NCBI RefSeq assembly: GCF_009469695.1
Contig: NZ_SSSR01000018.1
Coordinates: forward strand, 1-64,000
Source: Propionivibrio limicola
Lineage (GTDB): Bacteria; Pseudomonadota; Gammaproteobacteria; Burkholderiales; Rhodocyclaceae
Reading direction: 5' to 3'
DNA length: 64,000 nt
The position numbers were made by a program, and so were the translations under genes. Positions 1 through 64,000 of this stretch are shown in pieces. The notes beneath the pieces were generated by a model. It was given only the letters and a program-made list of their open reading frames with translations. It ran no database searches and was not told the origin of the DNA. Position 1 is the first letter of the stretch; each line of letters opens with the position of its first letter.

Positions 1-46
1 CGTTCGTGATCACCGGCGCCTCAAAAACCGCCGATCTTCTCAGTTC

Positions 47-112
47 GGTGTATCAACTTTCAATCGCTGGCCTGTGTCAATTTACAACCGCTGGTGACAA
101 TTGCCCGCGATT
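47..112. mobile_element. Probable terminal repeat region of an IS21-like element
   Basis: Two similar short direct repeats occur here: one ending TTTCAATCGCTGG and one ending TTTACAACCGCTGG, followed by TGACAATT. Multiple TGTCAA...CCGCTGG repeats are what I recall at the ends of IS21-family (istAB) elements, so the element body would lie left of the window. No transposase can be read here, only a possible short C-terminal reading frame ending at about 111. This is inference from repeat style. Confidence 0.35.
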
Positions 113-254
113 TGGGGCTGGAGGTTTCGATCCGTGCGCCCGTTGAACAAACGATTGAGCGGATTCGGGCTTGCCTGCAGCGCATCTGATCGAGTGCAGG
201 CAACTGCCTATCGGCCAACTTCGATTGAGACGGGGAAAATCTTCGTAATCCGGT

Positions 255-1166
255 CTAAAACGGCGAGTTTCCCTCTTTCAGCGCAAGAAATTCATCGATC
301 AGCCGTTCCAGAATTTCGGCTTCGTTGCTGTCGTCCAACCCGAGAATTTTGGCGACACGCTCGACTTTGCTGGGACTGACCTGGCGTTGGAGGGGAGCGG
401 GCGTCGAGGGTATGTCCTCCCACGGCGGAACCTGCTCCTCGCCGCTCATAGGCGCGCCAGGTGCCGGTGGCGGGGTGGTCGCGAGAATGGCCTCCACCTG
501 CTCTTCCTTCTTCTTGCGCCGCGGTGCTTCTTCGGAGAGAACGCTATCCACCACCTTCTTGGAGAGCTTTGTTCCTTCCGGCAGTTGCTCAATCTGGTCG
601 ATGATCGACTCGGCCTTGGCCTCGTTCTTCTGGGCCAGCTTTTCCAGTTGGACGGCGGCGCCCGTGCTGGAAATCTTGCCGGAATCGAGGAGGGCCGTAA
701 CTTTTTCCGATAGATTGGCGGCGGCCGTCGCCTGGTTGAGCCACGACGAATTTCGTCCAAAGTGTTCCGCGGCCGATTCCCGTGTTTCAAAGCGGTTGGC
801 AATCGTTTGAATGGCATTGGCCATGTCGCGTGCTTCAATCGGTGCACGCATCCCCAGACCAAGGTTTTCAAACACCTGTATTTCCAGCGCCTCGTCGGGG
901 TCGCAGGGGTGGATCAAAGCCGGCGCCGTTGTTTCTCCCGCCATGACCGCGGCACGCCAGCGTCTTTCGCCGACGATCAGCGTGTATTTCCCGGCGGCGT
1001 TGGCCGGTTGGACGATCAGCGGGTGAATGAGGCCTTTTCTCTGGATGGAATGCGTGAGCCCCTTCAGTCCGGCTTCGTCGATCTCCCGGCGCGGTTGCTG
1101 TGGATCCGGCTCGATCAACGACACGTTAAGCATCTGGAAGTGGGGGGTAGCGTCTTTGAAGGACAT
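255..1166 (-). CDS. ParB/Spo0J-family DNA-binding partition-like protein
   Basis: The 303-residue product has the ParB N-terminal nuclease/CTPase fold. A segment IEPDPQQPRR is followed by the GERRWRAA box, then an ENLGLGMRAPIEARD segment that matches the second conserved CTP-binding motif. A helix-turn-helix region follows, around residues 120-170. The C-terminal part is low-complexity and Pro/Glu rich with a short helical tail. GGAG sits 5 nt before the ATG. There is no parA next to it, and the gene faces the same way as recCBD but is separated from recD by a terminator. It may be a plasmid or integrative-element type ParB, or a transcription regulator of that fold. Family assignment is firm; role is not. 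Confidence 0.85.
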   Translation of the reverse strand: MSFKDATPHFQMLNVSLIEPDPQQPRREIDEAGLKGLTHSIQRKGLIHPLIVQPANAAGKYTLIVGERRWRAAVMAGETTAPALIHPCDPDEALEIQVFENLGLGMRAPIEARDMANAIQTIANRFETRESAAEHFGRNSSWLNQATAAANLSEKVTALLDSGKISSTGAAVQLEKLAQKNEAKAESIIDQIEQLPEGTKLSKKVVDSVLSEEAPRRKKKEEQVEAILATTPPPAPGAPMSGEEQVPPWEDIPSTPAPLQRQVSPSKVERVAKILGLDDSNEAEILERLIDEFLALKEGNSPF

Positions 1167-1516
1167 GGCGGCTCCGTCGGAATTAGGCAGTTCGCTCCGG
1201 GGCGCCGTTACTTAAAAATGCGGGCCGTGCGGAGCGAAAAAGGGGCGGCATGTTCCTTGGTTTTAGCGCCTTTTTCAAGGAAAAGAATTCTGAAGTGCGG
1301 AATCTCATGTGGCTTGGCTCGAGATCCTTATCGTTTCAGGTCATGCATATCACGCACTGGAGAAATTTATCGTCATAAGGCACGACTCCGCAAAGGGTGG
1401 GAATTCGTCCCCGTCTGAGAGTGGTCGCGGGGATGTCTGCTTCACTCTAAAACCTGACGGATCGCCTATCGTTCCCAAGCCCAGCACCGATATCCTTCGC
1501 GGGACAGAGACAAAAC
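1167..1516. other. Intergenic region with no gene recognised
   Basis: The space between the parB-like start and the recD terminator shows only short reading frames without ribosome-binding sites or recognisable sequence. It should contain the parB-like promoter on the minus strand, but I could not pick a convincing -35/-10 pair. Confidence 0.4.
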
Positions 1517-1557
1517 GAAAAAGGCCGTAACCTCAGAAGGGTTGTCGGCCTTTTTTT
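1517..1557. terminator. Bidirectional-looking intrinsic terminator after recD
   Basis: An A-run, a GC stem (AAAAAGGCCG ... CGGCCTTTTTTT, with inner AACC/GGTT pairing) and a T-run form a classical hairpin. It lies about 40 bp past the recD stop and ends the recCBD transcript. Confidence 0.75.
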
Positions 1558-1597
1558 CTGGCATCGTGCCGGGAAACAGGTAAGCGCACGCGGCATT

Positions 1598-3670
1598 TCA
1601 CGCAAACAATCCACCCGAACGCTGCACGGTGCGGGCCGATGCTTCCTCGACGATGGCCTTGTTGCCGATACAGATCAGCGAGAACCAGGATTTCCCGCGT
1701 GTGATCCCCGTGTAGACCAACTCCCGGGTCAGGATCGGGTTGCGTACTGGCGGCAGGAGAAGGGCGCAATGTTCGAATTCGGAGCCTTGCGACTTGTGCA
1801 CCGTCAGCGCAAAAACCGTTTCGGTGGAAAGCAGCCGGCTGGGGAGTACCCAGTGAATGCCGCCGGAACCATCGCCTTTGGGGAAGGCGACGCGTGACGA
1901 CCATTCGATCTGGCCGGATGCCTTGTTCCGGACGGGGTAGGAAAGCGCGATGCCGATGTCGCCGTTCATCAATTCCAGCCGGTAGTCGTTGCGGGTCACC
2001 AGCACCGGACGGCCTTCGTACCACGAAGCACCCGGCTGGATTAGTTTGCGTTTGTGCAGCAGCGATTCAATGCGCAGGTTCATCCCCTTCACGCCGAATG
2101 GGCCGTTGCGCAGGGCGCATAGCAGCTGGAAGCGGCCGTGTGCATTGAGTACTTTTGTTGCCCAGGCATCGAAGGCCGCTTTGTCTGCATCTAGCGGCGG
2201 CCTCTCGCGTCTGACGATGTTCAGGTAACCGGCTAAGCCAGCTAATCCTTGCGGCGAAGCGTCATCGTCTGCGTCCCCGAGAAGGATGGATTCCAGTTCT
2301 TTTTCTTCCAGTGTCGGGAAATCGTGGCGGCGGAGGTCGCCGTAGCCGTGCGCGAAAACCTCGTGGATTTTGTCGGTATTTCCGGCGTTGACGGCATCGG
2401 CCAACTGACCGATGCCGCTTGAGGCATCGAACCGGCGGCTCTCGCGCAGCATCACGACATGTTGGTCGAGCGGCAATCCCGCGTCGTCGCAGAGTGAGGA
2501 TTCGACCGTTTCGCCCGTCATCGCCTCGATCCAGCGCACGGTTTCCGGCAGGAAATGCCCCGCCCGGGCGCGCCGGCAAAGCTCGCCGAGAACGGAGCCG
2601 GCTTCGACCGAGGCCAGCTGATCCTTGTCACCCAGCAGAACGAGGCGAGCATGCGGTGGCAAGGCCATAAGCAGCGCCGCCATCATTTCCAGATCGACCA
2701 TCGATCCCTCGTCGATCACCAGAACATCGAGCGGCAGCGGGTTACGGGCGTTGTGGCGGAATGTCCGCGAGTCCGGCCGCGTTCCCAACAGCCGATGCAG
2801 CGTCGTGACTTCCGTTGGAATGCTCGCCTTCAGGTCTGCATTTTCCTGAACGAAACCGGGCAGCTTGCTGATCGCGCCGGAGATTGATTCCTTCAGGCGC
2901 GCGGCGGCTTTGCCGGTGGGGGCGGCGAGACGAATCTGCAACGGGCGGACGTTGTCTACCGATGAGCTTTTGGCCAGGGCGATGGATTGCAGCAACGCCA
3001 GCAGACGGACAACCGTCGTTGTTTTTCCGGTTCCCGGCCCGCCCGTGATGATGGAGAAGGCGCTACGGGCGGCCAGGGCGCAGGCGATTTTCTGCCAGTC
3101 CGTCTTGCCCGAGTCTGCCGGCGGGAAGAGAGCGTTCAGGGTGGTTTTGAGCTCCGCCTCCGGAACTTCGCTGGCGATGGCAGCGCTGTTTTCAATCCGC
3201 TGCTGAATCTGCTGTTCGACCTGTCGCTCATAGCGCCAGTAGCGGCGCAAATACAGGCGGTGGCCGACGAGAACCAGCGGCGTTCTGGTTTGCCCGTCGC
3301 TGACGAGCTCGGGGTGGTTTAACGCACTGATCCAGCCGGATGGCGTCCAGCCCGCCAAAAGATCGCACGGCTGCGGAATTTCCGCCTGATCCGGGTTGGG
3401 TTCATCCTCCTGCTCTGGCGGGAGCGATAACGCCATATACGGATCGAGCAGGGTGTTTTCCAGATCGAGACACACATGACCCCGGCCTAATTGGTGACTG
3501 ACTAGCGCCGTCGCGAGCATCAGAGCCGGGGGCGTCTCCGGCACTTCCGCAATAAAAAACCGGACGAGGGCGAGGTCGACTTCACGCAACCAGCCGCGCT
3601 CTACCCATTGTTCGAGCAACGCCAGCATTTCTTTGGAATCGGTCATTGGGGAATTCATGCGCGAATTCAT
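1598..3670 (-). CDS. recD: Exodeoxyribonuclease V alpha subunit RecD
   Basis: RecD is the 5'-3' superfamily 1B helicase motor of RecBCD, which resects double-strand breaks for RecA loading. The 690-residue protein carries the Walker A GGPGTGKTTT, the motif II region LVIDEGSMVD and the C-terminal UvrD-like segment ALTVHKSQGSEF. Its ATG overlaps the recB stop as ATGA, with GGAG 7 nt upstream, so it is translationally coupled as the third gene of recC-recB-recD. Two further in-frame ATGs lie within the first ten codons, so the exact start could be slightly later. Confidence 0.97.
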   Translation of the reverse strand: MNSRMNSPMTDSKEMLALLEQWVERGWLREVDLALVRFFIAEVPETPPALMLATALVSHQLGRGHVCLDLENTLLDPYMALSLPPEQEDEPNPDQAEIPQPCDLLAGWTPSGWISALNHPELVSDGQTRTPLVLVGHRLYLRRYWRYERQVEQQIQQRIENSAAIASEVPEAELKTTLNALFPPADSGKTDWQKIACALAARSAFSIITGGPGTGKTTTVVRLLALLQSIALAKSSSVDNVRPLQIRLAAPTGKAAARLKESISGAISKLPGFVQENADLKASIPTEVTTLHRLLGTRPDSRTFRHNARNPLPLDVLVIDEGSMVDLEMMAALLMALPPHARLVLLGDKDQLASVEAGSVLGELCRRARAGHFLPETVRWIEAMTGETVESSLCDDAGLPLDQHVVMLRESRRFDASSGIGQLADAVNAGNTDKIHEVFAHGYGDLRRHDFPTLEEKELESILLGDADDDASPQGLAGLAGYLNIVRRERPPLDADKAAFDAWATKVLNAHGRFQLLCALRNGPFGVKGMNLRIESLLHKRKLIQPGASWYEGRPVLVTRNDYRLELMNGDIGIALSYPVRNKASGQIEWSSRVAFPKGDGSGGIHWVLPSRLLSTETVFALTVHKSQGSEFEHCALLLPPVRNPILTRELVYTGITRGKSWFSLICIGNKAIVEEASARTVQRSGGLFA

Positions 3671-6600
3671 GCAGTTTCTCCGGCAAACAGGGCATCGAGG
3701 CTTTCAATCAACGCTTTTGGTGGGCGTTCGTAATGGACACCGGCACTTGGTGCTCCCAGACCGCGCACGAACAGATAAGCGGCTCCTCCGACATGACGGT
3801 CGTAGTCGTAATCGGGCAGGCGGGATTTCAGGAGCCGATGCAGCGCGAGGAGGTAGATCGCATACTGGAGGTCGTAGCGATGCGCGCGAATGGCTTCATC
3901 CATGGCCGATGGCGTGTAATCGGCATCCGTCGTGCCGAGCCAGTTCGACTTGTAGTCGGCCACGAAATAGCGGCCCTCGTGCAGAAAAACGAGGTCCATA
4001 AACCCCTTCAACATGCCGTTCAGCTGTTCGGGCGTCAGTCGTGGACGTGGCCGGCGATCCAGCGTGTGTTCGATGATCGCCGCATCGAGTTCGCCAAGAT
4101 CGACCTGCTTCGCCTCGAACCAGAATTCCATTTCGGCCTTCGTGACGTGCAGCGAATTGAGGCAAATGCTTTCGCCCCCGATCGGCAGCGGCGTCGATAG
4201 CATTTGCCCCATCCAATCGACAAGCGGATCGACCCAAGCCTCCCAGCGGCGAACCTTGCAGCGCCGGGCAACCATGTCCCGTACTTCGACGGCGTCATCG
4301 AGCACCGTTGGAAATCCTTTGTTGGCGGCCCATTCCATCAGGTCGTGCAGGAATGTGCCGGCTTCCGCGCCTTTCGGAAAGCGGTGCATTGGCGCGCTGG
4401 TTTTCTGGTCAGCGGAAGGCGCGGCGAGGGGAAGCGGAACCGGAACCGGAACCGGAACCGAACGCTGTTCCTCAAGCAGGTTTTGCGCCTCTGGCGTGTC
4501 GTCGAGTGCGGCGGCTTCGGGAATGGCGTGCCCCTCAACCGGCAGCGCCGAATAGCTGCTGATCCACCAGTTTTCCCTGGCGGCGCGGTTTGGTCGGCGC
4601 GCCGTGCCCGGCTCCGTGGTTGCTGTCGCCGCAACGTACTTTGTGAGATGAACCGGCATTTCATCCGCGACTTCGGTGACGGACAAACTCGGCTGTCCCT
4701 CGGCGAAAGACTGGATCGCCGTCAGGTACTGGTCGGCGCCCACTCCGTCCAAACCGAACAGATGGCCAATGGCGCCCGGTTCGCAACCATTGACGGGAGC
4801 CAGCCCCAGCCAGGTGAGATAGCGGGCCCGGGTTAGTGCGACATAGAGCTTGCGCAAGTCCTCGCCCAGGCGATCGCGTTCCGCGCTGGCGAGGATGTCC
4901 GGCGTTGCCTTGAGCGAGATCTGAAGTTTCCCCGCCTCGTCGTGCCACTTCAACGGGACATCGCTGTCCTTGGTCAGGCGCGTGGCGCAGATAAAGGGCA
5001 GGAAAACCAGCGGGTATTCCAGCCCCTTGGACTTGTGGATGGTGACGACCTTGACGAGATCGGCGTCACTTTCGAGCCGCAGTTTCTTGCCGTCACCAGC
5101 CCCCTCGTTACCCGGTTCGGCGATCTGTTCGGCCAGGAAGCGAATCAGCGCGTGTTCGCCTTCGAGCGTGAAGCTCGCCTGCTGCAGGAGCTCGGCGAGA
5201 TGCAGCAAGTCGGTCAGGATGCGCTCGCCGCTTTGCCCGCTGGCGTCGGGTTCGAGGTTGTCCATGCTGAGCAACCGGTCATTGCCGCCGAAATCGCGCA
5301 GAATCCGGCGGATCACGGGCAGGACGCCCTGCTTCTGCCACATTTCCCGATAGCCCTTGAACTGGACGACGCGGGCTTCCCAGGCTTCTTCATCGACATT
5401 GAGTTCATCGAGCGCCGCGAAGGAGAGGCCAAGCGAGGCAGTCGACAGGGCTGCGCGAAGCAGACGGTCGTTATCCGGCTCGGCGCAGGCGGCGAGCCAG
5501 CGATACACCTCGTCGGCCTGCGGGGTGGCATAAACCGTGTCCTTGTCGGAAAGATAGACGGAACGCACGCCACGGCGGGCGAGCGCCTGTCGGATCGCTT
5601 TTGCTTCATTCCCGTTATTGACGAGCACCGCCATGTCGCCCGGTTTGATCGCCAGGAAGTCGCTTTCCCTGCCGGCAAAGCCCGCCGACGGGTCGTTGAG
5701 CCAATCGACCATTTGTGTCGCGCAGATTTCGGACATCCGGTCGATATAGCGCTCCTTCGACAGCGCCTTGTCTGTGGGCGCGACGGTCAGGCTCATGGCC
5801 GGAAGTGTCTGGCCACCGAGCAGGAAATCGTCCTTGCGGCCATTGGCGTTGACGGCCTGAAACGGCACCGGATTTTCTTCGCCGCGACGGAACAGGAAAG
5901 CGCCTGCCGATGATTCCTCCGTTTCGATCCGGATGAAGCAATGGTTGGCCGCTTCCACCATCGCCTGCGTCGAACGGTAATTGGTGTCGAGCGTGTACAG
6001 CCGGCCATCCACTGCCGTCCGCGCCTTCAGGTAGGTATAAATGTCAGCGCCGCGGAAGGCATAGATCGCCTGCTTGGGGTCGCCGATCAGGATGAGGCCG
6101 CTGTCGTCGCGATTCGCGGAAATTTCATAGACCCGCTCGAAAATCCGGTACTGGACGGGGTCGGTGTCTTGAAACTCGTCGATGAGCGCGACCGGAAATT
6201 GCGCCCGAATGATCTCGGCGAGACGGTCGCCGTAAGGCCCGTTGAGCGCTGCTTCCAGCTCGGTCAGCAGGTCGTTGAAGCCGATCTGGGCGCGACGTTT
6301 CTGGGCGGCGGCAAATTCCTGCGCGACCCAGCATGCGGCATGCGCCAGCAAGTCCGCCTGTGGGTTGGGGAGGTTGGCCAGCGCGGCCTTGATTTCCGGT
6401 AACGCATCGAAGGCCGGATGCGTGGGTGGGGTCGTCTTCCAGGCGGCGGCCAAGCCTTCCGCCGTCAGGCGTTCCCAGCCGGTGCCAATGTCCACAGTTT
6501 CGTCATCCGAGTTGGCCCAGTTGCGGAGCTTGTTGAACCAGCCGGTGTAGTAATTTTGCTTCAGGACTTTTCCGTTGATGTTTCCGTTTTTCTTTTCGTC

Positions 6601-7365
6601 ATCGAAGATCGCCTGAAGCTCATCGGCCCATGTCCGCCACGGCGCCTTGAGGCTTTCGAGAATGGCCTCTTTCTCGGCCAGACTCGTGCGGAGAAGGGGG
6701 GCTGGATCATCGACGACCGGCAGGCGCCCGGCATGTCCGAGCAAGGATTTGAGGGCTTTTCCGAGGTCGTCCGGCGATTTCCAGTAGGAGGCGACGCAGG
6801 CAAGCTCTTTCAACGCCAGCGGGTAGAAAAATATCCGCCAGTAATCGCGGACTACTTCGGCGCGCAGATCGGTCTGGTCCGTCTCAAGATTCTGGGTGAA
6901 CAGGCTTTGGCTGTCGAACGCGTGTTCGCGCAGCATGCGATTGCACCAGCCGTGGATCGTCGAGACGGCCGCTTCATCCATCCATTCGGCCGCCAGTTCC
7001 AGCTTGCGCGCACAAAGCGGCCATTCCTGCTCCGGATAGTCGGCGCGCAGCGCTCGCAGCAATGGGTCGGCGTTGAGTTCGCCATCGTCCGGTGCGGCGC
7101 GAAAGTAGCTGGCGGCTTCGGCCAGCCGCGCCCGAATCCGGTCGCGGAGTTCCTTGGTGGCGGCCTCGGTGAAGGTCACGACGAGGATTTCTGGCGGCGT
7201 CAGCGAACGGCCACCGGAGAATGAATGGTCATTGCCATGCCCGAGCACCAGCCGGACATAGAGCATCGCAATCGTGAACGTCTTGCCCGTGCCGGCGCTG
7301 GCTTCGATCAGATGGCTCCCGTGGAGCGGGAAGGCGAGGGGATCAAGCGAGTGAATGGTATGCAT
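3667..7365 (-). CDS. recB: Exodeoxyribonuclease V beta subunit RecB
   Basis: RecB is the 3'-5' helicase and nuclease subunit of RecBCD. I place the start at 7365 (MHTIHSLDPL) because AAGGAG lies 9 nt upstream and the helicase begins at once with EASAGTGKTF. This gives 1232 residues, close to the usual 1180-1250; the frame is open further upstream into recC. Other landmarks are the UvrD motif ALIDEFQDTDP, VVTIHKSKGLEYP, and the C-terminal nuclease with GTFLHDLMEW, GFMDLVF and VADYKSN (catalytic Asp-x-Lys). The linker between helicase and nuclease contains a VPVPVPVP run encoded by a hexanucleotide repeat at 4435-4458. Confidence 0.97.
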   Translation of the reverse strand: MHTIHSLDPLAFPLHGSHLIEASAGTGKTFTIAMLYVRLVLGHGNDHSFSGGRSLTPPEILVVTFTEAATKELRDRIRARLAEAASYFRAAPDDGELNADPLLRALRADYPEQEWPLCARKLELAAEWMDEAAVSTIHGWCNRMLREHAFDSQSLFTQNLETDQTDLRAEVVRDYWRIFFYPLALKELACVASYWKSPDDLGKALKSLLGHAGRLPVVDDPAPLLRTSLAEKEAILESLKAPWRTWADELQAIFDDEKKNGNINGKVLKQNYYTGWFNKLRNWANSDDETVDIGTGWERLTAEGLAAAWKTTPPTHPAFDALPEIKAALANLPNPQADLLAHAACWVAQEFAAAQKRRAQIGFNDLLTELEAALNGPYGDRLAEIIRAQFPVALIDEFQDTDPVQYRIFERVYEISANRDDSGLILIGDPKQAIYAFRGADIYTYLKARTAVDGRLYTLDTNYRSTQAMVEAANHCFIRIETEESSAGAFLFRRGEENPVPFQAVNANGRKDDFLLGGQTLPAMSLTVAPTDKALSKERYIDRMSEICATQMVDWLNDPSAGFAGRESDFLAIKPGDMAVLVNNGNEAKAIRQALARRGVRSVYLSDKDTVYATPQADEVYRWLAACAEPDNDRLLRAALSTASLGLSFAALDELNVDEEAWEARVVQFKGYREMWQKQGVLPVIRRILRDFGGNDRLLSMDNLEPDASGQSGERILTDLLHLAELLQQASFTLEGEHALIRFLAEQIAEPGNEGAGDGKKLRLESDADLVKVVTIHKSKGLEYPLVFLPFICATRLTKDSDVPLKWHDEAGKLQISLKATPDILASAERDRLGEDLRKLYVALTRARYLTWLGLAPVNGCEPGAIGHLFGLDGVGADQYLTAIQSFAEGQPSLSVTEVADEMPVHLTKYVAATATTEPGTARRPNRAARENWWISSYSALPVEGHAIPEAAALDDTPEAQNLLEEQRSVPVPVPVPLPLAAPSADQKTSAPMHRFPKGAEAGTFLHDLMEWAANKGFPTVLDDAVEVRDMVARRCKVRRWEAWVDPLVDWMGQMLSTPLPIGGESICLNSLHVTKAEMEFWFEAKQVDLGELDAAIIEHTLDRRPRPRLTPEQLNGMLKGFMDLVFLHEGRYFVADYKSNWLGTTDADYTPSAMDEAIRAHRYDLQYAIYLLALHRLLKSRLPDYDYDRHVGGAAYLFVRGLGAPSAGVHYERPPKALIESLDALFAGETA
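4435..4458. repeat. Hexanucleotide tandem repeat (CGGAAC x4) inside recB
   Basis: Four perfect copies of CGGAAC (plus strand) encode an alternating Val-Pro run in the predicted interdomain linker of RecB. The unit is a multiple of three, so copy-number change would alter linker length without breaking the frame. Confidence 0.85.
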
Positions 7366-7379
7366 GGTCGTACGCTCCT

Positions 7380-10300
7380 TTATTCCGATTCGCTGTTCTT
7401 CCCGACGCAAGCCATCAACGGCGCGTAGAGAACCTCGCAGTAGTGAGTGAATTGGCCGGTCGACCAGAACGCTTCGAAGGTCGGGTAACAGCGCTTCAGA
7501 TAGTCGTTCTGGCTGCATTCGCCCTGATAGTTGTAGCCGTCTTCGTATTTTTCACGGGCATTTTTGACGGCTTTCTGTTGGCAATCGGCCAGCGCGCCTT
7601 CGAAGGGCGTCCCCTGCTTTTCCAGCCAGGCGAAGCCGGTTTTGGGGGCAAGCGGCAGCGGCGAGCGCAGGCCGGCAACGTAGCTCTCGACAAGGGCGTG
7701 GAAGTGCTTTTTAGCCGCTTCCGGGTCAAGCGGGTTGATTGCCACCAGTCCATTCTTGCTGACGATGAACGTCGTGATCGGCCGGTCGGCGAGGTGCGAG
7801 GCCAGATGCAACACCCAGGCGGAAAGCAGCTTTTCGCGCCGGTATTTATTTTTCTCGATGAAGTTGCTCGTGTTGAGTTCGATGCGGCAGCAGTTTTCGC
7901 CGGCGCCGAAGAACTGGCCGATCCGGCCCTGAACCGTCAGCGGCTGACCGTCGGCCTCATACGAATAGTCGAAGGACAAATCCTCCAGCGGAGTCGGCCA
8001 GGATGCCTGCGTCTCTTCATAAAGCGCGAACATCTCGTCGAGCGGTTCGAGGAGAACGCCTTCGAACAAGTCGGCCATCTCGCCCAAGGGCAATTCGCCG
8101 CGCCGGCGAATGCGCGCGAGCTGCCGCTGGACGGCGTCGGCTTCATCGCGGCTAGCCAGCAAGGCATCCAGACGCGCCTGAATCAACTGATCCTGCAACG
8201 CCCAGCGCTCGAGTCCGTCCAGATCGAACGGCTCGTTATCCTCGCTGGTCAGGTCGTCGATTTCGTAAGCGACCCGGAGGCGCTCCCGGTAGAACGTCTT
8301 TACCGGGTCCTTGAGGAAGCCGCCGAGCTGACCGAGCGTGATGGGCGCGTCGAAGACGGGCGCCGCCAGCGGCGTTTCGGCGGCGACGGGTGGCGTATCG
8401 GCGCTTGCCTTGCGTTCCCATTCCCGGGCATAGGTAAACAGCGGCGAGGCGGCCGTGTCCTGACGGAAATAGTCCTGGCTGAAGGCCTGTAGCCGGTGTT
8501 CGACGGTCAGCGCCGGCAGCAGCTTCTGTTGCGAATCGGCCGCTGCCACTCGCCAGCAGGCTTCGAGATGGTCGCGCAGTTGGCTGACCAGCACCGACGG
8601 CGGCCGTTCGGTATTGTCCTGAATGCTCCGGCCGACCCAGCTGATGTGCAAGCGTTCGCGCGCCGAAAGCAGCGCTTCGAGAAACAGATAGCGGTCGTCG
8701 TCCCGGCGCGAACGGTCGCCGGGGCGGATGTCGCGGGCCATCAGGTCGAAGTCGACCGGCGGGCGGGAGCGGGGAAATTCGCCATCGTTCATGCCGAGCA
8801 GGCAGACCATCTTGAACGGTATGGCGCGCATGGGCATCAGGGTGGCGAAGGTCAGCTTGCCGGCCATGAAACGCTGGGCAAGGCTGGCTTCATCAATCTG
8901 CGACAGCCAGTGTTCGCGAATGACGGCGAGCGGGATTTCGTCGTGCAAACCCGCCGCCGCGCAGGCTTCAACCCAGTATTGCAGACTCGATTGCAGCTTG
9001 CGGAGGAGCAGCGTGTCTTCCGGGGCATCGCTCAGGAAGAAGTCCTGCAGCAACTGCTGCAAACGGTCATTCCATGCTTCCGGCGTGGCCGGCGTCGCAA
9101 ACGTCCGCACCAGCTGCTCCAGCTGGATCAGCAATCGCGAGAGCGGGCCGACGAGGGCGGCATCGAGGCCGGAGACTTCGCCGTGCGGCTCGATATCGTG
9201 CCAGTCGTCGTCTTCCCGGCCGGTCGGGTCGCTGCCGACGGCGTAGCCGAGCAGCATCCGTTTGAGGCCGTGCATCCACGTGTTCTGCTCGTAGCGTTGC
9301 TGGATGAACTGCTCGCGATGCTGGCCATCCAGCCCCCAGCGAATGCGGGTCTGGTCAATCCATTGGTGAAGCAGCGGCAGGTCGTCCGCCTCAATGCCCA
9401 GCCGCTGGCGGACGGCCGGCACGTCGAGCAGGTCGAGAATGTCGCTGACCGCCAGCCGCGATTCGGGCACGCCGAGCAGAAATTCTAGGGCGAAAGCGAT
9501 CGGTGCCTGGTGGCGCCGGATCTGGTCGGCAATCGAGAACGGGATATAGCGCCGGTCGGACGTATCGATCTGGCCAAATACCGCTTCGATATGGGGCGCG
9601 TATTCATTGACGTCCGGAACCATCACGATCACATCGCGCGGCCGTAGCGTCTCGTCGGCATCGAAGGCGGCGAGAAGCTGGTCGTGCAGGATTTCCATTT
9701 CGCGCTGCGCGCTGTGGGCGACATGGAAACGGATGGAGTGATCACTGGCGGGATCGACGGCCGGCCAAGTCTCACGCGATTCATGCGCCGAGCGCAGGAG
9801 GCGGATATCGTCCTGCAACTGGTTGAGCAAAGTAGCGCCGCCATGACTCTCGAAGACGTCGATCCGCTCGCCAACTTCGGCGAACAGCGACCGGTAGGAG
9901 TCCGGCGCATCGAGTTCATCGAGCAGCGCGATGTAATCGCGTCCCTGCTTGCCCCACGACGCCAACAGCGGGTGCGCATGCAGGTGAAGATCGCTTTCTT
10001 CCATGATCTCCGGGGTGCCCTTTTTGCGGGAATGCCGCTCGGACGTGCGTCGTGCCAGATCTTTTTCCGAAAGCAGATTGGCCCAATAGTGCTCGCAGGG
10101 GTTATGCACGCAGAGGAGAACCTGAGTAAATCGCGAGATGGCCAACAGCACCTCCAGCGACTGCTTCGGAAGGGAAGACAGTCCGAAAACCGAAACACGG
10201 CGCGGCAGGCCGTGCGGGTGCTCCTGCAATGCACTGGCGGCGGAGAGAAAACGTTGATGGACGGCGGCGCGGCTGGTCTGGGCCGCCTCGCCGACATCTT

Positions 10301-10895
10301 CAAGCAGCGCACGCCAGAGCATCGCCTGCCAGCATTGCGCCGGATCGAGCGGCCGTGACTCGCCGCGCCCGTTGAGCAGCACGTCGTGCCGGTTCGCCCA
10401 GGCATCGAGCCAATCCGCCCGATAGACCTGGTACTGGTCGAACAGGTCGGCGATTTTTTCCGCGAGCTGGTAACGCTTTCTGAGATCGCCATCGTCCTGC
10501 AGGAAACGGGCGAGCGGCTCGTAACCCGGTTGGCCGATCAGGTTGGGCAGAAGCCGCATCAGGCGCCAGAGCAGGAGGGGCTTGTCGAACGGCGAGGCTT
10601 CGGGAACCGCATCGCCACCAAGCACCGCCCGATACACCTGCCAGATAAACCGCGAAGGCAGGAGCATGTCGAGCGACGCGGCAATCCCGCAGCCGCTATC
10701 GACCGCCGCGGAAGCATTCGCCGCCAGCGCAAGCTTCAGCCATTGCGCGATGCCGTTGCTTTGCACCAGAACGATTTCATCTTCAAGCGGAGTGAGCGGG
10801 TGCGCTTTATACCAATGCACCAGCAGTTGCCGGAGCAATTCAGGCTGATTGCCATGGATGACCATGAAACCGGGGGCAAGTGCGTGTTCAGTCAA
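7380..10895 (-). CDS. recC: Exodeoxyribonuclease V gamma subunit RecC
   Basis: RecC is the scaffold and Chi-recognition subunit of RecBCD. The N-terminal region PLEDEIVLVQSNGIAQWLKLAL matches the family's opening segment, and the protein contains the inactive helicase-like and nuclease-like folds expected of RecC. I choose a TTG start at 10895 because AAGGAG lies 7 nt upstream, giving 1171 residues. The ATG 39 nt further upstream has no such site and lies before the Shine-Dalgarno sequence. First gene of recC-recB-recD, with 14 bp to recB. Confidence 0.95.
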   Translation of the reverse strand: MTEHALAPGFMVIHGNQPELLRQLLVHWYKAHPLTPLEDEIVLVQSNGIAQWLKLALAANASAAVDSGCGIAASLDMLLPSRFIWQVYRAVLGGDAVPEASPFDKPLLLWRLMRLLPNLIGQPGYEPLARFLQDDGDLRKRYQLAEKIADLFDQYQVYRADWLDAWANRHDVLLNGRGESRPLDPAQCWQAMLWRALLEDVGEAAQTSRAAVHQRFLSAASALQEHPHGLPRRVSVFGLSSLPKQSLEVLLAISRFTQVLLCVHNPCEHYWANLLSEKDLARRTSERHSRKKGTPEIMEESDLHLHAHPLLASWGKQGRDYIALLDELDAPDSYRSLFAEVGERIDVFESHGGATLLNQLQDDIRLLRSAHESRETWPAVDPASDHSIRFHVAHSAQREMEILHDQLLAAFDADETLRPRDVIVMVPDVNEYAPHIEAVFGQIDTSDRRYIPFSIADQIRRHQAPIAFALEFLLGVPESRLAVSDILDLLDVPAVRQRLGIEADDLPLLHQWIDQTRIRWGLDGQHREQFIQQRYEQNTWMHGLKRMLLGYAVGSDPTGREDDDWHDIEPHGEVSGLDAALVGPLSRLLIQLEQLVRTFATPATPEAWNDRLQQLLQDFFLSDAPEDTLLLRKLQSSLQYWVEACAAAGLHDEIPLAVIREHWLSQIDEASLAQRFMAGKLTFATLMPMRAIPFKMVCLLGMNDGEFPRSRPPVDFDLMARDIRPGDRSRRDDDRYLFLEALLSARERLHISWVGRSIQDNTERPPSVLVSQLRDHLEACWRVAAADSQQKLLPALTVEHRLQAFSQDYFRQDTAASPLFTYAREWERKASADTPPVAAETPLAAPVFDAPITLGQLGGFLKDPVKTFYRERLRVAYEIDDLTSEDNEPFDLDGLERWALQDQLIQARLDALLASRDEADAVQRQLARIRRRGELPLGEMADLFEGVLLEPLDEMFALYEETQASWPTPLEDLSFDYSYEADGQPLTVQGRIGQFFGAGENCCRIELNTSNFIEKNKYRREKLLSAWVLHLASHLADRPITTFIVSKNGLVAINPLDPEAAKKHFHALVESYVAGLRSPLPLAPKTGFAWLEKQGTPFEGALADCQQKAVKNAREKYEDGYNYQGECSQNDYLKRCYPTFEAFWSTGQFTHYCEVLYAPLMACVGKNSESE

Positions 10896-10979
10896 AGCGG
10901 CGACTCCTTGTTGTTGTCGTTGGTGGCATGGCATCGCGATTTATCCTTTATCCCTGATCCGTCCGCAGGAACGGAAGGG

Positions 10980-11341
10980 TTAAAGACAATGGGGAACCTC
11001 GGGCGCGGGAATCGGCTCCTCGGCGAATTCTATCAACCCCAACGCCATCGCCCAGCTATGCACTGACCATCGCGCCTCCTCTTCGGACAGCGCGCTTTCG
11101 CGTTGCAGCCAATTCATCATCTTGGGGAGCAGGATGGACGGAATCTGCCGCCGTCCCAATCGCTGCAGTTCAGACACCACATCCACATCAAACGCGGCCA
11201 ATACCAGCTGAATCTCGAAATCCTGTTCGGGACACAAAGCGCTTAGCTTTTCCGCGTAATGCGCTGACGAGCGGGAAAAAACAAGATCCTGACAACAAAG
11301 GATACAAGCAGCGCACGACGCACGGACATTCTGTTTTTCAT
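10980..11341 (-). CDS. Small protein with a CPE..EI..ARWxVxSWAxALG domain; apparent frameshift near its start
   Basis: The C-terminal ~95 residues (LSALCPEQDFEIQLVLAAF ... EEEARWSVHSWAMALGL) resemble a helical module seen at the tail of many large bacterial multidomain proteins; here it stands almost alone. The best start signal is ATG at 11341 with GGAG 6 nt upstream, in a frame that reads MKNRMSVRRALL but ends after about 32 codons. The conserved domain lies one frame away. Slipping back by one base at the T6 tract (about 11268-11273) would join them. It may be a homopolymer error, a real mutation or a programmed shift. If unshifted, the domain frame stays open back to 11438, but that would run through two operators. 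Function unknown. Confidence 0.5.
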
Positions 11342-11383
11342 GCGGGTCTCCGTCAAAGGTACGGACGAAGTTTGCATGAGTGC

Positions 11384-11402
11384 TGCGACAGGTTGTGTCG
11401 CA
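11384..11402. promoter_or_regulatory. WYL-regulon operator O1 (perfect copy)
   Basis: TGCGACA ggttg TGTCGCA: 14 of 14 arm positions. It lies 43 bp upstream of the minus-strand ATG at 11341, with a weak -10 candidate CAAACT 9 nt downstream on that strand. It is one of nine matching sites between 11.3 and 23.8 kb. Confidence 0.75.
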
Positions 11403-11428
11403 TTCCTGCTTTGCGTCGAACAACATCA

Positions 11429-11447
11429 TGCGACACACTCTGTCGCT
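11429..11447. promoter_or_regulatory. WYL-regulon operator O2
   Basis: TGCGACA cactc TGTCGCT: 13 of 14 arm positions. A plus-strand -10 candidate TACAAT (11457-11462) follows 9 nt later, so the site covers the -35 region of a promoter reading into the genes at 11510 and 11599. Confidence 0.75.
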
Positions 11448-11509
11448 GGCTTTCTCTACAATCGAAAGCTATGCGTGCCACCTGCACCGTTCCCCCCTAG
11501 GAGAGCAAC

Positions 11510-11590
11510 ATGCTTCAATTGTTCATCGCAATGATCGTTACCCAGATCATGCAACCAATTCCTGATGCCCTCCGGAAACCAACAAAATAG
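11510..11590 (+). CDS. Possible 26-residue leader or micro-protein
   Basis: A short frame begins MLQLFIAMIVTQIM and ends ALRKPTK. AGGAGAGCAAC precedes the ATG, and the stop is 8 bp before the ATG of the gene at 11599. The N-terminal half is hydrophobic and the C-terminus basic. It could be a leader peptide coupling translation of the downstream gene or a small membrane protein. Evidence is only the start signal and the position. Confidence 0.35.
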   Translation: MLQLFIAMIVTQIMQPIPDALRKPTK

Positions 11591-11598
11591 GAGATTTC

Positions 11599-12123
11599 AT
11601 GATGACTTCCCGCTACCTGATAGTGGACACCGGCCTGTCCATGGATACCGCCGATGATCTGGCCGAAGATTATCCATTTCGGCAAACGCAGGCTTTGCTG
11701 ATGGTTATCGGCGAAGCCGACGCGTGGATCAATTGTGCATGCCAGCACATTGGCCAGACACCGCCCGCGTGCCTCGCAAGCGTCGTTCAGTGGCTTGCAC
11801 GGGCAGAAGATTTTCTCGGCGACATTACGGAGGAGATCGAAGACGGCAATGAAGACGTATCGCTCGGGCGATTAAGCGCCGACGATGACCTTTATGACCT
11901 GCTTGACGAGATCATCACGGGAAAACCGGAGTGGGACTGCTGGGATGAAGACGATGATTCGCTACCTGACGAGGCTACCTATAACACGCTCATCTCTCTG
12001 GTCGAGTTTTGGATCGACAATGTTGAAACACATTTGATCCGCGTCCAACAGCATTTCATTGGCGATGGCGAGGTACTGGGGATTTTGTCCCGTCAGCAAT
12101 GTCTAACGAAAGTTCGCGCGTGA
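11599..12123 (+). CDS. Acidic protein of unknown function
   Basis: I do not recognise this 174-residue protein. It is strongly acidic, with DITEEIEDGNEDVSL and WDCWDEDDDSLPDE segments, and has no signal peptide or membrane segment. AGGAG is present 6 nt before the ATG. Upstream are the putative leader and operators O1/O2, so it is very likely part of the WYL regulon. A 12-bp hairpin follows at 12151. A role as an acidic adaptor or inhibitor is conceivable but unsupported. Confidence 0.7.
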   Translation: MMTSRYLIVDTGLSMDTADDLAEDYPFRQTQALLMVIGEADAWINCACQHIGQTPPACLASVVQWLARAEDFLGDITEEIEDGNEDVSLGRLSADDDLYDLLDEIITGKPEWDCWDEDDDSLPDEATYNTLISLVEFWIDNVETHLIRVQQHFIGDGEVLGILSRQQCLTKVRA

Positions 12124-12150
12124 TTTTTTGTTGTTCGGTTGTCCGGTAAT

Positions 12151-12188
12151 TGGCGGAACTATCCGCGGATATGCGAATAGTTCCGCCA
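12151..12188. terminator. Perfect 12-bp stem-loop between convergent genes
   Basis: The arms TGGCGGAACTAT and ATAGTTCCGCCA enclose a 14-nt loop in the gap between two convergent genes. It has no T-run on either strand. It probably acts as a shared transcription end or RNA stabiliser. Confidence 0.5.
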
Positions 12189-12202
12189 GGAAGCCTATCC
12201 GA

Positions 12203-12904
12203 TTAGGCTACATGTTCCACAATGCGTTGCTTGCCATCCACGAGTTTGACAGATCCAAAACTTCCCTCTAAGTATCCGAATTTTTCGAGGTAGTCGCTCT
12301 TGAGCGACGTATCTTCTCGTTTCAGAACACCGTTCTTACATGAAAACACTTGTGCTTTTAGGAAGCACTTGCAGTTGGCGAGTGAAAACTCAAAGATATT
12401 AGGCTCCAAATAGCCATCTCGCTCGATTCTTTGCCTTTCAGATTCGTCATCTTTGTTCCGGATTGCAAGTACAGCATGTACTGAAAACGGCCGTCCGAAA
12501 AAAGAATCCTCAGAAAACTGTTCATGGAAGTTTTGCAAATCGCTATCGGAAAAATGTGAGCCGCTAGTTCTTGCTTCGGGGAGTGTCATCTCTTGAGATA
12601 GATACGGATGTGTGTGAATTGACCCTAAAAAATCATAGCCAGCCCCGTATGCAAACTGTTCCTTTAAAAATGTTGCATCCTCGTTGTTCTGCACCCATCC
12701 CCCATTCATGTCAGCAGAACTGTCTATTGATACGAAATCAACATGGTGATGAACCGTTCTTGACGTCTCTTCTGTATGGCCAAACAACAAGCCGTAGAAC
12801 TCTATCGCATGGCGCTTTTTGTTTCCGTGTTTTACGACAAACGCTTCAAAGCCGTTCATTAAAGATTGAACAAGCGCTGGTTTGGAAAAATGAACGTAAT
12901 GCAT
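12203..12904 (-). CDS. JAB/MPN (JAMM) domain metallopeptidase-like protein
   Basis: The 233-residue protein shows a JAMM pattern: Glu35 in HAIEFYGLLFGH, then His97-x-His99-Pro and Ser119-x-x-Asp122 (SDSD). JAMM zinc isopeptidases remove ubiquitin-like or other tags. The stretch between HTHP and SDSD is about 18 residues, longer than usual, so catalytic competence is an inference. Start at 12904 is set by GGAGG just upstream; the open frame before it is not needed. The gene is visibly richer in A+T than its neighbours and lacks the operator shared by the surrounding genes. Its upstream region instead holds phased short repeats. It looks like an inserted cargo gene; the substrate is unknown. 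Confidence 0.75.
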   Translation of the reverse strand: MHYVHFSKPALVQSLMNGFEAFVVKHGNKKRHAIEFYGLLFGHTEETSRTVHHHVDFVSIDSSADMNGGWVQNNEDATFLKEQFAYGAGYDFLGSIHTHPYLSQEMTLPEARTSGSHFSDSDLQNFHEQFSEDSFFGRPFSVHAVLAIRNKDDESERQRIERDGYLEPNIFEFSLANCKCFLKAQVFSCKNGVLKREDTSLKSDYLEKFGYLEGSFGSVKLVDGKQRIVEHVA

Positions 12905-13009
12905 GAAAATCCTCCGTCTGTTGTAAGAAATAAAATACCACTGGAGATTGCAAATCCAACTGAATGGCTCAGTGAAGGATTGCATCGACTAGCGGGGTGC
13001 TGCGGGCTT

Positions 13010-13104
13010 GTAGATGTTTTGTAAGTGGCGAACGTGGCAGTAGATGTTTTTGCTATTCCGTAGATGCGCTCCCAAGGAATCGGGCTTCCGGTAGACGTTT
13101 TTTT
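13010..13104. repeat. Four phased short direct repeats (GTAGAYG, three with a T-run)
   Basis: Copies start at 13010 (GTAGATGTTTT), 13040 (GTAGATGTTTTT), 13060 (GTAGATGCG) and 13091 (GTAGACGTTTTTTT). Spacings of 30, 20 and 31 bp put them on one face of the helix. They lie 106-200 bp upstream of the JAMM gene and may be a binding array for an unknown regulator. Confidence 0.6.
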
Positions 13105-13121
13105 GCCGGACTGAGCTGACG

Positions 13122-14159
13122 TCATGGAATCTCAATGGATTGATACTGCTTTGCTGCCTCGACAAGCGTTTTCGCCACTTGATCGCGCAGGCTGGCGGGC
13201 TCTTCAATCACGATATCGGCCCCGTGCGACAGAATCCACCAATGCAACTGCCAGGTGTCGGCGACGGTTGCTTCAAGGCGAATTTTGTCGTCTTCGGCGA
13301 TCAGTCGTTGATCCGCCGAAAGAGGTGTTTCGGTCAGGATCTCCGAGACCGCTTTAGCAATTGAGGCGACCAGTTTTATCGTTTCCCCCTTGCCAAAGTG
13401 CAGGGCGCCGGAGGCAACGTAGTCGTCGAGCGAGAATCCTGGCGGCGGCACGACAGCCTCTTCGAGGCGTTGGGCGTCGACGATCCGGTGCATGGCATAC
13501 AGCCGGACGTCTTCGTAATCAAACGCGGTGGCGACGAGGTAGGTCGCCGGCCCGCGCTGCACCAGCGCCAGCGGATGCAGGCGCATTTCCTGCGGCTCTT
13601 TTCCGTTTTTCTGGTAGTGCACAAGGAGTTGCCGGTCGGCAAGCAGGGCTTCCTGCGTGGCGAACAGGACGTTTTCGTCCACTTTGGGCGGGAGTAACGG
13701 CAGCGTCGGAGAAACGTAGCGCACCTTGTGGACCCAGCGGGCGGCGGTGTTGTCATCTTCCAGCTCGTCGAGCTTGTTCTTGGCCTGCTTGAAGCGCGGT
13801 TCCATCGAGTCGAGGACGGCGGCCGGCAGCAGTGGGCGAAGCAGTTCTTCCACGATGCTCATCGAAACGGCGTCGCTGACGCTGATGCCCGGGAGATTGG
13901 CGGGCTCGCCTTTCGTCCAGTACCAGCCATACGGCGTGCCCTTGTCGTTGCAGGAGATGCCGAAAATCGTCGACAGGCTGATCAGGTCACGCTCGACCGT
14001 GCGCTTGGTGACGTCGAATCCGTCGTTTTTCAGCCGTTCGGTGAGCTCCTTGGCGCTAATGCCGGGGGCGCGGTTGGGCAATTTGCACAGCATGTCCCAT
14101 TGGCGGGCTTGAGCCAGATGATTGGCGGCTTTTGGCATGATTGATTTTCCGTTTGGCAT
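13122..14159 (-). CDS. WYL-domain transcriptional regulator
   Basis: The 345-residue protein has an N-terminal winged helix (KELTERLKNDGFDVTKRTVERDLISLS) followed by a WYL domain (LLVHYQKNGKEPQEMRLHPLALVQRGPATYLVATAF) and a C-terminal extension. Such proteins sense ligands, often nucleic acids or nucleotides, and control stress or phage-defence operons (BrxR/CapW repressors, PafBC and DriD activators). GGAG lies 5 nt before the ATG. Operator O3 lies 34 bp upstream, so it probably regulates itself as well as the other eight sites. Whether it represses or activates cannot be read from sequence. Confidence 0.92.
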   Translation of the reverse strand: MPNGKSIMPKAANHLAQARQWDMLCKLPNRAPGISAKELTERLKNDGFDVTKRTVERDLISLSTIFGISCNDKGTPYGWYWTKGEPANLPGISVSDAVSMSIVEELLRPLLPAAVLDSMEPRFKQAKNKLDELEDDNTAARWVHKVRYVSPTLPLLPPKVDENVLFATQEALLADRQLLVHYQKNGKEPQEMRLHPLALVQRGPATYLVATAFDYEDVRLYAMHRIVDAQRLEEAVVPPPGFSLDDYVASGALHFGKGETIKLVASIAKAVSEILTETPLSADQRLIAEDDKIRLEATVADTWQLHWWILSHGADIVIEEPASLRDQVAKTLVEAAKQYQSIEIP

Positions 14160-14192
14160 GGTTTCTCCGAATGTTACTACGCGTCATCGCAT

Positions 14193-14211
14193 TGCGACGG
14201 ATTGCGTCGCA
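14193..14211. promoter_or_regulatory. WYL-regulon operator O3 (autoregulatory site)
   Basis: TGCGACG gattg CGTCGCA: 12 of 14 arm positions to the consensus and a perfect inverted repeat in itself, with arms extending to 9 bp. It lies 34 bp upstream of the WYL regulator start, which is the main reason to assign the motif to that protein. Confidence 0.75.
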
Positions 14212-14242
14212 ATGAACTCAGGGCGCCCGCCATTGCCCGGCT

Positions 14243-14821
14243 TCAGAACCATGCCCGGTAATTTCTGACGTAATCTTCCTGCTCCAGCGTTTCGATGGTG
14301 TTCCGGCGCGCCGTGCGCACGGCGTTAATGGCGGCTTCCGGCGCGAAACCCGCTTCGATCAGCAGGCATCCGGCAAGCGTTCCTGTGCGCCCGAGTCCGC
14401 CCATGCAATGAATGAAGAGGTGTTCCCCTTGGCTCAGCAAGTCGATCATCTCCCGGCCCAGCGTTGGCCAAAGATCGTGAAACGCGGCCCCCGGCGGTTG
14501 CCTGTCCGGAATCGGCAGGTGGCGCCAGTTCATTTGGTGGGCTTTGACCCGTTCGGGGAGCGCCGTCACCTGCAAATGGGAAAATTCGTGTTCCTCTATG
14601 AGTGAAACGACCATCGACGCACCCCAGTCGCGGATTCGGACGAGATCCTTGTCGAGATCCCTGTCCCACGCGCCGGTCAGCGCGTCAGATTGTTTCTTGC
14701 CGGGGCAGAAGGACATGCCGATGTTGCCCCAGCCGTTGGGGAGATGAAGGGTGTCGATGCGCAGCGGGGCGCTGTCGCTGGTGCGAGCGCTGGATGAAAA
14801 ATGTGTCATGTGAGTTGTCAT
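14243..14821 (-). CDS. Dual-specificity/tyrosine phosphatase-like protein
   Basis: The 192-residue protein contains the cysteine-phosphatase loop HCMGGLGRTG (Cys139, Arg145) and a plausible general acid Asp106 in PIPD, as in CDKN3-like bacterial dual-specificity phosphatases. Expected to hydrolyse phosphotyrosine or a small phosphorylated substrate in the cytoplasm. Start at 14821 lies 5 nt past the stop of the AAA+ gene, so the two are co-transcribed; a second ATG at 14809 is possible and no strong ribosome-binding site distinguishes them. It belongs to the O4 promoter unit. Confidence 0.85.
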   Translation of the reverse strand: MTTHMTHFSSSARTSDSAPLRIDTLHLPNGWGNIGMSFCPGKKQSDALTGAWDRDLDKDLVRIRDWGASMVVSLIEEHEFSHLQVTALPERVKAHQMNWRHLPIPDRQPPGAAFHDLWPTLGREMIDLLSQGEHLFIHCMGGLGRTGTLAGCLLIEAGFAPEAAINAVRTARRNTIETLEQEDYVRNYRAWF

Positions 14822-14826
14822 GTGTC

Positions 14827-17076
14827 TTATCCAATAAATCCAAAGGTTTTTGCCGGCTGGCTTTGCTTGATCGCACATTCGCGCACAAGGCACTGCAGAA
14901 AATCTTCCGGCGAATAGCGTTCGCCAATCAGTGTCTCCTGGCGCCTGACTGTCGCAAAATCCCCCGGCGTGAGCGCGCCGAGCCGCTGCAGCCCCGTACG
15001 AACGGGCGCAGACAGGAGGTGCGCGGCGCCATCGAGCACCGTGTCGATAAACATCGCTTCACGCTGTGCCGTATCGAGTGCGTTGAAACGCAGTTTGAAG
15101 GTAAAGCGGCGCAGCGCAGCCTCATCAACGTCGTCCATCAGGTTGGTCGTGCAAATGAATACGCCGTCGAACGATTCCATCTGCTGCAGCAACTCGTTGA
15201 CCTGCGTCACCTCCCACGATTGATTGGCGTGCTGGCGACTGCGCAGGAAACTGTCGGCTTCATCCAGCAACAGAACCGCACCGTCGCGGCTCGCTTCGGC
15301 GAACATGCGGGCGATGTTTTTCTCGGATTCGCCGACGTACATGCCGAGCAGATCCGAGGCCCGTTTGATCATGAGCGGTCGGCCGATTTTATCAGCCAGA
15401 CGGTGGGCCAAAGACGTTTTCCCCGCACCGGGAGCGCCATAAAAACAGAGCGTCGCCGATGGCCGGCGGCAGAGCGATTGTTCGATCTTCTCCAGCGGGA
15501 TGTCCGTATCCAGATTCAAGAATCCCAGCTGGCACGTATCGCCCCTGGACTGGAGTTGCGTTGTCGTCGCCGGTCGTCCCATGGCGTGCTGGCTGGCCTT
15601 GATGGCTTCCGCCAGGGCGGTTTCATCGAAGGAACCCGGCGTCGATTGGCAGAGGCTGGCAAACCGGCTGGCCAGATTGATTTGCGCCGGACTGAGGCGA
15701 TCATCGGAGGCCAGTTTGCTGACGAGTTCATGGCTGACGGGGATTTCGCCCAGGCAGCGACGCACGACGCGTTCTCGGACCGTCTTGGGCGGCGTACGGA
15801 ATTCGATGTGGAAGGAAAAACGGCGAAGAAACGCGTCATCGACCGCCTTGATCGAGTTGCAGATCCAGATCGCCGGCACTGGCGAGCTTTCGAGCTGGTT
15901 GTTGATCCAAGCCTTGGATTGGTCGCCGCCGCCGGAGGCCTTTCCGCCAAGCAGCGAGAGGAAGCTGAAACCTCTGTCCGGAAATACATCTTCCACTTCA
16001 TCGAAGATGACCAGCGAACGTTCTCGCTCGGTCAGGAAGCGTTGCGACAAGGAAAAGTGCGTCAGGCGTGTTTTGCCGGCAATCGAATCGCCGTCGTCAT
16101 CCGCCGATTTCACGTCAAATGCGGTCAGGCCGGCGTGTTGAGCGATCAGTCGGGCAAACTCCGATTTGCCGGTGCCGGGAGTGCCGTAAAACAGCACATT
16201 GGTGCCCTTGATCTGGCCTTGGCTGGCGTTGCGCAAATACGAGACCAGCCACTCAAATTCGCGGGTCAGATGCGGGTAGTCTTCCAGCGTCAGCGACGAT
16301 GCCGCGCTTGGATGGAGCACAACGCGCAACATGTCTTCTGCCTTCGAAAACGTTTCGCCGAGGAAGCTTTCCCCCGTATCGGCAAGACGGATTACATCCT
16401 CCATGTCGCTCGGTGAGCGATCGAAATCAATCAGCCCGAAGGCGCGCAGCGGCGCATCGGCCCGCAATGCTTTGCAGACGCTCTCTATAGGCGCATCAAT
16501 GGCGGCAGCCAGCAGGGAATAGGCTTCGCGCGCGTCGAGGTTATCAATGGATCGAAGAAACGACCGGAAGGGCTCGGCGTTCCTGTGCTCGGCAAAATCA
16601 AGGAGACGCTTTTCGAGCGGGCTCAAGCCGACAAGGCTTCCCAAAAGGGTGATGTTCGGATTGCGCGGAGTATTCGCAGAATCTTTGGCCGTCAGGCTTG
16701 AAAAATGATCGGCTAGCGCATCGGAAATCGGTTTCTGATCCTCGTTAAAGAGGCGGGAAACGACATTTTGATACGTGCGCCACGTGCTACGACACTTCAG
16801 CAATACCGACAGCGGTTTGTCGCCGTAAGACCGTGGTGAAGTCTCGTCATCATCTTCCGCCTGAATGGCTTTTACGATGGCCGCCGTGATTTTCCGTGGC
16901 CATTTCATGGTCTTGCCGAGGAGGCGAAGCAGCGCCTCGCTCTCTTCCATGCACTTGGCGAGAACGTCCGGGTGACTCAGGGCGATTTTTAGCGCGTAAA
17001 CGGTTGGGCGGAGGGTGCTTTTACCTTCTGCCGTGCTCCCTTGCCGGGGGCTATCCAACTCAATTTTGATGTCCAT
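14827..17076 (-). CDS. Tandem AAA+ ATPase
   Basis: The 749-residue protein has a helical N-terminal ~290 residues without recognised domain. Then comes AAA+ module 1, with Walker A GTPGTGKS at 298-305, Walker B IFDE at 357-360 and FLRRF at 416-420. AAA+ module 2 has Walker A GAPGAGKT at 547-554, Walker B LLDEADSF at 603-610 and ALRRF at 654-658. Both modules keep catalytic Glu and sensor Asn (CNS, TTN), so two active ATPase rings are expected, as in Cdc48 or ClpB-type remodellers. Start at 17076 is set by GGGAGA 6 nt upstream; the frame is open further upstream but unsupported. Operator O4 lies 44 bp upstream. Substrate unknown. Confidence 0.88.
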   Translation of the reverse strand: MDIKIELDSPRQGSTAEGKSTLRPTVYALKIALSHPDVLAKCMEESEALLRLLGKTMKWPRKITAAIVKAIQAEDDDETSPRSYGDKPLSVLLKCRSTWRTYQNVVSRLFNEDQKPISDALADHFSSLTAKDSANTPRNPNITLLGSLVGLSPLEKRLLDFAEHRNAEPFRSFLRSIDNLDAREAYSLLAAAIDAPIESVCKALRADAPLRAFGLIDFDRSPSDMEDVIRLADTGESFLGETFSKAEDMLRVVLHPSAASSLTLEDYPHLTREFEWLVSYLRNASQGQIKGTNVLFYGTPGTGKSEFARLIAQHAGLTAFDVKSADDDGDSIAGKTRLTHFSLSQRFLTERERSLVIFDEVEDVFPDRGFSFLSLLGGKASGGGDQSKAWINNQLESSPVPAIWICNSIKAVDDAFLRRFSFHIEFRTPPKTVRERVVRRCLGEIPVSHELVSKLASDDRLSPAQINLASRFASLCQSTPGSFDETALAEAIKASQHAMGRPATTTQLQSRGDTCQLGFLNLDTDIPLEKIEQSLCRRPSATLCFYGAPGAGKTSLAHRLADKIGRPLMIKRASDLLGMYVGESEKNIARMFAEASRDGAVLLLDEADSFLRSRQHANQSWEVTQVNELLQQMESFDGVFICTTNLMDDVDEAALRRFTFKLRFNALDTAQREAMFIDTVLDGAAHLLSAPVRTGLQRLGALTPGDFATVRRQETLIGERYSPEDFLQCLVRECAIKQSQPAKTFGFIG

Positions 17077-17119
17077 ATCAGTCTCCCAAAAGATTACAGG
17101 GAGAAGGATAGTTGTAGCG

Positions 17120-17138
17120 TGAGTCAGAATATGTCGCG
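17120..17138. promoter_or_regulatory. WYL-regulon operator O4
   Basis: TGAGTCA gaata TGTCGCG: 11 of 14 arm positions. It lies 44 bp upstream of the AAA+ ATPase; on the minus strand a TATCCT -10 candidate follows 9 nt later. Confidence 0.6.
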
Positions 17139-17195
17139 ATGAGGATTGCAGCGCGAGTGGCTTTTCGATTCCGATTTCTGCCCTCCATAATCGCG

Positions 17196-17214
17196 CACGA
17201 CATAAGATGTCGCA
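17196..17214. promoter_or_regulatory. WYL-regulon operator O5
   Basis: CACGACA taaga TGTCGCA: 12 of 14 arm positions. On the plus strand GATAAT (17223-17228) follows 8 nt later, and the first gene of the sirtuin operon starts 70 bp downstream. O8 has the same layout. Confidence 0.7.
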
Positions 17215-17283
17215 TGAGTGCGGATAATGCGGCTTCATGGGTAATCCATACACCACGATGCCTGCCTGAGGAGGAATCAGAAC

Positions 17284-17676
17284 ATGCCACGGCTGCTGAA
17301 ATTCATTGACGCCATCGCCCGCGAGAAGAAACGCGATGTCCTGTTCATCGCCTTCCGCTCGAAAGCCGATTGGCGAAAAAATCCACGGCGGCAGCGTGTC
17401 TGCCAATGGCTGACCGAGCATCAGATCGCGTGGGAGGAGTGCGGGCCATTCGCCGACGAGTGCTGCATGCGGAGTTACGAAGGGCAGATTTACGTCGATG
17501 TGCCGTATGACGATACCGATCCCATGTATCTGCAGGTGCGGGACTATCTCGAGAAGCCGGACGGAACGATGCGCGATCCGAAAGTGGTTTTCTATCTTGT
17601 GCCGCTATCAGACGCCATGAGAAACGCCCATCACGACGAACCCGGGTTTTGGGAAAAATGGGCGGAAGGCTTTTAA
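17284..17676 (+). CDS. Conserved-looking hypothetical protein, first gene of the sirtuin operon
   Basis: The 130-residue protein is not recognised. It is soluble, rich in Trp and charged residues, and has two adjacent cysteines (DECCMR) plus a DVPYDDTDP segment. GAGGAGG precedes the ATG by a good distance. It is followed by a 63-residue gene and a sirtuin, all in one direction and under operator O5, so it may serve the sirtuin as partner or substrate adaptor. That role is inference from position only. Confidence 0.75.
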   Translation: MPRLLKFIDAIAREKKRDVLFIAFRSKADWRKNPRRQRVCQWLTEHQIAWEECGPFADECCMRSYEGQIYVDVPYDDTDPMYLQVRDYLEKPDGTMRDPKVVFYLVPLSDAMRNAHHDEPGFWEKWAEGF

Positions 17677-17748
17677 CCGGTTACGGCACCCATGACGGCG
17701 GCCAAGGGTATCCGTAATTCCGGATCAACTCACCCGATAGAGGAGACC

Positions 17749-17940
17749 ATGATGGCAAAAAAGACTGATGAGAAACGCGAGCGGAGAATCGCAAAATTGG
17801 AGGCGGAACTCGGGCAAGCCCTTTACCCCGTCTCGCGTGATGGCCGCTCCGCAGAGGTTTGGCTCCGTTTTCTTGAGTTTGTGAAAATGGAAAAAGACAT
17901 GAACAGCAGCGCGTGGCACCGAATGACATGGTGGGATTAA
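17749..17940 (+). CDS. Small basic hypothetical protein (63 residues)
   Basis: It begins MMAKKTDEKRERRIAKLEAEL, a likely coiled helix, and ends AWHRMTWWD. AGAGGAGACC gives a good ribosome-binding site for the ATG at 17749; the earlier in-frame ATG at 17692 has none. It lies between the 130-residue gene and the sirtuin, whose start is 26 bp downstream. Function unknown. Confidence 0.6.
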   Translation: MMAKKTDEKRERRIAKLEAELGQALYPVSRDGRSAEVWLRFLEFVKMEKDMNSSAWHRMTWWD

Positions 17941-17966
17941 ACGATTTCAAGGAGAGGGGTGGAAGA

Positions 17967-18779
17967 ATGTACGAACAGGAAATCGCACAGGCGGCTGCCT
18001 TGATTAAAAACGCCGATGCGTTGTTGATTACCGCCGGCGCCGGAATGGGCGTCGACTCGGGCCTGCCGGACTTCCGTGGCAACGAGGGTTTCTGGAAAGC
18101 GTATCCGGCCTTGGCGGCGAGCCGCGTGGAGTTTTCCTCCATCGCCAACCCCCACGCCTTCCTCGCCGATCCAAAACAGGCATGGGGCTTCTACGGCCAT
18201 CGTCTGGCGCTGTACCGCAAAACCGTGCCGCACGAAGGTTTCCAGATACTGCGTGACATCGCGGCGCGCATGCGGCTCGGCTGCTTTGTCATCACCAGCA
18301 ACGTGGACGGGCAATTTCAGAAAGCCGGCTTTGACGCCTCGCGAATCCTCGAGATTCACGGCTCGATTCACCATCTGCAATGTATGGACCCCTGCCGGGA
18401 AACCGTTTGGCCAGCCGACTACCTGACCCCGAAAATTGACGAGGAAAAGTGCGAATGGACCGGCCAACTGCCCACATGCCTGCATTGCGGCTGCCTGGCC
18501 CGGCCCAACGTCCTGATGTTCGACGACTGGCACTGGCAGCCCCTCCGCCACGATCTGCAGCGCGGCAACTGGCGGGTTTGGTCCGACCTGCCGAAGAAAA
18601 TGGTGGTCATCGAACTCGGCGCCGGGATCGATATCCCGTCAATCCGCCGCACGAGTGAAGCGCAACGTGTTCCGGTGATTCGCATCAACCCGCGGCATCC
18701 GGAAGTACGTTCGGAAACGGGGGTGAGTTTGCCGATGGGGGCGAAGGATGCGCTGGTGGCGATATGGAAGTTGTTATGA
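17967..18779 (+). CDS. Sirtuin (SIR2-family NAD-dependent deacylase or ADP-ribosyltransferase)
   Basis: The 270-residue protein opens with the NAD-binding GAGMGVDSGLPDFRG. It has TSNVDGQF in the nicotinamide pocket region, the catalytic His in EIHGS, and cysteine pairs (CMDPC, CLHCG) for the structural zinc. It should use NAD to deacylate lysines or transfer ADP-ribose. Start at 17967 is supported by AAGGAGAGG upstream; the 18 in-frame codons before it overlap the previous gene. Third gene of the O5 unit. An ADP-ribosylglycohydrolase and a second, broken sirtuin lie within 4 kb under the same operator, suggesting NAD/ADP-ribose chemistry as the theme. Confidence 0.93.
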   Translation: MYEQEIAQAAALIKNADALLITAGAGMGVDSGLPDFRGNEGFWKAYPALAASRVEFSSIANPHAFLADPKQAWGFYGHRLALYRKTVPHEGFQILRDIAARMRLGCFVITSNVDGQFQKAGFDASRILEIHGSIHHLQCMDPCRETVWPADYLTPKIDEEKCEWTGQLPTCLHCGCLARPNVLMFDDWHWQPLRHDLQRGNWRVWSDLPKKMVVIELGAGIDIPSIRRTSEAQRVPVIRINPRHPEVRSETGVSLPMGAKDALVAIWKLL

Positions 18780-18906
18780 CTTCGCAGATTGTAGAGGTTC
18801 TCATATATCAGGTGGGGGAAAGTTATTATGGACCGCAAAAAGTCTGTTGTTCATCAACAGTTCTCAGGTACGCTAAAGGTAAAGCATAAGGACACAAGGG
18901 AAGACG

Positions 18907-19704
18907 ATGGAAATTGATTCAAAGACAGCCTTCAATATGAACGCAAAAAAATGCAATGACGACGATTACCTTACTGTCGATATTAAACAGTTGATTCATT
19001 TCTTCGATGTAGATGCTGGAGCTCAACAAGATTCGAGTTCCATTAAAGGAGTAATTGGAGAAGAATTTGCCTTCGCCTGCATGAAACAATACTTTGAAGG
19101 TATTGGTAAATTGGCGACTCTCATAACCGATAACGGAAAACGAACTCCTTGTACGACTGGAGAGCGTAAGGGCTATCAACTTGATGGCTGGTTGCAGGTA
19201 GGGGAGAAGCTCTATCAGGTTGAAATCAAGTCGTGGTCTTTTCATGGAATTGGCAGCAAAAACAGAAAAATGCCAATCGGTGGTTCCTGTGACGATGCTT
19301 TGGTTGAGCAAAAAAAAATTTTTAACCATTACTACGATTCCAAAGAAAAAGAATTTCTGCAAAGTGGGGTCAAAAAGGTTCTATTGGAAATGAATATCCC
19401 CAAAAAAATCCAAGAGCTAAATCTAAAACCTCAACCATTACTCTGCCTCTGGGAGGCTGTATCTCCGAAAGATACAAAGTCGAGTTCGCCCTTCTTCTCC
19501 GTGGATGTGGATAAAGACAAAATTGGTAATTTAAAAGAATGTAAAAGCGGAGAATTCACGCAGGTGAGTATCTTCTCTGTTTCAAATTACCTTCGCGGCA
19601 TTCTGGCTGACGCCGACAAAACCGGCCCTAACCCGACTATTCGTCTGCATTTGCCCCGCATTTCCGCTCGAATTCGGCGGCTTCAGCAGATATTCCAGAG
19701 CTGA
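18907..19704 (+). CDS. Putative PD-(D/E)xK nuclease-like protein
   Basis: I do not recognise the family of this 265-residue protein. A core pattern fits the PD-(D/E)xK fold: GEEFAF in an early helix, then YQLDGWL with a candidate metal-binding Asp, then a strand YQVEIKSW giving Glu-x-Lys about 15 residues later. A plausible glycine-rich turn follows. The start ATG follows AGGGAAGACG. The gene is clearly A+T richer than its neighbours and has no WYL operator, suggesting separate acquisition, perhaps as a restriction or defence nuclease. This is motif-level inference only. Confidence 0.6.
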   Translation: MEIDSKTAFNMNAKKCNDDDYLTVDIKQLIHFFDVDAGAQQDSSSIKGVIGEEFAFACMKQYFEGIGKLATLITDNGKRTPCTTGERKGYQLDGWLQVGEKLYQVEIKSWSFHGIGSKNRKMPIGGSCDDALVEQKKIFNHYYDSKEKEFLQSGVKKVLLEMNIPKKIQELNLKPQPLLCLWEAVSPKDTKSSSPFFSVDVDKDKIGNLKECKSGEFTQVSIFSVSNYLRGILADADKTGPNPTIRLHLPRISARIRRLQQIFQS

Positions 19705-19870
19705 GCATGTAACCAAAAAAGGATGTGAGCAGCTCCTTGGAATTGCGATGTTTTAAGAAGGCTAGCTACCGGGGGGGCTGACGTCCAATTCGCCGACTTG
19801 AGCTTGGATTATCTGAGCGCACGGCATGACAGATACAAATCTGACAGGCTCCTCTCTGGCAATTGGAGCT

Positions 19871-20776
19871 TTATGTTTCATTCGCTACACCGCTAACAAC
19901 ATGACCGACCGGCCCGGCTTGCGCCGCCGACTGGCAATGCCGGGTCTGGTCGTCAAAGAAGAAGTCGGGTTCGAATTCTTTCAGAAACGGGCCTTTTTCC
20001 AATCCGCCAAGGAACATGGCTTCGTCGATACTGATGTTCCAGCCCATCAGGGTGCGGATGGCCCGTTCATGTGCCGGCCAACTGCGTGCCGTGACCAGCG
20101 CCGTGCGAATCCTGACGGCGTTTTCCGCCGAGGTTTCGGACTGCAGTTTGTGCAAGGCATCCAGTAGCGGTTTGAACGGGCCGGGCGGAAGCGGCTGAAA
20201 GGCTTTGGCGCGTTCATGTTCGGTGAAAGCGGATAGGCCGTCCTTCTGAAATACGCGTTCGGCTTCATCCGAGAACAGAACCGCGTCGCCGTCGAATGCA
20301 ATGCGGATTTCATGGGGGTGGCGGTCGGCTTCCAGCATTGATTGTGCGAATACGCGAGCGGCGGGGAAGCCAGCCGTCAACGCATTTCTGACGTCATCCT
20401 CGTGCGCCGAGAGAAACAGGTGGGCGCCCAGCGGGTTGAGGTAACGGTAGGCGGGTTTGCCACGGGTAAAAACGCCTCGCGTCAGATCGAGGTGATGGCT
20501 CTCGGCCGATCGGAAGACCCGCAGGCCGGAGACAGGGTCATTTCGGGAGACGATGATGACTTCCACGCGCCGCTGATCTTCCGTGTTCAATGAGAGCAAT
20601 TTTTTCACCAACGGGTAGGCAACCCCTGGCTTTGCGGCAACTTCCAGCCGGTCGAGTTGCAGCTGCATATACGCGGCGTCATCCTGCGATTCGAAAACCT
20701 CGTTCTCCTCCTCGAAATCGAACAGCGCACGGGATGAGAGGGCGACGACGAGTTGATTGTCCAGAGTGGCAGGCAT
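19871..20776 (-). CDS. 5'-nucleotidase of the cN-I type
   Basis: The 301-residue protein matches the cytosolic 5'-nucleotidase I family throughout: SSRALFDFEEEN near the N-terminus, SRNDPVSGLRVF, FTRGKPAYRYL, IAFDGDAVLFSDEAERV and LGGLEKGPFLKEF. Expected to dephosphorylate AMP or related monophosphates in the cytoplasm. Monocistronic on the minus strand, with operator O6 79 bp upstream. With sirtuin and ADP-ribosylglycohydrolase neighbours it could clear nucleotide products of NAD breakdown; that link is inference. Confidence 0.9.
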   Translation of the reverse strand: MPATLDNQLVVALSSRALFDFEEENEVFESQDDAAYMQLQLDRLEVAAKPGVAYPLVKKLLSLNTEDQRRVEVIIVSRNDPVSGLRVFRSAESHHLDLTRGVFTRGKPAYRYLNPLGAHLFLSAHEDDVRNALTAGFPAARVFAQSMLEADRHPHEIRIAFDGDAVLFSDEAERVFQKDGLSAFTEHERAKAFQPLPPGPFKPLLDALHKLQSETSAENAVRIRTALVTARSWPAHERAIRTLMGWNISIDEAMFLGGLEKGPFLKEFEPDFFFDDQTRHCQSAAQAGPVGHVVSGVANET

Positions 20777-20854
20777 GGGATGTCAGACGTAACAGGTGAA
20801 TTGCATGAAGCATATCGGCAGATGCGTTTGTATTCCAGCGCTCATCTTGTTTTA

Positions 20855-20873
20855 TGCGACACAACGTGACGCG
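20855..20873. promoter_or_regulatory. WYL-regulon operator O6
   Basis: TGCGACA caacg TGACGCG: 12 of 14 arm positions, 79 bp upstream of the 5'-nucleotidase start. No clear -10 at the usual spacing. Confidence 0.55.
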
Positions 20874-20883
20874 GGGCGGGTGC

Positions 20884-21867
20884 TCAAGCCGGGATCAAAC
20901 CTCCGATCAGCGGATCGACGTATCGGGTCTGGAGCCACTCGGGCCGTAATTGCCCCTTTTTCACATCGCAATTGAGCAGCGCCGAGCGCATCAGTTCGGG
21001 AATTCCCTGTGCGCCATGCAAGGCTCCCAGCAGCCCACCGACAATGCAGGCGTTGGTGTCGGTGTCGCCACCTCCCGAGAGAATGATCGCCAGCGCCTCG
21101 TAATAGCTCGTTTTGTTGAGCAAATGATGAAAAGCATGAGTGAAGGCGATGCGCACAAAACCGGCGCTTGGGTAGAACGCTGGGAGATCGCCCCGTTCGG
21201 CTTCTTGCAGCCAGGCGCGAACTTCCCTTGCCTCAACAGCATCCAGCACGCCATGAGCTGCCGCAAATGCGCCGCGATGGTCGCCATGGTTAAGCATCAA
21301 ATGGCGGATCGCGATGACATAAGCTGCATTTGCCCACTGGCAGGATGGGTTCGGGTGGGTTAATCGGGCGTCGCTTCGGGCGGCGTTCACCGTGCTTTCG
21401 ATATCGAGGCGGTGTGACCACACGCCCAACGGTGCGATGCGCATCAAGCTGCCGTTGGCTTTTGAGTTCGCATTGGAGGCAAGGGCGTTATTGCTGACGA
21501 GCTCGGCCAGTTCGTGATCGTCAAGATCGCCTTCGCACAACGCGGCCGAGGTAGCGCCGCCGATATCGAACGGTCGGCTTAAGTACCAGCGACGATAAAA
21601 CCGTGCGGCCCTGGTGGGCGGATAAAGGTCGCGATCGCGCAGGGCATGACACAGGGCCAGGATCAGCTCGCCATCGTCGGTGATCTGGCCGGGCGCTGTT
21701 TGCCAAACGCCGCCGCCCGACATGCACAGCGCAGCGCGGACCTCGTTGGCCGAAGGTTTGTGTCCAAGAAATTCAAGCGTAGCGCCCGCCGCATCGCCGA
21801 TCAGCGCGCCCATGATGGCGCCTTCCGCCGTGTCGCGCATTCGTAGCGAAGAAAAATTGTTGTGCAT
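20884..21867 (-). CDS. ADP-ribosylglycohydrolase (ARH/DraG family)
   Basis: The 327-residue protein has the ARH metal-site motifs: GALIGDAAGA at the N-terminus, the TDDGE segment around residue 60 and the C-terminal SGGGDTDTNACIVGGLLGA. Such enzymes remove ADP-ribose from proteins, nucleic acids or small molecules using two Mg ions. Start at 21867 is chosen because GGAAAGG lies upstream and operator O7 is 47 bp away; the longer open frame would run through that operator. It is divergent from the broken sirtuin, and the two share a 200-bp promoter region with O7 and O8. Confidence 0.92.
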   Translation of the reverse strand: MHNNFSSLRMRDTAEGAIMGALIGDAAGATLEFLGHKPSANEVRAALCMSGGGVWQTAPGQITDDGELILALCHALRDRDLYPPTRAARFYRRWYLSRPFDIGGATSAALCEGDLDDHELAELVSNNALASNANSKANGSLMRIAPLGVWSHRLDIESTVNAARSDARLTHPNPSCQWANAAYVIAIRHLMLNHGDHRGAFAAAHGVLDAVEAREVRAWLQEAERGDLPAFYPSAGFVRIAFTHAFHHLLNKTSYYEALAIILSGGGDTDTNACIVGGLLGALHGAQGIPELMRSALLNCDVKKGQLRPEWLQTRYVDPLIGGLIPA

Positions 21868-21913
21868 GCAAAGCCTTTCCGATGCCGAATTTGCACTCAT
21901 CGTAACGGACGTG

Positions 21914-21932
21914 TGCGGCGAGTTATGTCGCA
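21914..21932. promoter_or_regulatory. WYL-regulon operator O7
   Basis: TGCGGCG agtta TGTCGCA: 12 of 14 arm positions, 47 bp upstream of the ADP-ribosylglycohydrolase. On the minus strand TACGAT follows 9 nt later as a -10 candidate. Confidence 0.65.
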
Positions 21933-21982
21933 GCAAAGCGTGGATGCTCGATCCCGTTTTACACCATCGGCACCGGTTTCTC

Positions 21983-22001
21983 CGCGACGTATTGTGGCGC
22001 A
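21983..22001. promoter_or_regulatory. WYL-regulon operator O8
   Basis: CGCGACG tattg TGGCGCA: 11 of 14 arm positions. On the plus strand GATAAT (22010-22015) follows 8 nt later, and the sirtuin remnant starts 70 bp downstream, the same geometry as O5. Confidence 0.6.
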
Positions 22002-22070
22002 CTCGTCCGGATAATTTTCTGTGAAGCGGCTGATGAACCAGGCCAGTCTAAATAGGGAAAGGTATCCGAC

Positions 22071-22557
22071 ATGACATTTACGGCAGAGAGCATTGGTTCC
22101 GCATTGACGGAGATTGCACGCCTCCTCGCGCGAGCGCGTCGCGTACTGTTCATCACGGGGGCCGGGATTTCGGTGGATTCGGGATTGCCAACCTATCGCG
22201 GCGTGACCGGGTTGTACGACAGCGGCGAAACAGAGGACGGCATCCGCATCGAAGAGGCGCTTTCCGGGTATGTCCTCGCCTGTTGGCCAGAGGTGTCGTG
22301 GAAATATATTGCCGAGATCATGCGTCATTGCCGCAATGCGCAACCCAACCCCGGGCATCTGGCAATTTCCGAGTTGGAGTCAATGATTCCGGAGATTGTC
22401 GTTTTGACCCAGAACGTGGATGGGCTGCACCGGAAGGCGGGGAGCAATAATGTGATCGAACTGCACGGCAGCACCGTCCGTCGTGACCTATTACCTGCCG
22501 GTGGGAGCGTCCGAGGGGTTACAGGGCATTATCGAGCGCATGAAGCTTCTCGGTTAG
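22071..22557 (+). pseudogene. Broken second sirtuin (internal deletion plus frameshift)
   Basis: The first ~140 residues are a good sirtuin: ITGAGISVDSGLPTYRG, TQNVDGLHRKAG and the catalytic IELHGS. Directly after HGS the frame loses all similarity, where a zinc-binding module and small domain should follow. A neighbouring frame from about 22480 to the TAG at 22555-22557 reads a plausible sirtuin-like C-terminal tail (YYLPVGASEGLQGIIERM). I read this as loss of roughly 80-100 codons with a shift of frame. An unbroken 168-residue product ending at 22577 is formally possible but would lack the zinc module. Promoter and operator O8 remain. Confidence 0.65.
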
Positions 22558-22601
22558 GGGGACTTACAGGTTATTAATCAGATTCTTGTTGTTGAAAGCT
22601 T

Positions 22602-23681
22602 TCAGGCCGCCAGGATGCTGACCTCAAGCATGTCGGGCGATGCTTCATGGTAATTGGCGCCAAAAATAATCATGGCATCGGGTTGCGCCTCTGCGCGCAA
22701 CGCCGTCATCACGTCATTGATTTCCCGTATTTTCAGGGAGGTTCTTTCCGCCCTGATGGAAACCTGAATGCCGCGGGCTGCTTTCAGCCGATCAATGCCG
22801 AGGAGCGGATGCTGCATTGCCGATTGGGTCGCCTCACGCGTGCGGCTGGTGCCTTGCGAATGCCCCCAGCCAATACCGGTTGTAGTGCCCGCGAGCGTCG
22901 TGCGGATATCTTCAAGATCGACGCTGACAAGTCCTTGTAGCGCTGTAACGCCGGCAATACCCCAATAGACGTTCTCGATTGCCGTCTGTGACTGGGCAAA
23001 CACGTCGGAAAACGGAGCTCCCGCCGGAAGAGAGTGCAGCAAGTCGGCATTCGATATGGGCACGACAATGTCGGCTCGTCGTGCCAATGCATTCAAGCCA
23101 GCTGCCGCAATCTGGTTGCGCCTGAGCCCTTCAAACGGGAACGGCAAAACGGGAACGCCCACGGTGAGCGCGCCCAGATCATGGGCAATCGCGGCGACAA
23201 CGGGCGCAGCCCCCGTTCCGGCCCCACCGCCGAGACTGGAAATAATCAAAACGATATCGGCGCCGGCAAGAGCTGATGTGATTTCTGGCGCCTTCGATTT
23301 TGCGAGTAGGCGAACATCGTTTGGCGAGAGCTGTTCTTGTCCCCCCGATCCCAATAGGATGCGTCGTTGTGCTGGCACACGATTGAGTCCGATCAAGTCG
23401 GTATCGACAGCCACCGTCTCGAAAGGGTATGAAACAGCCGGCCGGAGTCGCGCTGTGATATCGCCACCCGCCCCGCCAATCGCGACAACGACGACCCGAA
23501 GTAAATCGTGATCACCTATTTCTGCAAGAGGGGGCGTTACTTGTGAAAGTCTTTCTTCGCGCTGGGAAAAAAATGGCTTTTGGGGCGCCGTATTTGCCAC
23601 TGTCTTGGCAAGACCGATCACAGGTGCGGAAGCGCTTAATGCGCTCGCCGTCAGGGAAAACAAAAAATCACGCCGATCCAT
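22602..23681 (-). CDS. FtsZ/tubulin-like GTPase with an apparent Tat signal peptide
   Basis: The 359-residue protein carries the tubulin/FtsZ nucleotide loops: GGAGGD at 69-74, the signature GGGAGTGAAP at 151-160 and a T7-like VDLEDIR at 254-260 that keeps both catalytic Asp. It is shorter than, and distinct from, housekeeping FtsZ. The N-terminus MDRRDFLFSLTASAL...GLA looks like a twin-arginine signal: RRxFL, a hydrophobic stretch and small residues. That would be extraordinary for a GTP-dependent filament protein. Start at 23681 (ATG) is preferred over a TTG four codons upstream; neither has a strong ribosome-binding site. Operator O9 lies 44 bp upstream. Possibly one of the FtsZ-like families linked to membrane remodelling. 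Confidence 0.82.
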   Translation of the reverse strand: MDRRDFLFSLTASALSASAPVIGLAKTVANTAPQKPFFSQREERLSQVTPPLAEIGDHDLLRVVVVAIGGAGGDITARLRPAVSYPFETVAVDTDLIGLNRVPAQRRILLGSGGQEQLSPNDVRLLAKSKAPEITSALAGADIVLIISSLGGGAGTGAAPVVAAIAHDLGALTVGVPVLPFPFEGLRRNQIAAAGLNALARRADIVVPISNADLLHSLPAGAPFSDVFAQSQTAIENVYWGIAGVTALQGLVSVDLEDIRTTLAGTTTGIGWGHSQGTSRTREATQSAMQHPLLGIDRLKAARGIQVSIRAERTSLKIREINDVMTALRAEAQPDAMIIFGANYHEASPDMLEVSILAA

Positions 23682-23724
23682 GGCAGCGTCCAATCAAAAG
23701 ATTGGTGATAGTTTGACATTCCGC

Positions 23725-23743
23725 TCCGACATCATATGTCGTA
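23725..23743. promoter_or_regulatory. WYL-regulon operator O9
   Basis: TCCGACA tcata TGTCGTA: 12 of 14 arm positions, 44 bp upstream of the FtsZ-like gene. A weak CAAACT -10 candidate follows 9 nt later on the minus strand. Confidence 0.65.
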
Positions 23744-23818
23744 TGGCATTTTTAACTCAGCATGAGGTAATGCTGTATTTCGTGACAAAAAATGCTTAAC
23801 GGCACAGTACAGAACAAC

Positions 23819-23840
23819 GGCAGACAGCATGCTGTCTGCC
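23819..23840. terminator. Perfect 22-bp palindrome downstream of ssrA
   Basis: Two 11-bp arms (GGCAGACAGCA and its complement) meet with no loop, just past the 3' side of the tmRNA. There is no adjacent T-run, though one occurs about 25 bp further on. Probable end or processing structure of the ssrA transcript. Confidence 0.5.
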
Positions 23841-23849
23841 CGGCAGATG

Positions 23850-24127
23850 TGACGGTGGGGACCGAAGTCCCCACCGGCTTTTCTTTGGTAACAAGGCTCA
23901 AGCAGCCTCGGCATAGGCCTTAAGCGGCCAGTGCGAAACGCTCATCGTTGGCGTTTAGAGATTTGCTTCATTAACGTCGATCGCCTGACGAGTTGCCTGC
24001 GCACCTTTGTCCGCCCTGTCGAAACCAGATACACCCCCACCTAAGAGCACTCCGATACGCTTAGGTGGAGGTGGCGGGAATCGAACCCGCGTCCAGAACG
24101 CCTCCAGATTGCCGGAATTACAACCAT
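23850..24127 (-). ncRNA. ssrA: Circularly permuted (two-piece) tmRNA
   Basis: On the minus strand the acceptor piece comes first (24127 to 24064): it contains GGGTTCGATTCCC of the T arm and ends CACCTCCACC. An intervening segment follows (24063-24039). The tag-coding piece then begins with GGGGGTG (24038-24032), which pairs with CACCTCC to form the acceptor stem. In ordinary one-piece tmRNA this order is reversed. The tag frame at 23952-23920 reads ANDERFALAA and stops at TAA, giving (A)ANDERFALAA. The terminal CCA is not fully encoded (ACCT). The RNA rescues stalled ribosomes with SmpB and marks products for ClpXP. The 3' boundary is approximate. Confidence 0.93.
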
Positions 24128-24133
24128 GGTTCA

Positions 24134-24161
24134 ATTATGAACCGTTGCATGAGATAGTCAA
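24134..24161 (-). promoter_or_regulatory. ssrA promoter
   Basis: TTGACT (24161-24156) and CATAAT (24139-24134), separated by 16 bp on the minus strand, lead directly into the acceptor piece of the tmRNA. Confidence 0.7.
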
Positions 24162-24206
24162 GACGCGGAAAAAGTTCAAAGAAACTGCATGAAGTTCATA
24201 GTGACG

Positions 24207-24626
24207 TTACTGTCTATGTTGTTTCAGCGTCAACTCGAACAGCGACATGCCGGCGATCAGCGCCAGAGTGAAGATGACGCCTTTACTTGCGCCGGAGCCG
24301 ACGAGCACGAGCGCTGGTCCCGGGCAGATACCGGCGATGCCCCAGCCGATACCGAAGAGAGCGCTTCCGGCGACTAGCCGCTTATCGATGTTCCGGAGGG
24401 TGGGTATTTGCATCGGCCTGCCGAGCAGCGAGGTTTTGCGGAGGCGGCCGAAGCGGAAGGCGAAGAAGCCCAAGCCAATTGCGCCGGCCATGACCATCAT
24501 GAGAGACGGATCCCAACGGCCGGCGAGGTCGAGGAAGGCGAGCACCTTGGCCGGGTCGCTCATGCCGGAAACGATCAGGCCGAGGCCAAAAATCAAACCA
24601 ACGGCGAACGAAATCAGAATATTCAT
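24207..24626 (-). CDS. YeeE/YedE-type half-transporter, second subunit
   Basis: The 139-residue membrane protein starts [22 protein letters not shown] and contains [14 protein letters not shown], a cysteine motif of the YeeE/YedE (thiosulfate or sulfur-species transport) family. It represents one half of the full-length transporter. Start at 24626 has GAGGATTG upstream; the longer open frame overlaps the partner gene and is unsupported. It follows the partner by 10 bp in the repressor-led operon and probably pairs with it in the inner membrane. Confidence 0.85.
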
Positions 24627-24636
24627 CGGGCAATCC

Positions 24637-25071
24637 TCAAGCAAACAGGTGGCGAATGGCAAAGACGGTGGTGAAGCCGGTGAGCATGAAAGTCGCCGTC
24701 GCGACCAGCGAGCGCGGCGAAAGGCGGGAGATTCCGCAAACGCCGTGACCGCTGGTGCATCCCGAACCAAGACGGGTGCCGAAGCCGACGAGCAATCCGG
24801 CCAGCACGAGCGACACCGTATCGGCCTCGATGCGGCTTCCCGGCAGTGGGGCGAACAGGCCATACAGCACCGGGGCGAGCAGCAGGCCAAGGATGAAGGT
24901 TGCACGCCAAGCCAGGTCGCCGTTTTGCGGACGTTGCAGCAAACCGCCAACGATGCCGCTGATACCGGCGATACGGCCTTTGAACAGCAGCATCAGGGTG
25001 ACGGCGAGGCCGATCAGCAGACCGCCTAACAAGGCGCTGAGCGGCGTGAATTGATTCCAGTCGATGGTCAT
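24637..25071 (-). CDS. YeeE/YedE-type half-transporter, first subunit
   Basis: The 144-residue protein has about four membrane segments and the family motif [17 protein letters not shown], whose cysteines are thought to handle sulfur during transport. AAGGAG lies 8 nt before the ATG. It sits 3 bp after the SqrR/BigR-type repressor gene and before the second half-transporter, an arrangement known from bigR-type operons for sulfide and persulfide handling. Confidence 0.88.
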
Positions 25072-25074
25072 GAA

Positions 25075-25401
25075 TTAACGCTCCTTGATCGGGCAGAAAA
25101 GGTCATAAAGGGTGTTGAGTATGGCCAGTACTTTCGGGTCGGTGACCGAGTAATAAATTCGCTTGCCGTCGCGGCGCGTATTGACCAGCCCCTCGGTGCG
25201 CAGCACGGACAGTTGCTGGGAAAGCGTTGGCTGATGAATGTCCAGCAATTCTTCCAGTTCGCTCACCGATGTTTCACCTCGGCTGAGTTGGCAGAGCAGT
25301 AGCAAGCGGTTCTCGTTGGCCAGCGCAAATAGCAGCGCTGTGGCCTCGGTGGCCGCGGCGCGCATCAAGGCGATGCTGGGTGATGATTGATTGATGTCCA
25401 T
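25075..25401 (-). CDS. ArsR-family persulfide-sensing repressor (SqrR/BigR type)
   Basis: The 108-residue winged-helix protein has the recognition segment QPTLSQQLSVLRTEGLV and wing RRDGKRIYYSV. It has exactly two cysteines suited to sensing, Cys37 (LLLLCQLS) and Cys103 (LFCPIKER). Their spacing of 66 residues equals that of the reactive pair (41 and 107) of SqrR, which forms a polysulfide bridge. Metal-site cysteines of ArsR proper are absent. Start at 25401 follows from family length; the extra upstream frame covers the operator. Likely represses both its own operon and the divergent oxidoreductase. Confidence 0.88.
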   Translation of the reverse strand: MDINQSSPSIALMRAAATEATALLFALANENRLLLLCQLSRGETSVSELEELLDIHQPTLSQQLSVLRTEGLVNTRRDGKRIYYSVTDPKVLAILNTLYDLFCPIKER

Positions 25402-25433
25402 GGTTGTTGCGCTCAGCGTTGTGTTGGAAACAC

Positions 25434-25464
25434 TATATTGACGAATATAATGTGTGTCAATATA
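25434..25464. promoter_or_regulatory. Operator/promoter palindrome of the sulfur module
   Basis: Nine-base arms TATATTGAC and GTCAATATA flank an AT-rich 13-bp centre between the divergent repressor and oxidoreductase genes. The AT-rich inverted repeat fits BigR/SqrR-type operators and overlaps the likely promoters of both units. Confidence 0.7.
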
Positions 25465-25523
25465 TTGTTCGGGTGCCCCGTTTGGGGGGCGATAGAAAAT
25501 GATCATTCGCGGAGTAAGCAAGC

Positions 25524-27188
25524 ATGGAACAGATGAACATTGTGGTGATCGGCGGAGTGGCCGCTGGAGCGTCGTTCGCGGCACGCGCACGGCGCCTTGA
25601 TGAATCGGCGCGCATTACGATCCTCGAACGCGGTCCGGACGTTTCTTTTGCCAACTGCGGTTTGCCGTACCACATCGGCGGCGAGATTCCGGCGCGCGAT
25701 GTACTCGCCGTGCAGACGCCGGAATCGCTCAAGGGGTTGCTCAACCTCGACGTGCGCACCCGCACCGAGGCGGTCGGCATCGATCGCGCCAACAAGCGCG
25801 TCGAAGTGCGCCACCTGCTGACCGGTACGAGCGAATGGCTCTCCTACGACAAGCTGATGCTCGCCCCCGGCGCCTCGCCGTTGCGCCCCAATCTGCCGGG
25901 GATCGACGATCCGCGCATCTTCACCTTGCGCAACCTGCAGGACATGGATCGCATCGTCGCCGCTTCCGAATCTGGGATGCGCGCCGTCGTCATCGGGGCG
26001 GGTTTCATCGGCCTTGAGATGACCGAGCAACTGCATCGAAAGGGGCTTACCGTGCAGCTCGTCGAACTGCAGCCGCAGGTCATTCCGCCGCTTGATGCGC
26101 CGATGGCGGCGTTGCTGGAGAGCGAACTGCGCCATAACGACGTCGGCCTGCATCTCGGCGACGGCATCGCCCACTTCGAGAGCGCGGAAACGCATGTGCG
26201 CTGCCATCTCGCTTCCGGCAAGGCGCTTGACGCCGATCTCGTCATCCTGTCGATCGGCGTCAAACCGGACAGCGAACTGGCGAAGGCGGCCGGCCTCGAT
26301 CTGGGGCCGCGCGGCCATATCGTCGTCGACGAATTCCAGCGCACGTCCGACCCGGATATCTACGCCGCCGGCGACGCCGTCGAAACGCTCGACCGCGTGC
26401 TCGAAAGCAAAACGGCGGTGCCGATGGGCGGACCGGCCAATCGTCAGGGGCGGGTTGCCGCCGATCACATCTTCCTGCGCGAGAAGGCGCGTCCTTACCC
26501 CGGCTCGGTCGGCACCGGCATCGTGCGCGCCTTCGAAGCCGTTGCCGGCATCACCGGCTGGAGCGAAAAGCGCCTGCGTGCGGCGGGCATTCCCTTTGCG
26601 ACGGTGACGGTCAACGACAACCACCATGCGTCGTATTACCCCGGCGCCAAGCCGATAACGCTCAAGATTCTCTGGGCGCCGGAAACGGGGCGGCTGCTCG
26701 GCGCGCAGGCCAGCGGTTATGAAGGCATCGACAAGCGGCTCGACGTTTTGTCGACCGCCATTGTCGCTGGCATGACGGTCGAGGATCTGTGCCATCTGGA
26801 GCTGGCTTACGCGCCGCCGTTCGGTTCGGCGAAGGACGTCATCAACCTCGCCGGCTTTGCCGCCTGCAATCGTCGCGATGGGCTGGTGGCTCATGTGACC
26901 GAACTGCCGAACGATCCGGTGGTGCAGGTCGTGGATGTGCGTGGCGCGCCGCTGGCCGAGGCTTTTCCTGTGCCGGGCGATGTCGTCAATATTCCCTTCC
27001 CGAACTTGCGCGCCAGTCTGGACAAGCTCGACAAAAAACGGCCGGTCGTGACCGTCTGCGCTTTCGGCAAGATGAGCTACTTCGCGGCGCGCGTTCTGGC
27101 GCAGCACGGATTCGACGTGAAGAGCTTCAGCGGCGGCATCAAGGCGAACATCGACCCGCGCACGCCGGCCAAAATACCGACGTCCTGA
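25524..27188 (+). CDS. CoA-disulfide reductase-like flavoprotein with C-terminal rhodanese
   Basis: The 554-residue protein has an FAD-binding N-terminus (IVVIGGVAAGASFAAR), the single active-site Cys45 in SFANCGLPYHIGG as in CoA-disulfide and CoA-persulfide reductases, an NADH-binding VVIGAGFIGLEM and a dimerisation domain. A rhodanese domain ends the chain, with Cys in VTVCAFGKMS. It should reduce CoA or glutathione persulfides or polysulfides using NAD(P)H. GGAG lies 9 nt before the ATG. It is divergent from the persulfide-sensing repressor, which supports a sulfide-detoxification role. Confidence 0.92.
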   Translation: MEQMNIVVIGGVAAGASFAARARRLDESARITILERGPDVSFANCGLPYHIGGEIPARDVLAVQTPESLKGLLNLDVRTRTEAVGIDRANKRVEVRHLLTGTSEWLSYDKLMLAPGASPLRPNLPGIDDPRIFTLRNLQDMDRIVAASESGMRAVVIGAGFIGLEMTEQLHRKGLTVQLVELQPQVIPPLDAPMAALLESELRHNDVGLHLGDGIAHFESAETHVRCHLASGKALDADLVILSIGVKPDSELAKAAGLDLGPRGHIVVDEFQRTSDPDIYAAGDAVETLDRVLESKTAVPMGGPANRQGRVAADHIFLREKARPYPGSVGTGIVRAFEAVAGITGWSEKRLRAAGIPFATVTVNDNHHASYYPGAKPITLKILWAPETGRLLGAQASGYEGIDKRLDVLSTAIVAGMTVEDLCHLELAYAPPFGSAKDVINLAGFAACNRRDGLVAHVTELPNDPVVQVVDVRGAPLAEAFPVPGDVVNIPFPNLRASLDKLDKKRPVVTVCAFGKMSYFAARVLAQHGFDVKSFSGGIKANIDPRTPAKIPTS

Positions 27189-27264
27189 TCGCCCATGTGC
27201 TGGAACGCTCGACTGTTCTAAACTAGAGTTTTTTCAGGGAGTGCTGTTGCAAGGGGGCTGTGCG

Positions 27265-28326
27265 ATGAACATCCGACATCTGTTTCTCCTGCTGGCAGGG
27301 ATCGGCACGGCTGCTCTCGCAGCGGGGGAAATTCTCACCGCCCCGGTCACGCAAACGCCGGCCGCTGATGTCTATGTGGCCGATTCCACTCTCCAGGCGA
27401 TCCGCCAAAGCGTCGTTTCGGCGCAGGTTTCCGGACGGGTCCTGCAACTGGCGGTGCGCGCCGGCGACGCGGTGAAGGCCGGGCAGGTCATCGTTCGCAT
27501 CGATGACCGGGAACTCGTCTCGTCCGAAGCGTCGGCACGGGCGGCGACCAGCGAAGCGCAGGCGAATCTGGCGCGCGCCGAGCTGGATTTGAAGCGCGCG
27601 CAGGAACTGGCGAAAAGAAATTTTGTCAGCGCTGCAGCGCTCGATCAGGCGGAAAACGCGGTCAATGCGTCGCGGGCGCGGGTGAGTTCGCTGCGCGCCA
27701 ATGCCGAGGCGGCGAGCACCACGCGCAGCCATGCGGTGGTGACGGCGCCCTATGATGGCTATGTGGCGTCGACCAGTGTCGATGTCGGCGATATGGCAAC
27801 GCCCGGCAAGCCGCTCCTTACCCTGTTCGAACCCGGCAAATTGCGCGCTGTCTCCTACGTGCCCGATACGGAGATGGCCCGCCTGCGGGCCAGACTATCC
27901 ACGACGCCGCCTGAAATCGAACTGTCCGGCAAGGTCGTTACCGGTGCGCAGACGACCGTTCTGCCGGCCGCCGATCCCGGTACGCGTACGACCGAAATTC
28001 GCGTCGATTTGCCGACCGGCGTGGCTGCCGTGCCGGGGCAGTTTGCCCGGACCCGCTTTGCACTGCCAGCGGTCGAGTCGGTGCATCGCCTGTCGATTCC
28101 TGCGGCGGCGGTGCTCAGGCGCGGCGAATTGACCGCCGTCTATGTAAAGACCGCCGATGGCCGCTTCCAGCAACGGCAGGTGCGGCTCGGCGAAGCGATG
28201 CGCGAAGGGCGCGTCGAGATTCTGTCCGGGCTCAAGGCCGGGGAGCACGTTGCGCTCGAACCGGTCAAGGCCGGAATCGAGAGCGCGACGGAGGCCGCGC
28301 GTGCGGCGGGCCGGGAATCCCGATGA
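27265..28326 (+). CDS. RND efflux periplasmic adaptor (membrane fusion protein)
   Basis: The 353-residue protein begins with a signal peptide (MNIRHLFLLLAGIGTAALAAG). It has the split lipoyl/hairpin pattern of adaptor proteins, with GRVLQLAVRAGDAVKAGQ and later APYDGYVAS around a helical hairpin. AAGGGGG precedes the ATG at 27265; the GTG frame upstream is not needed. Its stop overlaps the pump ATG (ATGA), so the two are coupled. No outer-membrane factor lies in this operon. Confidence 0.9.
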   Translation: MNIRHLFLLLAGIGTAALAAGEILTAPVTQTPAADVYVADSTLQAIRQSVVSAQVSGRVLQLAVRAGDAVKAGQVIVRIDDRELVSSEASARAATSEAQANLARAELDLKRAQELAKRNFVSAAALDQAENAVNASRARVSSLRANAEAASTTRSHAVVTAPYDGYVASTSVDVGDMATPGKPLLTLFEPGKLRAVSYVPDTEMARLRARLSTTPPEIELSGKVVTGAQTTVLPAADPGTRTTEIRVDLPTGVAAVPGQFARTRFALPAVESVHRLSIPAAAVLRRGELTAVYVKTADGRFQQRQVRLGEAMREGRVEILSGLKAGEHVALEPVKAGIESATEAARAAGRESR

Positions 28327-31300
28327 ACGACGATTCCACGCCCCGGCTTGGCCTTTCCGGCCGCATCACGGCGCTTTTCCAGCGCAACGCGATCACGCCG
28401 TTGCTGGCGCTTGTCCTCTTTCTGCTCGGGATTTTCGCCGCCTTCATCACGCCGCGCGAGGAAGAGCCGCAGATCAACGTGACGATGGCCAATGTGTTGA
28501 TTCCGTTCCCCGGTGCGTCGAGCGCCGACGTCGAACGGCTGGTCGCCGGTCCGGCCGAACAAGTGCTCGACCAGATTGCCGACATCGAGCACGTCTTTTC
28601 CGTTTCCCGGCCCGGAATGGCCATCCTGACCGTCCAGTACAAGGTGGGCGTGCCGCGTACCGAAGCGCTCGTTCGCCTCTACGACACGCTCGACAGCAAC
28701 AGCGACTGGCTGCCCGCCGGACTGGGGGTGATGGCGCCCATCGTGAAACCGAAGGGCATCGACGACGTGCCGATCGTCGCGCTGACGCTGTGGACGAAGG
28801 ATACCGCCATGTCGGCGTTCGAGCTTGAGCGGGTGGCCCACGCCCTGGAGGCGGAACTCAAACGCGTCAAGGGAACGCGCGAAGTGACGACGATCGGCGG
28901 GCCGGGCAATGCCGTCAACGTGCATCTCGATGCCGAGCGGCTGGCGGCCCTGGGGTTGTCGGTGGGCGAACTCACCCAGAGCCTGCAGGCGCGCAACCTG
29001 GTGTTGCCGGGCGGCGAACTGGCGGCGGACAACCGCCTGCTCCGCGTCAATGTCGGTGACTTCCTCAATGATGCGAAGGATGTCGGCGAGGTGGTCGTCG
29101 GCACGCGCGATGGCCGCGTCGTTTACCTTTCGGACGTGGCGACGGTGGAAGCCGGGCCGCCGATGCCGAACCGCTACGTCTGGCACGGCGTGGCGGGCGA
29201 GGGGGACGAGAAGGGCGGCGAGAAGGGCGGCGAATTCCCGGCCGTCACCGTGCAGGTAACGAAGAAGCCGGGCGAGAACGCCGTCGATGTGGCGGAGGCC
29301 GTCATCCGGCGCGTTACGGCGCTGCACAACCAGTTGATACCGGCCAATGTCGAGCTGTCGGTAACGCGCGATTACGGGAAAACCGCCGACGAGAAGGCCT
29401 CAAAGCTGATTCAAAAGCTGATTTTTGCCACGGCCTCGGTCATCGCGCTGGTCTGGCTGGCGCTCGGTCGGCGCGAGGCGGCTATCGTTGGTGCGGCCGT
29501 TATCCTCACGCTGGCCGCGACACTGTTTGCGAGCTGGTCATGGGGCTTCACGCTCAACCGCGTGTCGTTGTTCGCGCTGATTTTTTCGATCGGCATCCTC
29601 GTGGACGACGCCATCGTCGTCGTCGAGAACATCCACCGACACCGGGCGCTCGAACCGGCCAAGCCATTGTGGGAAATCATCCCGCCGGCCGTGGATGAAG
29701 TCGGCGGGCCGACCATCCTGGCGACGCTGACGGTGATCGCGGCATTGCTCCCCATGGCTTTCGTGACCGGCCTCATGGGACCGTACATGAGCCCCATCCC
29801 GATCAATTCGAGCATGGGCATGCTGATTTCGCTGGCGGTCGCGTTTGTCGTGACGCCCTGGCTTGCCAACAAGTGGCTGGTTGAACATCAGGAAGTCGAG
29901 ACACACGGCGAAGGTGATGCAGGCCGCCTGATGAAGCTGGCGCGGCGCGTGCTCGGCCCCTTCCTCGATTCGGAGCGCGGCCATCGGGCGCGGCGCAAGC
30001 TCTGGCTCGGCGTCGGCGCGGCCATCGCCATTTCGCTGGCGTTGCCGCTGCTGAAAGGGGTGGTGCTGAAAATGCTGCCGTTCGACAACAAAAGCGAGTT
30101 TCAGGTGGTCGTCGACATGCCGCCCGGCACGCCGCTCGAAACGACCGCGGCGGTGCTGCGCGACATGGGGGCGGAATTGGCGAAGGTGCCGGAGGTGACG
30201 GACTATCAGGCCTATGCCGGGGCCGCGAGTCCGATCAATTTCAACGGTCTGGTGCGCCAGTATTACCTGCGCGCTTCGAGCGAACTGGGCGATATTCAGG
30301 TCAATCTGGTCGACAAGCACCAGCGCGACCGGCAGAGCCATGAGATCGCGCTGGCCGTGCGCCCGGCGCTGCAGAAAGTCGCGGCCGTCCACGGGGCGCG
30401 CGTCAAGGTCGTCGAGGTGCCGCCGGGACCGCCGGTGCTCAGCCCCATCGTCGCCGAAGTTTACGGCCCGGATGAGGTTGGGCGGCGCAGCGTAGCGCGG
30501 CAGGTGCTGGCCGCGTTTGAAGGCACGGCCCACATCGTCGATACCGATACGACCGACACCGCCGCGTCGCCGCAGCTGACCCTGCGCGTGCTGCAGGGCA
30601 AGGCCGCACAGCTCGGCGTGAGCCAGTCGCAGATCGCGCAGACGCTTTATGCGGCGGGGCAGGGCAGCGATGCGGCGTTTCTGCATGACGAGCAAAGCAA
30701 GTACGCCGTTCCCGTGCGCTTGCAGTTGCCGTCGGCGAAGCTTTCCGATGTGCGGACCCTGCTCAAGCTGCCGGTGAAAACGGCCGACGGACGCACCGTG
30801 CCGCTCGCCGATCTCGTCGACGTCGTCTCCGGCGAGCGCGACCGGGTTTTCTTCCACAAGGATTTGATGCCGGTGACCTACGTGCTCGGCGACATGGCCG
30901 GCGATCTGGACAGTCCGCTCTACGGCATGTTTGCCATCCGCGCCAAGCTCAACGACCTAATTCTGAAAGAGGGCGGCAGGCTCGGCCAGACGTTTATCCG
31001 CCAGCCCGCCGATGCGTGGAGCGGCTACGCGCTCAAGTGGGACGGCGAATGGCAGATTACCTACGAGACGTTCCGCGACATGGGCGCCGCCTACGCCGTC
31101 GGGCTGGTGCTGATTTATCTGCTGGTCGTCGCGCAGTTCAGGAGCTATCTGACGCCGCTCGTCATCATGGCGCCGATTCCGCTCACCCTTGTCGGCGTCA
31201 TGCCCGGGCACGCGCTGCTCGGCGCGCAATTCACCGCGACGTCGATGATCGGCATGATTGCGCTGGCCGGCATCATCGTGCGCAACTCGATCCTGCTCGT

Positions 31301-31565
31301 CGATTTCATCAACCTGCAGGTGGACGAGGGCGTGCCGTTCCGCGAGGCGGTCATCCGTTCCGCCGGCGTGCGCGCGCAACCGATCGGCCTGACCGCGCTG
31401 GCCGCCATGATGGGGGCGCTTTTCATCCTTGACGACCCGATTTTCAACGGACTGGCGGTGTCGCTGCTGTTCGGCATCGCCGTATCCACGCTGCTCACGC
31501 TCGTCGTGATTCCGCTGCTCTATTACGTCCTCAACCGGAAGCGCTTCGAGCCAAGCGACGCCTGA
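28323..31565 (+). CDS. RND-family efflux permease
   Basis: The 1080-residue inner-membrane pump has the AcrB-family layout of twelve predicted membrane helices and two large periplasmic loops. Signature regions include GILVDDAIVVVENI (proton-relay Asp pair) and the repeated MIALAGIIVRNSILLVDF. A Gly/Glu/Lys-rich insertion (GDEKGGEKGGE) around residue 300 comes from a short DNA duplication near 29208-29230. The sequence belongs to a divergent RND branch rather than classical multidrug AcrB. Its place in the sulfur module suggests export of a sulfur-related or toxic compound, but the substrate is not readable. Confidence 0.92.
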   Translation: MNDDSTPRLGLSGRITALFQRNAITPLLALVLFLLGIFAAFITPREEEPQINVTMANVLIPFPGASSADVERLVAGPAEQVLDQIADIEHVFSVSRPGMAILTVQYKVGVPRTEALVRLYDTLDSNSDWLPAGLGVMAPIVKPKGIDDVPIVALTLWTKDTAMSAFELERVAHALEAELKRVKGTREVTTIGGPGNAVNVHLDAERLAALGLSVGELTQSLQARNLVLPGGELAADNRLLRVNVGDFLNDAKDVGEVVVGTRDGRVVYLSDVATVEAGPPMPNRYVWHGVAGEGDEKGGEKGGEFPAVTVQVTKKPGENAVDVAEAVIRRVTALHNQLIPANVELSVTRDYGKTADEKASKLIQKLIFATASVIALVWLALGRREAAIVGAAVILTLAATLFASWSWGFTLNRVSLFALIFSIGILVDDAIVVVENIHRHRALEPAKPLWEIIPPAVDEVGGPTILATLTVIAALLPMAFVTGLMGPYMSPIPINSSMGMLISLAVAFVVTPWLANKWLVEHQEVETHGEGDAGRLMKLARRVLGPFLDSERGHRARRKLWLGVGAAIAISLALPLLKGVVLKMLPFDNKSEFQVVVDMPPGTPLETTAAVLRDMGAELAKVPEVTDYQAYAGAASPINFNGLVRQYYLRASSELGDIQVNLVDKHQRDRQSHEIALAVRPALQKVAAVHGARVKVVEVPPGPPVLSPIVAEVYGPDEVGRRSVARQVLAAFEGTAHIVDTDTTDTAASPQLTLRVLQGKAAQLGVSQSQIAQTLYAAGQGSDAAFLHDEQSKYAVPVRLQLPSAKLSDVRTLLKLPVKTADGRTVPLADLVDVVSGERDRVFFHKDLMPVTYVLGDMAGDLDSPLYGMFAIRAKLNDLILKEGGRLGQTFIRQPADAWSGYALKWDGEWQITYETFRDMGAAYAVGLVLIYLLVVAQFRSYLTPLVIMAPIPLTLVGVMPGHALLGAQFTATSMIGMIALAGIIVRNSILLVDFINLQVDEGVPFREAVIRSAGVRAQPIGLTALAAMMGALFILDDPIFNGLAVSLLFGIAVSTLLTLVVIPLLYYVLNRKRFEPSDA

Positions 31566-31579
31566 AAGGAGTGCATCAA

Positions 31580-31798
31580 ATGACGACCGAACGCCTGATC
31601 TGCATCATTGCCGGTACGTTCATTCTCGTTTCGCTCGCCCTGGCCATTCCCGCCAGTCCAGTCTTCGTCAGCGAATGGTTCCTTGCCCTCACCGCGTTTG
31701 TCGGTGCCAACCTGCTGCAAAGCGGTGTCACGCGCTGGTGCCTGATGGAGAAGATTCTGGTCGCGCTCGGCGTTCGGCAGGGAGGCGTGCATGACTGA
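31580..31798 (+). CDS. DUF2892-like small inner-membrane protein
   Basis: The 72-residue protein has two hydrophobic segments (CIIAGTFILVSLALAI and WFLALTAFVGANLLQ) and a C-terminal LMEKILVALG, the pattern of the YgaP-type membrane domain often found with rhodaneses. AAAGGAG lies 9 nt before the ATG. It follows the RND pump by 14 bp and overlaps the next micro-ORF. Confidence 0.75.
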   Translation: MTTERLICIIAGTFILVSLALAIPASPVFVSEWFLALTAFVGANLLQSGVTRWCLMEKILVALGVRQGGVHD

Positions 31799-31856
31799 GA
31801 ATTCGCCGCTTCCCGAGTCGTTGGCGATATTTCATCGGGCCGAGGGTATGGAATGA
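31791..31856 (+). CDS. Possible 21-residue coupling micro-ORF
   Basis: A short frame beginning MTENSPLPESL overlaps the DUF2892-like stop at its start and the TauE/SafE-like ATG at its end (ATGA). GGGAGG lies 5 nt before its ATG. It may exist only to carry ribosomes across to the next gene. Confidence 0.35.
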   Translation: MTENSPLPESLAIFHRAEGME

Positions 31857-32215
31857 GGTTCGCGCTTCTCGTCCTTATCGGCCTGGCCGCAGGCATCAGC
31901 TCCGGAATTTTCGGCATCGGCGGCGGGATTTTGATCGTTCCCGGATTGATGTACTTGCTCGACTTCCCCGTCCATCGCGCCATCGGCACCAGTCTGGCTG
32001 TGCTTTTGCCGCCCATCGGCGCGGCCGCCGTATTTGCCTACTACCGCGCCGGCAACATCGACTGGCATGCCGCCATCCTGCTCGCCGTCACGGTATTCAT
32101 CGGCGCATGGCTCGGCGCCACGCTGGCCAACAATCTGCCGCCGCATCTGATGCGCACAGTGTTTGGAATCTTTCTGGTCGGCTTGGGTTTCTACACGCTT
32201 TTTCTGACGAAGTAG
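31853..32215 (+). CDS. Short TauE/SafE-family permease
   Basis: The 120-residue protein opens with the family motif GLAAGISSGIFGIGGGILIVPGL and has four predicted membrane helices. That is half of the usual ~250-residue TauE/SafE sulfite or organosulfonate exporter. Half-length members are common next to bigR-type regulators and probably dimerise. Last gene of the sulfur module, coupled to the micro-ORF by ATGA. Confidence 0.85.
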   Translation: MRFALLVLIGLAAGISSGIFGIGGGILIVPGLMYLLDFPVHRAIGTSLAVLLPPIGAAAVFAYYRAGNIDWHAAILLAVTVFIGAWLGATLANNLPPHLMRTVFGIFLVGLGFYTLFLTK

Positions 32216-32406
32216 GTGCGCGGCCTCCAATGCAGGGCCATGTTTGCACGGAGGATAGCCTTGGGGAGTGGATTAGAGAAAAGGCGGATACGACCTATTC
32301 CGGCCGTTCGAGGCAGAGTTGGTTTAACGGCCGGTGTCCCAGGAAAGCAGTCGCCCAGTCTGGCTGCTACATGTGATCGGAAGCATGCCTCAATGGTCTC
32401 TGCTAT

Positions 32407-33843
32407 TCATGCAATTCTCGATGAACGGTTATGGCCGTCAGTATGTATCCAGTCCTGTTGCCGAGAGCTACCCTTTCCCAGCCTCTTTGAAATGCGGTTA
32501 CGGATTTTCTCCGCCCCGGATAGCGAATTTGTGCCTGGGTAACGATTAAATAGATCATTGGCTGTGGCGACCGCCTCGTCGTGTCGCTTGTTCCGGCATA
32601 AAACCATCGTTATCCGATCCACAGCTTTCACTAGCGGATTACAGCGATGAATTTTTCCGTAAGCTCGATCAACCTCTCCAAACAAGCTGTTTTCCAGTAG
32701 CAGATCCAACTGCTCTTCCCCCAACTTGAGCGCCTGTCGGTAGGCCTCCAGTGCATCATCCGGATTGACTTTTTCGACCAGCTTCCCGGAGTTAATCAGG
32801 GAATCAATTTGGTCTTTTAGCGCTCGATATTTCTCCTGCGTTTTTGCGTTGTGTTTCCGCCATGGGTTAGCGCGATTGAGTACAGTTTTAGCGTGCTTTT
32901 TGAGTAGTTTTTCTTTGAAGGCTCGTGCTTTTTTATAGGTAAGTTCATCATCCAGCAGGCGAAGATCATATTTCCCAGCCAGCATTTGCTCTGTGTAGAA
33001 CGTCCAAATCGGATCCTTGTCGGGGATTGCTGATTGCCCCACGCGTACAGTTCGTACGTAAAAGCACTCTCCGGCCATGTTGAAATGGCCGTAAACCTCG
33101 CATTCTTCGTCATCGTCGCCGTTGTCGACGTAGAAATGGCGCAGATACCCGGCGTCAGGCTGCTTTTTTGTTCTCACTGCATCCCATAGAGCAATCGCCC
33201 GGATTGTGTCCCCTTGCGCCCTATGCGCCTTGCCGTCGGGGTTGATGCCGAACGCGGCGCAGGCGTCTTCCAGCTTATACGAGCGAAGATTCGGATGCTT
33301 CTCGCGCAGCAGTTCAAGCACACAACGGGATTCATTGTTGAATGATCGTCCCAGGCGCTTTGCGGCTGCTCGCAGAAAGCCCATGTCGAAATCGGCGTTG
33401 TAGGCATGCACATGATCGGCGCCGATATAGTCGAAAAACTTGTGAAGGACTTCCTCTCCCGGCTTGTCTGTCACCATTTCGTCAGTAATCCCGGTTAACT
33501 CGGCTACCCGCTGCGGGATTGGCCGGCCAGGATTAATCAGGGTACCCAGTCCATCATGGACGCTCTCCCCAAAAACCGCGCGCAACACGCAAATTTCGGT
33601 AATCCTGTCGTTCTCAGGATCGAGGCCTGTCGTTTCGAGATCGAGGAAAAGTGCATATTTCTTAGGTGTTTCGCCAAGTAGGCTAACTGCTGGCTCTGGC
33701 TCCGTTTGCGCGGGCTTTTTCTGAAACATGACCCATGCCGCAGCAAGGCCTAAGAGTGCAGCCAGGACTATCAGAATGTAAGACACGAAACCCTTTATTT
33801 TTTGGAATAGCGGTAGTTTGGCAGTGGTCGAATGACATTGCAA
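32407..33843 (-). CDS. Membrane-anchored DnaQ-like 3'-5' exonuclease
   Basis: The 478-residue protein has an N-terminal membrane anchor at about residues 18-40 (ILIVLAALLGLAAAW). A DEDDh exonuclease follows: LDLETTG (Asp68, Glu70), HAYNADFDMGFL and HRAQGD with the catalytic His and Asp. About 250 residues of helical, partly TPR-like sequence end the chain. DEDDh domains trim DNA or RNA 3' ends; tethering one to the membrane is unusual. No clear operon partner, and the start has no strong ribosome-binding site. Confidence 0.85.
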   Translation of the reverse strand: MQCHSTTAKLPLFQKIKGFVSYILIVLAALLGLAAAWVMFQKKPAQTEPEPAVSLLGETPKKYALFLDLETTGLDPENDRITEICVLRAVFGESVHDGLGTLINPGRPIPQRVAELTGITDEMVTDKPGEEVLHKFFDYIGADHVHAYNADFDMGFLRAAAKRLGRSFNNESRCVLELLREKHPNLRSYKLEDACAAFGINPDGKAHRAQGDTIRAIALWDAVRTKKQPDAGYLRHFYVDNGDDDEECEVYGHFNMAGECFYVRTVRVGQSAIPDKDPIWTFYTEQMLAGKYDLRLLDDELTYKKARAFKEKLLKKHAKTVLNRANPWRKHNAKTQEKYRALKDQIDSLINSGKLVEKVNPDDALEAYRQALKLGEEQLDLLLENSLFGEVDRAYGKIHRCNPLVKAVDRITMVLCRNKRHDEAVATANDLFNRYPGTNSLSGAEKIRNRISKRLGKGSSRQQDWIHTDGHNRSSRIA

Positions 33844-34363
33844 TGAAGTCTTAACGCACTGCGTTCGCGGGATTGAGTAGCTGACGTTCGACGCGTTTTA
33901 CAGCAGAAGAGTACGTGGCCAATAAATTGCCGATCGAACAGAACCAAAGGTCTAAGGTCGCCTTTGACCGAATAGCACGTATCGACGGTCAGGCAGCTTT
34001 CAGAGCGGAGTGTCCCCTTGTACATCAGATTTTTTGAAAAGGGGGTAGTCCGGTTGTAGCCGAATTCCACCCCACACTCTCTTTTTAACCCGCATACCAA
34101 TCCAAATCTGACTTGCGTCCATCCCTGCAATAATCCGGATGCCCGTCATTACGAGATCGCGGCTGTGTTGAAACAGTTTGCAATCAGTTATTGCTCTGCT
34201 GAAACCGTTTAGCATCGATTTCCCCGGAAAATATAACCAACCGTACCGTTGACGGTTTTCAGCGGTTTTGAATGCCCCGATTGGAGCGCGATTGCGGGCG
34301 AGTGGCGGAGACGCGTTACCGAGTGTCTTCGACTTACGGCATATGTTTTCCGAGGAGTTTGTA
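33844..34363. other. Intergenic region without a convincing gene
   Basis: Base composition is more AT-rich than nearby. A minus-strand frame at 34000-34215 (71 codons, GGGGAAATCG before its ATG) has no recognisable content, and another at 33795-34130 overlaps the exonuclease gene. The adaptor promoter on the plus strand must also lie here. I would not call a gene. Confidence 0.4.
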
Positions 34364-35590
34364 GTGAGACATTTTCAGGTTTTTGAATCGGCCCGTTCTT
34401 TTCGGATTGGGTTGGTTGCCACATTTGGCCTTGTGATAAGCAGCGCCTTCATCGCCGGGTGTAGCGAGAGCCAGTCGGCTCCGAACATGGGCGGCAAAGC
34501 GCCCGAGGTGGGCGTCGTGACGCTTGCTGCCCAGCCGTTGACGCTGACCACCGAGTTGTCCGGCCGCACCTCCGCCTACATGGTCGCGCAGATCCGGCCG
34601 CAGGTCGGCGGCATCGTCCAGAAGCGCTCGTTTATCGAGGGCGCGATGGTGAAAGCCGGCGACCTTCTGTATCAGATCGACCCGGCCAGTTATCAGGCGG
34701 CCTACGCCAGCGCCAAAGCCAGCGTGGCGCGCGCCGAGGCGACGCTGAACGCCGCGCGGTTGAAGGCGCAACGGCAGGCCGAACTGCTCGCCATCGAAGC
34801 GATCAGCAAACAGGATCACGAGGACGCGCAGGCCAGCCTGCAACAGGCGGAGGCCGATCTGGCCGCGGCCAGGGCGGCGCTGGAAACGGCCCGCATCAAC
34901 CTCGAACATACACGCATCACGTCGCCGATCAACGGCCGCATCGAGACCTCGTCGGTCACGCCCGGCGCGCTGGTGACGGCCAATCAGGATACGGCGCTGA
35001 CAACCGTGCAGCAGCTCGATCCGATCTATGTGGATATTCCCCAGTCGAGCGCCGAAGTCCTGCAGTTGCGGCAGGCGCTGGCCAGCGGCAAATTGAAGGG
35101 CGCCGGCGACAACGAGGTGCGCATCCAGCTGCAACTGGAAGACGGCAGCACCTACACGCATGAAGGCAAGCTGCAGTTCAGCGGCGTCACGGTCAACACG
35201 ACGACGGGCGCGGTAACGCTCCGGGCGCTCGTGCCCAATCCCGAACGCCTGCTGATGCCGGGCATGTACGTGCGCGCCAGGCTTGAGCAGGCCACCGATC
35301 CGCAGGCGTTGCTGGTGCCGCAGCAAGGCATCGGCCGCGACAACGCCGGGCGGGCGACGGCGCTCGTGGTGTTGCCGGAAGGCAAGGTCGAACAACGCAG
35401 CGTTACGGTAGCGGAGGCGGTCGATCATCGCTGGCGGGTGACGAGCGGGCTGGCGGCCGGTGACAAGGTCATCGTCGAGGGATCGGCCAAGGTCCGTCCG
35501 GGGCAGACGGTCAATGCCGTGGCGGCCGATGCCAAGGCGGCGCCGGCGACAGGCGAAAAGCCGGCGGCGAAGAACGCAACGGCCGGGTAA
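34364..35590 (+). CDS. AcrA/MexA-type RND periplasmic adaptor lipoprotein
   Basis: I place the start at a GTG (34364) because GAGGAG lies 6 nt upstream and the product then has a clean lipoprotein signal ending FIAGC. This gives 408 residues, close to AcrA (397). Typical regions are QIRPQVGGIVQKRSFIEGAMVKAGDLLYQID, the helical hairpin rich in Ala/Glu/Gln, and TRITSPINGRI. First gene of adaptor-pump-outer membrane factor, with 10 bp to the pump. Confidence 0.93.
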   Translation: MRHFQVFESARSFRIGLVATFGLVISSAFIAGCSESQSAPNMGGKAPEVGVVTLAAQPLTLTTELSGRTSAYMVAQIRPQVGGIVQKRSFIEGAMVKAGDLLYQIDPASYQAAYASAKASVARAEATLNAARLKAQRQAELLAIEAISKQDHEDAQASLQQAEADLAAARAALETARINLEHTRITSPINGRIETSSVTPGALVTANQDTALTTVQQLDPIYVDIPQSSAEVLQLRQALASGKLKGAGDNEVRIQLQLEDGSTYTHEGKLQFSGVTVNTTTGAVTLRALVPNPERLLMPGMYVRARLEQATDPQALLVPQQGIGRDNAGRATALVVLPEGKVEQRSVTVAEAVDHRWRVTSGLAAGDKVIVEGSAKVRPGQTVNAVAADAKAAPATGEKPAAKNATAG

Positions 35591-35600
35591 GGGGAAAACA

Positions 35601-38600
35601 ATGGCCCGTTTTTTTATTGACCGCCCGATCTTCGCCTGGGTCATCGCCATCGTCATCATGCTGGCCGGCGCCCTGTCGATTCACCAACTGGCGCTGGAGC
35701 AGTACCCGGACATCGCGCCGACCCAGGTGTCCGTTTCTGCCACCTATACCGGCGCCTCGGCGAAGACGGTCGAGGATTCGGTGACGCAGGTCATCGAGCA
35801 GAAGATGAAGGGACTCGACCACCTGCAGTCGATGGCATCCTCCAGCAGCTCGAACGGCAGCGCGCGCGTGACGCTCGCCTTCACCGCCGGCACCAACCCC
35901 GACGTGGCGCAGATGCAGGTGCAGAACAAGGTGCAGCAAGCCTTGTCGCAGTTGCCGCAGGCCGTGCAGGACCAGGGCGTGACGGTGACCAAGTCGGGCA
36001 CCGACTTCCTGATGATCGTGACGCTGACCTCGGACAATCCGGCGGTCACCGCGACCGATATCGGCGATTACATGTCGTCCAGCCTTGTCGATGTGATCAG
36101 CCGCATCGACGGCGTCGGCGAGGTGCAGGCGTTCGGTTCCGGCTACGCGATGCGGGTCTGGCTCGACCCCGGCAAGCTGGAGAAATACGCGCTGATGCCG
36201 TCCGACATCACGGCGGCGCTGGCTGCGCAGAACACGCAGGTCTCCGCCGGCCAGCTCGGCGCGCTGCCGGCCAAGGCGGGGCAAATGCTCAACGCGACGA
36301 TTTCCGCGCGCAGCAAGTTGCGCACCGTCGATGAATTCAACAACGTCGTCGTTAAGTCGGCCAGCGACGGCACCATCGTCCGCCTGGCCGACGTGGCCCG
36401 CGTCGAACTGGGCAGCGAAAGCTACACGATCCAGACGCGTTTCGACGGCAAGCCGTCGGCCGCCATGGGCGTTAAGCTGGCCACCGGCGCCAACGCGCTC
36501 GGCGTCGCCGAGGCGGTGAAAGCCAAGATTGCCGAATTGCAGCCGTTCTTTCCGGATCAGATGAAAGCCGACATCGGCTACGACACGACGCCGTTCGTCA
36601 AAATCTCGATCGAGGAAGTGGTGATCACGCTGGTCGAGGCGATGATCCTTGTCGTCGCCATCATGTACCTGTTCATGCAGAACCTGCGCGCCACCCTGAT
36701 TCCGGCGATTGCCGTGCCGGTGGTGCTGCTCGGCACCTTCGGCGTGTTGGCGGCGTTCGGCTACTCGATCAACACGCTAACCATGTTCGGCATGGTGCTG
36801 GCGATCGGCCTGCTCGTCGACGACGCCATCGTCGTCGTGGAGAACGTCGAGCGGCTGATGACCGACCGCGGCCTGTCGGCGCGCGAGGCGACGCGTGAAT
36901 CGATGAATGAAATCACCGGCGCCCTGATCGGCATCGCGCTCGTCCTCTCGGCGGTGTTCATCCCGATGGCCTTCTTTGGCGGTTCGACCGGCGTCATCTA
37001 CCGGCAATTTTCGATCACCATCGTGTCTTCGATGCTGCTTTCGGTGCTGGTGGCGATGACGCTGACCCCGGCGCTGTGCGCGTCGCTGTTGCGCCTCTCC
37101 GACGTCGATCATCACGAAGACGCCAAGCCGCATGGCCCGGCGCAACGTTTCTTCGCCGCCTTCAACCATGCCTTCGTGCGCGGCAGCGACCGTTACCAGA
37201 GCAGCGTCGCCGGCATCCTGCAGCGCGGCAAGCGCTTCATGGCCATCTACGCGCTGATTCTCGGCGTGCTGGCCGTGTCGTTCATGCGCCTGCCAACGTC
37301 CTTCCTGCCCGATGAGGATCAGGGCATGCTGATGGCGGTGGTCCAGATGCCTGCCGGCGCGACCTTCACGCGCACCGACGCCGTGTTGCGCCAGTTCGAG
37401 GACTACCTTTCGAAGCATCCCGACGTCAAGGACTACATCGCGCTCGTCGGTCTGAGCGGCGACCAGGCCTCGGCCAACGCCTTCATCAAGCTGAAGGACT
37501 GGAGCGAGCGCAAGGGCAAGGGCCACGATGCCGCCTCGCTGGCGCGCGAAATGACCGGCGCGATGAGCGGCCTGCGCGACGCCCGCCTGTTCGTCCTGCT
37601 TCCCCCGGCCGTGCGCGGCCTCGGCTCGAACGCCGGTTTCACCGTCGAATTGCAGGATCTCGCCGGCAACGGCCACGAGGCGATGGTCAAGGCGAGGGAT
37701 CAATTCCTGCAATTGGCGCGTCAGGACAAGCGATTGACGCAGGTGCGCGCCAGCGGTCTCGACGACGTCGCCGAATTCTCGGTGGCCATCGACGATCGCA
37801 AAGCCTCGGCGATGAAACTGGCAACGAGCGACATCAACAGCACTCTATCTACGGCGCTCGGCGGCACTTACGTCAATGACTTCCTGAACAAGTCGCGCGT
37901 CAAGAAGGTGTATGTGCAGGGCGACGCCGACTTCCGCATGAAGCCGGACGACCTGGCACGTTGGCATGTGCGCAACAGCGCCGGCGAAATGGTGCCGTTC
38001 TCGACCTTCTCGAAAACCGACTGGACCTATGGCTCGCCGAAGCTGGAACGCTACAGCGGCATGTCGTCCTACGAGATCGTCGGCTCGCCGGCGGAAGGCG
38101 TCAGCTCCGGCGATGCGATGGCGGCGGTCGAGGAGATCATCAAGCAGCTGCCATCCGGCATCAGCTACGAATGGGCCGGGCAGTCGTACCAGGAGCGTCT
38201 GGCCGGTTCGCAGGCCCCCGCGCTGTACGCGATCTCGATCCTCTTCGTCTTTCTCTGTCTCGCGGCGCTTTATGAGAGCTGGACGATCCCGTTCTCCGTC
38301 CTGCTTGTCGTGCCGCTCGGCATCATCGGCGCGGTGCTGGCGACCTGGCTGGCCGGGCTGGAAAACGACGTCTATTTCCAGATCGGCTTGCTGACCACGG
38401 TCGGCCTGTCGGCGAAGAACGCCATCCTGATCGTCGAATTCGCCAAGGCGCTGCGCGAGCAGGGCAAGACGCTGGTCGAGGCGACGCTGGAAGCCGTGCG
38501 CTTGCGCTTGCGCCCGATCCTGATGACCTCGCTGGCTTTCATGTTCGGTGTGCTGCCGCTCGCCTTCAGCAGCGGCGCCGGTTCGGCCAGCCGCCGCGCC

Positions 38601-38759
38601 ATCGGCACCGGCGTGCTCGGTGGCATGGCGACGGCGACAGTGCTCGGGCTGATCTTCGTGCCGCTGTTCTTTGTCCTCGTTTGCCGGCTGTTTGAGCGGC
38701 GGCGTCAGCCGTCAGAGGCGGCGGGCCTCGTCGTCGCCAACGCGGAAGGAGATGCTTGA
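35601..38759 (+). CDS. AcrB/MexB-type RND multidrug efflux pump (HAE1)
   Basis: The 1052-residue protein starts MARFFIDRPIFAWV as AcrB does and matches its 1049 length. It holds GLLVDDAIVVVENVER with the proton-relay Asp pair, the porter domain and the second repeat LTTVGLSAKNAILIVEF with the essential Lys. Expected to export hydrophobic drugs and biocides through the adjacent adaptor and channel. GGGGAAAACA precedes the ATG. Its stop overlaps the next ATG. Confidence 0.96.
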   Translation: MARFFIDRPIFAWVIAIVIMLAGALSIHQLALEQYPDIAPTQVSVSATYTGASAKTVEDSVTQVIEQKMKGLDHLQSMASSSSSNGSARVTLAFTAGTNPDVAQMQVQNKVQQALSQLPQAVQDQGVTVTKSGTDFLMIVTLTSDNPAVTATDIGDYMSSSLVDVISRIDGVGEVQAFGSGYAMRVWLDPGKLEKYALMPSDITAALAAQNTQVSAGQLGALPAKAGQMLNATISARSKLRTVDEFNNVVVKSASDGTIVRLADVARVELGSESYTIQTRFDGKPSAAMGVKLATGANALGVAEAVKAKIAELQPFFPDQMKADIGYDTTPFVKISIEEVVITLVEAMILVVAIMYLFMQNLRATLIPAIAVPVVLLGTFGVLAAFGYSINTLTMFGMVLAIGLLVDDAIVVVENVERLMTDRGLSAREATRESMNEITGALIGIALVLSAVFIPMAFFGGSTGVIYRQFSITIVSSMLLSVLVAMTLTPALCASLLRLSDVDHHEDAKPHGPAQRFFAAFNHAFVRGSDRYQSSVAGILQRGKRFMAIYALILGVLAVSFMRLPTSFLPDEDQGMLMAVVQMPAGATFTRTDAVLRQFEDYLSKHPDVKDYIALVGLSGDQASANAFIKLKDWSERKGKGHDAASLAREMTGAMSGLRDARLFVLLPPAVRGLGSNAGFTVELQDLAGNGHEAMVKARDQFLQLARQDKRLTQVRASGLDDVAEFSVAIDDRKASAMKLATSDINSTLSTALGGTYVNDFLNKSRVKKVYVQGDADFRMKPDDLARWHVRNSAGEMVPFSTFSKTDWTYGSPKLERYSGMSSYEIVGSPAEGVSSGDAMAAVEEIIKQLPSGISYEWAGQSYQERLAGSQAPALYAISILFVFLCLAALYESWTIPFSVLLVVPLGIIGAVLATWLAGLENDVYFQIGLLTTVGLSAKNAILIVEFAKALREQGKTLVEATLEAVRLRLRPILMTSLAFMFGVLPLAFSSGAGSASRRAIGTGVLGGMATATVLGLIFVPLFFVLVCRLFERRRQPSEAAGLVVANAEGDA

Positions 38760-40132
38760 TGCGCCCGCTTGCCATCGTTACACCGTTGATTTGCTTCACT
38801 CTTCTCGCCGGTTGCGCCAATCTGGCGCCCGATTATGCCCGGCCGCACATGCCCGTGCCGGCGACCATCGACGGAAAATCCGTTTCGGCGCAGACCGTGG
38901 AAGGACTCGACTGGCAGCGCGTCGTCACCGAGGATCGCCTGCGGAAAACCGTCGAGCTGGCGCTCGCCAACAACCGCGATCTGCGCATCGCGGCGCTGAA
39001 TATCGAAAAGGCGCGGGCGCAGTATCAAATTCAGGATGCGGCGCTGTATCCGGCGATCAATGCGACCGTTGGCGGCTCGTCGAGTCGCTACGAGGGCGCG
39101 ATCAACCGCAAGTACAGTGCCGGGCTCGGCATCACGTCCTACGAGCTCGATTTCTTCGGCCGCTTGTCGAATCTATCGGAATCGGCGCTGCAGAGCTTCC
39201 TGACGACCGAGGCGACGCAACGCAGCGTGCGCACCAGCCTGATCGCGGAAGTTACCAGCGCGTGGCTTACGTTGGCTGCCACCCAGGATCTGCTGAAGCT
39301 GGCGCAGGAAACGCTGGAGAGCCGCACGAAGACGCTTGAGCTGACGCGCAAGCAACTGGCGCTGGGCGGCGTCTCGCGGCTGGCCGTCGCACAGGCGCAG
39401 GCGACGACGGAAGCGGCGCGCGGCGATGTGGCGAACTATACGAGTCTGGTCGAACAGGCGCGCAATGCGCTGAACCTGCTGGCCGGGACGGTTGTTCCCG
39501 ACGACCTGCGGCCGGCAGCGACGAACAGCGTCGGCCAAAGCGCCTTGGCGCTGCTCGAGGTGCCGGCGGGTTTGTCGTCCGAGCAGCTGTTGCAGCGTCC
39601 GGACATCGTGGCCGCCGAGCATTCGCTGATCGCTTCCCATGCCGATATCGGCGCGGCGCGGGCGGCTTTCTTCCCGTCGATCACGCTGACCGGCAGCGCC
39701 GGCAGCGCGAGTTCCAGCCTGAATCAACTGTTCGATGCGGGCACGCGCGCGTGGGCGTTTGCGCCGACGTTGACGCTGCCGATCTTCAATGCCGGCGCGC
39801 TCCGGGCCTCGTTATCGGTGGCCGAAACCAGCCGCGACATCCAGGTTGCCACCTACGAGAAAACGGTGCAGACGGCGTTCCGCGAAGTCGCCGACGCGCT
39901 CGCCGAGCGCAGCACGCTGAACGAGCGCATGGAGGCGCAAAAGGCCGAGGTCGATGCCTATGCCACCAGCTTGCGCCTGTCCACGGAACGCTACCGCTCC
40001 GGTGCCGATAGTTACCTCAACGTGCTCGATTCGCAGCGTTCGCTCTACACGGCGCAGAAAAGTCTGATCAGTCTGCAGCTCTCCGAGCAGACGAACCGGA
40101 TGACGCTGTTCAAGGTGCTGGGCGGGGAGTGA
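38759..40132 (+). CDS. Outer-membrane efflux channel lipoprotein (NodT/OprM family)
   Basis: The 457-residue protein has a lipoprotein signal ending LLAGCANL and two outer-membrane-efflux repeats, including TLPIFNAGALRASL and the GADSYLNVLDSQRSLYTAQ region typical of TolC/OprM relatives. AAGGAG precedes the ATG at 38759, which overlaps the pump stop. It completes the tripartite pump and is followed by a terminator. Confidence 0.95.
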   Translation: MRPLAIVTPLICFTLLAGCANLAPDYARPHMPVPATIDGKSVSAQTVEGLDWQRVVTEDRLRKTVELALANNRDLRIAALNIEKARAQYQIQDAALYPAINATVGGSSSRYEGAINRKYSAGLGITSYELDFFGRLSNLSESALQSFLTTEATQRSVRTSLIAEVTSAWLTLAATQDLLKLAQETLESRTKTLELTRKQLALGGVSRLAVAQAQATTEAARGDVANYTSLVEQARNALNLLAGTVVPDDLRPAATNSVGQSALALLEVPAGLSSEQLLQRPDIVAAEHSLIASHADIGAARAAFFPSITLTGSAGSASSSLNQLFDAGTRAWAFAPTLTLPIFNAGALRASLSVAETSRDIQVATYEKTVQTAFREVADALAERSTLNERMEAQKAEVDAYATSLRLSTERYRSGADSYLNVLDSQRSLYTAQKSLISLQLSEQTNRMTLFKVLGGE

Positions 40133-40173
40133 TTCCGGCGGCGATATCGCGCAGTCTGTTGTGTTGTAAAGAC

Positions 40174-40203
40174 AAAAGGGCAATCGTCGGATTGCCCTTT
40201 TTT
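40174..40203. terminator. Intrinsic terminator between convergent genes
   Basis: AAAGGGCAATC and GGATTGCCCTTTTTT form an 11-bp stem with a 3-nt loop and T-run on the plus strand and an A/T flank on the other. It ends the efflux operon and probably also the thioesterase transcript. Confidence 0.85.
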
Positions 40204-40234
40204 GCAGGTTTACAGCCGGTCGTTGGGCTGGTGA

Positions 40235-40747
40235 TCAAATATATTGGCCAGTGGAGAAAGCCGTGGTGGGGGCCGATTGCAGGGCGCGCAGCCGCGTTTC
40301 GAATTCGCGCCGCAATCCCCGGCGTACTTCGGCGGCGCGGTGACGCCGAATCTCGTCCTCGGTCTCCGGCTTGAGCGGAGGGACGGTGGCCGGCTTGCGA
40401 TCGTCGCCGACGGCGACCATCGTGAAGAAGCAGCTGTTGGCGTGTCGGATGACCTGCGTGCGGATGTCTTCAGTCAGCACCTTGATCCCGATTTCCATTG
40501 ACGTATTGCCGGTGTAATTGACGGAGGCCAGGAAGGTCACCAGCTCTCCAACGTGGATCGGTTCGCGGAACACGACCTGGTCGACGGACATCGTGACGAC
40601 ATAACGATTCGAGTAACGCGTTGCGCAGGCATAGGCGACCTGGTCGAGCAGCTTGAGAATCGCGCCGCCGTGAACGTTGCCGGAAAAATTGGCCATGTCC
40701 GGGGTCATCAGGACGGTCATGGCCAGTTTGTGTTTGGGTAGTTGCAT
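40235..40747 (-). CDS. Acyl-CoA thioesterase (hotdog fold)
   Basis: The 170-residue protein contains the hotdog motifs MTPDMANFSGNVHGGAILKLLDQVAY and ATRYSNRYVVTMSVDQVVFREPIHVGE of the YciA/acyl-CoA thioester hydrolase type, which cleaves acyl-CoAs in the cytoplasm. The C-terminal ~45 residues are Arg/Glu rich and extend beyond the fold. Single gene on the minus strand. Confidence 0.92.
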   Translation of the reverse strand: MQLPKHKLAMTVLMTPDMANFSGNVHGGAILKLLDQVAYACATRYSNRYVVTMSVDQVVFREPIHVGELVTFLASVNYTGNTSMEIGIKVLTEDIRTQVIRHANSCFFTMVAVGDDRKPATVPPLKPETEDEIRRHRAAEVRRGLRREFETRLRALQSAPTTAFSTGQYI

Positions 40748-41021
40748 GAGGCACCTCGCGGTTAGTGGGAGCGCCGAGTATAGCGAACTTCACGGAGCGA
40801 ACCTCCAGCGCCGGCGCGGTTTGACGAGCGGCTGGGAGAAACGCCATATATTTCTGACGCGCATAACAAAATGCCGAAACGGTCTGATTTCGTATAAGCG
40901 GTACGCGTAAAATGGCGACTTTTCCCCGTGTGGGGATCGTTGTGCGATCCAGTTCAGTCGGGCCGCCGCTTTCGGTGCTTGAAATCTGCAGACGCACGGA
41001 CTTCTTTGAGGCGCGAAAAAC

Positions 41022-42254
41022 ATGAAAAAACCTGGATTTACCACTGCCACGCTGCATAGCGACCGTTCGAAGCCGATTGAGCATGGCGCGACGCACAAGC
41101 CGATCCACAACTCGGCGGCGTTCTGTTATGCCGACGCCAATGAACTCGTCAAAGTCTTTCAGGGAGAAAAGGCCGGATTCGTCTATGGGCGCCAAGGCTC
41201 GCCGACCTCCGCCGCGCTGGAGGACAAAATCACGCGGATGGAGGACGGTCTCGCGACGATCTCCTTCAGCAGCGGCATGGCGGCGATCTCGACGACGCTG
41301 TTTGCCTTGTTGCGCGCCGGTGACCACATGGTTGCCAGCAGCTTCCTGTTCGGCAATACCACCAGCCTGTTTGAGACCTTCGCCCAGTTCGGCATCGAAG
41401 TCACCTTTGTCGATCCGACCGAGGCGGCCAACGTCGAAGCCGCGCTGAAGCCGAATACCCGCGTGGTTTTCGTTGAAACGATCGCCAACCCGCGTACGCA
41501 GGTGGCCGATCTGGCCGGCATCGGCGCCGTCTGTCAGGCGCGCAATGTCCTCTATGTTGTCGATAACACCATCACGACGCCTTTCCTGTTCCAGCCCAAG
41601 CGCGTCTGTGCCAGCCTCGTCATCAATTCGCTGACCAAGTACATCGGCGGCCACGGCAACGCGCTCGGCGGCGCGGTGACCGATACCGGGCTGTTCGACT
41701 GGTCGACGTACCCGAACATCTACGATCACTACAAGAAAGGCGAAACCAAGACGTGGGGCGTCGTGCAGATCCGCAAGAAGGGCTTGCGCGACGCGGGGGC
41801 CACGCTTGGCCCGGAAGCCGCGCACCATCTGGCGATCGGCGCCGAGACGCTGGCACTGCGCATGCAGCGCACCTGTTCCAACGCGCAACGGCTGGCCGAA
41901 TTCCTCGCCGCGCATCCGAAGGTCAAGCGCGTCTACTACCCGGGCCTGTCGGATCATCCGCAGTACGAACGCGCCAAGTCGCTGTTCTGCGGCAACAGCG
42001 GCATCCTGTCGTTTGAACTGATCGACGGCATCGATTGCATCGCGGCGCTCGGCAAGCTGGAAATCGTGATTTCGTCGACCAACCTTGGTGACAACCGCAC
42101 GCTGGCGATTCCCGTGGCACCGACGATCTATTTCGAAATGGGGGCGGAACGGCGCGCAAGCTTGGGTATCGCCGAATCGCTCATCCGCATTTCGACCGGG
42201 ATCGAGGATATCGAGGACTTGATCGCCGATTTCACTGCGGCGCTGGCGGACTGA
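41022..42254 (+). CDS. Cystathionine gamma-synthase-family PLP enzyme
   Basis: The 410-residue protein belongs to the Cys/Met metabolism PLP family: YGRQGSPTSAALEDKI, FSSGMAAISTTLFALL, the YVVDNTITTPF segment and the PLP Lys in NSLTKYIGGHGNALGG. It may act on O-acetyl- or O-succinyl-homoserine or cleave cystathionine or methionine. Specificity cannot be set from sequence alone. A PatB-like C-S lyase follows 27 bp later in the same direction, so both likely serve sulfur amino-acid metabolism. Confidence 0.9.
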   Translation: MKKPGFTTATLHSDRSKPIEHGATHKPIHNSAAFCYADANELVKVFQGEKAGFVYGRQGSPTSAALEDKITRMEDGLATISFSSGMAAISTTLFALLRAGDHMVASSFLFGNTTSLFETFAQFGIEVTFVDPTEAANVEAALKPNTRVVFVETIANPRTQVADLAGIGAVCQARNVLYVVDNTITTPFLFQPKRVCASLVINSLTKYIGGHGNALGGAVTDTGLFDWSTYPNIYDHYKKGETKTWGVVQIRKKGLRDAGATLGPEAAHHLAIGAETLALRMQRTCSNAQRLAEFLAAHPKVKRVYYPGLSDHPQYERAKSLFCGNSGILSFELIDGIDCIAALGKLEIVISSTNLGDNRTLAIPVAPTIYFEMGAERRASLGIAESLIRISTGIEDIEDLIADFTAALAD

Positions 42255-42281
42255 CGCTTATTGCATTTGGAACGGCCGACG

Positions 42282-43451
42282 ATGACAACTTCCGACTTTG
42301 AGCATTTCCCCAGCGCGCTGGCCGATTCGATGAAGTGGCATAAGTACGCCGGGCGGGACGTGCTGCCGATGTGGGTGGCCGACATGGACTTTGCCGCGCC
42401 GCCGCCAGTCCTCGCCGCGCTGCGGCAACGTCTCGACCACGGCATGATGACCTACAACGTGCCATCGTCGTCGCAGGTCGGATGCATCGTCGACCATCTC
42501 GCCAGTGAGTACGACTGGCCGATCGAAGCCGACTGGCTGGTGTGGCTGCCGGGACTGGTGCCGGGGCTGAATATCGCCTGCCGGGCGGTGGGTGAGCCCG
42601 ATAGCGCGGTGTTCACGGCGACGCCGATCTATCCGCCGTTCATGAGCGCGCCACGCAATTCAGGGCGGCGTACCGTCGGGATTCCGCTGGCTCGGCAAAA
42701 TGGTCGCTGGGGGTGGGACTTCGACCGGCTGTCATCGACGTTGGCCGATCATCCCGATGGTCGCCTGTTCCTCCTCTGTCACCCGCATAACCCGGTCGGC
42801 CGTGTGTGGCGTGACGATGAGTTGCAAGCGCTTGCCGCGCACATGGAGCGTCACGACCTGATCGTCTGCTCGGATGAGATTCACTGCGGTTTGCTGCTCG
42901 ATGCCGGCCTGAAGCATCGGCCATTTGCCACTCTGTCGCCGGAAATCGAGCGGCGCAGCATCACCTTGATGGCCCCGTCCAAGACCTACAACTTGCCGGG
43001 TTTGGCCACGGCCTTTGCGATCATTCCCGACGCTTCACTCCGGCGCGCCTTCCGGACGGTGATGCAGGGCATCGTGCCTTCCTGCCCCAATACTCTGGGC
43101 ATGGTCGCCGCCGAAGCTGCTTACCGCGATTGCGCCGAATGGCGTTCCGGGCTGCTCGCCACGCTACGCGGCAATCGTGATCGGCTGGAAGCGACCGTGG
43201 CCCGCTTGCCCGGCCTGAAGATGACGCACGTCGAGGCAACCTACCTTGGCTGGATAGACGCAAGCGAGCTGTGCAATCAGCACGGCATCGATCATCCACA
43301 ACGATTTTTTGAGGAGGCCGGCGTTGGCTTGTCACCCGGCGCCGATTTCGGCCCGGATAGCCATCAGTTCGTGCGGCTCAATTTCGGGTGTCCGCAGGCG
43401 ACGCTTGAAAAGGCGCTGGTGAGAATCACCACAGCGATCCAACGCTTGTGA
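42282..43451 (+). CDS. PatB/MalY-type aminotransferase-fold C-S lyase
   Basis: The 389-residue protein has the family's N-terminal LPMWVADMDFAAPPPVLAAL, HPHNPVGRVW and the PLP lysine region APSKTYNLPGLATAF. Such enzymes cleave cystathionine or cysteine conjugates to ammonia, pyruvate and a thiol. ATG at 42282 is preferred to an upstream TTG. It likely forms a two-gene operon with the preceding PLP enzyme. Confidence 0.92.
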   Translation: MTTSDFEHFPSALADSMKWHKYAGRDVLPMWVADMDFAAPPPVLAALRQRLDHGMMTYNVPSSSQVGCIVDHLASEYDWPIEADWLVWLPGLVPGLNIACRAVGEPDSAVFTATPIYPPFMSAPRNSGRRTVGIPLARQNGRWGWDFDRLSSTLADHPDGRLFLLCHPHNPVGRVWRDDELQALAAHMERHDLIVCSDEIHCGLLLDAGLKHRPFATLSPEIERRSITLMAPSKTYNLPGLATAFAIIPDASLRRAFRTVMQGIVPSCPNTLGMVAAEAAYRDCAEWRSGLLATLRGNRDRLEATVARLPGLKMTHVEATYLGWIDASELCNQHGIDHPQRFFEEAGVGLSPGADFGPDSHQFVRLNFGCPQATLEKALVRITTAIQRL

Positions 43452-43464
43452 CAATCATCGCAGT

Positions 43465-44034
43465 TCAGGAGTTGTCGGCCATGCCGCGTGCCAGGTACTT
43501 ATAAACGGCTTCGCGACTGATGCCGAACTCGCGTGCCAGTTGCGCCTTCGGCTCGCCGGCTGCGGCCCGCTGGCAAAGCTCACGGGCGCGGGTCGGGGTG
43601 AGGGTGGGCTTGCGTCCGGAATAGACGCCTTTCTTCCTGGCTTCTTCGATGCCCGCGCGCTGGCGTTCGCGGACCAAGGCCCGCTCGAACCCGGCTAGCG
43701 CCTCCAGCATCCGGATGTGTAGCTTCCCCATCGGTGTTTGTTCGGCGCCAAAAACCAGCTCCTCCTTGTGGAAGCGAATCGTCACCCCCTTGGCGGTCAG
43801 CGTTTCCACGGTCATGGACAAGTCGGCGAGATTTCCGGCCAGCCGATCCATCGAATCCACATGCAGCACGTCGCCGGAGAGCAGGTAGTCGATGCACGCC
43901 CGCAACACCGGGCGGTCATGCAGGCTCTTGGCGTTTAACGTTTCGTCAAATACCCGGTTGAGCGGTACGCCATCCAATTGCGGGGCGGTTTGGCCGACAC
44001 AGGCGCGGATGTAACCGATGTGCCGGCCGCTCAT
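43465..44034 (-). CDS. Serine-recombinase-like protein with Cys in place of the catalytic Ser
   Basis: The 189-residue protein has resolvase/invertase architecture: an N-terminal domain with SMDRLAGNLADLSMTVETLTAKGVTI, the ALAGFERALVRERQRAGIEEARKKGVYSGRK linker and a C-terminal helix-turn-helix (QLAREFGISREAVYKYL). The usual RVST motif reads RACV, with Cys12 where the nucleophilic Ser should be, and the following DQ is also altered. The invariant Arg residues near DRL and RER remain. It may be inactive in recombination and kept as a DNA-binding protein. It lies 2 bp downstream of the gene at 44037. Confidence 0.85.
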   Translation of the reverse strand: MSGRHIGYIRACVGQTAPQLDGVPLNRVFDETLNAKSLHDRPVLRACIDYLLSGDVLHVDSMDRLAGNLADLSMTVETLTAKGVTIRFHKEELVFGAEQTPMGKLHIRMLEALAGFERALVRERQRAGIEEARKKGVYSGRKPTLTPTRARELCQRAAAGEPKAQLAREFGISREAVYKYLARGMADNS

Positions 44035-44036
44035 GG

Positions 44037-44453
44037 TCAGGCTACCGAGGGGGCGAAATTGGGAGAATACTCGGCGACCAGCGCGCGGGCATTTTCGCCC
44101 AGACCGAGCGCTTCGGCTTTGGTCAGGAATTCCTGAACTTCTTCCTGTTTCGTGTGGTTGTAAGTCCAGTGGGCGCGTCCATCGTCATTCAGTTTTATGA
44201 GCGAGGTTTTGAGTTTCTCTCCCGGCATCCAGTCCCGCGACCAGATGAACTGGTCGCAGCTGCGGCCGCCGCGTTTATTGAGGCCGAGCAATTCGAAGCC
44301 GGCGATGAATTCAAGATCCTCGCCGGAGCGCTCGCACTCTTCCTCGGCCAGCGCGATGATGTCGCTTTCGGATTTATAGACCGTCGTTGTCCAACGGACT
44401 TCGGCACCGTTCTCGTTGCTTGTGCCGATCAGGGCGAAATAGGCTGCACTCAT
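44037..44453 (-). CDS. Hypothetical protein
   Basis: The 138-residue soluble protein (MSAAYFALIGTSNENGAEVRW...) is not recognised. GGAGTAGACGG precedes the ATG at 44453; a TTGACA with an AT-rich -10 candidate 17 bp away (44510-44482) could be its promoter. It is immediately followed by the recombinase-like gene, so the two are probably co-expressed. Confidence 0.65.
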   Translation of the reverse strand: MSAAYFALIGTSNENGAEVRWTTTVYKSESDIIALAEEECERSGEDLEFIAGFELLGLNKRGGRSCDQFIWSRDWMPGEKLKTSLIKLNDDGRAHWTYNHTKQEEVQEFLTKAEALGLGENARALVAEYSPNFAPSVA

Positions 44454-44533
44454 TCCGTCTACTCCAACAAAAAAAAGCCGTATTTTTTGGCTAATTCGAT
44501 GGTGTGTCAAGAAATTGATTGTTAGACCCTATT

Positions 44534-45061
44534 TCAACACTCGGGTGCGTTGGCGGTGAGAATCCGAGTCAGGAAACGATCGAAGATTTCCCCGATCTCG
44601 GGCAGGACGCCGATGAGCCGGTGATCGCCATCAAATACGTGCAGTTCGGCACTCATTGTCTTGGCAAAACGGATGCCGTGTTCGACCGGAATGATTTCAT
44701 CGTGCCAGCCAAAAACGACACAGGTGTGGCCGGCCCCGGACACCGGATTTTGCTCGGCGGACCCCGGGTAATAGAACGCCGGTGCCATGAGAAAGAGCCC
44801 TGCCGGTTTTAGCGTGGTCGAGGCGACGGTGGAGATGTAGCCGCCCATGCTGGAGCCGACCATGATCAACTGGCCGTGAGCTGGAAGCTCCGTCGCCAGC
44901 AAACGTTTTACCCGTTCGTCGGCATCGGGCAGGTCACCGTATTCGGGACTCAGGACCGCGCATCCGTGGTGCTCGGCGATACGAGCCAGATGCTGGATTT
45001 TGGTGCCCCACGGGCCGGATTCCTTGCCGTGGGCGAATAGGACGAGGGGCTTCGTGGTCAT
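44534..45061 (-). CDS. Small alpha/beta hydrolase
   Basis: The 175-residue protein has FAHGKESGPWG near the N-terminus, the nucleophile elbow GSSMGG (Ser71), a candidate acid in GWHDEIIPVE and a His in GDHRL. This matches compact alpha/beta hydrolases of the YqiA/dienelactone-hydrolase-like kind. Substrate unknown. Ribosome-binding site weak. Confidence 0.85.
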   Translation of the reverse strand: MTTKPLVLFAHGKESGPWGTKIQHLARIAEHHGCAVLSPEYGDLPDADERVKRLLATELPAHGQLIMVGSSMGGYISTVASTTLKPAGLFLMAPAFYYPGSAEQNPVSGAGHTCVVFGWHDEIIPVEHGIRFAKTMSAELHVFDGDHRLIGVLPEIGEIFDRFLTRILTANAPEC

Positions 45062-45100
45062 GGGAGGGGATGAAAGTCGGTGCTGCTTGGGGGCATGTCG

Positions 45101-45120
45101 CCTCGGGGAATTCCCCGAGG
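45101..45120. terminator. Perfect 20-bp palindrome downstream of the HU gene
   Basis: CCTCGGGGAA and its complement form a GC-rich stem about 20 bp beyond the HU stop. No T-run follows, so it may stabilise or end the HU transcript inefficiently. Confidence 0.5.
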
Positions 45121-45139
45121 GACGTTAGCTGAAACCTTT

Positions 45140-45418
45140 TTACTTCTTGGCAACGGCGGCTTTGAAGCCGGCGCCAACGGCAAACTTGGGCACGGTTGCG
45201 GCCGGGATTTCGAGCTTTTCACCGGTCTTCGGGTTCTTGCCCTGGCGAGCCGCGCGCTCGGACGTTTTGAACGCGCCAAAGCCGATCAGATTGACCGCGT
45301 CGCCAGCGGCAACGGTTTCGACGATCGTATCGAGAAACGCGTCAAGCGCCTTGGTCGCATCGGCCTTCGAGATTTCTGCCTTGCCGGCGATGGCATCAAT
45401 CAGTTCTGATTTGTTCAT
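45140..45418 (-). CDS. HU-family DNA-binding protein
   Basis: The 92-residue nucleoid protein starts MNKSELIDAIAGKAEISKADA and carries the beta-arm region NLIGFGAFKTSERAARQGKNPKTGEKLEIP with the conserved intercalating Pro. GAGGAA precedes the ATG at 45418. Length and sequence are typical of HU-beta. Monocistronic. Confidence 0.96.
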   Translation of the reverse strand: MNKSELIDAIAGKAEISKADATKALDAFLDTIVETVAAGDAVNLIGFGAFKTSERAARQGKNPKTGEKLEIPAATVPKFAVGAGFKAAVAKK

Positions 45419-45631
45419 AGTGCATTCCTCGGAATAGGTAGATTTGTTGGGGGGCGAAGCATACCGAAAATTCGTCTTGGCGGCCAATCGAACGAGGCCA
45501 TTTGCGCCCGAGGTGGCTTTGTTTTCCGACAGGGCACGGTCTATCTTGAAAGTGAAGGATGGGGAATAACAGATGAATCCGACTCAAGGAGTGTGCGGTT
45601 TCCGGTTAAGGACAACTTAAAAAGGAGGACT

Positions 45632-45952
45632 ATGGTTACCCCAACTCAACAAGCCAGACAATATGCGCGCGATTGCGCAGCTTTGCTTCGTTCGATGGAA
45701 CGCATTGATTTACGAGAGGCGTCTTATATCGCAGCAAGCGAAATTGACGTCTTCCACTTCGATGCTTTAAGGCTGATCAAGGAGGCAATTGAGAAAGGTG
45801 AGTTGTCCGCGTTTGTCGTTCGGGAGATGCATATGTGCTCTGCCGATGTACGTGGATATATTGACGCCGCTCAATCGAAGGTTTCGGTAGCCGAATTGAC
45901 GAGGTGGCTTGAGGCATTGCAGGGTGGGTACAGAAGGAGCGTAGCCGCGTAG
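45632..45952 (+). CDS. Hypothetical helical protein
   Basis: The 106-residue soluble protein (MVTPTQQARQYARDCAALL...) has no recognised domain. AAAGGAGG gives a strong ribosome-binding site for the ATG at 45632. It stands alone between HU (divergent) and the DUF3135-like gene. Confidence 0.65.
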   Translation: MVTPTQQARQYARDCAALLRSMERIDLREASYIAASEIDVFHFDALRLIKEAIEKGELSAFVVREMHMCSADVRGYIDAAQSKVSVAELTRWLEALQGGYRRSVAA

Positions 45953-46093
45953 ATGTGCGGCTTCGCCGAAAAAGGGAAGGTCTCCGGGGCATCAGGGCTT
46001 GGGATCTTCCCTTGTTGGCGGAAAATCCATTGCGAATGGCTTTTGTTTCATCGATGTCCCGAATAGGTGGGCGTTTGTGCCGCGGGAGGCAAG

Positions 46094-46420
46094 ATGAAAA
46101 ATGAAAGCGATTTTATCTTTGAGGAATGGGCCTTCCTGGCCCGGGTTGATCCCGAAGCGTTCGAAATCCGCCGCCGGAAGGCGATAGGGGAGTTTCTCGG
46201 CACGTCCGGACGACAACGAGTGCTGGGCGAAATGCTGCAGCGTCGGATCGACGCAGCGCGGGTCGAGGCCGAGACTCCCCAAGCGGCGCTTGTGGTTATC
46301 GCAAGAATGCTTTGCGAGGAACTGGATGTCCTCGGCAACGAGTTGCAGGCGCTGAGAGATCAAATGGGCAAAATCAGGCGGAACAGCGAGTTGCCGCCCG
46401 AAAACCCACCGTGTGCCTAA
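46094..46420 (+). CDS. DUF3135-like small protein
   Basis: The 108-residue protein has the family's opening pattern FIFEEWAFLARVDPEAFEIRRRKAI followed by helices and a Pro-rich tail. GGGAGG precedes the ATG at 46094. Function of the family is unknown; it is common in beta- and gammaproteobacteria. Confidence 0.75.
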   Translation: MKNESDFIFEEWAFLARVDPEAFEIRRRKAIGEFLGTSGRQRVLGEMLQRRIDAARVEAETPQAALVVIARMLCEELDVLGNELQALRDQMGKIRRNSELPPENPPCA

Positions 46421-46449
46421 TCGTACGTCATGTTGAAGCGCATGACTAA

Positions 46450-46550
46450 ATGCCTCACCGCCAAGACACCACGAGCACAAAGATTCACCAAGAAAACAGG
46501 GTGTTAACTTGGTGCTCTCTTGGTGTGCTTGGTGCCTTGGTGGTTCGCTT
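46450..46550. repeat. Imperfect inverted repeat built from CCAAG/CTTGG units
   Basis: The left arm (CGCCAAGACACCACGAGCAC...CACCAAG) and the right arm (CTTGGTG...CTTGGTGCCTTGGTGG) are imperfect complements around a short AT-rich centre. Such CACCAAG-type hairpins recur in many bacterial genomes as small intergenic repeats. No terminal duplication is evident. Confidence 0.5.
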
Positions 46551-46649
46551 TTTCCGTTGAATGACTACTGGTCGGCAGCGATGTTGAAGAGCAGGAAAAA
46601 CTACTGCCGCTCAAAAACTCGCCTCCTTGTCACTCAAGGGTCTGTTGAC

Positions 46650-46829
46650 TCAAAAGAAGCCAAGCTTCCCCTCGCCCAATACACCGGAAATGATCAGGAT
46701 GAACTCACGTCCTTCTCTATCAATGCCGAAGTGAATAGCTTTCTCGCCATTTTTTATGGCCGGCTGCAAGTAGGTTGCCTCATCGAGGATTTCACTTGCT
46801 TCATCGAAAGTTAAATGTTTCATTTTCAT
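46650..46829 (-). CDS. 59-residue hypothetical protein
   Basis: A minus-strand gene begins MKMKHLTFDEASEIL and ends SGVLGEGKLGFF. AAGGAGG lies 11 nt before the first ATG and 17 nt before the second. The sequence is charged, with a plausible helix then beta strands, and codon use looks coding. It may be a small antitoxin-like or accessory protein. No partner toxin is visible, and the family is not recognised. Confidence 0.55.
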   Translation of the reverse strand: MKMKHLTFDEASEILDEATYLQPAIKNGEKAIHFGIDREGREFILIISGVLGEGKLGFF

Positions 46830-47305
46830 GCGCTTGCGTGCCTCCTTCTGCTACGTCAGAGCGGTGCAACTTCCCGCTGCTGGAATTCAGTGCCGGGGAA
46901 GAATCGCCCGTGAGGGAGATTATTGTTGCTGCCGTTCATGGCAGGAATTACGGATGATGTTCCCGGAACTTAAGACCGCCCACGGCGGCGCTGTGTTCCC
47001 AACGGGCGCGATATTCTGAAAGAGGCTTTTAATCAATCGGTTATGTCGATATTGAATGTCTTCAGATGGGGGCTTTGGGAGGCCTCCCGTTGCTCATGGC
47101 TGAGCGCATTCGGCCGTAGTCGCGGCGTGTTCCGAATTTTGTCGGGCGGAAATACAAGACGTGAATTAATGTGAAAGGGTCGGGCGTTTTTTCCGTAACA
47201 CCCGGTCAAGCTTGTCGTGGCCGTCTGTCGCCGCTTGGAACGAACGACGGTGATGCCGGTTTTAACGGTCGAACACGGCGAGTGCCCAAAAAAGGAGAAA
47301 CGGCA
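46830..47305. other. Intergenic region before the FtsH-like gene
   Basis: Plus-strand frames here lack ribosome-binding sites and recognisable content. The frame of the FtsH-like gene is open back to 47171, but the strong AAGGAGAAA site sits just before 47306. A small palindrome (GGGAGGCCTCCC, near 47077) is the only structure seen. Confidence 0.4.
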
Positions 47306-49393
47306 ATGGCGGATTTGCCTAAACCCAGCAACGGGAAAACGGCCGCAAGGCGTTTGTGGCCCACTCTAAAGAAAGCCAGCGGCCGCTTGCAGGATTGGTT
47401 CGCGATCCAATCGACGACCATCAGGCTGATGGTGGTGGTGATGGCATTGCTTGCTCCGGCAACGGGCATCTACACGTTCGCCCTCATGCAAAAGAGGGAA
47501 GCCCTGGCCGAGCAGGTGAAGGCGATGGACGTTGCCGGGAAGTCGGGGGAGGGAGTATGGAAATTCAACGATACGCTCCCCGTGGTCTTCGGGACCGGTT
47601 CGCTGCTCGTCTTTCTCGAAAACAACCCGATCGAGCGCATCAACGTGATCTACGAGCCGCTGATGTGGAACGTTGCCGAGCGCATCATTCTGGTCGAGTC
47701 GCAGGGCAACCAATATGCCTTTTACCCCAGCGACATGGAGACAAAGATCTTTACCGACCGGGCCGTTAGTGCGCCGTGGGGGCAGAAGCTCGATTTCATT
47801 CCGCGCGGTGAGCTGAGCGCCAGCCAGTTGGAGGTATTCGAGCGTTTGGACTATCGCTTTGCCAGCGCTCGTCCGCATCTCGAGCAGGCGAACTGGAAGG
47901 CGGGATTAAGTGCCTTGCTTTCGTCGGCGTTGATGCTCGGCCTGCTGATTTTTCTCTACTCCCAGTTCAAAGGACAGTTCAAATCGCTCAAATTCATTGA
48001 GCCGTCGCAGGTGCAAGGCTCCATTGACGACCTTGTCGGCATGGATGACATCAAAGCCGAAGTGGCGCAGATCAAGGATTTGTATCAGCGTCGGGCCGAG
48101 TATGCGGAGTATGGCGTCCGCAGACCGTTCAACGTGATGTTCAGCGGACCGGCCGGTACCGGCAAAACCAAGCTGGCCAGTTATCTCGCCAAGGAACTCG
48201 GGCTTCCCATCCTCTTTCATTCGGCGACCGACCTTGAAACCGGTTACGTCGCCGGTGGTTCAGGCACGCTCGGCCGGATCGTCGCCATGGCCAAGCGGCG
48301 CCGGCGTTGCATCGTGTTCCTGGATGAGGCGCAGGACCTTTTCATGAAGCGCGGCGGTCGTCGGAAATTCGACGACGATACGGCGAACACGCTCCTTTCC
48401 GTGCTGGACGGCGTGCGTAGCCGGGACGAAGCCGAGATCATCTGGATCGTGGCCAGCAACTTCAACAGCGAAACGATGCAGATGGACGAGGCCATGCTGC
48501 GGCGCTTCCAGATGAAGGTCGACTTCCGCATGCCCAACCGCGAGGAACGACTCGCCATCATCGGCCATTACCTGAGCCAGCGGGCCGGGAAGGTGCTTGC
48601 CGATCTCGATCTCGGACATCTGGTCGACGTGACCGAGGGCAGGAGTCCGGCGGATCTTGAAACGATCATCAATCAGGCGGGCATCATGGCCGTGCAGGCC
48701 GGCGGGATGATTGGCGCCGACATCCTGATGCAGGCGGCGGAGCGGGTGCTGGTGGGCAACGTCAACACGAGCACGACGGACGAGCGCGAGCGGGACCGGC
48801 GGATCATTGCGGTGCACGAGTGGGGGCATTTCCTCGTCGATCTCGCGCATGAACGTCAGCGGACCAACGACAATTGGGAACTGATCCTGGCCCACATGAA
48901 GACGATCAAGATTTCGCTCAAGGCCAATCCGCGCAGCAATGCGCTGGGCTTCGTCTTCCACAAGCAGGGCGTCAATCTGCTCAAGACCAAGGGCGACATC
49001 GAGCACGACGTACGCGTGTTGCTCGGCGGAATGGCCAACGAGGAACTTTTCTTCGGCGAGGACGGGACGACCAACGGCGCCTACAACGACATTACCCGCG
49101 TGACGCAACTGCTGCATCACGCCGTTGGCGAAATGGGCATGTACCGCAAGACCCGCCTGAATTTCGGCGCGCTGGGCGGTGAGGGCCAAGGTGCGCGAAG
49201 CCGTTCGCTGGACGAGGAAACGCGCAGCCTGATGGAAGCGCAGAGCGAGCGGTTGTATGCGGAAACGAAAGCCACCCTGGCCGAGTTCAAGCCGCTGACC
49301 GAGCATCTGGTCGACAAACTCCTCGACGCCGGCGAAATGAACCTGCATGAGGCATTGGCCGAGATCAGGCGTTTTGAGTCGCCCAATGCTTGA
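47306..49393 (+). CDS. FtsH-like membrane AAA+ metalloprotease
   Basis: The 695-residue protein follows FtsH layout. There are membrane segments at about 40-60 and 198-218 around a periplasmic domain, AAA+ Walker A GPAGTGKT at 281-288, Walker B VFLDEAQDLF at 337-346, and the zinc site HEWGH at 504-508 in place of FtsH's HEAGH. A distal acidic ligand candidate lies in NGAYNDI. Divergent enough to be a paralogue beside a housekeeping ftsH elsewhere. AAGGAGAAA fixes the start. It leads an apparent group with MscS, an aspartate exchanger and aspartase. Confidence 0.9.
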   Translation: MADLPKPSNGKTAARRLWPTLKKASGRLQDWFAIQSTTIRLMVVVMALLAPATGIYTFALMQKREALAEQVKAMDVAGKSGEGVWKFNDTLPVVFGTGSLLVFLENNPIERINVIYEPLMWNVAERIILVESQGNQYAFYPSDMETKIFTDRAVSAPWGQKLDFIPRGELSASQLEVFERLDYRFASARPHLEQANWKAGLSALLSSALMLGLLIFLYSQFKGQFKSLKFIEPSQVQGSIDDLVGMDDIKAEVAQIKDLYQRRAEYAEYGVRRPFNVMFSGPAGTGKTKLASYLAKELGLPILFHSATDLETGYVAGGSGTLGRIVAMAKRRRRCIVFLDEAQDLFMKRGGRRKFDDDTANTLLSVLDGVRSRDEAEIIWIVASNFNSETMQMDEAMLRRFQMKVDFRMPNREERLAIIGHYLSQRAGKVLADLDLGHLVDVTEGRSPADLETIINQAGIMAVQAGGMIGADILMQAAERVLVGNVNTSTTDERERDRRIIAVHEWGHFLVDLAHERQRTNDNWELILAHMKTIKISLKANPRSNALGFVFHKQGVNLLKTKGDIEHDVRVLLGGMANEELFFGEDGTTNGAYNDITRVTQLLHHAVGEMGMYRKTRLNFGALGGEGQGARSRSLDEETRSLMEAQSERLYAETKATLAEFKPLTEHLVDKLLDAGEMNLHEALAEIRRFESPNA

Positions 49394-49510
49394 ACGCCGT
49401 GCTCCGCTGGCTAGACTGAGACTGCAGGGCACGACTGGATCGTAAGTGGAGGTAGGTTTTTCCACCGTTCCAGAGCGGTTCGCGAGTGCCATTGATAAGA
49501 AAGGTGCGCC

Positions 49511-51199
49511 ATGACGAATCGATCGTCCTTCCTGAAGTTGATCCTCTTGCTGGCGGCGGCATTGCTGTTATTGCTTGTCGCCGAGGTGGCGGGAGCGCAG
49601 GAGGCTCCCACAGCGACTCCCCCTGACCTTCCGGCGCAGAGTTCTGCTGTCAGGTCAGATGATGGGGCGGGGCTGGAAGCGGTGGACAGCGCCCCGGTCG
49701 TGATCGACGGCGTCGTCCTGTTCAAGGTGCGCGGCGTTTCGGCATTGCCCGCCGAAAAGCGGGCACAGGTTATCGCTGACCGAATTTCTGCACTGGCCGC
49801 CGATCCGGGCTTTTCACGGGAGGCTCTGCGTATCGATGAGTCGCGGCCCGGCCTCAGTGTGCTAATGGCCGGGAGCCACATGGTAATGGGCCTCACCGAT
49901 GCGGATGCCCGTCTGGAGAATATTGAACGGCACATTCTGGCCTCGCTCTTTCTGACTCGGGTCGGCGATGCGGTTGACAACTGGCGCCATGATCGAACGC
50001 CCGCCACGTTGCAGCGCAACGCGCTGGTCGCCCTTGGTTCGACCTTTGTCCTCGCGTTGATTTTTTTGGCCGGAGCGCGGCTGTTTCGCAAGGCACGCGC
50101 ATTCCTTGAGCAACGTCTGCGGCAGAGAATCCACGATGTCCAGTTCCAGACGTTCAGGGTTGTCAGGGCCCAGCAGCTTTGGGGGGTGCTGAATGGCGCG
50201 ATCTCTTTGTTGTGGGTCGTCGTGGTACTGACGGCTGTTTATCTTTACTTGAGCAGCGTCCTCGTGTTGTTTCCCTGGACGCGCGGGCTGGCCGGCGACC
50301 TGATCGAACTGCTGCTGAATCCGTTGCGTACGCTGGGCCTTGGATTTCTTCAGGCGGTTCCCAAGCTGGCGTTTTTGGCAGTTCTTTTCTTCCTCCTTCG
50401 CTACACGCTGAAACTGGTCCGCCACTTTTTCGACAACATCCGCGACGGTACGGTCGTCATGGCGTCATTCGATCCGGAGTGGGCCATGCCCACCTACCGG
50501 TTGATTAGGCTCCTGCTGATCGCTCTTGGGGTGATCGTGGCCTATCCGTATATTCCTGGTTCGCAATCGGAAGCCTTCAAGGGGGTATCGATCTTTATCG
50601 GCGTCATTTTCTCGCTCGGTTCGTCCTCGGTGATAGGTAATCTGATCGCCGGTTATACGATGACCTATCGCCGCGTCTTCAAAGCCGGCGATCGGGTCAG
50701 CATCGGCAGTTATCTGGGCGATGTGGAACAGGTGCACCTGATGGTGACCCATCTGCGTACGCCGAAGAACGAGTTGGTGGCGATTCCCAACTCGACAATT
50801 CTCAACAGTGAGGTTGTCAATTTCAGCACTTTGGCTCGTACGCGGGGATTGATCCTTCATACCACGGTGGGGATTGGCTACGGGACTCCCTGGCGCCAGG
50901 TGGAGGCGATGCTGTTGGAAGCTGTCGCACGTACGCCCGACCTGCTTCGGGATCCGCCGCCTTTCGTTCGGCAGACTGCGCTCGGCGAGTTCAACGTCAC
51001 TTACGAGATCAATGCCTACTGCGCCGATCCGAGGGAAATGTTCCGCCTCTATACGGAGTTGCACCGCAATATCCTCGATCTATTCAATGAGTATGGCGTC
51101 CAGATAATGACTCCATCCTACGAGGGCGATCCAGAGCAGCCGAAGGTTGTCCCTCCGGAGCGGTGGTATACCGCTCCGGCCCGGTCGCCGGAGAACTAA
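49511..51199 (+). CDS. MscS-family mechanosensitive channel with signal peptide
   Basis: The 562-residue protein has a signal peptide (LILLLAAALLLLLVAEVAGAQ), a periplasmic segment, about five membrane helices and the MscS core, with SSVIGNLIAGYTMTYRRVFKAGDRVSIG and a beta domain containing RTPKNELVAIPNS. It should open under membrane tension to release solutes. AAAGGTG precedes the ATG. The next gene, an exchanger, starts 106 bp after its stop. Confidence 0.92.
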   Translation: MTNRSSFLKLILLLAAALLLLLVAEVAGAQEAPTATPPDLPAQSSAVRSDDGAGLEAVDSAPVVIDGVVLFKVRGVSALPAEKRAQVIADRISALAADPGFSREALRIDESRPGLSVLMAGSHMVMGLTDADARLENIERHILASLFLTRVGDAVDNWRHDRTPATLQRNALVALGSTFVLALIFLAGARLFRKARAFLEQRLRQRIHDVQFQTFRVVRAQQLWGVLNGAISLLWVVVVLTAVYLYLSSVLVLFPWTRGLAGDLIELLLNPLRTLGLGFLQAVPKLAFLAVLFFLLRYTLKLVRHFFDNIRDGTVVMASFDPEWAMPTYRLIRLLLIALGVIVAYPYIPGSQSEAFKGVSIFIGVIFSLGSSSVIGNLIAGYTMTYRRVFKAGDRVSIGSYLGDVEQVHLMVTHLRTPKNELVAIPNSTILNSEVVNFSTLARTRGLILHTTVGIGYGTPWRQVEAMLLEAVARTPDLLRDPPPFVRQTALGEFNVTYEINAYCADPREMFRLYTELHRNILDLFNEYGVQIMTPSYEGDPEQPKVVPPERWYTAPARSPEN

Positions 51200-51305
51200 A
51201 CGGCGCGGTGGATCATTCCTTTGCGCAACAGGTCGGCGGAGAAGCGATGTTGTAAGGGTAAAGCGGCTCGCTATATTGAAAGTGGTTATTACGCCGGAGA
51301 TCATC

Positions 51306-52985
51306 ATGACAAACCTCGTGGCAATATTCCGCCAATACCCGGAGCTGGCCATTTTCCTTACGCTGGCGCTGGGTTTTTTCATCGGCCGCCTCAGATTCGG
51401 CAATTTCTCGCTCGGCACCGTTGTGGGGACGTTGTTGGCCGGGGTGATCATCGGGCAAATGGAGATTATCGTTTCGCCGACCGTCAAGACGGTTTTCTTT
51501 AATCTCTTTCTCTTTGCTACTGGCTACAAGGTTGGACCGCAGTTCTTCCGTGGACTCAAAAAAGATGCTCTCCCTCAGCTGCTGCTGACGGTGATTATTT
51601 GCGTCTCGTCGCTCATCACGGCTGTCGTCGCAGCCAAGATCATGAAATATGACGCGGGAACAGCGGCCGGGATGCTGGCCGGTGCGTTTACCGAGTCGAC
51701 GGTAATCGGGACCGCCGGTGATGCCATCAACCGGTTGCCAATCTCCGAAGCGGAAAAACTCCGGCTGGTGAACAACATTCCCGTTGCTTACGCCGTGACC
51801 TATCTCGTCGGCACGACATTCCTCGTCTGGTTCCTTTCGTTCCTGATGCCGCGGCTGATGCGCATTGACCTGCGCGCCGAGAGCAAAAAACTGGGCGTGG
51901 AAATGTCGGGCAAGGAAGAGCTTGAGCCGGGCATTCTTTCTTCCTACCGTGAATGGGATCTGCGCGCTTTCCAAGTCACCCAGCCGGGAATCGCCGGACA
52001 AACCGCCGGTCAGTTCGAGGCTTCCTTGCCGGGGGTGCGCTTCTTCGTAGAGCGTATCCGGCGCGGTGATGAATTGCTCGATACGGAAGCCGATACCGTG
52101 CTGCGGGAAGGTGACATCCTTGCCGTGACCGCCCGTCGTAATGCCATCCTTGAGGTTGGGGCGAAAATCGGGCCGGAAGTGGAAGATCGCGGGCTGTTGG
52201 AGTTCCATCTGGCCAACCTTGACGTGGTGCTTACCAACAAGGCGCTGGTGGGAGCGACGCTCCTCGAACTCGCGGAGCGTCACGGGCGAGGGGTGGCGTT
52301 GGTCAAACTTGTCCGCGCCGGTCAGGAAATTCCGTTTGTAGCCGGTACCCAGGTGTTTCGGGGCGACTTGCTCCAGATTACCGGCGAACGGCGCAATGTC
52401 GAACGGGCGGCGCAGGCCATCGGTTATGCCGATCCTGTATCCGAAGCCACGGATATGGTCTTTGTCGGTGTGGGGATCGTGCTGGGCGGGCTGGTCGGTT
52501 TGCTTTCGGTGACGATCGGGGGCGTTCTGATTACTCTCACCGCCAGTGGTGGCGCACTCGTTATGGGTTTGGTGTTCGGCTGGTTGCGTTCCATTCGTCC
52601 AACCTTCGGGCGTATCCCGGAAGCGGCGCTTTGGGTCTTCGATACGGTGGGGCTGTGTACGTTTATCGGGATCGTTGGTCTCGGGGCTGGGCCGACCTTT
52701 GTTGCCGGCGTGAAGCAGACGGGCATTGGTCTCGTATTCGTTGCCATCATCGTTGCGGTAGTGCCGCACATCATCGGCTTGCTGGTCGGGCGCTACGTCC
52801 TGCGAATGAATCCCGTCATCCTGCTGGGCGTGTGCACGGGGGCCGGAACGCTGACAGCGGGTTTGAAGGCGTTGCAGGACGAATCGCAGAGCAAGCTCCC
52901 CGTTCTCGGTTACACGGTTCCATATGCCGTGGGAAACATTCTGTTGACCGCATGGGGGCCGGTCATCGTGGCCTTTATGACTTGA
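51306..52985 (+). CDS. AspT/YbjL-family exchanger with two TrkA-C domains
   Basis: The 559-residue membrane protein has two five-helix AspT repeats (GFFIGRLRFGNFSLGTVVGTLLAGVIIGQ and the C-terminal TGAGTLTAGLKALQDE region) separated by two TrkA-C-type cytoplasmic domains. The AspT family includes the aspartate:alanine exchanger. GGAG lies upstream of the ATG at 51306, and the open frame before it overlaps MscS. The aspartase gene immediately downstream makes an aspartate or C4-dicarboxylate substrate likely. Confidence 0.9.
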   Translation: MTNLVAIFRQYPELAIFLTLALGFFIGRLRFGNFSLGTVVGTLLAGVIIGQMEIIVSPTVKTVFFNLFLFATGYKVGPQFFRGLKKDALPQLLLTVIICVSSLITAVVAAKIMKYDAGTAAGMLAGAFTESTVIGTAGDAINRLPISEAEKLRLVNNIPVAYAVTYLVGTTFLVWFLSFLMPRLMRIDLRAESKKLGVEMSGKEELEPGILSSYREWDLRAFQVTQPGIAGQTAGQFEASLPGVRFFVERIRRGDELLDTEADTVLREGDILAVTARRNAILEVGAKIGPEVEDRGLLEFHLANLDVVLTNKALVGATLLELAERHGRGVALVKLVRAGQEIPFVAGTQVFRGDLLQITGERRNVERAAQAIGYADPVSEATDMVFVGVGIVLGGLVGLLSVTIGGVLITLTASGGALVMGLVFGWLRSIRPTFGRIPEAALWVFDTVGLCTFIGIVGLGAGPTFVAGVKQTGIGLVFVAIIVAVVPHIIGLLVGRYVLRMNPVILLGVCTGAGTLTAGLKALQDESQSKLPVLGYTVPYAVGNILLTAWGPVIVAFMT

Positions 52986-53056
52986 CGGGACTTTGGTGCA
53001 TTGGCCGCGCAGCCCGGTTTCCTACATTTGTCGTTGGCGCGTAATCAGGAAAGGAT

Positions 53057-54922
53057 ATGAACATGTCGGTTCTCGATACCATCATCAGCAATGCCGCCGA
53101 GTCTTTGGGTATCTCGGAAGATGATCTTCGTGCAATTGCCGCGAAGGGCGAGCGGAAGCGTTATGCGCCCGGCGAATATCTGTTCCACGAATCGACGCCA
53201 CGCCGCTGGGTCGGGTTTGTCGAGGAAGGCGAAGTGGCCATCGTGCGCGGTCTGCATGGTTCAGCGACACATCTCTCCACGCTCGCGCAGGGCGCGATGA
53301 TTTCCGAAGGCGCGGCGATGGATGACGCGCCGCATTCGACCAGCGCATTTACCCGCGGCGGGGCGAGCGTTTGGCAGATTTCGCGTGAAGTATGGGAGGA
53401 GCTTCGGAAGAGCCGGCCGGAGGTCTTTTACCGTGTGGTCGCCCGGGGCGCCCAGCGGCAGAGCGAGCGCTTGCGGTATGCCGCCGATCAGCTGGCCGGC
53501 AAGGCCAGCCCCGATGCGCTGCTCACGGCCGTGCGCCGCGAACACGACCTTCTCGGCGACCGGGATGTACCACTTTTTGCCTATTACGGGGTCCAGACCT
53601 TGCGTGGCATGGAGAACTTCCCCATCTCAGGCATGCCGTTGAAGAATTTCGCCCACTTTGTCGATGCCCTGGCGATGGTGAAAAAGGCGGCAGCCCTCGC
53701 CAACGGCAAGCTGGGTGTGCTGGCGGAAGAAAAGATGGAGGCCATTGCTGCGGCCTGTGACGAAATTCTCGCCGGCAAGCTTCACGACCACTTCGTGGTG
53801 GACATGATTCAGGGCGGAGCCGGCACATCGACCAACATGAATGCCAACGAGGTTATCGCCAACCGTGCGCTGGAGCTGATGGGGCTCGCGAAAGGGGAGT
53901 ACAAGCACCTTCACCCCAATGACGATGTTAACTGCTCCCAGTCCACCAACGATGCCTATCCGACGGCCATCAAGCTTGCCGTCTATTTTTCGCTGCAGGA
54001 CACGCTGGGAGCTCTGGGCGAGCTGAAGGCGGCGCTGGAGGCCAAGGAACGGGAGTTTGCCCAGATCCTCAAGATGGGGCGGACGGAGAATCAGGATGCC
54101 GTCCCGATGACTCTCGGGCAGGAATTCGGCGCCTATGCTGTGATGATCGCCGGCGCCATGAAGAGCATGCGGACAGCTGCCGACGAGTTGCTCGAAATCA
54201 ACATGGGTGCGACGGCGATTGGCACCGGCATCAACAGTCCGCCCGGATATGCCGATCTGGTTACCCAGGAACTTTCGGCGATCAGTGGCCTCAAGCTGCG
54301 CAAGGCAGAAAACCTGGTCGAGGCAACGCAGGATTCGGGCGTGTTTGCTCAGATGTCCGGCAACATGAAGCGCTCGGCCGTGCAGCTCTCGAAGATATGT
54401 AACGATTTGCGCTGGCTTTCTTCAGGTCCGCGTTGCGGTCTGTACGAGATCAGGTTGCCGGCGATGCAGCCCGGATCGTCCATCATGCCGGGAAAGGTCA
54501 ATCCGGTGATTCCCGAAATGGTAAGTCAGGTCTGTTTCACCGTCATCGGCTACGACGTGACCGTTGCCATGGCCTCCGAGGCGAGCGAGCTGGAACTGAA
54601 CATGGCCGAGCCGATCATCGCTTACTGTCTGCTGCATGGATTGATGATTCTCAAGAACGCGGCCATCGTCCTCAATAGCCGCTGCGTTGCCGGCATCGAG
54701 GCCAATGCCGAGCGTTGCCGTGAATATGTGCAGAACAGCATTGGACTCGTGACGGCGCTAAATCCGATCCTCGGTTACGAGAAGTCGGTAGCGATTGCCA
54801 AGGAGGCTTTGGCGACGAACGGCAGTGTCTACGACCTCGTTTTGCAGAAGGGATGGCTCAGCAAGGAAGCGCTCGATGACATCCTGACGCCGGAGAAAAT
54901 GACTCAGCCGCGCAAAATATAG
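53057..54922 (+). CDS. aspA: Aspartate ammonia-lyase with N-terminal cyclic-nucleotide-binding-like domain
   Basis: The 621-residue protein is a fusion. Residues ~1-135 form a CRP-like cNMP-binding fold (YAPGEYLFHESTPRRWVGFVEEGEVAIVRG ... GAMISEGAAM). Residues ~155-621 are a complete aspartase/fumarase-superfamily lyase with GGAGTSTNMNANEV, NDDVNCSQSTNDA and the catalytic loop GSSIMPGKVNPVIPE. The lyase converts aspartate to fumarate and ammonia. The extra domain suggests allosteric control by a nucleotide or dimerisation. Normal aspartase is about 470-480 residues. A terminator follows. Confidence 0.93.
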   Translation: MNMSVLDTIISNAAESLGISEDDLRAIAAKGERKRYAPGEYLFHESTPRRWVGFVEEGEVAIVRGLHGSATHLSTLAQGAMISEGAAMDDAPHSTSAFTRGGASVWQISREVWEELRKSRPEVFYRVVARGAQRQSERLRYAADQLAGKASPDALLTAVRREHDLLGDRDVPLFAYYGVQTLRGMENFPISGMPLKNFAHFVDALAMVKKAAALANGKLGVLAEEKMEAIAAACDEILAGKLHDHFVVDMIQGGAGTSTNMNANEVIANRALELMGLAKGEYKHLHPNDDVNCSQSTNDAYPTAIKLAVYFSLQDTLGALGELKAALEAKEREFAQILKMGRTENQDAVPMTLGQEFGAYAVMIAGAMKSMRTAADELLEINMGATAIGTGINSPPGYADLVTQELSAISGLKLRKAENLVEATQDSGVFAQMSGNMKRSAVQLSKICNDLRWLSSGPRCGLYEIRLPAMQPGSSIMPGKVNPVIPEMVSQVCFTVIGYDVTVAMASEASELELNMAEPIIAYCLLHGLMILKNAAIVLNSRCVAGIEANAERCREYVQNSIGLVTALNPILGYEKSVAIAKEALATNGSVYDLVLQKGWLSKEALDDILTPEKMTQPRKI

Positions 54923-54951
54923 TCGCATCGGGGATCCCGGCTCTCAGCTGG

Positions 54952-54980
54952 CTGGCCAACCGTTCGCGGTTGGCCTTTCC
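54952..54980 (+). terminator. Intrinsic terminator after aspA
   Basis: GGCCAACCG and CGGTTGGCC with a TTCG tetraloop (54954-54975), followed by TTTCCGTTT, form a strong hairpin 30 bp past the aspA stop. Confidence 0.8.
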
Positions 54981-55025
54981 GTTTCCGTGTTCCTTTTCCC
55001 CGATTCCTCGGGAAAGGAGGGCGGT

Positions 55026-55538
55026 TCAAATAATCATCGAATCAGTCAGGCCAAGTCCGCACAGCTTGGCCAAGGCATCTTCCAGGTCGCCAATGACAAT
55101 CGTGCAGGACTCGGCGAGCATCAGATTCACGGGGTGGCCGAGATCTTCGACCATGTTTCCCTCGCGATCGCGCCAGAGGCCTTCGCCTTCAAAATAAGTG
55201 ATTTCTCCGTACAGGCGCTGAATACGCTGCATCTGGGTTTCCGCCTTGCCGATGTAGCCAACGACGGGCTTGCCGAGTGCGATGGCGAACCCGACTTCGA
55301 ACGCGGTGCCGGAATCGACTTCCGTGCCGCGAAAAGGATTGAGATTGGCGACTACGGCGTCTGCGCGTCGGATCAGGTCGATGTTCGTTTGGAAGATGTT
55401 GCCTGCCGTGGGGATCGGCTGATCAAAGGGGTGGTGAGGCTCGAATCCATACAATCGGCAGAGCGCCTTGTGCTTTTCGGCCAGTACCGGAGCTTCCTTA
55501 TGGAAAACGTCGGGGCCGGCGAGATAGACGGCTTTCAT
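55026..55538 (-). CDS. Nucleoside 2-deoxyribosyltransferase-family protein
   Basis: The 170-residue protein starts MKAVYLAGPDVF and contains ADAVVANLNPFRGTEVDSGTAFEVGFAIALGKPVVGY, the substrate and catalytic Glu region of the deoxyribosyltransferase fold. It may transfer deoxyribose between bases or hydrolyse N-glycosidic bonds of nucleotides. It ends the hpnC-hpnD strand, 9 bp after hpnD, and may be co-transcribed. Confidence 0.88.
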   Translation of the reverse strand: MKAVYLAGPDVFHKEAPVLAEKHKALCRLYGFEPHHPFDQPIPTAGNIFQTNIDLIRRADAVVANLNPFRGTEVDSGTAFEVGFAIALGKPVVGYIGKAETQMQRIQRLYGEITYFEGEGLWRDREGNMVEDLGHPVNLMLAESCTIVIGDLEDALAKLCGLGLTDSMII

Positions 55539-55547
55539 ACCGAAGAA

Positions 55548-56381
55548 TTACCCTCTGACCCACGTAATCCAGGCAAGCCAGAGCTTGCGCAGCGGCGTCA
55601 ACGAAGTGCGTTGGGTGAGGACTTTGCAGCCGTCACGCTTGATCTCTTCGAGCAGCGTGCGGTAGATAGCTGCCATGACCAGTCCGGGGCGTTGCGATTT
55701 TCGATCCGCCGTGGGGAGCTGGCTCATGGCTTGCGCGTAATACTGTTCCGCACGTGCGATCTGAAATTCCATGAGCGCCCGGAAATTGTCCGTTTGGCGG
55801 GCGTTGAGGATGTCGGAAACGGTGACGCCGAAGCGCTTCAACTCGTCCATTGGCAGATACACGCGTCCGCGCCGTGCATCTTCACCCACGTCACGGATGA
55901 TGTTGGTCAGTTGGAACGCCATGCCGAGGTCGTGCGCATACTTCAACGTCTGGCGGTCGGTAAACCCGAAGATTTCCGCGGCCAGCAAGCCCACGACACT
56001 GGCGACACGGTAGCAGTAGAGCGAGAGCGCCTTGAAGTCGAGGTAGCGCGACTGCTGAAGATCCATCTCCATGCCGTCGATGATTTCGAGCAGTTGCTCC
56101 TTCGGAATGTTGAATTCACCCAGCAACGGTTGAATGGCTTTCGTGACCGGGTGCCCCGGCTGGCCTTCGTACATGTGGTCGAGTTCGGCTCGCCACCCGG
56201 CCAGCTTGGCGGCGGCGAGTTGCGGGTCGTCGCATTCGTCGACGACGTCGTCCACTTCTCGGCAAAACGCATAAAGCGCCGTGATGGCGCGCCGCCGGTT
56301 CGGAGGGAGGAAAAGAAAGCTGTAATAGAAACTGGAGCCGCTCGCGGCGGCCTTTTGCTGGCAATATTCTTCAGGGGTCAT
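55548..56381 (-). CDS. hpnD: Presqualene diphosphate synthase HpnD
   Basis: The 277-residue squalene/phytoene-synthase homologue has the first Asp-rich motif in CREVDDVVDECDD and the second in QLTNIIRDVGEDARRGRVYLP. HpnD condenses two farnesyl diphosphates to presqualene diphosphate, the first step of the HpnCDE route to squalene and hopanoids. Start at 56381 (MTPEEYCQQKA) fits family length. Directly downstream of hpnC; hpnE is not adjacent in this window. Confidence 0.92.
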   Translation of the reverse strand: MTPEEYCQQKAAASGSSFYYSFLFLPPNRRRAITALYAFCREVDDVVDECDDPQLAAAKLAGWRAELDHMYEGQPGHPVTKAIQPLLGEFNIPKEQLLEIIDGMEMDLQQSRYLDFKALSLYCYRVASVVGLLAAEIFGFTDRQTLKYAHDLGMAFQLTNIIRDVGEDARRGRVYLPMDELKRFGVTVSDILNARQTDNFRALMEFQIARAEQYYAQAMSQLPTADRKSQRPGLVMAAIYRTLLEEIKRDGCKVLTQRTSLTPLRKLWLAWITWVRG

Positions 56382-56413
56382 GCGCTGCTTCTCGGTCGGA
56401 ATGGCCGCGATTC

Positions 56414-57223
56414 TTACATAAACAGCGCGCGGCTGCCCATGCGCAACCAATCGATCGGCTGCAATAACGGACGATGGCGGAAAATATCTCCTCGATCCCG
56501 CTGAATTTTGTCGAGGATGCGCAGTCCCCCTTGAACCGTCAGGCGAATTTCCCAGCCCATACGTCCGGGCAATTCTCGCACCAGCGGAGCGCCGTCGAGC
56601 ATCAGTTGTCGCGAGCGTTCTATTTGGAAGTCGAGCAAGGCTGTCCATTCCGGAGTGCAGCGCTGTGCTTCGATCGAGTTTTCGCTGACGCCGAAGCGTA
56701 CGAGTTCGTCCTGGGGGAGATAAACACGCCCCTTTTGCCAATCGATGCCGATATCCTGCCAGAAATTGATCAGTTGCAGTGCCGAGCAAATACTGTCGGA
56801 GCGGCGCAAATTCTCGTCACTTGCCCGATCGAAGAGATGCAGAAGCAGGCGACCGACCGGGTTTGCGGAGCGGCGGCAGTAGTCAAGAAGCTCCGGGTAA
56901 TCGGCGTAGCGCTTCTTGACGACATCCTGAGCGAAAGCATCGAGCAGATCGCGAAAGAGTTGAATCGGCAGCTTCCAGCGCGCAATGACCTGAGCGAGTA
57001 GGCGAAACTGGATGCCATGGGGCGGTTCGCCACGTTCGATGCGATCAAGTTCCGATTTGTGGACGGCCAACTCCTTCAGGCGTTCGTCGTCGCTGGCATC
57101 ACCCTCGTCGGCAATGTCATCGGCGCTACGGGCAAAACGGTAGATGGCTTCGATCGGTTCGCGCAGATGTTTGGGCAGTAGAATTGAAGCAACAGGGAAG
57201 TTTTCGTAGTGATCGACGGGCAT
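56414..57223 (-). CDS. hpnC: Hydroxysqualene synthase HpnC
   Basis: The 269-residue protein has AIYRFARSADDIADEGD and QLINFWQDIGIDWQKGRVYLPQDE, the two motifs of the family, and the N-terminal ENFPVASILLPKHLR typical of HpnC. It converts presqualene diphosphate to hydroxysqualene. Start at 57223 is chosen from family length; the frame is open 15 codons further. It precedes hpnD by 32 bp. Confidence 0.92.
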   Translation of the reverse strand: MPVDHYENFPVASILLPKHLREPIEAIYRFARSADDIADEGDASDDERLKELAVHKSELDRIERGEPPHGIQFRLLAQVIARWKLPIQLFRDLLDAFAQDVVKKRYADYPELLDYCRRSANPVGRLLLHLFDRASDENLRRSDSICSALQLINFWQDIGIDWQKGRVYLPQDELVRFGVSENSIEAQRCTPEWTALLDFQIERSRQLMLDGAPLVRELPGRMGWEIRLTVQGGLRILDKIQRDRGDIFRHRPLLQPIDWLRMGSRALFM

Positions 57224-57352
57224 CGGGCAACAGAGGATTAAGGCTTTACGGCAGGTCAAGCAGGGCAAGGCCTGCGAGGCTGCGTTTGGGGGCGATTCTG
57301 AAACTCACGGCTGACAGTATAGGGCGATCTCGGTTAGAATGCCCGATTGAGC

Positions 57353-57437
57353 GCGAGAGTGGCGGAATTGGTAGACGCACTGGATTTAGGTTCCAGCGCC
57401 GCAAGGCGTAAGGGTTCGAGTCCCTTCTTTCGCACCA
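57353..57437 (+). tRNA. tRNA-Leu (UAG anticodon)
   Basis: An 85-nt cloverleaf runs from GCGAGAG (acceptor) through the D arm GGCGGAATTGGTAGACGC, the anticodon stem CTGGA-TTTAGGT-TCCAG with anticodon TAG, a long variable arm and the T arm GGGTTCGAGTCCC, to CTTTCGCACCA with encoded CCA. The long variable arm confirms a class II leucine tRNA. It lies 63 bp before tig. Confidence 0.95.
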
Positions 57438-57500
57438 GACTTTCCCGGCCATCAGAGCATCCTGTTCTCAGCCAGTATTTACAAGACTTTGAGGAATTTA

Positions 57501-58823
57501 ATGGAAACGAACGCCACAACCACCGAAACTGCGCCGCAGCCCAATGCCCTTGAGCGTCGTCTGGACCTCACGGTGGCCATCGCCGAACTCGACAAGGAAA
57601 TCGAACAGCGCCTGAAGCGCATCGGCAAAACGGCGAAAATGCCGGGCTTCCGTCAAGGGAAAGTGCCGGCCAATATCATCAAGCAGCACTATGGTCATGA
57701 AGCCCGGCTTGATGCATTGAACGAGTCGCTTGAGCGGGTGTTTGGAGAAGCGGTCAAAACGGCTGAGTTTCGTATTGCCGGTAATCCGAAGATCGATGCA
57801 AAGAAATCGGAAAGCACGACCCATCTTGAATTTACGGCGACGTTCGAGGTCTATCCTCAGATTACGCTTGGAGACTTGGCGGGTGTCGAGCTTGAGCGCC
57901 CGGTGCTCGAGGTTGGTCAGGCAGAAGTTGATAGCACCATTGATGTTCTGCGCAAGCAGCGCACCCGTTTCGAAGCCACCGATCGCGCCGCCGCCAAGGG
58001 CGATCGCGTGACGATCGATTTCCTCGGCAAGAAAGGCGGAGAGCCGTTCCCGGGTGGTCAGGCCAAGGATTTCCCGTTTACCCTCGGTGAAGGGTCCATG
58101 CTGGCTGATTTCGAAGCCGCTGTTACCGGAATGAAGGTGGGTGAGTCCAAGACGTTTGATATGACTTTCCCGGCTGACTATTTTTCGGCCGATCTCGCCG
58201 GGCAGGCCGTGTCGTTCGAGGTGACGGTCAAGCACGTGAGCGAGCCGGTTCTGCCGGAAGTGGATGCTGAATTTGCCAAGTCGCTCGGGATTGAAGGCGG
58301 CGATACGGCCAAGATGCGCGAAGAAATCGAAACGAACCTCAAACGCGAAGTCAAGAGCCGGTTGCAAAGCCAGCTTAAAGACAAAGTGATGGAAGCGGTG
58401 CTGAGCGCCAATCCGATCGATGTGCCGAATGCGCTCGTCGAAATGGAGATTGAACGTTTGATGGATTCGGCGCGCAAAGATATGGAACAGCGCACGGGCA
58501 AGAAGGACTTTCCGCTGCAGCGTGCTTGGTTCGTTGAGCAGGCGAAGCGCCGCGTCAGTCTCGGTCTGATTCTGGCCGAGCTTGTCAAGGTTAATGAGTT
58601 GCACGCCAAGCCCGAGCAGATCAAGGCGATCGTTGAAGAAATGGCTGAGAACTACGAGCAGCCTGAAGAGGTCGTACGGTGGTATTACGCACAGCCGCAA
58701 CGGATCGCCGAGATTGAAGGTATCGCGATTGAGAATAACGTCGTCGAATGGGTTCTGTCGAAGGTTAAAGTGGTCGACAAGGCTGTTTCTTTTGACGAAC
58801 TGATGGGACAACCGGGGCGTTAA
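57501..58823 (+). CDS. tig: Trigger factor
   Basis: The 440-residue ribosome-bound chaperone has the signature GFRQGKVP in the N-terminal domain, a PPIase domain (GDRVTIDFLGKKGGEPFPGG ... FPFTLGEGSMLADFE) and the helical C-terminal arms. GAGGAATTTA precedes the ATG at 57501. It heads the conserved tig-clpP-clpX-lon cluster of protein folding and degradation. Confidence 0.97.
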   Translation: METNATTTETAPQPNALERRLDLTVAIAELDKEIEQRLKRIGKTAKMPGFRQGKVPANIIKQHYGHEARLDALNESLERVFGEAVKTAEFRIAGNPKIDAKKSESTTHLEFTATFEVYPQITLGDLAGVELERPVLEVGQAEVDSTIDVLRKQRTRFEATDRAAAKGDRVTIDFLGKKGGEPFPGGQAKDFPFTLGEGSMLADFEAAVTGMKVGESKTFDMTFPADYFSADLAGQAVSFEVTVKHVSEPVLPEVDAEFAKSLGIEGGDTAKMREEIETNLKREVKSRLQSQLKDKVMEAVLSANPIDVPNALVEMEIERLMDSARKDMEQRTGKKDFPLQRAWFVEQAKRRVSLGLILAELVKVNELHAKPEQIKAIVEEMAENYEQPEEVVRWYYAQPQRIAEIEGIAIENNVVEWVLSKVKVVDKAVSFDELMGQPGR

Positions 58824-58875
58824 ACGGTAGTCACCGCAAGGATGGTAGGCCCGATTCCGGATATGGAGGAGATGT

Positions 58876-59514
58876 ATGAGTCTTGATCGTAGTGAGTCTG
58901 AAAGTTTCTGGACGCCACAAGCGCTCGGCATGGTTCCGATGGTTGTCGAACAGAGTGGTCGCGGCGAGCGGGCTTATGACATTTATTCTCGTCTGCTCAA
59001 GGAGCGTGTGATCTTCTTGGTCGGGCCTGTCAATGATGCGACGGCCAATTTGGTTGTCGCCCAATTGCTCTTTCTTGAGGCGGAAAATCCTGACAAGGAT
59101 ATCCACTTCTACATCAACTCGCCTGGCGGTTCGGTAACGGCGGGTATGTCGATCTACGACACCATGCAATTCATCAAGCCGGATGTTTCGACGCTATGCA
59201 TGGGGCAGGCGTGTTCGATGGGCGCCTTCCTGCTGACAGCAGGTGCAAAGGGTAAGCGTTTTGCATTGCCGAATTCGCGGGTGATGATTCACCAGCCGAT
59301 GGGGGGCTTTCAGGGGCAGGCGTCTGATATCGCGATTCACGCCAAGGAGATATTGTCCTTGCGCGCAAAATTGAATGAAATCATGGCCCACCACACCGGG
59401 CAGCCGGTTGAACGCATTGAACGCGATACCGATCGGGACAACTTCCTGTCCTCGCAGGAGGCCGTTGAGTACGGCCTGATCGACAAGGTGCTGGTCAGCC
59501 GCGCAGCTGTTTGA
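58876..59514 (+). CDS. clpP: ATP-dependent Clp protease proteolytic subunit ClpP
   Basis: The 212-residue serine peptidase has the catalytic Ser in [11 protein letters not shown], His in VMIHQP and Asp in ERDTDRD, with [13 protein letters not shown] upstream. It forms the two-ring chamber served by ClpX and ClpA. GGAGGAG lies just before the ATG. It degrades the ANDERFALAA-tagged products of the tmRNA in this window. Confidence 0.98.
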
Positions 59515-59554
59515 TCAGTTCCAATTTTTTGTAAGAAAAATGAGGTAGGCCGGA

Positions 59555-60826
59555 ATGGCGGAAAAGAAAAGTGGCAGTGAAAAAATGCTTTACTGCTCGT
59601 TCTGCGGAAAAAGTCAGCATGAAGTAAAAAAACTGATTGCCGGTCCATCTGTGTTCATTTGCGACGAATGCATTGAACTCTGTAACGATATCGTTCGCGA
59701 CGAACTTTCTCTTGATCAAGAGGGGGGCGTGGCGAAGAAGGAATTGCCGACGCCGAAAGAGATTTCTGCTCTGCTCGATCAGTACGTAATCGGTCAGGAA
59801 CTGGCCAAGCGAATCCTGTCGGTGGCGGTTTACAACCACTACAAGCGCTTGCGTCATCAAGGCAAGGTGTCGGACGATGTGGAGTTGGCCAAGAGCAACA
59901 TTTTGTTGATCGGTCCAACAGGATCCGGCAAGACGTTGCTTGCTCAGACTTTGGCGCGCATGCTCAACGTGCCATTTGTCATGGCAGACGCGACAACGCT
60001 GACTGAGGCCGGATACGTCGGCGAGGACGTCGAAAATATTATCCAGAAGCTGTTGCAGAAGTGCGATTACGATATCGACAAAGCGCAACAAGGTATCGTT
60101 TATATAGACGAGATCGACAAGATTTCGCGCAAGTCTGACAATCCCTCGATTACGCGCGACGTTTCTGGTGAAGGCGTCCAGCAAGCATTGCTCAAGCTGA
60201 TTGAAGGAACTGTTGCCTCAGTGCCTCCTCAAGGGGGGCGCAAGCATCCGAACCAGGATTTCGTTCAGGTTGATACGACCAATATCCTTTTTATTTGCGG
60301 CGGTGCGTTCGATGGGCTTGAGAAGGTTATTCGTAACCGCTCGGAGCGCGGCGGCATGGGGTTTGGGGCAGAGGTTAAAAGCAAGGACGACAAGAAATCC
60401 ATCGGTGAAATTTTCCGTACAGTCGAACCTGAGGATCTCATCAAGTTCGGCCTCATTCCCGAATTGATCGGGCGCCTGCCGGTGGTTGCAACGTTGGAGG
60501 AGCTTTCTACAGAGGCGCTCGTTCAGATCCTTGTCGAACCGAAAAATGCATTGGTCAAACAGTATCAAAAGCTGTTTGCCATGGAGGATGTGGAACTGGA
60601 GATTCGGTCTGTAGCGCTGACGGCGATTGCAAAGCGAGCCATCGAGCGCAAGACGGGGGCGCGTGGGTTGCGCTCCATTCTTGAGTCTGTCCTGCTGGAT
60701 ACGATGTACGAACTTCCAGGGATGGAAAATGTCTCTAAAGTCGTCATTGATGAAAACATGATCAATAGCGATGCGAAGCCCATTCTGATTTACGCCGACC
60801 AACCCAAGGTTGCCGGTTCCAACTGA
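59555..60826 (+). CDS. clpX: ATP-dependent Clp protease ATP-binding subunit ClpX
   Basis: The 423-residue unfoldase starts with a zinc-binding domain (YCSFCGKS ... [10 protein letters not shown]), then AAA+ Walker A GPTGSGKT, Walker [11 protein letters not shown], the pore loop GYVGEDVE and the ClpP-docking region. It lies 40 bp after clpP with GAGGTAGG upstream of the ATG. Confidence 0.98.
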
Positions 60827-60864
60827 AACCTGTCGCCGAAGCCTGTCGTTTGAAAGTGGGGTGG

Positions 60865-60892
60865 CTTGAAAATTGATTTCATGCCCCCACAT
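60865..60892 (+). promoter_or_regulatory. Heat-shock (sigma-32 type) promoter of lon
   Basis: CTTGAAA (60865-60871), a 13-bp spacer and CCCCACAT (60885-60892) match the sigma-32 consensus CTTGAAA-N11-16-CCCCATnT closely. It lies 33 bp before the lon ATG, between clpX and lon. Confidence 0.75.
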
Positions 60893-60924
60893 GGGCGTCT
60901 GTACCTAATTATTAGAGCAAACTC

Positions 60925-63339
60925 ATGGCTACGAATCTCCCTCTTTCAGCAGAATCTCTCGAATTGCCGCTTTTGCCATTGCGCGATGTCGTAGTCTTTC
61001 CGCATATGGTAATTCCGCTGTTTGTCGGGCGGCCAAAATCCATCAAGGCGCTTGAAGTGGCCATGGAAGGGGGGAAGGGCATTCTGCTGGTGGCGCAGAA
61101 ATCGGCAGGGAAGGATGATCCCGCCGCGGAAGACCTCTATTCGATCGGCTGCGTTGCGAATATTTTGCAGATGTTGAAACTGCCGGACGGCACGGTAAAG
61201 GTGTTGGTCGAAGGGACCCAGCGTGCCTATGTTGAATCGATCGATGCGACTGGTGAGATGTTTGTCGCTTCCGCTCGTCCAGTGGCATCAGAGGGTGGCG
61301 TGGATCATGAGCTTGAGGCATTGCGGCGGGCCGTGATTTCGCAGTTCGACCAATACGTAAAACTGAATAAGAAAATCCCGCCCGAAATTCTGACGTCGAT
61401 CGCAGGTATTGAAGAGGCTGGCCGACTTGCCGATACGATTGCGGCGCATTTGCCGCTCAAACTCGAACAGAAGCAGGAAGTGCTTGAGATGTTCGAAATT
61501 CGTGCTCGGATCGAGCGTCTGCTTTCCCAGCTAGAGACTGAAATCGATATTCTGCAGGTCGAAAAGCGTATCCGTGGCCGCGTGAAGCGGCAGATGGAAA
61601 AAAGCCAGCGCGAGTATTATCTGAATGAGCAGGTCAAGGCTATTCAAAAGGAGTTGGGCGAGGGGGAAGAAGGCGCCGACTTCGAAGAGCTCGAAAAGAA
61701 AATGAAGGCGGCTGGCATGAGCAAGGAAGCGCTTGCCAAAGCCCAGTCCGAATTGAAAAAGCTCAAATTGATGTCGCCGATGTCCGCCGAAGCGACCGTC
61801 GTGCGGAATTTTATCGAGACGCTGACCAATTTGCCGTGGCGCAAGAAAACGCGCATCAGCAAGGATCTGGTCGAAGCGGAAAAGGTTCTGAACAAGGATC
61901 ACTGGGGGCTTGAAAAGGTCAAGGAGCGCATTCTTGAGTATTTGGCCGTACAGCAGCGTGTAGATCGTTTGAAGGCACCAATTCTGTGTTTGGTCGGCCC
62001 CCCCGGTGTTGGCAAGACGTCACTTGGTCAGTCGATCGCGAGCGCGACAGGGCGCAAGTTTGTCCGTATGAGTCTTGGCGGTGTTCGCGATGAAGCGGAG
62101 ATTCGCGGTCACCGGCGCACATATATCGGTTCGATGCCGGGCAAGATTCTCCAGAATATGACGAAAGTAGCGGTCAAGAATCCATTGTTCCTCCTCGACG
62201 AAGTCGATAAGTTGGGGCAGGATTTTCGAGGTGATCCGAGCTCGGCGCTGCTTGAAGTGCTTGATCCGGAACAAAATTCGACTTTCGTCGATCACTATGT
62301 TGAGGTCGAATACGATTTGTCGGAAGTGATGTTCGTTGCAACTGCGAACACGCTGAATATTCCGGCACCGTTGCTGGATCGGATGGAGGTCATTCGTCTT
62401 TCAGGCTATACCGAGGATGAAAAGATCAACATTGCCCAGCGATATCTGTTGCCAAAGCAAATGAAGACGAATGGTCTGAAAAAGACCGAGCTCTCTGTCG
62501 CGGAGAGTGCTTTGCGCGACATCGTTCGTTACTACACCCGCGAGGCAGGGGTACGTGCGTTGGAGCGTGAAGTTTCAAAGATTTGTCGCAAAGTGGTGAA
62601 GACGCTGTTGCTCAAGAAGAGTCAGGCGCGCATAGCGGTCACCTCTCGCAATCTTGATAAGTTCCTTGGGGTGCGGCGTTACAGCTTTGGTGTTGCCGAA
62701 CGTCAAAACCAGGTCGGGCAGGTCACCGGGCTTGCGTGGACCGAGGTTGGGGGGGAACTTCTGACCATTGAATCAGTCGCGTTGCCTGGAAAAGGCAAGA
62801 CCATTACAACCGGGAAGTTGGGCGAGGTAATGCAGGAGTCAATCCAGGCGGCGATGTCGGTTGTCCGGAAGCGCTCTCGTTCACTTGGTATTGATGAAGA
62901 TTTTTATCAAAAAAGCGATATTCATATTCATTTGCCCGAAGGTGCTATTCCAAAGGATGGGCCATCGGCTGGTATCGGGATTTGTACCGCCTTGGTTTCA
63001 GTGCTTACGGGTATTCCGGTGCGGTGTGACGTAGCGATGACCGGTGAAATTACGTTGCGAGGCGAGGTTCTGCCGATCGGAGGGCTGAAGGAAAAGCTGC
63101 TTGCCGCTGTTCGGGGTGGAATTGGCCGGGTATTGATTCCTGAAGAAAATGTGCGGGATTTGGCCGAGATCCCCGATAACATAAAAAACAAGTTGGAAAT
63201 CGTACCCGTAAAGTGGATTGATCAGGTGCTTGAACTGGCGCTTGAAAGCAAGCCAGAACCGTTGCCGGAATCAGTTGCGGGACAAACGGTAGATTCCGAA
63301 CGTGACAGTTCAGCCGCACAGTCAGTTGTGACCCATTGA
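60925..63339 (+). CDS. lon: ATP-dependent protease Lon
   Basis: The 804-residue protein has the Lon N-terminal substrate domain ([23 protein letters not shown]), a coiled-coil stretch, AAA+ Walker [11 protein letters not shown] and the C-terminal protease with catalytic Ser in [10 protein letters not shown] and Lys about 43 residues later. Length is standard. The ribosome-binding site is weak (AGAG), but a heat-shock promoter lies directly upstream. Confidence 0.98.
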
Positions 63340-63562
63340 ATGAAATGGTCATACTGCCGAGTTGCTTTCAAAAGAAATTTGTTGGTTGTGTTTCCTTGAT
63401 GTTCAAACATTGCTGACCGGAAATGTGATATAAAGTTACGCTGTTTTTTGATTCGTCATTTTGCTGGCTGGCCGAGTTTTGGCGGGGTTTTTAACGTCAT
63501 CGGTTGTTGCGAAAGCGATGAATAATTTGGTTTTTTTGTAAGTTGTTTTATGAGGAAATGAA

Positions 63563-64000
63563 ATGAGTAGACAGAACGACATGCAGGAGCGTTACGCTGA
63601 GCTGAAGCTTAACGAAGACCAGATCGCAGAAGTTGAAGAGGCGTTTGCGAAAGCAGATAAGGCTCAGAAAGAATTCGAAACCTGGAGCCAGGAAGCCATC
63701 GACCGCGCTATCCGTTCCGTGGCCCAGATCGTGTCCAACTCCAAGACCTTCCACGAACTGGTCGAGATGGGCATCGCCGAAAGTGCTTTCGGTGACCCGC
63801 TCAGCCGTGAAGCCAAGCGCTTCAAGATCCGCGGCATTCTGCGTGACTGCCTGCGCGAAAAGTCGGTCGGCATCATCGAGGAAGTCCCCGAGAAGCGCAT
63901 CGTCAAGTACGCGAAGCCTGTTGGCGTCATCGCCTGCGTAATTCCGGCAACCAACCCCGACCTGACCCCGGCCGGCAATGCCATCTACGCTATCAAGGCA
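63563..64000 (+). CDS. Aldehyde dehydrogenase-family protein, N-terminal part (cut by window end)
   Basis: The visible 146 codons (MSRQNDMQERYAELKLN...) end in VIACVIPATNPDLTPAGNAIYAIKA, the conserved region of CoA-acylating aldehyde dehydrogenases such as acetaldehyde or sulfoacetaldehyde dehydrogenase. The catalytic Cys lies beyond the window. GAGGAAATGAA precedes the ATG at 63563. A 220-bp AT-rich leader separates it from lon; no clear promoter or lon terminator was found in it. Confidence 0.8.
   Translation, partial: MSRQNDMQERYAELKLNEDQIAEVEEAFAKADKAQKEFETWSQEAIDRAIRSVAQIVSNSKTFHELVEMGIAESAFGDPLSREAKRFKIRGILRDCLREKSVGIIEEVPEKRIVKYAKPVGVIACVIPATNPDLTPAGNAIYAIKA

Follow-up and report, generated by a model that had tools for sequence, protein, structure and literature searches.

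Genes and palindromic sites of the cluster

The window, a 64,000-nucleotide stretch of Propionivibrio limicola (contig NZ_SSSR01000018.1, bp 1–64,000), contains nine copies of the palindrome TGCGACA-N5-TGTCGCA (O1 to O9), with the start positions and the 5-base spacer that a preliminary description had given and with 0, 1, 2, 3, 2, 2, 2, 3 and 2 mismatches, respectively, in the 14 arm bases. Many are accompanied by a −10 element at a fixed offset, counted from the first base of the site, and homologues of the genes were counted in two sets of relative loci (83 and 37 loci). Upstream of the gene for a 345-aa HTH-WYL-WCX regulator (bp 13122–14159, minus strand), identified by Pfam WYL and WCX matches and by a predicted-structure match, lies O3 (bp 14193–14211). 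Downstream of the regulator gene is one for a JAB-like protein (bp 12203–12985, minus strand; weak Prok-JAB match, below the cut-off), of which a homologue was found in 0/83 and 0/37 loci. O4 (bp 17120–17138), with TATCCT at offset 29 (bp 17105–17110, minus strand), precedes a gene for a 749-aa tandem AAA+ ATPase (bp 14827–17076, minus strand; two Pfam AAA stretches), which had homologues in 26/83 and 14/37 loci and is overlapped by a gene for a dual-specificity-type phosphatase (PTP-SAK; bp 14243–14893, minus strand; homologues in 0/83 and 3/37 loci). O5 (bp 17196–17214), with GATAAT at offset 28 (bp 17223–17228, plus strand), precedes the plus-strand genes for a conserved 130-aa protein (bp 17284–17676) and a SIR2-family protein (bp 17913–18779; Pfam SIR2, 2e-18), followed in the same direction by a gene for a 265-aa protein without Pfam match (bp 18907–19704). 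The 130-aa protein had homologues in 5/83 and 0/37 loci, one of them with the palindrome and a −10 element, and its fold search returned nothing below E 0.03.

Further along, O6 (bp 20855–20873) lies upstream of a 5′-nucleotidase gene (bp 19871–20776, minus strand; PF06189, E 6e-123; homologues in 2/83 and 2/37 loci), and O7 (bp 21914–21932), with TACGAT at offset 29 (bp 21899–21904, minus strand), upstream of an ADP-ribosylglycohydrolase gene (bp 20884–21867, minus strand; PF03747, E 7e-55; start uncertain, 21837 or 21867). O8 (bp 21983–22001), with GATAAT at offset 28 (bp 22010–22015, plus strand), precedes a truncated SIR2-family open frame (bp 22071–22577, plus strand) covering positions 1–107 of the 180 in the SIR2 profile. 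O9 (bp 23725–23743), with CAAACT at offset 29 (bp 23710–23715, minus strand), is upstream of a gene for an FtsZ-like GTPase with a Tat-like N-terminus (bp 22602–23681, minus strand; Pfam Tubulin 7e-24, FtsZ_C 2e-15); a Tat-like signal opens three FtsZ-like members. Searches of plasmids (112 records) and phages (19) with the FtsZ-like query could not tell this family apart from ordinary FtsZ: the matches listed (20 plasmid, 10 phage) covered no more than 76% of the query at 31–38% identity, and many are annotated as FtsZ.

At the other end of the cluster, O1 (bp 11384–11402), an exact palindrome, and O2 (bp 11429–11447) have CAAACT (bp 11369–11374, minus strand) and TACAAT (bp 11457–11462, plus strand), respectively, at offset 29. 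The preliminary description had placed each site 34–79 bp upstream of a gene start; the corrected distances are 33 bases for the WYL gene, 43 for the AAA+ ATPase, 69 for the 130-aa protein and, from the coordinates, 78 for the 5′-nucleotidase, about 46 for the ADP-ribosylglycohydrolase, 69 for the truncated sirtuin and 43 for the FtsZ-like gene. Two of its assignments also had to be corrected. The gene for an acidic 174-aa protein without a Pfam family above the cut-off (bp 11599–12123, plus strand), which it had listed among the genes behind a site, starts 151 bp from O2, and the first frame downstream is a hydrophobic 26-codon ORF with a ribosome-binding site (bp 11510–11590, plus strand) at 62 bp. 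Likewise, the start with a ribosome-binding site next to O1 opens a 32-codon ORF (bp 11243–11341, minus strand; 42 bp) in a different frame from the "CPE/ARW" gene that it had listed. Among the ten window proteins scanned with PADLOC, matches were obtained only for the AAA+ ATPase (IetA and other AAA models), the WYL protein and, weakly, the JAB-like protein.

Distribution of the palindrome in the genome

At up to 3 mismatches the window had 11 matches, compared with 5.13 expected from shuffles, and nine of these fall within 12.36 kb, a span for which chance would give about 1.0 (Poisson, 1e-6), or 0.67 if the density in the remainder of the genome is applied (4e-8). In the 3.1-Mb genome, sites with 0 or 1 mismatch occurred only in this cluster, O1 being the sole exact copy, and 7 of the 19 sites with up to 2 mismatches were located here; 11 of the 12 others were in long open frames and 2 of the 12 had a loose −10 match. 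Loose matching alone was not discriminating, as 177 sites at up to 3 mismatches were counted genome-wide against 163 for the reversed control. Similar density of the motif across the genome had been named beforehand as the observation that would speak against a regulon, and the genome-wide scan found the sites to be clustered instead. The regulon in this genome appears to be confined to the cluster at 11.2–23.7 kb. A near-twin of O4 elsewhere in the genome (L232) was rejected as a further member, being inside a coding frame and without a −10 element.

Conservation of the palindrome beside WYL genes

Across 83 further loci carrying a homologue of the WYL gene, we found 10, 26 and 58 sites at 0, 1 and 2 mismatches, respectively, compared with 0, 0 and 3 for the reversed motif. 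Other spacers and arm-shuffled palindromes were discarded as motifs, giving background counts only: 0, 0–1 and 4–6 sites for six wrong spacers in the 83 loci, and 0, 0–1 and 1–13 for 20 arm-shuffled palindromes (19 distinct) in 85 loci, two of which (L127 and L128) were afterwards removed for being nearly identical to L129. Twenty regions chosen by hand from ten WYL genomes (396 kb) had 0, 0 and 2 sites. The 37-locus set includes five loci (L224–L228, with L226 and L227 coming from a single genome that has two copies) from genomes already scanned for the palindrome, three of them known to have exact sites; leaving these five out gave a clean validation set of 32 stretches fetched regardless of sites (two of them, L195 and L223, being adjacent), which had 5, 14 and 18 sites against 0, 0 and 3 for the reversed motif. 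At least one site at up to 2 mismatches was present in 49/83 loci and in 22/32 of the clean set; in the DNA examined, some of it with short flanks, 34/83 and 10/32 loci had no such site.

Exact palindromes were present in 10 of 300 genomes of the order, six of these being among the 20 WYL genomes (Fisher, 7e-6); with the P. limicola genome left out, the counts were 5/19 WYL genomes and 4/280 others (6e-5). All eight exact sites in the six WYL genomes were located within 3 kb of a WYL gene. Scanning 398 genomes of the phylum for the whole promoter unit (up to 1 mismatch) returned eight genomes besides that of P. limicola (three for the reversed control), of which four had a WYL gene of the family nearby, a fifth a weak WYL relative and three none. 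One exact site (L230) was upstream of an AAA+ homologue in a genome without a WYL match at 1e-30. In viral contigs only one WYL relative was found, and 7 of 20 plasmid matches were examined. These counts indicate that the palindrome is very probably the operator of this WYL family, and they bear out the earlier proposal of one WYL-linked regulon, as several gene families of the window also recur beside the operator.

Promoter architecture

The −10 element started at position 28 or 29 of the site in 83/94 sites, compared with 18–28/94 for other neighbouring offset pairs. A30 and T34, in either orientation, were present in 64/94 sites, whereas other offsets had a mean of 11.5 (largest, 22) and control palindromes gave 15/113. 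In the clean validation set, offset 29 was used by 21/36 sites (mean of 2.8 for other offsets) and offset 28 or 29 by 26/36; the element was absent from both offsets in 11/94 and 10/36 sites, respectively. Within the window, offset 29 was found in 5/9 sites and offset 28 in 2/9, the two sites lacking the element at these offsets being that of the WYL gene itself (O3) and that of the nucleotidase (O6). The end of the site is 8–9 bp from the −10 element, and no −35 was recognisable: in 100 such promoters, the mean match to TTGACA at spacers of 14–20 was 0.2–1.7 of 6, compared with 1.5 in the upstream flank, and it was slightly over background at spacers 16 and 19 (1.7 of 6). Fixed −10 spacing together with the lack of a recognisable −35 suggests that the WYL protein is an activator. 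The earlier term "WYL-controlled" is upheld in that the palindrome goes with the WYL gene, but it gave no direction of control, and this architecture points to activation.

The WYL regulator and related systems

The regulator had Pfam WYL (5.4e-14) followed by WCX (3.4e-15), both above cut-offs, which places it among class A WYL transcription factors. Its N-terminus gave no HTH Pfam family above cut-off but forms a winged HTH in the structural model (helices 10–26, 36–45 and 52–65; strands 68–71 and 78–81). Over the whole chain, the predicted structure was closest to DriD (8tp8; Foldseek E 8.9e-16), followed by PafBC (2e-13), CapW (8.5e-8) and BrxR (1.3e-7), with low TM-scores (0.42–0.44, rmsd about 15 Å) suggesting that the domain arrangement may differ. 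A profile search of the PDB ranked PafBC (9e-16), DriD (2e-14), CapW (2e-4) and Acinetobacter BrxR (3e-3), and the HTH alone retrieved no WYL protein by sequence, DriD included. R219 and R225 align with DriD arginines, R225 being invariant in 49 aligned sequences. The palindromic site suggests a dimer, and the regulator is probably a homodimer.

DriD of Caulobacter crescentus is a WYL activator of an SOS-independent DNA-damage response, switched on by single-stranded DNA, with a multi-gene regulon that includes a cell-division regulator; according to excerpts of PMC12340889, its sites (consensus ATACGAC-N7-GTCGTAT) overlap the −35 at a constant distance from the −10. The core CGAC-N7-GTCG is common to both operators, and the site over the −35 position, the constant −10 distance and the poor −35 are also seen here (7/9 window sites). 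The printed driD/CCNA_03891 and didA promoters have a hexamer at the same offset as here; that of bapE does not fit. The two systems differ in the outer operator bases, and here the cargo is different and clustered around the regulator; the proteins have only about 20% identity in the Foldseek alignment, with an HTH not recognisably similar by sequence. PafBC, a mycobacterial activator resembling our regulator in WYL-WCX, is described in part of PMC11804915 as activating the housekeeping polymerase by inserting itself between the promoter and the −35-reading sigma domain, but it is a heterodimer with a non-palindromic motif. SiwR of Mycobacterium smegmatis, a homodimeric WYL activator of a two-gene operon with a 19-bp imperfect palindrome upstream of the −10 (excerpts of PMC10693628), is similar by description. 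BrxR and CapW regulate defence islands (BREX and CBASS), and BrxR inverted repeats have a 5-bp spacer as here (parts of PMC9122601 and PMC9122589); they are repressors, however, and ranked after DriD and PafBC by sequence and fold. As far as these sources go, CapW binds on the −10 and Escherichia fergusonii BrxR after the promoter, and the Acinetobacter BrxR site overlaps a predicted −35 (PMC9122589); position over a −35 does not by itself rule out a repressor. No description of this regulon and no paper on WYL with DUF2779 were found in a literature search mostly outside subscription papers.

Cargo genes in relatives

Genes in relative loci were called with a simple ORF picker, which leaves their starts and some of the neighbours approximate; three-mismatch sites entered the promoter-gene links only with T29, A30 and T34. 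From 121 site-side proteins, 111 were tallied, the other ten being WYL genes (nine) and a short frame. The commonest among 93 links were the AAA+ ATPase (16/93) and DUF2779 (8/93); sirtuin (3/93), ADP-ribosylglycohydrolase, phosphatase, nucleotidase and FtsZ-like genes recurred less often. Nucleases, a DnaB-like helicase, Pol III alpha, an M41 peptidase and DdmD were also site-linked, with single cargo genes matching DdmD and PD-T4-3; upstream of the DdmD homologue, which comes from Pseudomonas sp. A-1 (L066), are an operator with 1 mismatch and a −10 element. Further filtering left 56 proteins, of which 29 were scanned singly together with one DUF2779 protein; for 14 of the 30, Pfam gave no family at 0.01. 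A Sphaerotilus plasmid carries, by BREX-2 genes, a WYL gene, an exact operator with a −10 at 28, and genes for an ATPase, Sir2, DUF4804 and a dual-specificity phosphatase.

Proposed mechanism and alternatives

Taken together, it is likely that the palindrome is the operator of a DriD-like HTH-WYL-WCX activator of a mosaic regulon. The regulator would bind where a −35 would lie and recruit RNA polymerase to a −10-only promoter whose −10 is 8–9 bp downstream of the site; by analogy with DriD, it would be switched on when its WYL domain binds single-stranded DNA or a comparable nucleic-acid cue for damage or invasion. The regulator, the operator-promoter unit and the cargo occur as a mosaic in many Pseudomonadota, the cargo comprising the AAA+ ATPase, DUF2779 nuclease, sirtuin, ADP-ribosylglycohydrolase, phosphatase, FtsZ-like GTPase and replication or repair enzymes, with known defence genes in single cases; the system could help cells to survive DNA damage or mobile elements. 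More tentatively, the system could be a horizontally shared, SOS-independent alarm in which an ssDNA-sensing WYL activator and the cassette TGCGACA-N5-TGTCGCA-N8/9-TANNNT drive interchangeable effectors, including FtsZ-like GTPases with Tat signals that would act at the membrane or beyond the cytoplasm, changing division or the envelope during damage or invasion. The cassette offers a portable DNA signature for finding targets of a WYL activator family, and it suggests that promoters are recognised in the manner of DriD far outside Caulobacter, defence islands included; uncharacterised genes (those of the AAA+ ATPase, DUF2779 nuclease, 130-aa protein and FtsZ-like GTPase) are given a common predicted inducer through which their function can be tested.

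The preliminary description had read the regulon as a single physiology of NAD, ADP-ribose and nucleotides, and sirtuin (12/83 and 1/37 loci by tblastn) and ADP-ribosylglycohydrolase homologues (2/83 and 5/37) do recur; a member of the NADAR-DarT1 antitoxin family adjoins an operator (L112), and a macrodomain protein lies near one. Most of the 83 loci nevertheless lack these genes by tblastn, the AAA+ ATPase and DUF2779 are commoner, and the sirtuin frequency does not differ significantly by itself from the 0/20 of arbitrary regions (p 0.12); such genes make up only part of the regulon, and a dedicated NAD/ADP-ribose signalling system is rather doubtful. We consider it unlikely that the WYL protein is a defence-island repressor released by a ligand during infection, as in BrxR/CapW: the domain architecture, the 5-bp spacer, the Acinetobacter site and the adjoining BREX genes in Sphaerotilus would agree with this, but a repressor sitting there would be expected to have a −35 to block and none is recognisable while the −10 spacing is fixed, the CapW and E. 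fergusonii BrxR sites are placed differently, and the activators DriD and PafBC are the closer ones in both profile and fold.

That the palindrome belongs to a different regulator travelling with these islands could account for sites without a detected family WYL gene (three of the eight phylum-scan genomes and L230), but it is improbable, given the concentration of exact sites in WYL genomes and close to WYL genes; among gene clusters found in at least 3 of 84 loci, the sole other regulator recognised by eye was LysR-like, in seven loci. A chance motif picked by eye, for which the near-equal genome count of the reversed control at up to 3 mismatches would speak, has a negligible probability and is refuted by the clustering, the uniqueness of the exact site, the recurrence of the motif in the other loci and its fixed distance to the −10.

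One further parallel may be mentioned: in Vibrio cholerae, the WYL gene VC1772 upstream of ddmDE is noted, in the part of PMC12409362 concerned, as a possible regulator under study, which resembles the operator-linked DdmD by gene neighbourhood.

Probable operator sites and genes of the window

The preliminary description had reported nine copies of the palindrome TGCGACA-N5-TGTCGCA (O1 to O9) between 11384 and 23743, and all nine were present where reported, with 11 to 14 of the 14 arm bases matching and a constant 5-bp spacer, whereas about one would be expected in these 12.36 kb. Scanning of the whole genome revealed O1 (11384) as the sole exact copy and O2 (11429) as the sole copy with one mismatch. 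The genome's 12 remaining matches at two mismatches or fewer resemble background: 11 lay inside long open frames and 2 had a loose -10.

The cluster encodes the regulator (HTH-WYL-WCX), a JAB-like protein (weak match), a dual-specificity-type phosphatase whose gene overlaps that of a tandem AAA+ ATPase, a 130-aa conserved protein, a SIR2-family protein, a 5′-nucleotidase (PF06189), an ADP-ribosylglycohydrolase and an FtsZ-like protein. A second SIR2-family frame (22071–22577, + strand) was truncated, covering only positions 1–107 of the 180 in the profile. For the "CPE/ARW" open frame (10980–11438, - strand), no start codon accompanied by a ribosome-binding site was evident downstream of O1; it may be disrupted or use an unusual start codon. 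It was also noticed that the two strongest operators open onto tiny ORFs with ribosome-binding sites, one of 32 codons (11243–11341, - strand) and a hydrophobic one of 26 codons (11510–11590, + strand), and that a tmRNA gene (tmRNA* by ARAGORN; 23829–24155, - strand) lies just past the last operator. Genes for tmRNA are common insertion points of islands.

The WYL gene is accessory, since it was carried by none of the 8 same-family genomes among those listed (E 1e-30) and, within the order, by 20 genomes out of 300, P. limicola included. The GC content across about 10–26 kb was 0.49–0.60 versus 0.61–0.66 in most flanking windows on both sides, which slightly favours acquired DNA; dips also occurred in windows at 1–3 kb and 31–35 kb.

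Conservation of the probable operator near WYL homologues

Relatives were sought from an alignment of seven WYL proteins, and the best 80 of 90 gave 80 loci, the titles of which were mostly of Beta- or Gammaproteobacteria, while a few named Desulfobulbaceae, Desulfobaccales or Geobacter and one named Chloroflexi; five further loci were added and two near-duplicates removed, giving a set of 83. A scan of these loci for the motif yielded 10, 26 and 58 sites at 0, 1 and 2 mismatches, respectively, compared with 0, 0 and 3 for the reversed motif, 0, 0–1 and 4–6 for six other spacers, 0, 0–1 and 1–13 for 20 arm-shuffled palindromes (85 loci), and 0, 0 and 2 in 396 kb of DNA from 20 arbitrary regions. 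Of the 83 loci, 49 carried one or more sites at two mismatches or fewer. A class-wide WYL-profile search (30 of 369 genomes) provided a second set, from which five loci of previously seen genomes were removed. The 32 remaining stretches, fetched regardless of sites, contained 5, 14 and 18 sites at 0, 1 and 2 mismatches versus 0, 0 and 3 for the reversed motif, and 22 of them had at least one site.

Promoter layout and association with the WYL gene

When 56 sites (47 from relatives, 9 from the window) were oriented by the gene downstream and numbered from the first site base, A occupied position 30 in 71% and T position 34 in 73%. In a gene-blind count, this pair was present in one orientation at 64 of 94 sites, versus 28 at the next shorter offset, a mean of 11.5 at other offsets and 15 of 113 for control palindromes. 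A -10 starting at offset 28 or 29 was present at 83 of the 94, neighbouring pairs of offsets elsewhere at 18–28; in the second set, offset 29 was used in 21 of 36, 28 in 7 and either in 26, the others averaging 2.8. Across 100 such promoters, the mean match to TTGACA at spacers 14–20 was 0.2–1.7 of 6 versus 1.5 in the flank, slightly above it at spacers 16 and 19 and below it at the remaining ones. Seven of the nine window sites fit the -10 spacing, the WYL gene's own site (O3) and the nucleotidase site (O6) lacking a -10 there.

Exact palindromes occurred in 10 of the 300 order genomes, a set taken regardless of the WYL gene, 6 of them belonging to the 20 WYL genomes (Fisher 7e-6; 6e-5 leaving out P. 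limicola). The four outside the WYL set compare with three genomes matched by the reversed control; in one of these four (G193), an AAA+ homologue lay directly downstream of the site, with a -10 at 28. The complete promoter unit with up to one mismatch was found in 9 of 398 genomes of the phylum, P. limicola included, and its reversed control matched 3. Among the other eight, a family WYL gene was nearby in four and a weak WYL relative in one, and no WYL gene was nearby in three, in one of which the unit lay on a 9-kb contig.

Comparison with known WYL regulators

DriD is reported in a preprint (PMC12340889) to be an activator with the consensus ATACGAC-N7-GTCGTAT, its sites overlapping the -35 at a constant distance from the -10, and to activate the operon divergent from driD, not driD. 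The present promoters share this layout, the site covering the -35 position and the -10 following at a fixed distance. The printed driD/CCNA_03891 and didA promoters had two and four mismatches to our motif, respectively, each with a hexamer at the same offset; the printed bapE promoter did not fit. The WYL profile matched PafBC (9e-16) and DriD (2e-14), and far more weakly CapW (2e-4) and Acinetobacter BrxR (3e-3). DriD was also the first match (8.9e-16, TM 0.43) of the AlphaFold model of the WYL protein (pLDDT 90.6, pTM 0.70); a sequence search of the PDB with the HTH alone found no WYL protein. Reading the regulator as an activator from the -35 position is not straightforward, because the site of the repressor BrxR of Acinetobacter overlaps a predicted -35 too (PMC9122589). 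By analogy with DriD and PafBC, ssDNA might be the signal; we infer every function of the regulon from comparison. WYL regulators on defence islands and the promoter mode of DriD are already known. No earlier description of the operator-promoter unit with its cargo was found in the literature searched, and this unit, common to the WYL family, appears to be new together with the cargo.

Genes linked to the probable operator in relatives

The 93 links from a site plus -10 to a gene in relatives included AAA+ (16), DUF2779 (8), WYL (8) and SIR2 (3). DUF2779 is described as a predicted RNase H-like 3′-5′ exonuclease occurring with the PD-(D/E)XK-like DUF83 (PMC3985635). Further site-linked proteins were an M41 peptidase, a DnaB-like helicase, Pol III alpha, PD-(D/E)XK, GIY-YIG and PLD-like proteins (the last below cut-off), an RNase T-like exonuclease, a NADAR-DarT1 antitoxin family member and DdmD (805 bits across nearly the whole profile); PD-T4-3 was also matched. 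Some matches, a PfkB kinase among them, are not obviously connected, and single scans of 30 proteins left 14 without a Pfam family at 0.01.

In a test on projected starts (131 loci), an operator with up to two mismatches, or three with a -10, within 300 bp was found for WYL in 27 of 131, AAA+ in 12 of 44, SIR2 in 4 of 14, FtsZ-like in 4 of 6 (two being copies in one genome), ADP-ribosylglycohydrolase in 1 of 8, the 130-aa protein in 1 of 5, and the nucleotidase and phosphatase in 0 of 4 each, inner operon genes being unable to score.

Seven plasmid loci were opened: five had a site with up to two mismatches, in one the sole site had three mismatches and a -10, and one showed no site. The Sphaerotilus sulfidivorans plasmid had the order BREX-2 genes, WYL, exact operator, ATPase, Sir2, DUF4804 and dual-specificity phosphatase. 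In that of Rhodoferax antarcticus, ATPase-DUF2779-WYL was divergent from an FtsZ-like gene, with two one-mismatch operators between and a macrodomain gene beyond.

Both FtsZ Pfam domains were above cut-off in all four relatives scanned. The FtsZ-like proteins of the window (22602–23681, - strand; M-D-R-R-D-F-L), locus L070 (8190–9386, + strand; M-K-R-R-N-F-L-K) and the Rhodoferax locus L239 (2018–3127, - strand; M-N-R-R-K-L-F), each with an operator upstream, begin with twin arginines followed by a mostly hydrophobic stretch, which by motif we take to be a Tat-like signal; such a start was absent from those of L226 and L257, both beside operators. Short proteins of L115 (4011–4802, - strand) and L047 formed one cluster, the former matching FtsZ_C weakly, below cut-off; they are possibly degenerate FtsZ relatives. 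The L115 gene is divergent from the WYL gene across an exact operator.
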